Assembly: GCF_002775205.1 (NCBI RefSeq)
Contig: NC_036456.1
Coordinates: forward strand, 23,246,968-23,310,967
Direction: 5' to 3'
Source of the DNA: Xiphophorus maculatus
Lineage: Eukaryota > Chordata > Actinopteri > Cyprinodontiformes > Poeciliidae
DNA length: 64,000 nt
Shown here: positions 1 through 64,000 of the stretch, piece by piece
Position numbering within the stretch: position 1 is the first letter of the stretch
Layout of the letters: each line of letters starts with the position of its first letter
Made by a program: the position numbers and the translations under genes
The notes under the pieces: model-generated
Seen by the model: the letters and a program-made list of their open reading frames with translations, nothing else
The model's database searches: none
What the model was told of the DNA's origin: nothing

Positions 1-243
1 CATTTTAAAATCTGGGGCATCATATAAACTTCAACAGCGGCTTCAGGAGACATTAAAAATAATCAAAATTAAATAAAAATCTAATTAATTCCACCTTCAT
101 TTAGTGCTCTGAGCTCCTGCAGCATCATGAAATGTTTCCCGTCTGAGACCAGATAAACTCCAGGAGGAATCTTCCTGTTTTCTGTCCGGCTGTCAGCGGG
201 ACGGATTCCTGCACATCTCTGTGGCGTTTGTCAGGCGGCAGCG

Positions 244-350
244 CCGATAAAGAGAGGAGATGATGTTTATTGATCCCTGAGGGTGAAAACTGGGTCACTG
301 CAGCAGAGCAGGAAGCAAAAACATAAAAATAAAAAGCACAGCAGCACGAA
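244..350 (-). repeat. LINE 3'-end remnant, reverse orientation
   Basis: Read on the minus strand the segment gives the CAGGGATCAATAAA-type tail that ends many fish LINE copies. Similar tails lie at about 20,080-20,105, 35,195-35,222 and 57,785-57,838 on the plus strand. Only the tail is recognisable, so the clade is not assigned. Confidence 0.4.
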
Positions 351-774
351 CCATCCTGCTCCTTCTGCTCTGCGTGACTTTAGATTTTATTCTGTTTGCT
401 AAATTATTCATCCCTCTGGAGCCACACGGTGTCTTTACTGGGTTTTATGGGATAAACCAACACAAACTGGTGTATATTTTTACTGTGAAGTAAAATAGTT
501 TCATTTTTATTTTACAAATAAAAATCTGAAAAGTTCAGCAGACACGTGTAACGTTCTCTGTGTAGGAGCAGAGATTCGTCTAAAAGTTACAAGATAGTTT
601 ACAACAAAGCATATTCATGTGTTGGAATGGTCTAGTCAAAGTCCAGACCTACAGTAGACCCCCGGTACTCGCAGGAGTTAGGAGCCACAGCCAACCTGCC
701 TTCTAAAATGCAGATATTTAATTAATATTTTAACAGTTCAAACATCAAACATTCATTAATATACATTAATACTC

Positions 775-1195
775 ACCGTGGAAACGGGCTGGTAATAAAT
801 CAATAACAATATCTACTGCAATAAACATCTGATCGATTAAAATATAAAATATTCAATAGTTTCACTGAACTGAGATGTAGGCAGAGAAAAGACGGCTAGC
901 TAAAACACATTGATGGACTTTACAAACTCACTCGCTCTTTGGTTGCCTAGCAACAGCCTGATGAGTGAGTTGTGGTTGCCTAGCAACAACCTGTTGAGTA
1001 ACATGCGCAGCAGCAGTTTAAGGTTTCACCACTGTGCCTTAAAACTGCTTAGAAATAAAAAACATGAAGTGAATAGATAGAATAGAAAATGTCACGCCAC
1101 CATTTTGGAAATATTTCAGATATTTAAAACTAAAAACTAATCAATAATGATCAATATTGATTCAAATGAAACACTTATATTGTGATACATTTTTC
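775..1195 (+). repeat. Dispersed repeat family A, copy 1
   Basis: This copy shares an ordered series of blocks with 2,385-2,765 (same strand) and about 31,840-32,200 (opposite strand): an ATAAATCAATAAC block, a TTCACTGAACT block, two GTTGCCTAGCAAC-like palindromes, a GAGTAGCAGTTTAAG-like block and a TATTTCAGATATTTAAAAC block. The palindromes in this copy are at 942-954 and 975-987. No coding capacity is seen. It is probably a non-autonomous element. Confidence 0.65.
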
Positions 1196-2134
1196 AACCC
1201 TAAAGGAAACTGTCTTAGCAGCACAACAGAAACTAACATTAACATCTCCCATGTTTCAGATCTTTGGGGTTCAGCCAATCAACAGGAAGGAAACGAATGC
1301 CGCTCCTGGATTGGCTGCTTCGCCAACGCCAGATAATACTGTGTCAAATAGCAGTGACACAATGGTATTTGGGAAGTTGGTATTCCAACATCCCAATCTA
1401 CAGTTTTTATTACATGAGAAACATAATAAAAATTTTCTGATTTAGTTAAATTTATTTGAATCCTGAAACGGGAAAATTCAGTAGAAAAATTGGGACTTGA
1501 AACTGATGTTTCCAGATGTTTTCTTCTGAACATCTGATTTCAGCAAAATAATTGATAAAACTTCATTTTCTAGGCGTCTAAAGAGACTTCCTGTGTGTGA
1601 ATCTCTACAAACTTTGTCTTCATGAGGGCTGAATGCTTCTGCACGCCAAAACTTTATGGATTTTTATTTGCTAAAAATGTTGAAATCCATAATTTTTATT
1701 CTGCTTTACATTACTTTGTGTTGGTCTGAGAGATAAAACACTCTTAATCTTTTAAGAGATTAAAGCCTCTTAAAAGGACTTATTTTAGTGTGAGACATCA
1801 AAGAGTATTGTCTAAATGTTCATTTTTAAGGTGGTAATCATAATAGTTGACATTTTTCTCTTTATTAACTTAGATTTTAAAGAGAAACTTGTAACTTTGA
1901 ATCATAATAAACATTTTTATTGCTTTCAAAAGCAGAGGAAATCCCACTGATCAGTTCAAGGATCTGGCTTGATGTTTGAGATGAAAGAAAATCAAAGCTT
2001 GAATCAGATGCTTGCAGTGAGGTGAGATGATGCCTGAAATAGATCAGGGAATCGACAGAAGGCATTATGGGAAAGCGGCTGGCAGCACGAGACATCGCCG
2101 ACTGGTGGCTCTGGAAGCTGATTGGTCGTCTCTT

Positions 2135-2159
2135 TGATGATGATGATGATGATGATGAT
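2135..2159. repeat. (GAT)n microsatellite
   Basis: About eight uninterrupted GAT units. Confidence 0.9.
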
Positions 2160-2384
2160 CCCTGCAGATGTTGGCCGCTGTGATCTGATTCGCTAAAATG
2201 CTTTATTCATGTTTCACACACCGAGCGCAGAGAGCCGTACGGCTGGCTCATGATTATCCTGATTAAAAACTTGACACCACATTACGTCCTCCATCTTTAA
2301 CAGGTAATTACAGGTAAAAAAAAACATTTATTTATAAACTAAAACAAGAGCTGGAGCTGCAAGTTAGCTAAACATTAGCTCTTT

Positions 2385-2765
2385 TATGACTGGACAATAA
2401 ATCAATAACATTATCGCAATAGATGCAAGATCAATATCATTCGATAAGATGCCTGATGGAGTATTCACTGAACTCTGACCCAGAACCGCACAGCATTCTG
2501 GGAGATGACCACAGACTAGAATCAACAAACTAACTCGTTCTTTGGTTACCTAGCAACTAACTCATTCTTTGGTTACCTAGCAACAACTTGTTGAGTAGCA
2601 GTTTAAAGTTCCGCCATTTTGACTCACAACTGCTCAAAAATTAAAAATAAACTGTGTGGAGAGAAAACTGGATGAAACAGGAAACGTCACATCAACAGCT
2701 GGTCAGTATTTCAGATATTTAAAACAAAAAATCAATAATTATTGATATGGATCGATATTTCCAGT
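2385..2765 (+). repeat. Dispersed repeat family A, copy 2
   Basis: Same block order as copy 1. The two palindromes read GTTACCTAGCAAC at 2,545-2,557 and 2,572-2,584. It ends with the same TCAGATATTTAAAAC block and an AT-rich tail. Confidence 0.65.
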
Positions 2766-2889
2766 TCTTTTAATACGAGTTTCTACAAGGTTTTGTTGGA
2801 CTCCTACTGGGATATTTTTGTTTGTTTTTGTAGTTTTGGTCAATTTCCAGACTTTTGCTATTAGTTCCCTAATTAAAATAAAAAACATT

Positions 2890-3035
2890 ACCAGAATTAG
2901 CTAGTTACATTTACTTAAAAAACGTTTTTGGGAAAAAATAACTTTTAGGAGAATTTTTATTATGTTTTACTTTATACTTTTACTTTAGCAACTAACTGTA
3001 TTATGAAGCAATGCTACTTTTGAGTAACATTTTGG
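2890..3035 (-). repeat. Dispersed repeat family C, diverged copy
   Basis: The segment carries the GTTACATTTACTT and TACTTTTGAGTAAC-type blocks also present at 15,775-15,910, 18,017-18,190 and 47,465-47,575. This pattern of alternating ACTTGAGTAA and AAGTA words is common in fish interspersed DNA. This copy is the most diverged. Confidence 0.4.
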
Positions 3036-4592
3036 AAAAATGTTTCCTTTAGCCAGAGTTTAACCTGACCCCTGACCTCTGACCCCAGAACCTGACCCAG
3101 TTCCACCGGTTCTGTCTGGAGGAATGGGCCAGAACTCCAGTAAACTGCAGTGAGAAATTTGTGGAAGGAAATCCAGAATAAACATTTTAATCATTTTAAC
3201 AGCAATAGGATCATTTATGGATTTGGCATTTTAATTTTAATTCTCAGTGTAACGTTAAAGGTTTTTTAATATTAGTGTTTGTCCAATAAGAACTGAGCTG
3301 TTCGGTGTTTTCCTTCCTTTTTACATCAATGGATTCGTTTGTGCTGGAATCCGAACACAGCGGAGGAATCTGAAAACTAAAACTAAAATGTAGGCCACGT
3401 CCCGGCATGGCAGCGTTTCCTCACGCAGCCCAGAGCAGAGCGGCGGCATCAACCGCGTTGGCGACGGCGACGGAGCGGGAAACGAGACACCGGCGACCCG
3501 AATGAAACCCGAGAGCGAGAACAGATCGATGTCCAGGTGTAGAAACGCAGAAGAAGCACAAAGAACCACGAGGAAATGAGGTCAAATCTAGAAATCTAGA
3601 TTTTTACTTCCAATTCAGTTTTCTTTACATATGAAATGACTGAAACAATTAACTATGATTAATCTGATTATTGAAATAATTTGCTGAAAGAACAACATAT
3701 TCAAAGTCGTAATTAAGTCAAAACTGTGCAAAAAATTATATGCATTTAATATTTAAGTAAAAAAAAATCATTGTCTGTAAATATGTTCAACCCAGAACTT
3801 AACCTGGTGCAAATTCTGCAAAAATTTCGTATTAAGTTTACATTTTTTGGATCAGCAGATTACTAATCTGCTGACCCAAAAATGAATCACCGTCTTACTG
3901 AAATAAGGAATTATGCATCTTTTAACATATTTCTAATATTGTAGAAAACGGTTGAAGTGGTTCATTAATTTATTTTTATCCCATTAATGGAAAGAGTAAT
4001 TTATTAATAAAAATCTATTTGTGTCGGTTTTAGCTGTGGGAACACAGACGCTATAAACAAAAACACTTATTTAATACTTATTTACACTTATTTCTTTGAC
4101 ACACTACGTGTATTATGAGATTTATATATATATATTTATATATATATTAATATCTTTTTTTATCTGGTCACTGTTTAAAAAGGAAAGTAGAAAAAAAACT
4201 CTTGAAGCTACATATTTGGACAAATTTAGTTTATATAAGTAAAATGCAGAATATTGTTATTGAGGTATTTAAAGAAATATAACCTGAAATAACGTTTTGC
4301 TAATATTGCCCATCCATCATTCAGACTCAAAATGATTAACTTTATAAACAATAATTAAACTAAATCCAGTAATTTTATTCAGATTTTAAGTAAATTGATC
4401 CAAAGTCTAAAAAATTACACTACATTCTGTCTATTATTTGTTCAATTTATGTTTTTAAGCTCATTTTTTCTTAAAAAATTGACATTTAGATTAAAGGAGA
4501 ATTAAATATGACATTTATAATTGGACATAAAGGGCGTAAACAACGTAAATGTGTTTAATTCTCCTTCTGTTCCTGCCGGCTCCGTGGACCGT

Positions 4593-4606
4593 GTTGTCAT
4601 GGCAAC
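4593..4606. promoter_or_regulatory. RFX X-box-like palindrome
   Basis: GTTGTCATGGCAAC fits the RFX consensus of two RGYAAC half-sites in inverted orientation around a short spacer. It lies in a GC-richer part of sh3gl2 intron 1. Function is inferred from motif match only. Confidence 0.35.
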
Positions 4607-4640
4607 CACACGCGTGTCGGCAGAGAGCAGGCGTGATGCC

Positions 4641-4641
<1 letters not shown>

Positions 4642-4675
<34 letters not shown>
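4642..4675. repeat. (CA)n microsatellite
   Basis: Uninterrupted CA run in sh3gl2 intron 1. Confidence 0.95.
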
Positions 4676-4679
<4 letters not shown>

Positions 4680-7389
4680 TTTTGGCTCGTTCTGTAGCTC
4701 AATAATTAATCATCCTTGAGGGCATCGCTCGTGACGGGGAGGCAGAGGAAGATCATTCCAGCTGAACCGTGACCTTTGACCTCGTCTCTGTGCGGCTCCG
4801 ACAGACGATGACGACTGTTTATGATGAACTCTTGCTAGGCGGAGGTTAAAGGTCACATCAGGAAGGAAGCTTACAGCTAATTTTTCTGTTTTTGTTATAA
4901 TATTTTAATAAAATAAACGGACCTGCTGTTAGCTTCACAGCTAGCTGTAGCAGTCCATCACATTATAACATAACGGCATTTATCATATTTATTTATCATG
5001 ACAAAATTGGATCATGGTATAAAATTTGATTTATTCACTCAAAATATTTAAAATAACGACAATTTACAAAAAAAACTGTCAATATTATTGGAAATTTTAA
5101 TTTTACAGTTTTCTCCACTGTTTTTTTCATTCAATAAGAAAATATGATTAAATGTCTTTGTGTGCAGCTTAGAGATATGAATCACATTCCTGAGGAAATT
5201 AATGTTTTCCAAGAGTATAATTTCTGTTTGTGTGTCTATGAATGCAGTTTCCTAAAAAATAAGTTAAAAAAAAAGTTTTTTAATCATAATTCTTATCGAT
5301 ATCACAGAAAATCGCAATAAAACCATCAACTTTTGTGCTGCTGCCACCTTCTGGATGAAATTATCCTGTTTGTGCAACATAATCATCACATCATGATTAT
5401 AAAATAATTACAAAGACTTTAACAGGTTAAAATTTTAACACCATTAATCAGTTTTTTGATATAAAATCTCCAGGCGTAATAAAACAAACTGTACAAAATT
5501 CAAACTTATTAACAAAAATCTAAACGTGTTCAAGATCAGCTGTAGCTGCGGGAAAATGAAAGCTACAAACCAAACGCTTATTTAATATTTATTTACACTT
5601 TGATTTATTTTGTACACAATAATGTAAATACATATATTTTGCATATATTTACAATTTTATGGTTGAACAACCTAAATAAAAGGTTACAAGCAATAAATAT
5701 ATTTGATCTCATGTCTATTTAGTCAATAATTTAGCAGAAAAAATTGGTTTTTGAATTGAAAACGTCTGTCAGTGTATTCTTATCGATTAAAATGCGTTTA
5801 GTTTCAGTTAATTAGTTACAGACCCTGACATTAACTCCACTAAAACGGTTTGTCTCTTCTTGGAGTCGGAGTCCGTTTGGTTCTGCGGATCAGAAACACG
5901 CAGCAGGAAAGTCCTGGTGCTGAAAACAGAGAAAACTGATCAATTGAACTAATTAAATCTTAACGACTGACTAACTAACGGCGCTGATGAGCCTCTGATC
6001 AGATCCGACTCTCTGATCAGTTGATGTTTTTGTTGGACATGTGAGGCGTTTTTGTCATGTGTTGGGAAAATCTTTGGTTGAACTCCATCATTCTGAACAA
6101 ACTGACCAAAAATAAGTGCTTTTATTTTTTGAACGTTAAATAGCTTCAGTTGATAAAACCAAACTTTCAGTCATAAAGTAAAGTTACTCAGTGAAACTGA
6201 CACAAAGCAGCGCCACTGTCTGGTCGAACTGGGACAGTTGTGTTCAGTTTGGTTTCTTAAAATAAAAATGAATTAATTCTTATTTTCATTTAGCAGTTGT
6301 TTGTTTTATGATCAAAATGTAAACTGTAAAAATGAAAAGTCTTAGTTGCTCCATAAGCTGCAGGATTTAGTTGTTTTTGTGTCAGATGTGTTTTTGATTT
6401 TACCGCCAGCGAGTCGTGACTCCAGCGCCGCTTTACGTCCGACTTCATGGTGTGAATAGTAATGAGGGCAGAAATGGATCCGGAGGCTTTGGGGTGTTTC
6501 TGTTGCATCGTTTCTTCTTCTCCTTTCACTTTAATCGACTCTATTAGCCACAGATAATTAATGTTTCAAACAGGAATCAGCTGCTGTGGCACATAAACAT
6601 TACCATTTTTACAATATAGACGTCATTCTCATATCATTCCTGTTGTTTATATTAGTTTTAATGCCTAAGAGAGGAAACAGCGCTCCCCCTCCTCCACTTG
6701 TTGCTGCTAGTTTCACATATTGAAGATATTTGAATCAACTTTGACAGAAGGAAGTTATATTCCACACAATAAGTACATTTTATTTCAGAAATCACATAGA
6801 AGTAGCAGGTATTTTTGTCCATGTTTGTATTTAATCACTGAAACTCAAACATTATTGAGTCAAACTATTCACAATTCACGCAAAAATCATCGGATTCCCA
6901 CCTTTTTGGCACTAATGCACATTATTGAGTTCATTGCAAATTTTCTGGAATCGGCTGACAAAAATCTGGGACGTTTCAAAAGTCAAAAAATGTCAGAGAA
7001 TTTGTTGCAAATAAGTTTTGGGATAATAAAACCGTAGAAAACGTTGCTGTAGGCTGCAGTGTCTGTTTAGTTTCAGTGAATCTGGTGTTTTCTGCAGGTT
7101 TTGAAGTTTTTTTCCTACATCCTGTAGTTGAAGCTGCGGTGAGCTGCAGCTGGTTTCCCCTCTGCTCTCATGTTTAGTTAATGCTGCAGCAGCTGCTGCA
7201 GTGCAGCTGGTCAGGATTCCTGCAGGAACCCAAAAAGGTCTCAGAGAAACTCTCACCAACCGGTTCTGCTGCCGTCAGTCGCCTCATTTCTGCCTCCTGG
7301 TTCAGGGTGAAATGTTTAGTTCGCGTTAATCCAGTTCCAGTTTGTTCGGCTAAAACGTCTGGCTCGTTTTGGGGAGGTGTGAATCCGCA

Positions 7390-7600
7390 AACCCCCAAAA
7401 AGCCGCTCCAAACGTTTTTTCAGAGGTTTTTGATTTGTTTCCTTCAGTGTTTCCTGGGTGGCGCCCCCACAGGCCAGGAGGGGAACAGGTTTTTCAACCT
7501 GTGTCAGTTGGATTGACACACAGCAGAGAGAAAGAAAACCACAGCAGCTGAAAATGACACAAATGTTGAAGTTTTGGTCTCAAATCAAACCAAGAATATC
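7390..7600 (+). repeat. Dispersed repeat family B, copy 1
   Basis: Shares with five other places a core of a TTTCCTTCAGTG-like block, a GGTGCAGCGCCCC-like block, an AGGAGGGGAACAGG block, TTTTTCAA and then CAGCAGCTGAAAATG. The other copies are at 12,690-13,200, 39,110-39,660, 45,285-45,660, 47,030-47,120 and 47,225-47,400. Short open frames overlap it in several copies but are not conserved as protein. Confidence 0.6.
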
Positions 7601-10600
7601 AAGACCCTCTTAGTTTCTGCTCCTCAGTCTCTTTATTTTTTCCATCTTTCCTATCATGTCTGGATTAAAGCCGCCTTCGGATCAATCTGATTGATCGGCT
7701 CTGGTTCTGATTACAGAGATAAAATCCTCCTTCATCAAAGATCTCTGCTTCTCCTCTCACAACCTGAAAGTCTCTCAGGATATTTCTTGAAGCTTTCAGT
7801 GAGAATTGAGTTTTCCGTTCCTGTCGCACGCCTCCACTCTGAACCCAGTTTAAACTGAGGGCGGATGACAGGATACCAGCTGAAGAGCTCCAACATTTAC
7901 ACGCTGCAGGAGATTAAAGAGGCTGTGGAGGAATAATCCTCAACACTTCAGAAACATTTTGACAATGTTTCATATTTTCATATAATCACATATAGCCAGC
8001 TTCAATAAGTGGATCCTAGGGTCAAAGAAAATATGGAAAACTGGAGAAAACATCCTGATTTTTTATTTTATTAAGGTAAAACAAAATAATTATTAAGTTT
8101 TTTAATCTTTAATGACGTACAGATTTCATTAAAAATGTAGGGCAATTAAAACAAAGGAAAAGAATCACAATAAACTAATTTTTGCATTTTTAATTGAATA
8201 GTTTTTATATTAACTTTTCTACTTTAGTAATTGTTCCTACTCTTTCATTAGTTCATAAATCTGTATTTTAAACCATCAGCCTGAGTGAAACGGTGAAGAA
8301 CTTTTATATATTTGTAGGGATTTGCAATATTAGTGATTTATTTTGATGATTTTTTATTCTTTAGAAATTCATCACGGGATGTTTTTCTTTAAAATGGGAA
8401 AGTTTTTAACTATTTTTGCCCTCCGTTCCCATGGAAACAGCATTATTTTTAATGCTAAACCTTATTTTTTTTATTTTTTACAGAGTGAAAACTTGTCCCT
8501 CATGTGTTCATGTAGACGATGATGTAGACGGCTTTGTGGAAAAACTGAAGTATTATTTCAGCTTCTGACCTGACCTCTGACCCCAAAGCGTGAAATAAAA
8601 CAACATTACATGTTTCTGATTGGCTAAGCGTCACATTTAACAGATTTAATGGTTTAATCTGTTTTAATAATGAAATGTAAATCTCTAAATGAACCAGATC
8701 TGATCTTTTCTTTCTATGATCTAAATCTAGCAGCCCATCATTTTTTGCCTCGTCTCTCGGTCACATTTCTTTTCTCCATCCTCTTCCAGCCTCTCAACCT
8801 CCTGCTGAGGATTTCCAAGAGAAAATAAATGGCAACCATTAATCATCACAGCTTATAGTCACACAGAATGTGTCACATTTCTGTAATAATTTACATAAAA
8901 CACTAAAATCCAGGATCAAAATGTTACATGAACGAAGTGGAGAAGGTCGATGTTTCTCTTTCTGTTCCTGGAGATTTTTATTGATGTTTTTAGTTCCACA
9001 TCATAAAACCTAAACCTTAAACCCTCCCTGCTTTCTCTTTGTCTAAACACTGAAACATTTCAGTGATTTACGGCCGAACCGCCTCTCTGGGTCGGGTCGT
9101 CACGTTTCCTCGGCTAATTAAAGCCGTTTCTGTTCGGGTTTCTGGTCGAGCGTCTAACCGACAGATGATGCACACGGATGATGCAAGCGTCCCTGCTGCC
9201 GCGGAAACAAACGGAGCAGGCGAAGGAATCGGCACCACAGGCAATAAAATCATTACAGGCGGGAAGGAAAAGACGAAGCAGCCAACATCAGTGGTGCATT
9301 TTTCTTTTATTCAGAAGAGAGCCAAAAAAATAAAATTGAAAACCCTTGAAGGCCAAAACATACAACAAACTACAAGGAAATTACACTCAGGTTGAGACAT
9401 TTTGTAGATTTATTTTTATTTAACCTCTTAAACCTCACATTAAAATATGTATATAAGCCAGCAGCAGCTTATTTGGATTCAGTGACAACAAGTAAAACAA
9501 AATAGGCAGAACTGAGCAGACTGAAATCCCATCATGTAAGAATGAGTTTGTGCAAAAACATGTGATGAACATTTATCCTAACCTGTCAAGGAAGCATAAT
9601 AGGTCACTTTTAAGAAGATTTTGAAAATGTGAAAATGTGACCCTAAATATAAAGGAGCCTGGAGGCCAGATGTGCTCCTTTCCTAAATTGATTGCGGCCG
9701 TAAGCAATCATTCAAAGTGCTGCTAACAGCCCCCAGACCACACTTTGACATCCCTTCTGTAGAAATATCATAAATCCGATTCAGTGTTGCAACAGGACAT
9801 AAAATGGACAAACTTTGGAGATAATCGTGGCATTTAGGATATAGGTCCAGTGATTTTTATTAAAAATGTTTCCACACCCAATAAACATAAATGAACCTGC
9901 AGTAATGGGGGCAATAGAAGAACAAGACCTTAAAATAAAGGCTTGGAAATCTAAAGTTTGCTGCTGACGCTGCAGTTTTGAGTTATAAAACATTCTGGAC
10001 CACAAGTTCAAACTTAAAATGCAGAAATGCATCTCATTAGGACGACTCTGGGCTCTGATCCAAAAGAATCCTGCACCAACGTTCGAACACTAATCAGTCG
10101 TTGGTCAAACTGTCCATCAGTCCTCTGGTATCTGCCGTCTAAGATGGAGTCTGGGGACTTTGGCAGGCTGATAAGATGAACTGACTCCGGCTGCCAAGTT
10201 CTCCGTCTCCTGATAGTCCAGTTCTCCTCTGGAGAGCAGGGGCCTCCATCTGCTGTCAGGGTGCCACGACCTCCGACATTTGTCACGGCAGCGTTGTAAT
10301 TAAGCTGATTTTCCTGCAGGCCTCGGCGGGGAGTGACTCAGCAGAAAGCGAGTGTGGATGTAAGACGAGAAATAAAAGGACAAGAGAGCCACAGAGGGAA
10401 GATGGAGGAGAAAAAACAGCAGAGGCAGCGAGAGTCCTGAATAACGGGAGAGAAACTGTGGAGGAGGAGGAGAGAAGCAGAACAGATGGGCCTGTTAAAG
10501 AGTCGGTTAACTTTTCATGTTCCTACAACTTTCTGCCATTTTATCACATTACAGCTGAGATTTAACCTTCTTGTGCGACGTAAATTAACTTTTTAGATTT

Positions 10601-12689
10601 GGCAAAAGAGTCAAAGCATGAAGTTTGCAATTGTGCAATTATGCGCACAAAGACAGTCAACCAGCTGTTTGTTGTGTTATGAGGAAGAGGAACTAATGCT
10701 AACCTTTCTACGTTGGTGTTAGGGGGTTTTGTGCTACACATTGTTTGGCCACCGTGCATTAGTCTTGGGTAGGTGGCTAACAAGCTGTAGAAGTTATCAT
10801 GTCTGTAAAATAAACAACCTACTGCAGACTTGTTAGCCCTCCGGCGAAAAAATCCAACTAATACCCAACAGAGACAACATTCCCATTTACTTAAGAGCTT
10901 CTAAAGTAGCTTTCTCTAGACTGCACCACTGAGAAAACTGTCATAAGACCAATTATGGATCATAAAGATGAATAATAGAGAAAAGAAATGTTTGCATTTC
11001 TTGTATTGGATGAAAAGAAATCTCCTTAGGATTCACTATTTTTGATTTAACTTGACTGTTAGTGACTTTTCAGGTCTGACCAACTGTTAGCTTAAGTTTG
11101 AGTTACTGCTAGCTTGATTCTTGACTCTGATAAGTAAGTTAGACATTAGCATTAGTTATGCATTAGTTATGCTAATGTCTAATGCTAGACATTAGCATAA
11201 CTCTGGTTTACTGTACATTTGACTCAACCACCAGCCTGGCTCTGATGAGTTGTTAGCTTGCCTCTAATTAGCGGTTTGCTCGACTTCTTGGTGACTAATT
11301 TCTGCCTAACTGTTCACATTGATGTGATTGTTGTCTGTTCTCTACTTTCTGCAGCTCATATCTTCTCTTTATCATCCAGGTTCCAAACAACTGAACCATC
11401 TGTTGTATAATATTGGCAGTAAAAACAGGTCAAACACACTTTAGATTTCCCTCAATAAAGGATGGCAAAGATGAAACTGCTGAGATAGATTGACTTATGT
11501 AAGAGTTTAACACACATACACACACACACACACACCTCACTGAGACCAGGCTGAGGTTTCCTCCCTAGCAGGCAAAAAAACACTCTGATAGGTTTGTCTT
11601 TGTGTTTGTTTCCTGGAAGCATAATAGAAAGCTTTCACATCCTCGTCTCTATGGTAACTGCATCCCCATCTGTCGGTCCTTCACACTTTTCGTTCCTGTC
11701 TTGGTCTCTCGTTGTTTTAATTTAAAATTTGACTTCTTTTTTATTCCGAGAAGCTCCTCAGTTTAAAAACGCCGTGGTTCCGTGTTTTTCTGTGACATAT
11801 TTCCCCCGTCGGAGCGGCTTTGAACGCATCGTCACTCACACCTGCACTCAGCTGTTCATGTTTGGCTGGTTTGTTTGATGGAGGCAGCTGCTTTAGATCC
11901 CAGACGCTCACATTCAGATATTTCACACTAGTTGAAATATCTGTGTACAGCTTTTGAATTTTGCTACATAAAATTCACTTCACATTCCAATAATTCCAGT
12001 TAACAATTAGGCTTTATTTGATTGATGCCACTGTAAAACCAGACAGTATAATCTCCCTCCTGCAGGAATCCCAGGATGCCTGGACGGGTTACTGATTTAT
12101 AACTCCTAAAATCCAGCTGGCTACAGTTTTTTCCCATCCCTCCATCGATATATAAATATTTTGTTCTGCTAATTAGCCTCATTACAGTAATTTATGGGCC
12201 GGGTCATGGTGCTGCTGGCGCCATGTGAGGCCTTTATGTGTTTGTTTACCAACGTATTGGTGTGAGTGTGTGTGAATGGAGCGTGGGCGGCTGATGGCCC
12301 ACTCTGCTCCTCCATGGCTGCAACCTGAGGCGATGAGAGCGAATAATGTCGCTCTGCAGCTTCCTGCTCCCACAGTGACCCAAGAGGCCTGAACCAGCTG
12401 CCTCACTGGTGCCATTATGTAACCTTTAGATGTGAATTAAACCGCTTTTCAACACTTAAAGTGGATTCTGTTAGCTTAGAAAACTAATTAAATGGACTAT
12501 TTTATTTATATTTGTTATTATGTAGGTTTTATATGCTTGATTTGTTGGTTCATTTGTTGGCCAAAATAGTCAACTCCATGATTCTACTCTACTTTCTGAC
12601 TTTATCAAACTTTTCTTTACAATATTGCTTTAGTTCATCGAGGTTAGCAGAGATTTGTGTTTTCACACTTTATAGTTCGATATGTTTGG

Positions 12690-13200
12690 TTTGATTTGGG
12701 ACCAGAACTCCAACATCTGTTACATTTTCAGCTGATGTGGTTCTGTGAGTCAAACAAGCCAAACCTTTTGAAAAACCTGTTCCCCTCCTCGCCTGTGGGG
12801 GCGCTGCACCAAGAACCACCAAAGGAAATGATACAGAAACCTCTGGAAAAAAAACCACTTTCTTCTTCACAAAGTCAGATTTTATCAGTTGTTAGATAAA
12901 TGTTTTTGTCTTTGGCAAAAAATCAAGTGCTAGCGCTAGTCGCGCTAGCACTAGAGTCTAGACTGTCGCATTTGTTTTGGTTGTATTTACCCAGAATGCC
13001 CTGCGCTGTAGTCCACTTCCTGCTTTTGGCGCGGTCTCCATTCTGCTTGTATACATTCGGCCCGTGTCAAAGTTCACTTCAACCGAACTGAGGCCGAGGT
13101 TTGTAGGTTCGCTTTTTGTTCACATCTCCCCAAACAAACTAAACTTTCTATACAAACGAACCAGTCTGACCAGCGGCCACCATTTTGTTTTACAGCTTGT
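12690..13200 (-). repeat. Dispersed repeat family B, copy 2 (longest)
   Basis: Reverse-orientation copy containing the family core (about 12,720-12,870), then a CCCAGAATGCCCTGCGC block with the CACTTCCTG block that also occurs in the copies at 39,290 and 45,310. An internal palindrome AGTGCTAGCG / CGCTAGCACT sits at 12,926-12,935 and 12,943-12,952. Confidence 0.6.
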
Positions 13201-14159
13201 ATTTATTTGGACTTTGAATTCAGGTCAACTTTTTTGCTAACTGGCTAAGCTAACCTTCTGGTTTCATAACATTTCTGCTCTGCCTTTATTTTCCCTCAGG
13301 TTTTATTCTGACCTGTTTGCTGTTTGCCAGTATGGATGTGACAGTGAAGCTTGTTTCTGCAGACTGTAACCTTCAGCTTTCTGTGTAAACAACTAAAAAA
13401 AATTTGGCAACAGTTTGAAGGTTAGAAAATGATGTGTGCAAATTAGAAAAATGTTATAAGACTGTATAAATCAGGTTTTATCTGGCTCCAACGCTGACAA
13501 TCTGATTAACTGACAATCGATTGAAAGGTTATCTACTGCAGGTGAGATTCTGGTTTAGATTTCTGTTTAGAAAACCTTCAAATCTGGAATATATTCATCT
13601 ATCCAGCAGCAGAAATGATGAAAACAGAGACGCTGCTGCTCACCGAGGCGTTTAAAGACTGAAGGATTCGCCTTGAAATGGATTTTCTTAGAAACGAAGC
13701 AAGAAAATTAGATAAAGCTGAAACTAATGAGTCACCTGGCCTTAAGTGAAGGAGGGTTAATTACTCTTTTATGACTTTAAATGAACAAATGGAGATAAAA
13801 GAAGACGTCTTGAAGTAATTAAAGGGAAGATGTTACATTTGGAGTCGGTACAAAGGAGAGAGGAACTCAGGGTATTAACTCTACATGTCAAAAGTTATAA
13901 ATCTTATAATAATCACAGCTGTATTTGGTCTGATGTTTATCAGATCAAAAGTTTTTATGTTTTTATGTTTCCTGCATAAATAATCAGACACATCAGCTCA
14001 TTTTTCCATCTTCCTCCTCGGCAGCAGCAGCAGCCCTCCTCTGTTTTCCGTCCATTAGCTCTCAGATCAGCCCGTTGTTGGCTGTAAAATGTTCGCTGGA
14101 TGAGAATATTAACTCGCTCTCTTTCTGTCTTTCCTGTTTTTCTCCGGCCGTCGTCACAG

Positions 14160-18500
<4,341 letters not shown>

Positions 18501-21500
18501 TGTCCGGTTCTTCCCTCTCGACCAATCCGGACACCCGTGAAACAGCCTGTATTTGCAGAAACGACAAACCACGCCCTCCTTCTACTTCTTCTTCTTCTTC
18601 TGTGCTTCTGTGCAATTCTGCTTTCACTACAATGGACCAAACCGAGAGAGGCGCTGGACAAGACAGGACTTTCAAAAAGAGACGATGAGGAGAGGAGGAG
18701 GAGACTATAGGGTAAGCGGTGCAGCAACGGAGAACTGAAAGAGACGAGAAGATGGAGAGATGTTGGTCTGTTAAAGCATGGTGCATAGCCTGGCAGCAAT
18801 GGACACCAATGAGGCTTTAGAGACTTGCAAACAAGGCACAGTGTATTATGTACATGCATGTCTGAATGTGTGTTTCAACCTGTCTGTACTCCGTTATGAC
18901 GAAGCCAGCACAAATTCCTGCTCATCGGTTACCAACCTGACAGCTTTTCCTCATCTCTTTGCTTTGACTTCTTCTGCTTTTCTAGAAGTTTTCATTTTTG
19001 CTCTCTCCGTCTTACTAGCACTGCCTTTTAGCATGGCTCCGTAACCTATAGAGCTACAGCTGTTGTCATTTTACTAACTCTGCCTTTCTCGGAGTCGGCG
19101 TAGATTTTCAGTTCAGTGGTTGAATGCATGGACCAGCCACATCAACGGTTTAGGAGATTAGACCCAGTTCCAGGGTGAATACGAGGTTTAATCTTTGAGT
19201 TTATCTGTCTTGGATGGAAACTTTAGCAGAGTTTTAGAAGACAGCAGCCATGTTGGGTCGGTGAAAGAGAGGAAAACCTTGAGGTTGCCGTGTTCTACAG
19301 CGGCTAAAATAAACTGGTAACCATTTGTAGAAAGATTTGCACTGAGCTACAGAGAGGTTTTGTTTTTCTGTCCTTCTAGAGTCACATCTGTTGGTTTTAA
19401 AGTGTGGAGCTGTTTGCAGATTTGTCTAGTTCCCTGCCTTTGCACGCGAGAATGACTCGCTGAAATCTTAACGTTTAATGTTCAGGACTTTGGTCCAACA
19501 TGCATTCAGTTCAGATGTTGATCACTGCCTCCCTAAAACGACACATAACTGTTGAAGTAGGAAACAAAATAGTTTACAGAAAACTCATCTTCTGCAGCAA
19601 TTACAATTTTCAGTAATTTCACCAACAACCAGTTTTTACCATCAGTCAGATTTTAACATAAAATTAAAATGATTAATTAGGCTTCTTAGGAATACAAAAA
19701 TGCTATTTCTGATCATCTATATCAGATAAAAAATGTCACTTGAAGGAGTTTGACTTTGATTTCTGCATTAATGAGATTTATTGGAAGGAGTGAACTCTAA
19801 ATACCGTCAATGACCAATTCTGGCCTAAAATATGAACTCAACTTTAAACAAAAACACAATTTCATCACTAAAACATAATTAAATCTTGTTTTTATATATA
19901 GTTTGATACGCTGATCATTTTCTGTACTATAGCAACTATTGCTAGCCTTTTATTTCCTAATGTTATTTGGGTTAAAGTTTATAGTTACAACTATTTGCAA
20001 GATATTGCATCATCAAATTCTGTTTAAATGCATCAACCAAACTTATTATGTTTTTAACATTATCATATTTAATTTCCCTTTGGGATCAATAAATTATTCT
20101 TTAACTGACCTGAACAATATTCATTTAAACAAAAAATATAGAATTAGGTTTTCTATCTTCAATGGTACAGAAGATCAGAAGGTTATTTTTATTTTATTTT
20201 TGACTTGGTCGAGTCAACATAAACATTAAAACGCTAAACGTGCCAGAATGTCGTCGCCGGTCTGAAACTCCCTCCAGGTTTCCAGCTGGATGGGGAAAAT
20301 CCTAGAACCTCAATGGTGCTCTGAGAATTTTGTTCTGGTTCTAGAAATTTCAGCAGAAAATATACAAGATATAGTTTGGGTTTGTTCATAAAACCAGTTT
20401 CATTGTTGGTGGTAAATATTGTCCATACTTGTTCTAGTTGATGTATAATTAGACGGGACAGGACTGGTACTACAGTTACTTGTTTTAGTTTCTGGATCAG
20501 TAGCGTTCTTTGTATTTGGGTTTAAAGGTGTTTGTTACAACCTCATGAAAGAGATTAAGTTGGTAACTGTTGCATATAGCTCTTCAATAATACAGTAGTT
20601 TATCAAGCAGTTAAGCTATACTGGTAGTAATAAAAAATACATTCATAAAAAACCTTTAGTTCACTTAAATGCTTTAGTGAAACATCTGAGATGTTCGATT
20701 TTTGACTTAATGCTAGTTACATGTTTTTAACATCTAGAGGTTTAAGATTAGCATGTGTTCCAGAAGCCAGTTGAAATTCACATACTGATGAGGCATAACT
20801 GTTTCAAAGTTTTGATTTTGCAAAACTGAAAAGGCATTTTTACATTTCTAGGAGTTTTGCTAGCAAAAAATATAACCGGAGTGCTAAATGTTGTACTTGC
20901 GGCTTCCTCTTGTACCATAGTGCTATTTTTAAACAGCTCCAAATTTACATTAAGACTTTTTTAATTCTAATATTTAGCATTAATTTTAAATGCAAACTCT
21001 TTTATCCTGGTAATAATTGCATTTAACAAACAATATCAGCAGGAATCTGTGCTAGCAAAGCTAATGCTAACTGTGTAAAGAGTGGCTAATCACACACAAC
21101 CGTTAGCATCATATATTAGTGCTTTAATGACAATGTTGAGCAGAGAACTCATCAGTATACACTGGCTAAATACTGAATACCTCATGTAACATTAAGCGAA
21201 GTTAGCAACGTCTTTTGGATTAGACTGTCAGAGGGTCATTCTTCATTTATAAGCACTGCTCGCTTTTGTCACGTCTTATTAGTTAAATTATTTTAAATAG
21301 GTAACCTAACGTCTGTGGTAACATTTTAACATGTTACATGGTAATATGGACTTATTTCCATTAGTAAGGATTTGGATACAAGTAAGATATAATTGTTTTT
21401 GTATTGACTTTTGTATTGAGTTTTAAAACAGACACGTGAGTATCCTTCATATACTATCCATCTAAATTCAGTTGAAAAATATCGCAAGTATTACTTCTCT

Positions 21501-21863
21501 CTAAATTTCCAGTTGTTTTAATAATAACAACACAGACTACTGATTTTTGTCTTCAGAATATTTGCATTGTTCTTCAGCTTTCTTCAACTGGACAGAAGCA
21601 ACTTTACCTCATTATTGCTTTATCAAATGACATTAGAATCAAGCCGGTGATGAAAGGATTTAACATGTCATACACTATTTTGGCTGGAGAATAGTGAACT
21701 TTGAAGCTGTAAAAACAAAAAATAGAGTATTTTAGACATGAATGCTAATATTATGAAACTGCAGTGTCAAGCTTACCACAGAGATCTACCGTCAAATAAA
21801 CAATAAACACCATGGCAATAAATGACGCAACAATAAAATTTAACATTTCAATAAGAACACAAG

Positions 21864-21867
<4 letters not shown>

Positions 21868-21902
<35 letters not shown>

Positions 21903-22115
21903 TGGCTAGATAGCTAGCTTGCATGCTAGCTCGCTAGCAATCTGTAGATAAGTCTATCTGTTAGCTAGCTAGCTTGCATGCTGGCTAGTGGTCCCAGCTA
22001 ACAGTCTATCTATCTATTGGCTACTTAGCTTGCATGCTAGCTAGTTATTTCTAGCTCTAACAGTCTATCTGTTGGCTAACTAGCTTGCATGCTAGTTAGC
22101 AATCACTAGCTAACA
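21868..22115. repeat. (TATC)n plus palindromic TAGC-rich minisatellite
   Basis: An ATCT run at 21,868-21,901 leads into about four diverged units of roughly 55-60 bp. Each contains a palindromic core TAGCTTGCATGCTAGC or a close variant, followed by a GCTAACAGTCTATCT-like joint. Confidence 0.8.
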
Positions 22116-25100
22116 GTCCGATGTGCGACACCAAAATAAGACTAATGAACTTTCTCTGCCACATTCTAGCTACTCCTAAACTGTTGCAGGTTTTAGAAGA
22201 TGGAGGTTTGGAGCACAATGTATGTTCAGTGTTTTTCTTTTTTATTTTATGTTTTTTAAAAATTTTTCTACCTTTTTTTCATTGCGTGAACTTCTGTGTC
22301 TAAAAATCTGATTTTCAGATTCTGTCTGTGGAAGGTTTGTGAGCTGCACGCAACCGAAGCGCTTAATGTTTGCTGTCAAGGATGGCTGTCCAAACACAAA
22401 ATCAGTAAAAATACGACTAGTGAGACGTCTGTCTCAGCTTTCATTGTGAGCAATTAGCTTATTTTAGAAAGTGCTATATAATTGCTCCGTGGGCAAGCTT
22501 TTATCCCACTTAGGTCTAAGCATTCCTATTTAAACTACAAAGTGCTTTATGACTTTTTTATTTTCTGTTAAATGTCTTAATTTAATTCGGCCCAGCTTTT
22601 ACCTGTTTCTGTTTTCTGTCTTTGCCGATTTGCCCTCTATGGCGACATGTATTCTAACCTCAATGAGGAACTTGTTGTACAGTGTTATTCTCCATGTTCA
22701 CTATTCACTTACGTGAGTGTCAGACCTCGGCGACTTTACTTGCCTCTTCTTAGTTTTCAGCGTAATGTGTGGACTGAAGGATAAAACGTAGCACTTAAAC
22801 CAAACCTGGTTTCATCTCAGCCTTTCATCGGTTGGAAGCTAGCAAAAACACTCATCTGGGGTGACCTTCAAACTATTTAGGAAAGGAAAAAAGCTGAGCA
22901 TTGATATTAAAATGCAATGCTTTTTCAGTTTGAGTTTAAATTGAGACTTTTTCATCTGCCTTAGTGTTTTAGTTTTTTTATGGGGGCATTAAAAGATTTT
23001 ATTGAATGGAGTTAGCCTCTTTCTGCTTCGACGGCACCAAAACAGACATTTTTCTCCTGTAATTCAATTGCATCATCATGACGTAAATTAGTGCAGCTTT
23101 CCATTTACTTCAAAGATAGGAACTGTGAGCCCCGAAAGAGCCAAAGAAGAAAAAGCAAAATGTGCTTTAGCAAGACCCTGACTTGTTTGTGTAAGATCCC
23201 AGAAAGGCTTTGCAAAACCCCTTCAAGTTTTCTTATGACATCAGGCAAAGATTTGCAAGATCCGAGGAGTGATGAAATCCCACAAAAGTTTTATTGGATA
23301 AAGCAAAAGTTAAAAAGGATTAATGCAATTAGTCTTCAGTAATTGCAGTCCTAGTCACTGCCCAAGTGTTGTTGCAGTTTGTCTACATTGATGAACATTT
23401 AAATGAAACTCAAACTTATGATTTATTTGTCTTGTCTCAGGCCTAAACCACATGTGGGTCAATATCTGGTCAAACGAATACATTTTTATGTGTTTTTGCC
23501 TTTTATCCACACAAAAACTCTGTTTAATATCACTAAAGTGATTATAAAAACTCCAAACAAAGTGGAGATTTGGGAGAACTCCGTATTTAACAAAAAATCA
23601 ACAATATATCCACAAACCTCGTTTGACACATTTCCCAATCGACAGTCTTATTTTAATAACTTTATATTCTAATGCACTATTTAAATATAGTTCAACCCAT
23701 TAATCTGCCCACACAAATGAACCTCCTGGCGCCATGTTTAATTCCTAACAGGAAGTCGTGATTGTTTTGAAACAATCTGATCAGCTGACAGGTTGTAGTT
23801 TGGCGTTACACTGCCCCCTATGGGTTTGGCATGCTTAATACAACGCTCAGGGGTGAATTTGTTTGGGTTCAACTGGATGAAAACGTATATGAAACTGATC
23901 CTGTGTGTATGATATTATTTTTTTAATAAATGTGGCGTAGAGATTTGTTTATAAAAAGACATGGCTACGTCTTTTTATAAACAATTACAGAATTATTGGT
24001 GATTCTGAAACTATTATGGTTTTACCAACACATTTTAATAATTGTATTTATATTTTTTCACATGTTCTGATCATTTTGAGAGCGGGTGATGATCATATGT
24101 GTTTCCATGGCTAATGGAGGTGGAAGTCACACATTTCTGATGCAGAGTCTTTCCCTTATCTGCCTCTTGAACCCTCATCTTTTTCAGGAACCCGAAAACC
24201 TTTATGGGATCTTACAAAAAAAACAAGCCAGGATCTCTGAACATGTGTGGAATCTCTGAGAACTTTTGAGAAATCTTGCGACTCTTTTTTGGGATCTTAC
24301 GAAACAAAAAATGTTAGAATCTTCCAAAAGCCATTTGGGATCTCTGGCAAAATATTGGAAAATCTTACAGATGCTGTGAAAATAACTTGGGATTTTCTTA
24401 TAGTACTTTTGGGACTGAGAATAACATCTCAGACCAGTTTAATTGGTTTTCAGTAAAAGTCAGATAAAAGTCTGTAATCGTTGTCTTCAGTGACCAGATT
24501 GAATGCTAGCAATGCCAACCAACAGCAACAGGTTATTTCTCTCTGCATTTATCTATGACTGTTTTGAAAATAGATACAGTTTTATGTGTGTGTTTTAGCA
24601 AATTTTCAACAGTCATAAATGCAGTTGGACAGTTCCATCTGTCACCACATGTCCTGCATGTGGCGGCCATATTGGATCTAAACTGACGTTGCTCAACCTG
24701 CTTTCTGAAAATGTTTGCACTATGATTTCTGAGGCATAATAATTTGGCCTTGGTCTGACCTGTGGCTGTGTTACATAATGAAGCTGTACGCCTTGTGGCT
24801 GTATTAAAAATGAGATGTAAAAATAAACAGCTCTATGCCTGTGGAACCTGCCGTTCTCTGGTGAGCTACTTGTGTGTATGTAAATATATATACACAACTC
24901 ATTACTATTTATTTAAGTATTGTACATATTCATTTGGTTATTTATTGATTTATTTATTCCAGAGTCCTGTTTATTCGTCAGGCACCTGTGACATTACTTT
25001 GATGGTTGTAATCACTTGGGTTTGTGGTGTAGCAGAGAGGAGGAGGTGGTTATTTTCAGGGTCTGTGGGTGGGGTGGAGAAAGAAACCATAGCTGTGATT

Positions 25101-25194
25101 CTAACTGTTGCTCTCCTCGTATTGGACAGTGATATACTCTAAGACCACTGTATGTATAACTGCTTGTTGTGAAGATGATCTACAGTGATATGAC

Positions 25195-25200
25195 AATAAA
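25195..25200 (+). terminator. Candidate distal poly(A) signal for sh3gl2
   Basis: Consensus AATAAA with a GU-rich stretch about 25-40 bp downstream. Assignment to sh3gl2 is inferred from strand and the lack of another plus-strand gene between. Confidence 0.35.
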
Positions 25201-26390
25201 GAACTAAAACCACAATCAAAAGCTGTGTATAATGTGTCTAAGGTTTATTTTATATACAGAGTCTTCATTCAAAATCTGAATCAAAGAGAAAAAAGTGTTT
25301 GCTATAGTGTAAAGATTGATGCGTTTTTTTAATGCTTGTTTTCCAGAACAACTAGCAAAATCATATGAACTTCAAAAATGTTACATCAGGGTAGATTTTG
25401 CTTTTTAGAGTGAATAATGCAAACGAATAAAGCAGCTAGTTAATTGAGACCAGAATGGGTAAAATATGACGCCATGTTAGGGTCATTGTAGAAGAAGGAA
25501 TAAATTTCCGCCAAAATATCATTGAATTATTCTAGAAAAGACCAAAAAAAAAAATTTAATTACAACTTTTCAAACTCAGAAACTGACATGTTTGGGGTTT
25601 TTTTTTACTGGAAAATGTCTTAGATTAATCTCAAACTTTATGAGTGTTTTTATAAAGTTTAAAAGGTGTGATTATTTTCACTGTAAAATGAATTCCTGTT
25701 TGATTTTAATATACAAACATCCACTAGAGACGCTAGAAGTCAACGTTTCCTTCATGTTGCCGTTTCCCTCCGTTTTTATATGTTCAGGTGCTTCAAGAGA
25801 AGCCCGGATCTGTTTTGAAAAGAATGAAAAATCATGAAACTTATTTTTTAACTGACGCCTTGAAGCAATATTTGTGCTGTAATTTTCTAAAACATCCCAT
25901 CAACTAGTCATCTAACTCGAGTTACATGTGTTCATTTTGCTGTTTGTCGTTTAAAATATCCAAATTTCTGTTGACACTTGAAAGCAACAACGCCTTGACC
26001 CACTTTCACGCACGCTATGTAAACGTTGTGTTACTGTATCGCTTTATGATACAAAATAGTAGCGTACTTCCGGAAACTGTTTGCTTTTCAAAATAAATGT
26101 AAAACAATAAACATACTTTGTATATTATTTCATAAATACGACGCTTTTATTTTGCCTATATATGAAACAAACTGATATATATTTCAATTTTGAGCTAGAA
26201 TGTAAAATAAGTAAAGTTAATGGTCAGCGCGTCTACTGGACCGTCTCAGACTTTTATTGTTGTAGTCTTCGCTGGAAGTTCTTTGTGCTAGCTGTAGCTA
26301 ACTTCACTCTGTTTCCGCGTGTTGATGCTGAAGAGAGGATCGTGTAGAAACGAGTGTTTTTGCAGCGCAGAGAGTCAGAAGTAGAAGAAA

Positions 26391-33929
<7,539 letters not shown>

Positions 33930-36342
33930 ACCCTCCCAGTTTCCCATCAGCCAACACCAGCTCTGCTTCCACTCCCACTGGGCTGCATCCCATCCGTTAA
34001 TCCTCCAAAACCAAAATAACTTTCTCCTCCATGCTTCACGTTTATCTTTTATCAACAATCCGCTCAACCCCTCAGATTCTTCCTACGTTTTTTTTGTAGA
34101 TTTCTTATAAACTCAGGAATAAAATGTAAAAACAAAAAGTTAGAAGACATTTATAAACATTTTCTTTCCTCTTAAAATATGGGATTTCTTCCCTTTTATT
34201 ATTTTTTGTCATATTTATACAATCGTCACTTTTTCAGGAGCTCAAATGACCAGATTTAATTTTTATCAGTTTAATTTCTTTCTCTGAATACATCCGACTA
34301 TATTTTACCAAGTTTGTAATATCTTCACAGAAAACACGAAATCTAATATTTTCCTCTTCAAAACATCTGCAGCCATAAAATAAAGTTGATTTAACGTTTC
34401 GTTGGTCGATTCCATCAGAAGCGTTTGTGTGGTGATGTAAAATAATAATATGTGAAATGATTAAATTCAGGTCGGTGGATGCAGGTTTTTTTATTTTTGA
34501 GATTTGATTCTCGTTTTTTTCCCCCCCTTTGACCTTTGACCCGATCTGTCGTCCCGGTTCCCCGCAGCCAGCTGCGCTCAGGGCAAACTGTGTTGTTTTG
34601 TTTGTGTTTTTTTGCCAGCAGAGCTTTTTAAAAAATCTATTTTTTCAGAGAAAGTTTTGTTTACTTTTGTATGGCTGCCTCGAGGCGCCGTCTCTCTCTC
34701 TCTCTCTCCGTCTTTCTCTCCGTCTGCCTCGGTGTTCGTTTCCAGAGAGATCCGTCACTGTCGCAGCGAAGCCATGAGGTCGTTTGCTTGTTTTATTTTT
34801 ATTACTTTCTGTAAGTTAAAAATGAGAAATCATACAAAAGGACTCTGTAAATAAAATCTTAACATTTTCCTTCTGGTGTCTCTTCATGTCTTCATTCTGA
34901 ATTTGCACAAAAATGTTCCTAATAAAAATGTTTTTGTTAAACTTTTATTGGTAAATTTCTACATAAAAAGTTGTAAATTGTAGAGAAACAGAAATTTACC
35001 CCCAAAATTCTAAATTTCTTAAATTAATCTAAACGAAATTCTAGAAAAAACTCTAAGCTGTCTGAGTTTCAAAAGTTAAAAATTTGTCATGTTGTAAAAA
35101 TCTTAAAGTTTGAGATTTTTGAGTTTTTAAGCTCAGAAATTTTTTCTAGAAAAATACAACTGAAGAATCTGAATTACAACATTTAATTTCCCTTTTGGAT
35201 CTATAAAATATCTTTGAATTGAAGATTTCTTTGGTGGAAATATATTTTTCTATGTGAAATGACCCTCATATGCTGTCGTATATATTATAAGAAGTTACAA
35301 AATAAATTTTCTCTAACTTCTAGTTATGACGTTTGTCCACAAGGGGGCAACAAATCAACATTTTCGGACGAAATTTATTTATTTCTCTCGACAATCTGTT
35401 AGTTCGGCCTGGGGCTGAACGATATGGGTTAAAAATTAATCTGTAAATTATTTTTTTTTCATATTAAGTTCAGTTTTATTAGATCTTTTCCTTCTCTAAC
35501 TTTTCCTAAAAAGAAATTACAAATTACAGAAAATGTTTTTAAAAGTCGCCTTTATTTGAATCATTTCTTCTGGTAATTGACTTGAATTCAAAGTCCAACT
35601 AAATACAAGCTGTAAAAGCGAAATGGTTGACTTTTAAATATTTAATCGTTATGAATGCAAAATTTGATTTGATTAAGCTGGTTTATCAAGTTTAACCTCC
35701 ACAACATTTAGCAATTTATAATTATTTAGGATCTACATCAATTGCTTCCGTCTCTTTTGTTTTATGATGTTTTATAACATCATTTGCTTTTACTGTCAGT
35801 CAAAATGATCTATACTATTGGATGCTGAACAGTTTATCCCTATAAAACTAATAGTTTTCATTTCATTGCATGAAAAAACACAAACAAAAATAAAGTAGTT
35901 CAATATCTGACAGTTTTATGCATTTCTTGTTTTTTTCAGAGAATTTTTCCCAGATTTAATAATTTCTCTCAGGTGAACTTCATCTTCCACTGATTATTGT
36001 TTACAGTTGCTCAGCTTTACTCAAAGATTGTTTCTAATGTTTACTGTAAATAACTTTGTACTTTGCACAATGCTGTGAAAATGATGGAAATTTTCAGGAT
36101 TTGGCACCAAGATGTGACTTTGCTGCATTAGAAAACACTTCCAGAGTGAAAGAGTCGCCAGTTTATAACATTTAGTACAAACAAATACTGATGTTTTCTG
36201 TCTATTCATTTCATTTAATTATCAAGTTTTAATCTTACTTTCACAATTTTTATGCATATAAATTAAACAGTTCTTTGTTTCTGGAGCAAAAGTGAAACAG
36301 CATCCATGTTGTTGAGGTCAGTGTGAATAAATGTGATTGGGG
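33930..36342. other. Convergent spacer: anp32b 3' UTR and coro2a 3' side
   Basis: The first 920 bases are the anp32b 3' UTR, including a CT-rich run at 34,690-34,730. The rest is AT-rich, with a LINE-like tail near 35,195-35,222. No minus-strand poly(A) signal close to the coro2a stop is obvious; TTTATT (AATAAA on the minus strand) occurs near 35,375-35,390 and 35,545. No gene was recognised. Confidence 0.5.
34850..34855 (+). terminator. anp32b poly(A) signal
   Basis: AATAAA about 920 bp after the stop, followed by a T/GT-rich segment. Another AATAAA at about 34,379 is a possible upstream site. Confidence 0.55.
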
Positions 36343-39300
36343 TCAGAAGGTCGCCCTCAGGTTGCTCCTGTTCTTTATATCCACCTCCAGTTTAGCGATT
36401 CTCACCTGCAGGATGGAAACAACCAGTCAGAATCATTTCATACAGTTTTTTAAATTATTTTAAAATTTTTTAAAGTGCCTAAACTTTGTGTAGATTGCTG
36501 CTGGACCTATAAAAAAGCTTCTTGTCATTACTCAGATCATCAAAGATCAATTATTAATAAATGATTAATAAATTCATACAATGAGTTTGCCTTCAAATAT
36601 TTTTGACCAAGAAAAATGCACATTTTCTTAACCTGTCAAACAAAATGCAGACAAACGTCCACGTTAAAGTGAAAAGTCATTTTTTTCATCCGTCATTTAT
36701 AAACTATAAAACCATTTTCTGTTTTTGAACCGACCTCTTTCTGATGCAGCTCCTCCTTCAAGCCTCTGATCTCGTCTTGTTGTTTGTAAAATGCCTGCAG
36801 GAGCTGAAGCAGAGAGTCTGTCTGTGAGTTTATTCTGAGAGTTTAAGGAATGTTGTCTTTAATTATGAATCTGTGGTTCTGTTGGACCTCGCTCTCGGTT
36901 GTCGGCGGCGGTTTCTCGGCCGGTTCGCAGCAGTGAGGCGTGCAGCGGTACGACCACAGCGGACTCTCCGTCTCATCCGGCTGCCAGCCCGACAGATCGC
37001 TCAGCTCTCTGGGGTATTTGGCGTCCTGATAGGCCAGCTGCTCCTCCAGGAAAGCCTGAAAACAATAAAACATTTAAACCAAACCAAGTGGAGACGTTTA
37101 CACAACCAGAAAGTAAAGTCATCCCAATTGTTCTTTTATCAATTAATCAGATTTTTGGGTTCTTAAAGGTTACATTTTTTTAAAATTTGGATTTTTCCCT
37201 TTGGTTTCCATAGTTCAGATTGATGTGAGCGCTACCCGGCGGCCATCTTGTTTTCATGATACTCCGTCTTGCATCTCTCAGTGTTTTGTGACTAAACGTA
37301 TCAGCGTACCTTTTCCATAAAGTCCAGGTTTGTGTTTGTCTGGAACCTGACGGCGCTCAGCTGCCTCAACTGGTTTTTATCCGCAGGAATTTCAGCGTAT
37401 GGGTTTTCCACATGAGCCTCCGGCCTCAAGGACATCAGCACCGGGCCTGAAGAGGAGAAGAGAGCCCTGCTGACATAACCCTAACCCTAACCATCTGTAA
37501 CCAGCAGGATGTTTGTGAGGGTTACATACCCCTGTTGATGCCCAGCAGCCACTCCTGAGCCGTTAAAGCTGCCTGGTTTCCAGCCGTCATTGGATACAAA
37601 TCCTCGTGGAAAACCTCAGACTGGAACAGAAAACCTCACCTGATCGGCTGCTATCACCAATAATAACAAAACAACAATGATCGATACCTGTTTTCGTGGT
37701 ATGATCATCGACAGAGGCTCTAGCAGGTCTTTGACGGCAATCAGCCGATAAAAGCGGAAAATCTCACACGCGCTCACGTCCAGGCCGCGTTTCGGCATCA
37801 CACCTGAAATCACAACACAAATATAAAATGTTTCAAAAACAAATTTAATCTGAACTCTTTCCATTGTTGGCTGCCACTCCTTGTTACTTTTCAGAATGTG
37901 TCCACAGTTTGGGCTATCCCTTGAAATGACTTTAAAGCTAACGCTAAACCAAAGTTAGTTAGCATTGAATTGGTTAGCATGAGTCCTGAATATTCACTCA
38001 TTGTTTAGTGTTTCACAATCCATTATGACATTGGTTTTGGTTTGTATCCTGGTTCCTTTTAGCAGATCAAACTCATTTTGGGGATGTTTGTCCCCAACTC
38101 TTACTTCCACTATATTCAGAATCTATCTTTATTATCAGCACTTTCTCAAAGCGAACTTGTTTTCTCCATTTTAAGTGATTTGCTGTTTTGAGTGTGATAA
38201 TCCGACCCAGTCCTTTCTGTGGCAGCAGAGATCTGTACTCCATCAGGAAGCTGATGTAGGGTTTCTCAGAGCTCAGCTCGTAGTATCTGATGTTCCCGTC
38301 CCCCTAAAACACAACAACAACATTCATGCCGAACCTCATTGCTGCTGTCAATAATACTAAAGTATTTAGAGGCAAATACAACAATCAGGAACCAATCAGA
38401 AGTACTTCTGATGACCAATTTAGATCAAAAACCTCGTAAACATCACAGGAATTACATTGAACCAATGATGGGTAAATAATACTTTACTGAACTTGGAAAA
38501 CATTTTAGTGTTCAGACCCAACATGTTACATTAATTATTCTGGATTTAATTAGCATTTTAAAAACCTTTCCAGCCAAGTAGAGCATCTGTGTGTCAGGAT
38601 CGTAGAACGGGAAGAGAACTCCTGCAGATCCGTCCAGATCTTCTTCATACAGAGGCTCTGATAAATCATCCTGCACACAGGAAAGATGTTTTAGGTTTAG
38701 CTGGAAACAACGGAGGGGTTTTAGTACTTAGAACAAAAAGGACCTATTAAGGGATCATTTACTTCCTGTTTTGGACTGAATCTTGCATATGAATTACAAA
38801 CGGGTTCATTTTCTAGTTACAGCCTGACTGGGGATTCATTCGTTTTAATCGAAGGTCATTTTATTTATATATCACATTTTCAGCAACAAGGCAGTTCAGA
38901 GTGTTTTACATGAATTAAAAGGAAATACAAACAAAACAACAAACCAAAGGAAAGAGATAAAGAAACCAGAGTATATAATCTAGATCCTCCTGATCTAGAT
39001 TGCTAGGTAGGTGTAAATACTCCATTCCTGTTCAGAGTTGCTGGATTCTAAGTTTGTTCTGGGTTGTTAAATAAGTAAGTAAGTATTCTCTGGACTTTCT
39101 AAGTATGCTCTAAATTTGTAAAAGTAATGAGTACTCCACAGTTTCTAAGGAACGATAAAAACAAAGTGTTGTTGTTCTGGAAGGTTTTGTTCTGGATTCC
39201 AGTTTGTTTGGGAAGGTCTCAGTCTCGGTTCGGTTGAAGTGAACTCTTTGAATGCATATGAACGCATGAAAAACAGGAAGTGGACTACAGCGCAGGGCAT

Positions 39301-41085
39301 TCTGGGTAAATTCAACCAAAACAAACACGCTAGGCTAGCGCTAGCGGGGGAAATGACTCGTGGTCTTTAACAGAAGACAAGAAAAATCCTCCTCCGCTAA
39401 AATCTGAGCTACTCCATTCTTGTTTACATTTTGCAAAGAGGGAAGTTGCGCTCAGGTTCTTCTTCAGAGGCTTTCAAACTGTTTCCTTCAGTGGTTCTTG
39501 GTGCAGCGCCCCGACAGGCGAGGAGGGAAAAATGTTTTTCAAAAGGTTTGGCTGGTTTGACTCAGTGCGTTGTGAAAGTGAACTCCAGCAGCTGAAAATG
39601 TAAAAAATGTTGCAGTTTTGGTCCCCAGCTGAACCCTAAACTAATTCTAGCTGCTGGTTTTAGAATAAAGTCTTACTGGGTCCCAGAGGAGGATCTGTCT
39701 GTGGTTCCAGGGCGAGCTTCCAGTGGACAGGAGCATCTTCAGCCCTCTGATGTATAAAACCTTGTTAGCCCTGTGCGTCTTGTTGCTGGAAACCTGTAAA
39801 ACCAAATAGTAACATGACTACCAGTCCCACCAATCGATATACAATCCAACAGGAAACACTAAAAAAACAACCTGTAGGATCTTCCCGGTCCGCGGCTCCA
39901 GAACCCGAATCCGCCTGTCTTTAGACGTGACCGCCAGTCTGCTGCCGTCGATGTTGAAGCTGACGGAAAGCAGCAGCGCCTCGGACGGGTAGCGATGGTG
40001 GACGGGCATCAGGACCACTCGGACCGGGTGTCTGATCACAGAACCGGAATGGGACACATCCCAGAGGAGAACCTGGAGAAGGTTTCAACAAAAAGTTTGT
40101 GAACAAACTTAAATTCTGATTTTAATTGTGTTTTTTATTTTATGGAAACAGTGCAGTTGTGAAATATTTTTTTTTCATCTTCAGTGGAATATAAGTGACG
40201 TTTTATTAGGTGTTATTTGTACTTTTATCTGTAGAGAAATGTCACTGACTAAAGAGGCGGCTGACCTTGTAGTCGTAGCCCGAGCTAAGCAGCAGGTTCT
40301 CAGCAGTTGGATGCCACTCAATGATAGCCACCCTCCTGCTGTGACCCGTCAGAGTCTTCCTGGCCTTGGTCAGGTTCTGTTGGACCCCACAAACTGGAAT
40401 ATCCCAAATCTTCACCTGCGTTCAGACGCATAATCATGGTTTTATCCTCTATGATGTAATTTCTAGTAACGTTGACCTGACCTTGATTTTAGGTTGAACC
40501 ATAAAATAAAGTCTGAACCAAAGAGAACCTTTGGAAAAAGAACCTTTGAATGTGAATAAACAGAGTAAAACATGGCTGCTTACAGTGCAGTCTTCAGAGC
40601 ACGAGGCGATGCAATAATCGTTAAATGGATTCCATTTGACGTCCAGGACTCGGCCGCTGTGACCACAAACCCTCGGACAGTGAGGGTCTACTCTCCCCAA
40701 CTGGAAGACATTTTACTTTGCTAAATTAAACTAATTATTTAAACATTTCTAACCAAAAGTTTAGTTTGTTTAGTTTTCTTTGGACAGTAGACAGACAAAA
40801 GGTCTTCAAGACCTTGTCAGTTTAATAAGTAGCAGTAAAATATTGTTGTGTTGGTTGGAAGTAACCCTAGTTTGACCTACATACACAATGAATGGGCAGG
40901 ACTAGGAAGGCCCCGCCCCCGGCGCACTCCGTCACCACGGCGATGAAGCAGGGATTGGCTGAGCAGTAGTGGTTGTCATGGACGCTTCTTGTGATTGGCA
41001 CTCCGTCGTAGCTGTGCTCCTTGGTCGCTGGCTTCCCGAAGACGTAGCGAAACTTTGAGCATCGGAAAGACGAGCGCCACGACAT
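36343..41085 (-). CDS. coro2a: Coronin-2A
   Basis: Coronin-2A is a WD-repeat actin-regulatory protein also reported as a component of NCoR co-repressor complexes. Coding exons in transcription order (plus coordinates): 40885-41085, 40584-40700, 40266-40415, 39872-40072, 39677-39793, 38566-38670, 38207-38303, 37688-37803, 37530-37620, 37310-37446, 36888-37055, 36735-36794, 36343-36405. All join in phase to 540 residues (human 525). It starts [20 protein letters not shown], then [13 protein letters not shown] and [14 protein letters not shown], the coronin N-terminal signature. WD repeats follow ([34 protein letters not shown]), then [21 protein letters not shown] variable linker precedes a C-terminal coiled coil ([20 protein letters not shown]). 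The start Met lies directly after a splice acceptor, so a non-coding 5' exon is expected upstream. Coronin-2A is preferred over 2B because of the neighbouring anp32b. Confidence 0.93.
37476..37492. repeat. Short telomere-like TAACCC run
   Basis: Almost three CCCTAA units in a coro2a intron. Too short to show telomeric origin. Confidence 0.5.
38840..38960 (+). repeat. Interspersed fish repeat fragment in a coro2a intron
   Basis: The TTCAGCAACAAGGCAGTTCA and GTGTTTTACATGAATTAAAA blocks resemble a very common teleost interspersed repeat. A small hairpin of AATCTAGATC / GATCTAGATT follows near 38,978-39,001. Confidence 0.45.
39110..39660 (+). repeat. Dispersed repeat family B, copy 3
   Basis: Full-length-looking copy between coro2a exons, with the CAGGGCATTCTGGGTAAAT block, a GCTAGCGCTAGCG palindrome near 39,338-39,350, the GTGCAGCGCCCCGACAGG core near 39,510 and the CAGCAGCTGAAAATG end. 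Confidence 0.65.
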
Positions 41086-42723
41086 CTGGAGGACAGGAAG
41101 TGACAGAACAGGAAGTGACAAAACAGGAAGTTTAGAGAGTTTCACAACAACTACAGAGCGGACCCTTAAAGGGGCAGTATGATGTGTTTTCCAGGCACAT
41201 AGTGCCATTTTATAGCACAATTTCTCTTTAAGTCTTTAGAAAAATGGAGCTGCGCCTCGAAGGCGGAGCTAAGTCCTCCCAGGCGTTTTGTACAACTAAA
41301 TGGTTGCCATGGAGATGAAAAGATTACTCAGACATGCGTGAAAGAATCCAGTTTTGTTTTTGATGAGGAAATAACATCATAACATGATTTAAAGCTAAAA
41401 AAAATTTTGATTTTACATAATACACTGCAAAAATACTAAATCTTACCAAGTACTTGTCTAGTTTCCAGGGCAAATATTTTGAAATAAGACAAAATTAGGA
41501 TCTTGGTTTAAGGCAATAATTCCTTAATACAGATAATAAAATTTAAAGATTACTTCTACCAGTAACTAGTGTAACTTGTTTCCCGTACTACAAGCAACAT
41601 AAATTCTCTCCCAGTTGGAATTTCTTCTTCTGGAAAGATTGTTTTGAAATTTGAAGTTGGAATTTGGACATTTTAATTTTGGAATAAAAATTAAATTATA
41701 AAGTTGTTTTTCCTGATTTAATGACGGTTTGCAGTTTTTATTTTTCTCACCAGATTCTCTTTGACGTTGTTTCATTATCACAGCCATCCTGTAATTTCCT
41801 CCTATATTATTACTAGAATTATTACTTTATCATTATTTTTCTCTTCATTAGTACTGTTGTTGTTAATTTTATTATGATTAATAATAAAATTAAAGACTTC
41901 TGTATTGTTTTTCCCGTCATTTTATTCTCATTCTTCCTTCCTGTACCATATAAAAAACCTCCCAGGTTCTTATTTGTTCTTATTATTTTCTACATCTTCC
42001 TTAGTTTACTCGTTTTACCTGCAGTTTATGAAAATAAAACGTTGTTTTTTAATCTCATTTTCCTCCCATTTTGATCCTCAGTAAAATCCCAGAACCTTGC
42101 CCTGCCAAACTCAGCAGCGTCATTATCGGTCCTGATCAATAATGCATCCAGCCGCAGTTATAGGTTCTCATAATTGTATAAATAATAAATCAGCTTCTTT
42201 CACGCTTCATGGTTTTAATCGCACCATCAGTTCACCACGTAAATTGAAAACCTTTTGTACAAAACGTTTTTAAATATTTATGCTACATCCCGTCTTTTTG
42301 CTGAGACCAGCGTCTGCTGACCTTTGACTTTTGCTGCTAAAGATCAGCTGGCTGGGCAGAGAAAATGTAATAACTGGTAAAAATGTTTATAAAACAGGAA
42401 AAAAGACAATAATGACACAAAGTTATTTAAAGTTACAAACTTTCTCTGACATTAAAGATGAATAAAGTCTCACCTTGAGTTGGTTGAAGGTTCCTGCTCC
42501 TCTTCCTCCAAACAAACATGAGTTTAAGTTGGTGAAACGTTTTATTGTGGATCTAAATATAGACCAACCTGACCTCTTAATGGAGGCTCCACTCTTCTTC
42601 TTCTTCTTTTCCTTCTTCTTCTTCTGATCCATGACGCCTGGCCTCTGCTTCCTCATTAGCCGAGCCGTTTATGCTCGGCTGCTCGGCGACAAACACCAGG
42701 CTACAATCTGATACGACTACAGC

Positions 42724-42725
<2 letters not shown>

Positions 42726-42815
<90 letters not shown>
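42726..42815. repeat. (CA)n microsatellite
   Basis: About 45 uninterrupted CA units upstream of coro2a. Confidence 0.95.
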
Positions 42816-42817
<2 letters not shown>

Positions 42818-43148
42818 GACCTTAATGACGCCTGTCAGGGTGAACCTGTGGGAGACCAACACATTTCTGTGAAATAATTTAAATTTTCGGTGAATCTGAT
42901 CTGATTTCGTTATAAAACAATTTATTCTTTACCGTCCTTCATTGGAGACATTTTAGTTTTTCACAGGTTTTCTCGTTATGCTGAACTTTGATTAGGACAT
43001 TAAAGTACCTTGACAAAACAAAACGTTGTGTTGTGTTTTTTAAAATTCAATCTATATGCATATTTTTAAAAAAATAAAAAGTCATCAGTTGCACATCCTG
43101 AACAATGTTTCTGGTCCAATAACTGCACAGAATTGTTTTTGTACAGTA

Positions 43149-43149
<1 letters not shown>

Positions 43150-43179
<30 letters not shown>
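43150..43179. repeat. (ATT)n microsatellite
   Basis: About ten ATT units. Confidence 0.9.
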
Positions 43180-45284
43180 GTTAATCTGGTTTTGTTTTTG
43201 AACACATTTTCTAACACTTTTACAACTTGTTTGTCAACTTATTAGGGCTGAAAGATTAGTAAAATCATTCGTGTTAAATCGATTATTGAGATAATTCTCA
43301 ACTAATTTAATTATCGATTAATCGTTTTAGAATCACCTGGTTCATATTCTGTAATTCTTTTTACAAAACTTCCTATTATTCACCTTTTGGTACATAATTA
43401 TTAATCAGTTAATCGCATGTTGATGTTAAAAGTATTTTTTAGCTGCAGATTCATCCTTTGCTACAAATAATCAAACATTCACTAAATTAATGTTCTTGTT
43501 TATTCTCCTATTTAAAAATGTAATTTAATTATTTATTTGTATTTTTTATGTACTTCTAATATTGTGTAAAATTATCTTAATTTGTTGAATGAATTAATTG
43601 ATTAATAGTCAGAATAAGCAATAGATTAATCAATAATATTAGTTTCTCCTTTAGATCAGGACTCAAAACATTATTTATTATTTTTATGAATAGATGTTAA
43701 AGATTTCTTTCTGAGTTCATTTTTATTTGCTTTATATTGGAATTATCATCTTTATATTTTGATTTTATGTGATTCTTACATCTTGTTTTGATGTAGTTCA
43801 TGAGTTTTATCTCTTTCTTTGTTATTTCTGTTAAAGTTGCATTTGAAACAATGAGATATTAAGAGGTTTTGATTTAAATAAAAACAGTTTGGGTTTTTTC
43901 TCGGCGGATTCTTCAGAACATTCTGACGTTCTTATGAAGTCACAGCGGCGCTGACAGCAGTTCTGGTTCTGGTTCTGGTTCTGCAGCTTCTGCAGCTCTT
44001 GGCTTCAGTTTGTTGGGAGATTTTGCTGCTTTCATGTTAAATCTACTAAAATCAGGTAGGAAAACTGGAAACAATCCTGCAAAGGGTTAGGGTGGAGTTA
44101 GGGTGGAGTTAGGGTGGAGTTAAACCTGCAAAACAATCAGAGTTTTCACACAGAAAAGTCTGAGTTTAATGTGGAAAATGACAGAAAAATTCATGAGTTT
44201 TATTTTTGACTAAATGAAGAAGAAACATATTCACCTGTTTGTGGTTTGAAATAGTCATCAAAGTAAATAAATGTGATTTTTTTCTGCTGCAGTTAGATTT
44301 AAAAGTAAAGGCAGTCGTTTTCAAGTCGTCACTTTTCTTTAAAGTGTTATTTTTAGTTAATTTCTGCCTCTAAAGAAAGGAAAATCAAATTTAAATTTCA
44401 TTTAATGGTTTATTTTTGGGGGATTTTTGCTGTAAAATTGCATTCAAATTTTTGGTTCAGTTTTCAAACCAGTTTCGGGTTCATGCTTTAACTTGTTTGT
44501 TAGTTAATAATATTTTATTATTCCACCATCCAGATTGACTAAAATAAAATAAAAAAACTATAAAGTTGCTTTCAAAATATCTGTAGGCTGAAGGAGATGA
44601 AAATAGTTTGAAATAAACTGAATTTAAATGTACAGAATCATCATGAGGCCATTTTTGGTTAATTAACCACGGCTGACCTTATGTTTCTGTTTTTGAGGTC
44701 TTGTCTTTGCATCTTATAAATAATAAACATGTTTATGATTTATGGATTAGGTTAACAGTACAACCAGAGGAGCTCTGTGTGTGATGTCATTTAGCTCCAA
44801 GTTACATCCAAAACACCTGAGTTAGTGCCGATAATTAGGCTTTTAATTGGCATCATCCTAATGTTTACATCACTAGTTATTCTAATAACAGATTAGAACA
44901 ACTTTAAATCCTCAGTAAGAATTTATTTTGCAAAACAGTTTGCATTTGACTTATAGATTTATTCAATTATAGAAGTGGCTCGACTATCGACAAATTAACA
45001 CAGGATGTAGATGGAATTTTAAAACAGTCATTTGATTATTAGTTACAAATAAGAAATATGAAATTACAATGAAGTCATTTTTTTTGTTTTTGTTAAAAAG
45101 AGATGAATAGAAATTAAAATGTGGTTTTTCTTCCTTTTAATGTTGAAAATGACTCCACTTCCAAAACAAAAAGTAATAATAAATAATTTTTCATTTTTAA
45201 TATTTTAAACGTGAAAACAACTTTTAACCAAATTTAATTTTCTAATTAAGACAAATGAGAGTAGAAAGTGGAGCATTGTGGCTC

Positions 45285-45660
45285 AAGGGCCATTAACCGG
45301 AAGTGGACTATAGCGCAGGGCATTCTGGGTAAATGCAACCAAAACAAACGCGAGATGGCGCTTGGAAATGACTTGTAGCCTTTCACCAAAGACAAAAGTG
45401 AAATCCTTTTTGTTTTTCAAAAGTGGATCCTACAACCACGAAAATCTGTCGCTCTTCCATTTTTGTTTACATTTAATAAAGAGGAAAGTTCCGCTCAGTT
45501 TCTTCTTCACAGGTTTCGTGTCATTTTCTTCTGTGGTTTTTGGTGCAGCGCCCCCCGAGGCGAGGAGGGAAACAGTTTTTTCAATTAGTTTGGTTGGTTG
45601 GTTTTACACATCAGCTGAAAATGTAACAAATGTAGAGGTTTTATTCTGTAATTAAACCGA
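45285..45660 (+). repeat. Dispersed repeat family B, copy 4
   Basis: Contains CAGGGCATTCTGGGTAAATG, then the GGTGCAGCGCCCCCCGAGGC core and a shortened TCAGCTGAAAATG end. It is followed within 20 bp by a family D element. Confidence 0.65.
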
Positions 45661-45678
45661 GTCAGCTGTGAAAATACA

Positions 45679-46038
45679 CACTGCAAAAAAACACAAGTGT
45701 TATTTTTCTAGTTTCTACAGCAAATTTGAAATAAGACAAAACTAACTTACAATTAACATTTTAACAAGATATAGGAACTTTTTGTAAGTCAATAATTCCT
45801 TAATATTGATGAAAACATTCAGGCATATTAATGTTTTCCCACATTACTTCATTTATAACATGGTAAAATGTGAGGTTATAAGAAGTAGTAAATTTGATCA
45901 ATATTGAAGAATTATTGACTGAAAACAATCTCCTATATCTTGCTAAAAAGTTTTTAAAGTTTGTTTCAAGTGTACTAAGATATTTGCAATAGAAACTAGA
46001 CTGAAAATACTTAAGATTTGTGTTGTTTTTTTTCAGTG
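45679..46038. mobile_element. Family D palindromic MITE, complete copy
   Basis: Begins CACTGCAAAAAAACACAAG and ends with the reverse complement type GTGTTGTTTTTTTTCAGTG. Inner arms carry TCTAGTTTCTACAGCAAAT and its inverse. Partial copies lie at 41,423-41,580 and 49,938-50,051. Confidence 0.7.
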
Positions 46039-46084
46039 TTCACACCTGAAAGCCGAGTGGCATAAATACTCGAGAAACTAGAGG

Positions 46085-46135
46085 GATTCATGACTTACCT
46101 CTTTATGCTGATGATATAATTGTGTATTTTTGTGT
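46085..46135 (+). mobile_element. Possible LINE reverse-transcriptase remnant
   Basis: One frame reads LPLYADDIIVYF, which fits the YADD catalytic motif of LINE reverse transcriptases. No longer RT similarity could be followed, so this is a small decayed fragment at best. Confidence 0.35.
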
Positions 46136-46517
46136 GGTAAAAACATTATATGCTGATTTATTTCAACATAATCTACCAGGTTCTCTCTTTTAGTTTGTCT
46201 ACCTCAATGCAACCAAACTCTCAAACCCCTTTGCCAAAATCCTCCCAGCTGACACAAGCGTTGATGTGCATCCGTTTAATGGTGAGGAAACTCCACATCA
46301 CATCAGCTCAAAACCGTTTGTTTGAATTTTGCTGTTTTAGAGTATTTGTTTCTTCACATGCAGGATGCAAGCCAAACCTCCAATGTCCATTTTGGAAAGA
46401 GCTGTGACTCTTTAGAAATCACACAGCGGTAGGAAGCACACAAACCCCAACAGGTTTATCTCAAGCAGCTGAAATCCACTGAAACCAAGACGTAATTTTC
46501 TCCAACGTGTCGCCCAG

Positions 46518-46881
46518 GACGTTTCCAGAAAACTCCCTGATCGTCCGTGAAGCGCTGAGAATGGACCTGCCTCGGCACCTCGTCCTCAGGAGAGTCCAGA
46601 AAAGGCTTCAAACCATCGGGTCAAACTACACCGACCTGAAAGATTTGGTCGCGGACCTGTTCGAACAAGATGGCCTCCCGTCGTCGCTGGACCAGGAGAT
46701 CCCCATGGAGACCAACCAGCTGGAGGAGGCCATGATGATGAACAGCCCCGTGGTGAAGGACGCCCTCAGGCGCGGCATGCCCCCTCACCTCATCAAACCG
46801 CTCCTACGGGCCAAAATATTAAGATGTGGCGTCCCCTACTCTGACGTCCGTGAACTGCTCGCAGATATGCAAAAAAATTAG
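46518..46881 (+). CDS. Terminal exon with tandem IAP-type UBA domains (3' end of unidentified gene or relic)
   Basis: UBA domains bind ubiquitin; XIAP and cIAPs carry one between their BIR and RING domains. This exon encodes 120 residues and a stop. The first half (ENSLIVREALRMDLPRHLVL through IGSNYTDLKDLVADL) resembles the XIAP UBA. The second (EEAMMMNSPVVKDALRRGMP through YSDVRELLADM) resembles the cIAP UBA, where the family has EDAVMMNTPVVKSALEMGF. The reading frame is intact and GC-richer than its surroundings. A splice acceptor (GTCGCCCAG) precedes 46,518 and the exon would start in the third base of a codon; the first in-frame ATG is at 46,561. A poly(A) signal follows at 46,902. No BIR, CARD or RING coding sequence was seen within several kilobases. 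It may be the last exon of an unannotated IAP-like gene, a short single-exon gene, or a relic. Confidence 0.55.
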
Positions 46882-46901
46882 ATTAAAACAACCAATTTAT
46901 C

Positions 46902-46907
46902 AATAAA
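46902..46907 (+). terminator. Poly(A) signal of the UBA exon
   Basis: AATAAA 20 bp after the stop codon, with a TGTGTTGTTGGTGTCC stretch downstream, the normal layout of a cleavage site. Confidence 0.6.
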
Positions 46908-47029
46908 AGTGCTCACACTTTTACTGTGTTGTTGGTGTCCAGGTGATACAGCTGATTAACATTTTGGAAATAATGTACTTTCAGTGGTATTTGGAGGAAA
47001 TCTGAGCCTACTTTATTTTTGTTTCCATC

Positions 47030-47120
47030 TTGAGACTGTATCAAACGAACCAAACCCTTTGAGCAACCAGTTCCCCTCCTCACCTGTGGTGGCGCTGCTG
47101 AAGGAGACAACATGAAAACC
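47030..47120 (-). repeat. Dispersed repeat family B, short copy 5
   Basis: Reverse-orientation core with AACCAGTTCCCCTCCTCACC and TGGTGGCGCTGCTGAAGG. It faces copy 6 in inverted orientation about 110 bp away. Confidence 0.55.
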
Positions 47121-47224
47121 TCCACATACAACTGAAACAAATGCGCTAGTTTAGCTCTAATGGAGAAAAGTCTTCTGGTCGGTTATCAGAAACAAAAGAG
47201 AAATCATACAACACTAAAATCTAT

Positions 47225-47400
47225 TTCTGTTTACATTTCATGAAGATAGACGTTGCACTCAGTGTCCTACTGTTGTTTATCAATAGTTCTTGGTGCAGCG
47301 CCACCACAGGTGAGGAGGGGAATAAGTTTTTCAAAGGGTTTAGTTTGTTTGACTCGCAGCAGCTGAAAATTCAACAAAAGTTGCATTTTGTTACATGCAG
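47225..47400 (+). repeat. Dispersed repeat family B, copy 6
   Basis: Core GGTGCAGCGCCACCACAGG, AGGAGGGGAATAAG, TTTTTCAAAGG and GCAGCAGCTGAAAAT. Confidence 0.6.
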
Positions 47401-47464
47401 TCTGACCGTCTACCAGATTATTGTTCAATGCTTCAACTATAAGCCGAGATTCACCAGCTGCTCC

Positions 47465-47575
47465 GGGCTCTGAGTAATTTATTTTACATTTACTTGAGTA
47501 AAAATACGTTGAAGAAAAGATCCTCTTACTTAAGTACAATATTTGGCTATACTCTAAATAAATAGGTTTCTGACA
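47465..47575 (-). repeat. Dispersed repeat family C fragment
   Basis: Carries ACATTTACTTGAGTAAAAAT and CTTACTTAAGTACAAT blocks, as in the sh3gl2 intron copies. Confidence 0.45.
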
Positions 47576-48479
47576 GAAAGTGGAAAATCTTCCAATAAAA
47601 TGTTACAATTATGAAATTGTAATTAATGTTTGGTTTAGTTTCAACTTGAATTATTTTTGAAATTGTTAAAGATCTAATCAGTTCAATGGTATCCTAATAT
47701 GTAACACTGTGTAATTAGACAAGATTATACACATTTTTAAAAAAGATAAAACATCTAATCTTTTCACAAATAATCAGCCTGGCAGGTCAAACTTTGTCAT
47801 GCAGAAACATTTTGTCAAATCATCACCAAGTCACGTCTCCTGAACAGCATCAGATTATCTGTGGGTTTAATCTGAAAACTGTCATGTTGTGTTTTGCTCA
47901 CATTGTCAGTAAAATCTGCTAATCTGTCGCTCGTCATCCGAACACAAGATTCAGTTGATTTTGGAGGCTAAAACATTTCAGAGCGTCTCTAACGTCTCCA
48001 GTCTGGACTGGGACCAAATAATGGCTCCAGTATTTTTATCCACCTTGATTATTCATATAACATGTGAAGGTAAGCGACGTACCAGAGAATATCTCTGCAG
48101 TTGTGTTGCTTCAGAAGTTAACATAAAGCCCAGCAGCCTATAAGGAAGAAAATAATCATGTTGAAAATTGATACGACTTTGACTTTTTGAAAATATTACA
48201 TGATAGCAACAGCTGCAAACTGTAACTTCATCGCTAAACGACACAGAGTCTACTTTTATTTTATTATATGAAAACAAGATGCTATAAAAACTATTCTTAC
48301 ACATTTGTTCACAAAACTAGTTTTTTGCAGTTGAACTTGTGGTGACAAACATATCAGTGCCTTTAAGATGCTGATTATCTTTTTTCTCACAGTTTTTCTG
48401 CTCTTCTCTTCCTGTGTTATTGTAGTTTGTTCATTTCCACTCACTTCTGAACTACAGGGAACAAACTACCAATTATATT

Positions 48480-48850
48480 GTAACATAAAATAAACGTAAC
48501 AGTTTTGGGTGAAAGTTAAGAGTTAATTTGCCTTTAGAGATCAGATTGTTATCAGCTAATGACAGATCAGTGAAAGTCAGAATACTCTGATATCTTCATG
48601 TATTGTAAATATATCTGAACAGCAAATACTGCACATAATTCCCAGTTAGTGATCCATGTACCTGATGGCGCCTGCAGAGGAAGAAAACGTCTGATAAAAC
48701 GTATACAGTCAACGTAAAGCAACAATCCATCAGGAATTTATCAAGTTCACTGAACCTGCAGCTTCACCTGCTGTTTGAAATAGTTTTATATTGTTTTGGC
48801 TGCAGTTGGACCAGAGATGTTATCTCATGAGAAAGTGATCAGATTGTCTC
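48480..48850 (+). repeat. Diverged duplicate of the transglutaminase 5' region
   Basis: TAGTTTTATATTGTTTTGGC and TTGGACCAGAGATGTTATCT at 48,781-48,825 match TAGTTTTATATTTTTCTAGC and TTGGACCAGAGATGTTATCT at 50,310-50,361. The AAGTTCACTGAACC-like and AGATCA-rich upstream blocks are in the same order. Similarity fades before the position of the start codon. Confidence 0.65.
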
Positions 48851-49084
48851 TAAAGACGCAGGAGACGTAGACATGACAGGTTATAAGTTTAAAGATAAAA
48901 ATAAAATAGATTTTTACATATGTGAAGCTTATGGTGAGAGAAAAGTATGAAATAAGCATCAGAATGAGCCATTTTAGGGCCTCTGTCACTTTAAATCCAA
49001 CTGAGCTGCTGCTGGCGACGCCCCCGACTCCGTGTTTACAGTCGCAGGTGAAAATGGCTGCAAACAGATGAACAGTTGTACAGA

Positions 49085-49195
49085 GAACAGAAACACGGAC
49101 AACCAAAACAAAATGTTCAAAACACCGACAGCTAAAACAAAATGTTCAAAACACCGACAGCTAAAATAAAATGTTCAAAACACCGACAGCTAAAA
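49085..49195. repeat. 29-bp tandem repeat
   Basis: Three almost identical units containing AAAATGTTCAAAACACCGAC and AGCTAAAA, with a partial fourth. Confidence 0.85.
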
Positions 49196-49269
49196 CAAAA
49201 ATCATAATTCAAACACCAAACTCACAACCAAACCTCAAATCAAGCAGTAAAATAACAGATTTATTCAGT

Positions 49270-49600
49270 TAATTTGTTTTTATAATGTCAATCCACAGCA
49301 ATGTTGTCAAGGCATTTTACAGAAAGTCGTTTAGTTCAGTCACAGGTTCCAGTTGATCCTAGTTATCAATAAATCAGTTTATTATTGAAGCAGTTTAAAA
49401 TGTTTCATTACAGAATCCACTCCTGCGACGGCAAATCGTTGACTTTACAGCAATCCCTCATAACGAGCCTGCATGTAGCGACTGTGGAGAGGAAGAGCTC
49501 CCCTGTAACAGGAAGAAACCTGCAGCAGAACCAGAACCGGGTTTAGAACCAGCAGCCACGAGAGGACATGGAGCAGAGACACAACAGGTCAGCTGACCCA
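49270..49600 (+). mobile_element. Common teleost interspersed repeat, decayed
   Basis: Blocks such as CAAGGCATTTTACAGAAAGT, CCAGTTGATCCTAGTTATCA, CTGTGGAGAGGAAGAGCTCC and AACAGGAAGAAACCTGCAGC in this order recall a very frequent fish interspersed element. I recognise the pattern but cannot give a family name from the sequence alone. Confidence 0.55.
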
Positions 49601-49937
49601 GGAGAACTTTCTATGCTCATGGAAGTGAAAAGCTTCAGAGGGAGAACGGTTAGGTGATGGCAGCATCATGCCAGCCAAGGCCCAAACCCACAGCAGGCCG
49701 CTGATGGACGACCTCAGTGACCCCTACCACCAGCCTCTGCAGGAAACCCTGGAAATGTTCCTGGGTGACGCTTCCTGACCCAAACCTCCATTTGGACTTG
49801 AAACTTTCTCAGCAGTCCTCCTTAAAAATACTGCAGGTATCTTTCTGTGATATTTCACTCTGAGTTTTTGAAACGTGATGATTTCACTCTGAGTTTTTAA
49901 AGGATTTGACCTGAAACCCGTCCTGCTATTAAAACAT

Positions 49938-50051
49938 TTATTTACTGAAAATAATGTTGCTGAAAACTTACTTCTACTTACTTCAAGTGTACGAAGATAT
50001 TTGCTCTGGAAGCTACACAAAAATACTTGGTAAGATTTTGTTTTTGCAGTG
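49938..50051. repeat. Family D MITE, right half
   Basis: Carries CTTCAAGTGTACGAAGATAT and ACTTGGTAAGATTTTGTTTT, ending TTGCAGTG, as in the terminal arm of the complete copy at 45,679-46,038. Confidence 0.6.
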
Positions 50052-50313
50052 CAGCTTTGCATTTTATTGTTACGTGAAATAAAGGTAAATCAGACCGAAG
50101 AGATCAAATTACTATCAACAGAACTTTGTCTGTTGTCATGAAAATATTTCAGAACCTGTCAGGTAAATTCTGCAGGTAATCCTCAATGGTTGCTCCACCT
50201 GCTGGTTCCTCCATCTGATTAAACCTGAATAGCAGCAGCTACGGTCTAGCAGCACATTTATCAGGTTCACTGAACTATGACCTGCAGCAGTTTTACCACA
50301 TGTTTCAAATAGT

Positions 50314-50320
50314 TTTATAT
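50314..50320 (+). promoter_or_regulatory. Candidate TATA-like element of the transglutaminase gene
   Basis: TTTATAT lies about 135 bp upstream of the start codon. It is one of the best-kept blocks in the diverged upstream duplicate (48,784-48,790), together with the GGACCAGAGATGTTATCT segment about 30 bp downstream, where transcription could begin. Confidence 0.35.
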
Positions 50321-50454
50321 TTTTCTAGCTGCGATGAGCTGTTGGACCAGAGATGTTATCTAATGGAGGAAGTGATAAGAGCGCCTTTAAAGCTCAGACG
50401 GCTGCAGAACGTCTTCACTCTTCGCTTTCAGAGCCTGAAGAACCAACTGACAAG

Positions 50455-53400
50455 ATGTGCAGCGTTGCTAACGGTGAGAAATGTTCATTTTATTATTCTT
50501 AAAGTAAAACTTGGTAGCTTCTTTTACTCTGTTGTGGTTTAACTCTTAAATATTTCAGATTTTAGTCAATTATTTACGTTGAATACAAAATTACGGAAGC
50601 CGAATAATGTCAAAATGGTCTTAAATAAAAGCAAGTGAAACATTTAAACAAAAATAACTAACTTTCTTAAATTAACCTTTTTAAAAATATATATTTTTGT
50701 TTTCAGATCTATTCAAACTTTTTATTTCTCAACATACATTTTAAATGCAGGTTACTTTCCTGTCCCAGTTTAAAACTATTATTTAAAATAAATCTTTCTA
50801 CTGTGCAGACTGTAAGATAAGTAAGTTTCTCCCTGACATAAAAACAGATTTTTTTTTCTGCTGTTTTAACAAATTAAAAGTGTGTACGTCCTTTAATTCA
50901 TCATTGAACTTTAATTTGGAGTGTTTTTTCTTGTGTTAAATCTATTAATCTATATAATGAGCTTCACTTAATGAATAGATGGGATTTTTAAAATCATATT
51001 CTGATTTATTGAATGGGTCAGTTTTTCTTTTGAATATCACTACATCTCTTCCTTTTGTCAATATAAAAGGATTTATTTTAATCTCAGATTTGAAACTGAA
51101 GGCGCGACTCTGTTTGCTTTCAACAAGATAAACCTGCTTTTCTACGGAAGACAATTAGGGCCAAAATTAATTCTTACATTAATCTCAGAATTTATCCAGA
51201 ATTTATATTATTCATCCATCAAGCACACTTTATCTGAATTAATTATAAAATCACCGGAGTTATTGTCCAGTCGTCCTTTTTTGTTTGCATCTGTTTAGTT
51301 TTGGTGCTGAAGTTTCATATTAAACATAAAACCACTAATTTATCCTTTCTGTTGTGTTTCTCCAGCAGTCAAGAGAGTGGACCTCCACTGCCACGCCAAC
51401 AATGTTGCCCATAATACCCATGAAATCTCTACCAGCCGACTAATTGTGAGACGGGGGCAGCCTTTCAGCATCACACTGGAGCTGGACTTCGCTTTCAGCA
51501 CATCGGACTCAGTCAAGCTCACGGTGGAAACAGGTGCCACACTTTTCACCTGGCCTTGAATCTGTTTCTGAAAAACATCCTAAAGGTGGAGAACTTGAAG
51601 GACTAGTTAACAGCATTTGCATCATCATTTCTGTCCTTCCTTATTGGCCCTTTGCATGTGACGTCACGCTATCCGGAACTCCGACCACTCCGCCATGACG
51701 GACGTCAAAACAGCCAATGCGTTGCTATACAGTAAAGCTAGTCTAAAAACAGACACCTTTAACCTAATATATCGCTTCTATTTAGTTGATTTTGCTTTAA
51801 AAATGGTCATAGGAAGCTGTGCGATCAGCTGCACAAACAGACAAGGATGTAAACCAAACTTGTCATTTTATTTTATAACTTTTAATAAGGAAAGAAGCGA
51901 GATGGATAACAGCTGTCAAGCTAACGACTTTCAGTTCTCTGTGTAACCGCGGATTTACAGCGAACACGGTTTATAAGATAAGATTAATATTCATATCCTT
52001 TAGAAGTAAGTATGATTAGAAAAATATCAAATATCACATTACTAGAAGGTACGCGTCTAACCGTTGGTAACCATGGAAACACTAAAGCACCATCATGTAG
52101 CCTAGGATGTATAAAAAAAAACTGGTTTTCAGTGCTGCTCCGGTGTGAAGGAAACGCTGCTTATGACATATTAATATAAATCATGTGGTGTGAATTCAGG
52201 TAAAGTCGATAATTTGATCAACACGTCGAGAGGAAGGACATACGAGTCGGTTTCTAAGTTAACTATTTCCAACTTTTGTTAATACCGCCGTCTATAAGCC
52301 ACAACCAGGTCAGTTTCCTTCACAGACAAATCGACTCCGACAAGTAAAAGCCATTAATAAACTGGAAAAAACAACTTTGGAAAATAATTGTGACGTAGCT
52401 GCAAAGGGTCAATACAAATCAGGAATGTAATGAAGTAGAAATGAATGTCTCTTGTGTACTGAAATGATTCTCTCCAAAGGTCGTTTTCCATCACCAAGCA
52501 GAGGGACCAAGTGTACTTTTGGTACCAGAGTACTGATGTGTGGTGTGGGCACTAAAGCTCCCTGGACCTGCAGCATCGACGCCAAGTCCGCCCTGAAGTC
52601 GGGCTGTGTGACCCTTTCTGTGACCCCTCCAGCTGACGCTCCAGTGGGGAAATACTCTCTGTCCATAGAGCTGGGGAGGCCGTCGGCCGTGAAGGAAAGC
52701 CTGGTGGTGCTTTTCAACCCCTGGTGTCAGAGTGAGTACTGACCCAAGAGAAACTTTCCAAACAAACCCGCCAAAGACGGAGAGATGGGAGGAAACTGCC
52801 CGACAACATTCCCCAACGGAAAAAACCTTGAAGACCATGTTGGTTGATTCATTGACCAGATCTTTGTCTTGGTCTGCAGATGACTGGGTCCACCTGCCTG
52901 ACGAAAAGGAACGTAAAGAATATGTGATGAATGAACAGGGACACATCTACAGAGGGACGGCCTGCGACTTCAGTCCAATGTTCTGGGACTTTGGACAGGT
53001 GAGGTTTTACAAGAATCCATCCATCATGTTTATTGTACATTCAGTAGTAAGCAACAAACACATTTATTGGCCGTAGCCATATTTGCGAGTGGAGTTCCTC
53101 AAAGGTCTACCCTGGAGTCCATCTTGATTTAGGTACAGTTACAAAATCCATGTTTACCAAATTTCTGTATTTTTTTCACTACTTTTTTCTCTCTCTCTAT
53201 TTTTTCATTTATAAAATGAATTAAATCATTGCAAAGATTGCAATGATCTTGCAATCTCATTGCAATCTTTGTTGAACTGCTTGGAAAGCACCAAAGCTTG
53301 GTTGTTTTGGTTTATGTGGACGAGTTGAGTCAGATACATTAACGATAAACGTCTAAGATGCCAAAGCAGTGACTATCCAGCAATCTGGATTTTGATCTTT

Positions 53401-56400
53401 GGCCAACAACATGTTGGTGCTCATACATCCAGCATTCTGTTTCTTGCAGTTTGAGGAAGAAATGGTGGATATTTGCCTCAAATTGTTGGATGTCAACCCA
53501 AAACACAAGAGAGACCCTGAAGATGATGTTTCAGCTCGCTGCAACCCCATCTATGTTGGCCGGGTCATCAGTGCCATGGTGAGGAGAAACTTTCTCACAA
53601 GGTTTGACTTAATTTAATATGGATTAACATTTCTCCATCTGACAGATCAACTGCAATGATGACATGGGTGTTTTAGAAGGATGTTGGGATGGCGACTACC
53701 AGGATGGCGTTTGTCCAACCAGATGGACCAGCAGCGTCAGCATCCTGCAGCGCTGGTTTCAGAGCGGCTGCAAGGCGGTGAAGTACGGACAGTGCTGGGT
53801 GTTTGCTGGCGTGATGTGCACAGGTGACGGATCTTTATTTCATTTTCTACTCGTGTTGCCGTTGCGTGAAGCCAATTTAAATGCCTTCTGTTGTTCTGAT
53901 TGCAGTGATGCGGTTCTTCGGCATACCGTGCCGCGTTGTGACAAATTTTGTGTCTGGTCATGACACAAACAACAGCCTCACGATTGACGAGTATTTTGAT
54001 GAGTACGGATTAAAACAAATGGGAAATGCAGACAGTATCTGGTAAGACCAATACTCAACGTTGGATACCAAGCTTCCAAACGAACAATAAACTCAATTTT
54101 TAAACAATTATGACACAGTCCTTAGTTCCCATGCTCCTTTTTGTCAAACTACTGTTGGAAATCTTAGTCTTGCTTTTGTTTGAAATTGGACAATCAAGCG
54201 AGTTCAGCTGTGAAATCAAGTTTCTTTCATTTGTGTCTTTTAGCAAAGGTAAAGGTGCTTTTACCCCTTTTTACCATTTTAAAATGCTTCTTAAAACCCA
54301 TTTCCATTTGACATTTAGTTTTAGTCCTCTTATGGGACAAAATTATCAATATACCAGAGTTTTGGAGTTTTAGTCTTGAAGGAACAAATCCTATAAATCA
54401 GATCTACTCCAATAAATCACCATTAATCCTTATTAATTGTTAGGAGCTTTGACATTTCTTAATGCCATGCAGGAACTTCCATGTGTGGGTGGAGGGTTGG
54501 ATGAAGCGCCCAGACCTGGACCAAGATGGCCACTACGACGGCTGGCAGGTTTTGGATCCAACTCCTCAGGAAAGGAGTGAAGGTAAACGGTTTTTGTTCT
54601 TGCCCTCTAATGATGTTCGCTTTTCTGAAGGTTGCTAAAGTTGGATCTGTTTGCCTCAGGCATGTTCTGCTGCGGTCCAGCTCCGGTGAGCGCCATCCAC
54701 GACGGCCACACCAACCTGAAATATGACATACCGTTTGTCTTCAGCGAGGTCAATGCTGACATCGTCAAGTGGAAGGTCAGAACGACTTCCTAATGTTTTA
54801 ATATAAAGCCCAAAATCAATCAAGGTCAGAACTTATGGAGCTGAATTGGGGCCATAAAGTTTGATCAAAAGAAAATAAAAATTCCACTGATATTTGTGAG
54901 GTGTGTGTTTGTGGGTATTTTTTTCAGTTTTAAATCTTTTTCAGTTTCAGAAGGCCTTTTTTTTCGGTTTCAATATTTTTTTTTTGTTTCACTTTTTTAA
55001 CAACTTTATGGCTCCAACTTAGTTCCATACATTTCTCACTTCCTCAGAGTTTTAAGTTTCAAATGTCTTTTTTTTTCCATTTAAAATTACCGTAGGTTCT
55101 TTTGTTTAAAAATGTTAGTTTTTTCAGTTTCAAATCTTACATTTTTTAGTTTAAAATTTTTTTTTCAATTTCAAATCTTTAATTTTTTAGTTTAAAAACA
55201 TTTTTTTTCAGTTTCAAATCTCTTACTGGACCATCAGTAACATTTCGGATGTGTTTGATCTCAGATTAAAGCCGACGGCTCAAAGATAAAAATGAAATAC
55301 CTCACTGACACGGCGAAGGTGGGCCAGAAAATCTCCACCAAGGCTGTTGGCAGCACAGCAATCAATGATCTGACAGACACCTACAAATATAAAGAAGGTA
55401 ACGATGCTAACGCTAACTCCTCTCAAGCGCTGGGGCGGATTTGATCAGTTTTAGTTATTTCATTTACTGATATTTGTTAGACTAAGCTAAACATGCACTA
55501 CCTAAATCATCCGGAGTCATTATGAGATTATTTCTCTGCCCTGGTAAGTGACTTGGAGCCAGTATGAAAGTTTGTTGATTAGAAAACATGTTTGAAAAAT
55601 TATCTGTAAAGTTCTCGAGTCAAAATCACTTCAGTGGATCCCCACCTATTCACGGATGTTAGCTTAACAGTTATTAGCTTCTGCGGTATGTTGATGGTAA
55701 TGTTGGTCCCAAACTGACACAAAAACTGTTTGTTCAGCTGAAAACAATTCAAAAGTTTATCCTCACCAGGCTGCATAATGGAGAGAGTCGTGTTTGACGA
55801 TGCTGTCAGACGGCTGAACGCACCGGGCCACGATGTTGGGCACGGCACCTGTAAAGTCCTCGTGGTAAGAGAGGTGGAACTGTCATTGGAGGTAAGTTTG
55901 ACTTGAAACACTTTTGTGTGAAAGTATATCAGAGTGAAACGATCAGATATATTTTGCCATATCGACAGAAAACCTGTTTAAGGAATTCACATGACATCAA
56001 ACTGAACCTGAAGCTGAGCAACAGAGGTCGCGGTGTGAAATCGATGTCCATCTTTGTGAATGCCCAAGTCACAAACTACACTGCAACCAAAGTGACGAAC
56101 GTCCTGCATGATTCCTATGTCCAAAAACTGATGGCTGGACAAGGTCTGTCCACGAATCGCCCAACTGATGGATATGATCTGACCTATTTCAATCAGTTTC
56201 ACCCAATTACTCTGAAAACTAACAGGAAATCTCATGTAGCATTTATAATTTTACACAAAAACATTTCTAGCCTTCTGGAACAATCATCAGTGCCAATAAC
56301 TGACATGTGTAGAAGAAGCATTATAACCTAAATGTCTACCTTTTGCCTTTCATGTAGCTGTGAATATTCCCATCCTGATCCCATACTCGGCCTACTGTAA

Positions 56401-57665
56401 ATACGCCGTTACCCACGACAGCATGAAGGTGTCGGTCGACGCCACAGACGAAAACGGTGACATCTATGCGACCGACACTGACATCACCCTGGAAGATCCG
56501 CCCATCTCCGTTAAGGTGGGCAAATTCCCTATCAGGAAAAAAAGTAGAGACAAAATAACACTTAGGTCAGGGGTGTCCAAAGTGGAGCCCGGGGGCCATT
56601 TGTGGCCCTCGAACTGATTCTTGTGTGGGCCCAAAAGTCCATCCATCCATCCATCTTCTTCCGCTTATCCGAGGTCGGGTCGCGGGGGTAGCAGCTTCAG
56701 AAGGGAGGCCCAGACTTCCCTCTCCCCAGCCACTTCTTCTAGCTCCTCCGGGGGAATCCCGAGGCGTTCCCAGGCCAGCCGAGAGACATAGTCCCTCCAG
56801 CGTGTCCTGGGTCTTCCCCGGGGCCTCCTCCCGGTGGGACGTGCCCGGAACACCTCACCAGGGAGGCGTCCAGGAGGCATCCTGACCAGATGCCCGAGCC
56901 ACCTCAACTGGCTCCTCTCGATGTGAAGGAGCAGCGGCTCTACTCTGAGTCCCTCCCGGATGACTGAGCTTCTCACCCTATCTCTAAGGGAGAGCCCAGC
57001 CACCCTACGGAGAAAACCCATTTCGGCCGCTTGTATCCGCGATCTCGTTCTTTCGGTCATGACCCAAAGCTCATGACCATAGATGAGGGTGGGAACGTAG
57101 ATCGACCGGTAAATCGAGAGCTTCGGCCCAAAAGTGCATTTTAAAAATGATACAAATCAAGCAGACCAGGACGCGGGCCCTTGAGGACTGACTTTTCAGC
57201 CCCTGCTTTAAATGAAAGTGTACTGTACTGATCTGTAGTATGAATATACTGCAGTAAATCATAATTATGAAATAATAGTAATGAAACGGCATGTGACGTT
57301 TGCTCCAGGTTCTGGGTGAAGCTCGTCTGCACCACCCGGTGACGGTTCAGGTGGAGTTTAAGAACCCGCTGAATGAGACGCTGAGGTTCTGCTCTTTGAC
57401 CATCAACGGCTCCGGACTCTTCAGATCCGAGCTCTTTGAGAGGTAAACCAATTACTCCGGAGCTCATTTTATGTTTATGAAACGTTCTAACAGGATTTCT
57501 CTGTGTGCCTCCTGTAGCATCGGAGACCTGCCAGCCAACACGACTCTGACGCACCAAATCCAAACCACCCCCTACAGAGCTGGACTGAAGACGGTGGTGG
57601 CCGACTTTGACTGCAGCACCTTCAGAGACGTGAAGGACAGCTGCACCGTCTACATCAAGCCTTGA
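50455..57665 (+). CDS. Protein-glutamine gamma-glutamyltransferase (transglutaminase), TGM2-like
   Basis: This enzyme forms Ca2+-dependent isopeptide bonds between glutamine and lysine side chains. Exons: 50455-50473, 51366-51533, 52480-52731, 52880-52998, 53450-53578, 53646-53823, 53906-54041, 54473-54582, 54660-54775, 55265-55397, 55770-55891, 55969-56143, 56358-56515, 57309-57442, 57518-57665. All are GT-AG and in phase, encoding 698 residues (TGM2: 687). The tiny first exon (MCSVAN plus one base) has the phase-1 end typical of TGM2. The N-terminal beta-sandwich ([16 protein letters not shown]), catalytic core and two beta-barrels are complete. The triad is Cys279 (YGQCWVF), His337 (WNFHVWVE) and Asp362 ([11 protein letters not shown]); the transition-state Trp243 is present. 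The residues that contact GTP in TGM2 are not kept (see findings). No signal peptide is seen, as in the family. The exact paralogue (tgm2-, tgm5- or tgm8-like) is not resolved. Confidence 0.93.
51646..52410 (+). mobile_element. Decayed DNA transposon with THAP-like start, in transglutaminase intron 2
   Basis: Imperfect terminal inverted repeats lie at 51,646-51,667 (GGCCCTTTGCATGTGACGTC AC) and 52,390-52,410 (complement of GACCCTTTGCAGCTACGTCA C). The left end contains a full TGACGTCA CRE palindrome. At about 51,801-51,946 the plus strand encodes [16 protein letters not shown] and then [16 protein letters not shown], like the first half of a THAP zinc finger, followed by a stop. No transposase core is visible. 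Confidence 0.5.
56568..57205. mobile_element. hAT-like non-autonomous element in transglutaminase intron 13
   Basis: Begins CAGGGGTGTCCAAAGTGGAG and ends with the inverted type ACTTTTCAGCCCCTG. Both are variants of the widespread fish CAGGGGTGTCAAACTCCAGT terminus. It is split by the LINE fragment at 56,639-57,124. Confidence 0.6.
56639..57124 (-). mobile_element. 5'-truncated non-LTR retrotransposon (LINE ORF2 C-terminus)
   Basis: The minus strand is open from about 57,120 to 56,665. It encodes the ORF2 end common to a fish LINE, with [53 protein letters not shown] and [17 protein letters not shown]. The 3' end carries GGAT repeats (56,639-56,652). An 11-bp target-site duplication, GGCCCAAAAGT, flanks it at 56,628-56,638 and 57,125-57,135. 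The clade is not assigned. Confidence 0.85.
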
Positions 57666-58739
57666 GTCATTGCCTTGGAGTCTCTGATTCTGCAATCTGC
57701 GACATTAAAACTGGGCTTCAGGGCTTTTTGGGGACATTTAACCAAAAATATTTACTCATTTAATTATGGTTTTTTGGTTAATTAAATCTTAAATAATTTC
57801 CCTGCTGGGATGAATAAAGTAATTCTATTCTATTCTATTAATTATGCAAATTGCTTCATTTATTTTATTGGGTTAAACATTAGGTTGTGTTTGGATGGTG
57901 TTGCAAAAATGATGTAACACATTGTGTTGGGGAATACAGAATTCTGCTAGAAACTATAAACTCTCCTTAATCCAAAGACTTTTTGGTTTTCTTGTAATTT
58001 TGTGACAACAAAGAACTTTTCATTCCTTAAAAGGTATTTTGAATCCACAATGTTAAGTTCTGTAAACTTTTTAATCCCTGCATCTCAGCTATTTGTTTGT
58101 TTGTTGCCTTAAAAAACAAGAAAATTTAATTCCATGTGATCACATCTCCAATATTAAATGTCATATTTATCACTCAAGTATCACTCTGTTATGCAACAGC
58201 TTACTCTACATCTGAGTGTTTCAAAACACATTAGTATTGATTTGTAGAAAGAACACATTTACTGTTGCAGTTGTTTGCATCATTGTACAAAAAAACTCCC
58301 ATTAATGAAGTAATAAACATTTGTAAAGCCATTAAAAATGTGAAAAATAATGTAAAACGAGCCTTATCTAAGTTATTTTATTTTCACATTTTAAAAGAGG
58401 ATGTATGAAACAAATGTACAAAGACTGATAAAACACATTTTCTTAATATGTTTAGGTGGAAAGAGAAAATATAATTTCTTGCCTTTTATAAAATGGCTCT
58501 AAGAACACATTAAGTTAAATAATCTAGTTAAATCTATATTTGATTCCCAAACTACGGTTAATGTGTCTATTGGGTCACTGACGGGATGCATATTTTCTGA
58601 ATTTAATATATTTATTTAATATATTTGTACAATAATTATCTATTATTGGTGTAGTTCCTAAACTCAGTCCATAGGTGGCGGTAACGCGCCACTCGCTTGT
58701 TCTGAGACGGAAGAAGACCGATGACGTAGCGGATGTAGA
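57666..58739. other. Spacer between transglutaminase and TRIM genes
   Basis: AT-rich. A LINE-like tail (TGGGATGAATAAAGTAATTC, then three TATTC units) lies near 57,798-57,838. No coding sequence is seen. The last 80 bases (about 58,670-58,740) are GC-richer with a TGACGTAG CRE-like site at 58,722-58,729 and are the likely TRIM promoter. Confidence 0.5.
57704..57709 (+). terminator. Candidate transglutaminase poly(A) signal
   Basis: ATTAAA 38 bp after the stop codon, followed by a T/G-rich stretch. An AATAAA near 57,812 belongs to a LINE-like tail but could also serve. Confidence 0.4.
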
Positions 58740-58888
58740 ATTTTGAAATGTTTCGTCTATGCAGCTGCTGAGGCGGTGCTGAAGAGAAGCAGACAAGTTC
58801 TCCACATTTTCCGTTAATTTGGACAAACAAGAACCTGCTGAGGATCCGGTACCGCTCGGTTCACGGCCCAGTTCTTATCTTCTATCAG
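58740..58888 (+). other. Candidate non-coding first exon of the TRIM gene
   Basis: A GC-richer stretch ends in TTCTATCAG followed by a GTAAAA donor at 58,889. The coding exon downstream is preceded by a good acceptor at 60,604 (GTTTTTCCACAG), so the intron would be 58,889-60,604. The exon start is a guess based on composition and the CRE-like site just upstream. Confidence 0.45.
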
Positions 58889-60604
58889 GTAAAACCGACA
58901 AGGTAGAAAATATAATCACTTATTACAACGAAAGCAGGATTTAATAAGTATGTGTTTGAGTTTTGCTGAACAAAACGAGACGGGTCTTGGGTCAATGTTT
59001 TTAACCGTAATTTGTAACTTATGCCGTTTTATTACTGAAGACAAACGTGTAAATAAATGCAGGAATTACTGGGTTAAAAACCATGTTTTTCATGTTTCTA
59101 TAGTAGCGCGTTAGCTTACCAGTCTAAGGTTTGTGATCCTTAACGTAAATGAATGGCCTCATGGTGAGGTAACTGGTGGTGTGGTTCTTTCGTCTTTGTA
59201 AATTTAAATTGTTTGGTTTCAAGCCTCTGTGGTCCTTCATCTTTTTGTCCCATGGACACAGAAATGTTTTAAATAGTTTAATAGAGACATGTATGCTTCA
59301 AAACTAGACTGAAGAGCATTACCTACAGGAGATCTGATCTCCTGTAGGTATCATAGATACCCACCCCCAACATGGACTATTCACACTCCTACCTTCTGGC
59401 CTGACGGTCAACGACCACATTTACAATTGAAGAATGGATGCTAATTTGAGCCATCAGAGTCGTTGGTTCTTTTGGCACTGTTTCAGTAAGTCTGGGGAGA
59501 AATAGAAAACCTAGTACTCCTAGTGTTAAGGATTTAAGTTAACACTACATAAAAATGATTCATGAAGTGTTTTTGGAGAGATGTGACCTTTTGCAGCTGA
59601 TGTTGTGCTGCATTATCCAGTTGAAGTCGAAGTCTAAGGAACAATTGTGCAACTGTGAGATGCGTTGAGGCCGTTACCAGGGTACTTATAAGGTAATGGC
59701 CTTATTTACAGAACAAAAGCAATCCTTCAGGTCATTTGGCCTATCTCTAGATGTCAAACTGGACTAACTCCAGCACTTCTAACTCCACACAAAATAAATA
59801 TTCACGATTCTTTATAAACTTTACCCCCTTAAGATGTTTAGTAATTTTTTTTACCCCTTTTTTTATGAGATTTATTCATGTAATTTAGTTGGGATGTAAT
59901 CTTTGTCTGAAAGTGCCAAAATGAAGATATGGAACTCAAATCAGGACAAAAGTTAAAACAAACATTTGAATTACGTGCCAGGAGTTCAAGGGAGAAGATT
60001 TTCCGATATAAAACAGGTAATAATATTAATACAGGTATTATAAAAGGCTGATATAGATTTCTATCAAGCTTTGCAGGAAAGAGATCTGTTTATTATTTTT
60101 ACTTTTTGTTTGCTGACATTTACAATTAAATTGCATTATAGTTACTATAAACCTGTAAAAAAAAGTCACCAAGTGAGCAAATGCATATTGTTCCTAAAAT
60201 GATATCAATCTGCAGGTCCAGTTGTACAGGTGAGGTTACTTCTGATTCTTTTGTCTGACCAAAGAGTATGAAAAGCTGGCATGAACTTTGGTCTCACATC
60301 CACTTATTGCTGGCTAAGTTGCAGCCAAATCTTTGTTAAACACAAAATGCATTTTTTATAAAATGCACCATCTCATGTTTGTAAAACAGTTCAGTAGCAA
60401 AAGTTTAGTTGAAACCCATAAATCAATGTGATCATTATTTTAAAAAGCACTAAAATGATGTAAAACTACTTTCCACTAAATACAAATGAAATATTTAGTT
60501 TATTTGTCTTGTTAGTTGAGCAACAAAAAAAGAAGTCTTGTATGAAATGAGCATTTTGCTGAAACAAAGAATCATTGTTAATTTCAGTAATTGTTTTTCC
60601 ACAG
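58889..60604 (+). other. TRIM gene 5' UTR intron
   Basis: No coding exon was recognised. It contains a perfect 15-bp inverted repeat at 59,320-59,350 and AT-rich sequence. Confidence 0.45.
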
Positions 60605-60622
60605 ATCTGAAGGTTACAGAAG

Positions 60623-62347
60623 ATGTTTAAAGCTAAGCCACATTTTGATCGTCCTTCACTCGCAATGAAAGCTAAGAAGGCACCTAGCACGGCGAAGCTG
60701 CAGCAGGAGGCCATCTCCTGTTCAATCTGTCTGGATCCACTGATGAGTCCAGTAACTATCGCCTGTGGACACAGCTACTGTATGAGCTGCATAAATGTCC
60801 ACTGGGATAGAGAAGATCGCTATAAAGTCTATAGCTGTCCTCAGTGCAGACAGAGCTTTACCCCAAGGCCCGTCCTGGTAAAAAGCACAGTGTTGGCTGA
60901 TTTAGTGGAGCAGCTGCAGCTGAAGGATATTGGACTCAACAAGACTATAGCTGATCACTGCTATGCTGGACCTGAAGATGTGGCCTGTGATGTCTGCACT
61001 GGGAGGAAGATGAAAGCTGTCAAGTCCTGTTTATCCTGTCCAGCTTCTTACTGTGAGACTCACCTCCAACCTCACTATGATGCTCCACCATTAAAAAAGC
61101 ACAAGCTGGTGAATCCTTCCAAGAACCTCCAGGAGAACATCTGCTATCGTCATGATGAGGTGATGAAGGTCTTCTGTCGTACTGATCAGCAGAGTATCTG
61201 TTATCTCTGCACTATGGAGGAACATAAAGGCCATGAAACAGTCCCAGCTGCAGCAGAAAGAGCTAAGAAACAGAAGAAGCTCCAGGAGAGTCGACAACAA
61301 ATCTATCAGAGAATCCAGGACCAAGAGAAAGATGTGAAGCTGCTTCAACAGGAGGTGGAGGCCATCAATGTCTCTGCTGATAAAGCAGTGGAGGACAGTG
61401 AGGAGATTTTCTGTGAGCTGATTGGTTTTCTCTGGAAAAGAAGCTCTGAGGTGAAGCAGCAGATCAGATCCCAGCAGGAAACTGAAGTGAGTCGAGTCAA
61501 AGATGTTCAGGAGAAGCTGGAGCAGGAGATCACTGAGCTGAAGAGGAAAGACGCTGAGCTGGAGCAGCTCTCACACACAGAGGATCACAACCAGTTTCTC
61601 CTCAACTACCCCTCACTGCCAGCACTCAGTGAGTCTACACACTCATCCAGCATCAACATCCATCCTCTGAGACACTTTGAGGACGTGACAGCAGCTGTTG
61701 CCGAGCTCAGAGATAAACTAAAGGACATCCTGACTGAGGACTGCAGGACCATCTCTTGCGTCATCTCTGATGTGGACGTTTTACTTGCTCGACCAGACGG
61801 AATGAGCCGAGCTGATTTCTTGAAGTTCTCAGTTTTTGTCTCTGAGGATCCAAATTCGATGTATAGAGACATGCTACTCCCCGTGTGGTATCACACAAAA
61901 CGGTATCTGAAGCAGAACCAGAGTTTTCCTAGTCATCCTGACAGGTTCACTTACTACTTTCAGGTTATGAGCGATAAGGGTCTGTTGGGTCGAAATTACT
62001 GGGAGGTTGATTGGAGAGGAAGTGGCGCTTGTGTTGCTGCAGCGTACAGAAGTGGTACAGTGGCCGAACACGCATTTGGGTTCAACGACAAATCCTGGGC
62101 ATTAAACTGCACTCCAACCGGCTACACATTTTATCACAACAGCATTGAAACTCCAGTATCGGGTCCAGTTTCCTCCAGAGTTGGAGTGTACCTGGATCAC
62201 AGAGCAGGCACTCTGGCTTTTTATAGTGTCTCCGGTACCATGACGCTCCTCTGCAGAGTCCAGACCATGTTCACTCAGGCCATTTATCCTGGACTGAGGC
62301 TCCAAAGGTCCAAAGGAGACACTGCTTCATTTATTAAGCCACAGTAA
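60623..62347 (+). CDS. RING/B-box/coiled-coil/SPRY (TRIM) E3 ubiquitin ligase, fish TRIM25/finTRIM-like
   Basis: TRIM proteins of this type are RING E3 ligases, many of them in antiviral or immune signalling in fish. The single coding exon gives 574 residues. The RING has all eight ligands: C33, C36, C48, H50, C53, C56, C72 and C75 (ISCSICLDPLMSPVTIACGH, YSCPQCRQSF). Two B-boxes follow (about 115-165, with CDVCTGRKMKAVKSC; about 170-210, with CYRHDEVMKVFCRTDQQSIC). A coiled coil runs to about 320. The PRY-SPRY is at about 395-574, with GRNYWEVDWRGSG, FGFNDKSWALNC and SSRVGVYLDHRAGTLAFYSV. The PRY part is unusual (SVFVSEDPNSMYRDML) where relatives have an LDPNTA-type motif. The first ATG follows a splice acceptor by 18 bp; Met15 is an alternative start. 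It is near coro2a, as TRIM14 is in human, but TRIM14 lacks a RING and orthology is not supported. Confidence 0.9.
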   Translation: MFKAKPHFDRPSLAMKAKKAPSTAKLQQEAISCSICLDPLMSPVTIACGHSYCMSCINVHWDREDRYKVYSCPQCRQSFTPRPVLVKSTVLADLVEQLQLKDIGLNKTIADHCYAGPEDVACDVCTGRKMKAVKSCLSCPASYCETHLQPHYDAPPLKKHKLVNPSKNLQENICYRHDEVMKVFCRTDQQSICYLCTMEEHKGHETVPAAAERAKKQKKLQESRQQIYQRIQDQEKDVKLLQQEVEAINVSADKAVEDSEEIFCELIGFLWKRSSEVKQQIRSQQETEVSRVKDVQEKLEQEITELKRKDAELEQLSHTEDHNQFLLNYPSLPALSESTHSSSINIHPLRHFEDVTAAVAELRDKLKDILTEDCRTISCVISDVDVLLARPDGMSRADFLKFSVFVSEDPNSMYRDMLLPVWYHTKRYLKQNQSFPSHPDRFTYYFQVMSDKGLLGRNYWEVDWRGSGACVAAAYRSGTVAEHAFGFNDKSWALNCTPTGYTFYHNSIETPVSGPVSSRVGVYLDHRAGTLAFYSVSGTMTLLCRVQTMFTQAIYPGLRLQRSKGDTASFIKPQ

Positions 62348-62495
62348 TATTCTGGTGTTGCTTTGTGGGTATTCTCTTTTTGGTTCATTTTAGGTGGGAT
62401 CACCAGTTGTACTAGTAGTGCTGAAAACTTTGTGTTCAGTCTTTTTAGAAGATTCATAACCAACCTCATGTAAAGTTTAACACTGAAGGTTAAGC

Positions 62496-62501
62496 AATAA
62501 A
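62496..62501 (+). terminator. TRIM gene poly(A) signal
   Basis: AATAAA 148 bp after the stop, with CTGTGTCTTCATTT downstream. Confidence 0.65.
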
Positions 62502-62540
62502 GCTTATTCACTTGAACACTGTGTCTTCATTTAAACCAGA

Positions 62541-62705
62541 GGTGTCAAACTCCAGTCCTGGAGGGCCGCAGTCCTGCAACCTTTAGATGAGCCTCTGCTG
62601 CACAACCTCAATAGAATAATTAAGTCATTAGCAAGGCTCTGGAGAACTGATCTACACAAGGAGGAGGTAATTAAGCCATTTCATTCCAGTGTTTTGTACC
62701 TGTGA
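62541..62705 (+). mobile_element. hAT-like non-autonomous element, 5' half
   Basis: Starts GAGGTGTCAAACTCCAGTCC and continues GGAGGGCCGCAGTCCTGCAA, AGCAAGGCTCTGGAGAACTG and GGAGGTAATTAAGCCATTTC, a frequent fish element. The matching inverted end is missing. Confidence 0.7.
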
Positions 62706-64000
62706 TTTAAACTGTTAGGTAAGGAATTATTTTTTTGTCAACATGTTGGTGAATCTGTCTGGATCAGTTATTTAGAAGCTTCAAGAATCAGCCAGAGTAC
62801 GAATAATCTGGGCTTGACAGATGCAATCCAACATGTAAGGAATGTTTATTATTTAGTAGTCATTAAATAAGTTATGACGATCATAAATGTGTCCAAAAAG
62901 TCAATTTAATATTGTTTCAGATGTGAACTAGGTGACTTCATTTGACAAGGGTGTTGGACCTCCTATAAACAGACAATAAACTGAAAAGACCGTGGAGGTG
63001 CTGCCACCAGATGGCGCTGCACAAAACTGAGCAGAAGGAAAACAGTAACATTAATCCATTTGTCATCCAACATGCTTATCCCTAGTGGGGTTAAGCATGT
63101 CCACCTGGTTAAATGAACTTAATTTAAAGGCTGGATTCTGCTAAATGGTTTAGTGTAACATTATGCCCCTGAAATATCAGTTAAACCATGAAAGATGAAA
63201 AAAAAAAAAAGCCAGCGAGCTAACCGGGGTTTTTCCTTCCTCTGTCCTTCCCCTTGCTAGATAGCAAGACTATATCAGCAGAAATCCTTCCACACCAAGA
63301 GCATTTTTTCCACCTGGACCGATTCAGACTCAGACTTTCACCAACGTACATGATGTATCACTTGAATGAAAACAGAAAGCTTCTTGTTTATTGAGATCAA
63401 ATGAAATGGATATTAAAATGTAGGATCATATGAACATGTTTAAAAGGCAAACAGTCCCCCCTACTGACAAATGTTGGGACTGATGTTAATCAACATAATG
63501 AGACAATAGGATATTTTCCCCGTTACACTGTTTGGTGCCTATCAGCTTTAAAAGACAAGAAAGTCTAATTCTATAGTTAGTTTTAGTTCATAAATCTTCA
63601 ACACTGAATGCCATGTTTACATAAATATCTCAGTTAGAAAACATCTTATTCTTCATCTCTGAATGTGTCGTTTGTGGGGTTTTAAAGCACATTATTAGTA
63701 CTGATTGTACAAAGAACACATATTTAGTGTTTCCATAATTTTACCTCCAACATGTTGGAGTTAAAACGAAAAGGAAACAATTTCTGAACAATAAGGTAAA
63801 TGTTTGTTTTAGGAAGAATCCTCTGTTTGTACCTGGACTCTACAGTTCACTTTGATCTCCAGAGGAACAACAAAAACCAAGAGTTTATGTTTCCATCTCT
63901 TGTTATCTCCAGCTCGGTCTGCTGGCCTTGCTCCAGTCTTTGGAATGGGTTGACTTGTCGCTGCCGCTGTCATTTCGCGTGTGGCCTTTAGGGGGCGCCA
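62706..64000. other. Gene-free tract at the right edge
   Basis: No coding sequence is supported. The tract is AT-rich, with a CTCF-like site at 63,003-63,018 and a GGGGGCGCCA end at 63,991-64,000 that also fits the CTCF core. Any gene beyond lies outside the window. Confidence 0.5.
63003..63018 (+). promoter_or_regulatory. CTCF-like motif
   Basis: GCCACCAGATGGCGCT is close to the vertebrate CTCF core consensus. It lies downstream of the TRIM gene. Motif match only. Confidence 0.35.

Follow-up and report, generated by a model that had tools for sequence, protein, structure and literature searches.

A candidate double-UBA gene of IAP ancestry without BIR, CARD or RING in Xiphophorus maculatus

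Organization of the locus

The window analyzed here is a stretch of 64,000 nt of Xiphophorus maculatus DNA (C14:23246968-23310967), and the genome searched comprised 704 Mb in 101 contigs. The features that concern an exon with two IAP-type UBA domains are given below by their position in the window.

Predicted start codon at 41085, minus strand: coronin, the upstream neighbour of the UBA exon
45295-45352 and 45530-45605: pieces of a dispersed repeat between coronin and the UBA exon
45678-46039: terminal-inverted-repeat element with 16-nt arms (94% complementary), just 5' of predicted exon 1
46194-46281, plus strand: predicted exon 1 of 88 nt, with an ATG in frame at 46207 and phase 0 at its end; from the splice chain test
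46364-46428, plus strand: predicted exon 2 of 65 nt, with phase 0 at its start and the first two bases of a split codon at its end; from the splice chain test
46518-46881, plus strand: terminal coding exon with two IAP-type UBA domains (120 codons and a stop)
46537-46665, plus strand: UBA1, PF21290 at 33.2 bits, ubiquitin motif MDL/LF
46729-46869, plus strand: UBA2, PF21290 at 37.7 bits, ubiquitin motif RGM/MQ
46902-46907, plus strand: poly(A) signal AATAAA, read directly
About 51.4k to about 57.4k, plus strand: transglutaminase
60611-62347: open single-exon TRIM frame of 578 codons with RING, B-box, coiled coil, PRY and SPRY

The minus-strand coronin is presumably CORO2-like. The space left between the terminal-inverted-repeat element and the UBA exon is about 46040-46517, and a TATA-like CATAAATA was spotted by eye at 46061-46068, 5' of predicted exon 1. 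At 47041-47352 there is a fold-back element whose 58-nt arms are 88% complementary; one of its arms belongs to a repeat that is also found at 39488-39563 and 45530-45605. The transglutaminase region harbors a 163-codon frame on the minus strand (56665-57156), which presumably resembles the C-terminus of a LINE-type reverse transcriptase protein of fish.

Coding signal of the terminal exon

The terminal exon opens after an AG in phase 2, and its codons run from 46519 to a TAG stop at 46879-46881. A GT-rich stretch lies behind the AATAAA, near 46926-46941. An earlier sequence-only reading of the window had described a 120-codon frame after a splice acceptor, with stop and poly(A) signal; all of these were read directly and lie where it had placed them. 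Its description of the frame as GC-richer and coding-like within AT-rich DNA also held. The exon has a G+C content of 56% and a GC3 of 0.725, against a G+C content of 0.296 in 43000-46000. Its codon score is +86 bits in frame versus -18 and +20 bits in the other two frames. The codon table behind these scores comprised 1,066 codons, taken from the TRIM frame and from nine exon pieces of neighbouring genes in the window. Upstream, no stop interrupts the frame as far as 46483, and the chance of a given 132-codon frame staying open was 0.86% in 20,000 draws from a first-order Markov model of local composition. When neutral substitutions were simulated, with indels not counted, the share of runs that left the 120 codons open was 62, 37, 24, 13 and 4% for identities of 90, 80, 70, 60 and 40%, respectively. 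The open frame of 120 codons alone is modest evidence for coding.

Identity of the two UBA domains

Analysis of the 120 residues with Pfam gave a single family above cut-off, UBA_BIRC2-3 (PF21290), which matched twice (E 1.6e-18). When the exon was cut in two, each half passed the PF21290 cut-off of 27.2 bits (33.2 for UBA1, 37.7 for UBA2), which confirms the proposal of two IAP-type UBAs. A match to the Pfam family Nucleolin_bd (E 0.15) and the only NCBIfam match (E 0.15, with 11 bits where the cut-off is 650) were taken as chance. Two sequences of the Protein Data Bank matched the exon, namely the XIAP-UBA (2kna) and cIAP1 (3t6p). The best stretch of cIAP1 (26.9 bits, E 4.5e-5) covers residues 67-115 of the exon, which correspond to UBA2. 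The best single stretch of the XIAP-UBA (20.4 bits, E 0.0045) covers residues 8-55; two overlapping stretches total 34.8 bits.

In gapless alignments UBA2 is identical to birc2 of X. maculatus at 21 of 50 positions, to a second UBA-bearing IAP of the same genome (the C1 IAP, described below) at 16 of 50 and to XIAP at 13 of 43. Judged from this comparison and the 3t6p match, UBA2 is cIAP-like, as had been claimed for the second half of the exon. The corresponding claim that the first half is XIAP-like stood in part: UBA1 does align with 2kna, but the label is weakly supported, mainly via GSNY and LVADL, with identities of 16/44 to XIAP versus 17/51 to birc2 (13/51 to the C1 IAP). UBA1 and UBA2 share 15 of 50 positions. 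In a tree of six short sequences with 200 bootstraps, UBA1 grouped with UBA2 in 110 and with XIAP in 80 replicates, and all three grouped in 136; no ancestry of the two domains stands out from these values.

A structure model of the exon from the single sequence had low confidence (pLDDT 46.5). It placed helices at residues 7-14, 19-33 and 40-50 and at 77-84, 89-102 and 110-119, in a UBA-pair-like arrangement, with an extra helix at 65-75. With UBA2 supplied as a second row, the model of UBA1 reached a pLDDT of 65.1 and had a UBA-like helix spacing. Foldseek gave 28 matches at E <=10, none of them at E <=0.001.

IAP partner domains in the window and the genome

The window was also analyzed for the domains that accompany UBAs in IAPs. 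Pfam detected no BIR, CARD or IAP RING in the plus-strand frames of 38001-46602 and 46883-64000 or in the minus-strand frames of 34001-44000. A strict BIR motif had no match on either strand of the whole window, and a looser one had four, including the TRIM RING. Likewise, tblastn of the window with BIR1-3 and the RING of the genome's own xiap, BIR1 of its birc2 and part of the birc2 CARD found no such domain; the TRIM RING (E 0.006) alone fell below E 0.04. Two candidate relics, an xiap BIR3 piece at 33589-33624 (E 0.042) and a birc2 BIR1 piece at 45572-45697 (E 0.067) that overlaps the dispersed repeat, were rejected as noise. The only RING found downstream of the UBA exon belongs to the TRIM gene near 60.7k, and stop and AATAAA come right after UBA2. 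The absence of BIR and RING noted in the sequence-only reading was thus borne out for the frames scanned by Pfam, and for the whole window by motif scan and tblastn. IAP family membership calls for at least one BIR and, in those IAPs that carry a UBA, a C-terminal RING; neither was found for the double-UBA gene, which is not an IAP by definition.

Genome-wide, at least 13 BIR matches at E <=0.01 were found among 28 scored candidates, on C1, C10, C11, C22 and C23 and none on C14. For the UBA family PF21290, six scored candidates gave at least four matches at E <=10, located on C11, on C1 and, twice, in the window. The exon protein matched itself and the birc2 UBA (42%) in its own genome, and nothing else at E <=0.001. 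The gene on C11 is birc2, with BIRs, UBA, CARD and RING. At C1:19120500-19130400 lies the C1 IAP, which has two BIRs (by reading), a UBA and a RING but no CARD match; BIRC3 and BIRC2 give the top scores for its RING.

An xiap gene with three BIRs and a RING that best matches XIAP was located at C23:23850500-23860400. Its BIR2 piece matches XIAP BIR2 and linker (residues 1-91), with four NAIP chains scoring higher via two stretches each. No UBA was detected between BIR3 and RING of this gene by Pfam (three forward frames), by tblastn with the two UBAs of the window or in the genome-wide family search. The possibility that the double-UBA gene is a whole-genome-duplication sister of xiap was considered but not supported: the nearest relative of the coronin is on C5 (71%) and xiap is on C23, a comparison of one gene only.

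Predicted upstream exons

The terminal exon had been regarded as an orphan, which is probably wrong because two short upstream exons were found that join it in phase. By eye, each of the two (46194-46281 and 46364-46428) has an AG before it and a GT after it, and the three exons joined give one open frame, with predicted introns of 82 and 89 nt and 167 predicted residues from the ATG at 46207. Splice sites were scored by an approximate consensus and ranked against 285 local GTs and 258 local AGs. On this scale exon 1 has its donor at the 99.6th and its acceptor at the 96.1st percentile, and exon 2 at the 96.8th and 99.2nd, respectively. The donor of exon 2 scores 1.56 bits; the acceptor at 46518 is weak (-0.05 bits, 81.8th percentile of the 258 local AGs).

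The chain was compared with control acceptors. These were all AGs with a score not below that of 46518 on either strand of seven window stretches that are mostly non-coding, with plus-strand 46100-46700 removed. To count, a chain had to be in phase and open; exon lengths were limited to about 30-200 nt and intron lengths to about 60-200 nt, and no site could score below 0 bits. The two-exon chain into 46518 scores 15.6 bits, and this score was reached by none of 690 control acceptors in any of the three phases. Two caveats apply to this count: control sites that lie close together lack independence, and the chain was seen by eye before being tested. Any two-exon chain at all was found for 27, 9 and 24 of the 690 in phases 0, 1 and 2. 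Among the controls with at least 38% G+C upstream (n=287), the respective numbers were 17, 7 and 14, none of them at 15.6 bits. A first chain test on 250/326 sites had given four with any chain and none as good.

Codon scores of both upstream exons fall in the noncoding range, with -7.4 bits for exon 1 (+6.8 in another frame) and +2.5 bits for exon 2. When both sites were required to score at least 2 bits, exon 2 was lost, and the sole partner in 44.0-46.5k was 43987-44055. Upstream of 46194, no initial exon with a donor of at least 2 bits was found in 41.5-46.1k, and 43987-44055 was the one internal candidate. An apparent homology of exons 1 and 2 to the XIAP linker, seen by eye, was not borne out by sequence search: addition of the two exons changed the best XIAP stretch from 20.4 to 20.9 bits, and the aligned residues all lie in the UBA exon. 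Within the predicted 167-residue protein, the 120 residues of the last exon are well supported, and the use of the upstream exons, transcription and translation are presumed.

Ubiquitin-contact residues and hydrophobic core

A study on the XIAP-UBA names M382, G383, F384, L414 and V415 as ubiquitin contacts, each of which lowered binding when changed to alanine, and describes the MGF..LV motif as invariant across the IAP family in a mammalian alignment (PMC3240630). At these five positions birc2 has MGF/LL, the C1 IAP MGF/VL, UBA1 MDL/LF and UBA2 RGM/MQ. Thus neither UBA1 nor UBA2 carries the MGF..LV motif, and the C1 IAP also departs from it in the second part (VL). Two of the five XIAP residues are kept in UBA1 and one in UBA2. 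MGF is kept in the only other UBAs of the PF21290 family found in the genome, those of birc2 and the C1 IAP. The residue pattern of both domains speaks against strong ubiquitin binding.

Apart from the five contacts, 12 comparable columns are hydrophobic in birc2, the C1 IAP and XIAP alike, and these served to assess the hydrophobic core. In each of UBA1 and UBA2, 11 of the 12 columns are still hydrophobic, with P values of 0.013 and 0.031 under a simple model that assumes a 36% chance for a random replacement to be hydrophobic; the N-terminal columns of UBA1 are not reliably aligned, and its gapless alignment may be off by one residue.

Proposed gene and alternative explanations

We propose a compact, probably three-exon fish gene that encodes a linker and two IAP-family UBAs and acts as a pseudo-UBA adaptor or competitor, a proposal with about even chances of being right. 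That the double-UBA gene is IAP-derived and coding and lacks BIR, CARD and RING is probable on the sequence data. Its arrangement appears to be new, in that a known domain family occurs doubled and without these three partners. In the suggested adaptor or competitor role, the protein would bind ubiquitin in the classical manner little or not at all. Its UBA folds would attach to IAPs or to IAP partners, through heterotypic UBA contacts or a different surface, and docking would modulate IAP signalling without ligase activity. The XIAP-UBA associates with itself through a surface separate from the ubiquitin contacts and weakly, at about 900 uM (PMC3240630). Heterotypic docking as the contact with IAPs or partners is a guess, because XIAP-UBA dimerization is weak and the N-terminal columns of UBA1 are not reliably aligned.

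Alternatively, the exon might be the tail of an IAP-like gene after loss of its BIR and RING exons, and thus a pseudogene or a recently inactivated gene. The lack of BIR and IAP RING nearby, the eroded ubiquitin motif, the terminal-inverted-repeat element at 45678-46039 and the dispersed repeat within 45295-45605 just upstream, and upstream exons without coding bias are consistent with such a relic. However, the 132-codon frame is open with a strong coding bias and high GC3 in DNA of 30% G+C, the core columns are hydrophobic at 11/12 twice, the splice chain is in phase and matched by 0/690 controls, and the exon ends in a clean stop and AATAAA. A relic has a minor but real chance of being the right explanation. 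The earlier notion that the exon is the tail of an IAP-like gene with unrecognized upstream exons fared worse. IAP UBAs normally come after BIRs, and an ordinary IAP gene with BIR exons far upstream or missed would follow this order; the genome search scored the best candidates only (28). Against such a gene end stand the location of all 13 BIR matches found, which are on chromosomes other than C14, and the upstream neighbour, a coronin on the other strand. We regard it as highly improbable.

The sequence-only reading had also suggested a ubiquitin-binding decoy, in which the pair of UBAs would hold polyubiquitin chains and thus keep IAPs and other readers away from them. The presence of two IAP-type UBAs and the lack of a ligase domain would suit this function. 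Tandem UBAs could raise avidity. UBA1 has M382 and L414 unchanged, and where F384 and V415 are replaced, by L and F, the new residues are hydrophobic too. UBA1 has, however, a D at G383, and UBA2 an R at M382 and a Q at V415, positions at which alanine lowered XIAP-UBA binding (PMC3240630), whereas the other two PF21290-family UBAs found in the genome keep MGF. The decoy is weakened by the retention of only two and one of the five contacts, and we consider it unlikely. It is less likely than a pseudo-UBA adaptor because the MGF/LV contacts are changed while the core is hydrophobic in both UBAs. A fold that is kept and a ubiquitin face that is changed, twice, fit a pseudo-UBA better than a polyubiquitin decoy.

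Comparison with known IAPs and significance

The UBA of XIAP (BIRC4; 2kna) has GSNY and LVADL in common with UBA1, which aligns over residues 8-55. The double-UBA protein differs from XIAP in the lack of BIR and RING, and UBA1 harbors D and L instead of G383 and F384. Among the cIAPs (BIRC2/BIRC3), the UBA of X. maculatus birc2 shares the MMN-[ST]-P-V start with UBA2; birc2 differs by its BIRs (three by reading of exon pieces), CARD, RING, phase-1 UBA exon and MGF/LL. The C1 IAP likewise has one UBA of the PF21290 family, but differs by BIRs, RING and the kept MGF. Oyster IAPs with novel domain architectures, in which the presence of RING and UBA varies, are a precedent for IAP domain reshuffling; that study dropped proteins without BIR, so that a BIR-less gene would have gone uncounted there (PMC8917759). 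Among the matches listed for the openly licensed literature, none named a BIR-less UBA-only IAP gene or a fish xiap without UBA.

In cell-death and immune signalling, IAPs couple the reading of ubiquitin to its writing. In its broadest form, the proposal is that a vertebrate gene kept only the UBA part of an IAP, doubled, as a non-ubiquitin-binding regulator, and that xiap of the same genome lost its UBA; this is speculative and rather improbable. If true, the XIAP-side UBA and the caspase-inhibiting and ligase parts would now reside in two separate genes. The role of IAP UBAs apart from the ligase is not settled; cIAP1 UBA-mutant mice in a cIAP2-null background developed normally but were sensitive to TNF (PMC5823975). 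A stand-alone double IAP-UBA protein with changed ubiquitin contacts would offer a natural tool for studying UBA roles beyond ubiquitin binding.

Other observations in the window

With respect to viral contigs, three stretches fitted a pattern and none was confirmed. A tandem repeat of about 10 units of 28 nt, the central stretches of which are up to 99% alike, is located at 27876-28155.
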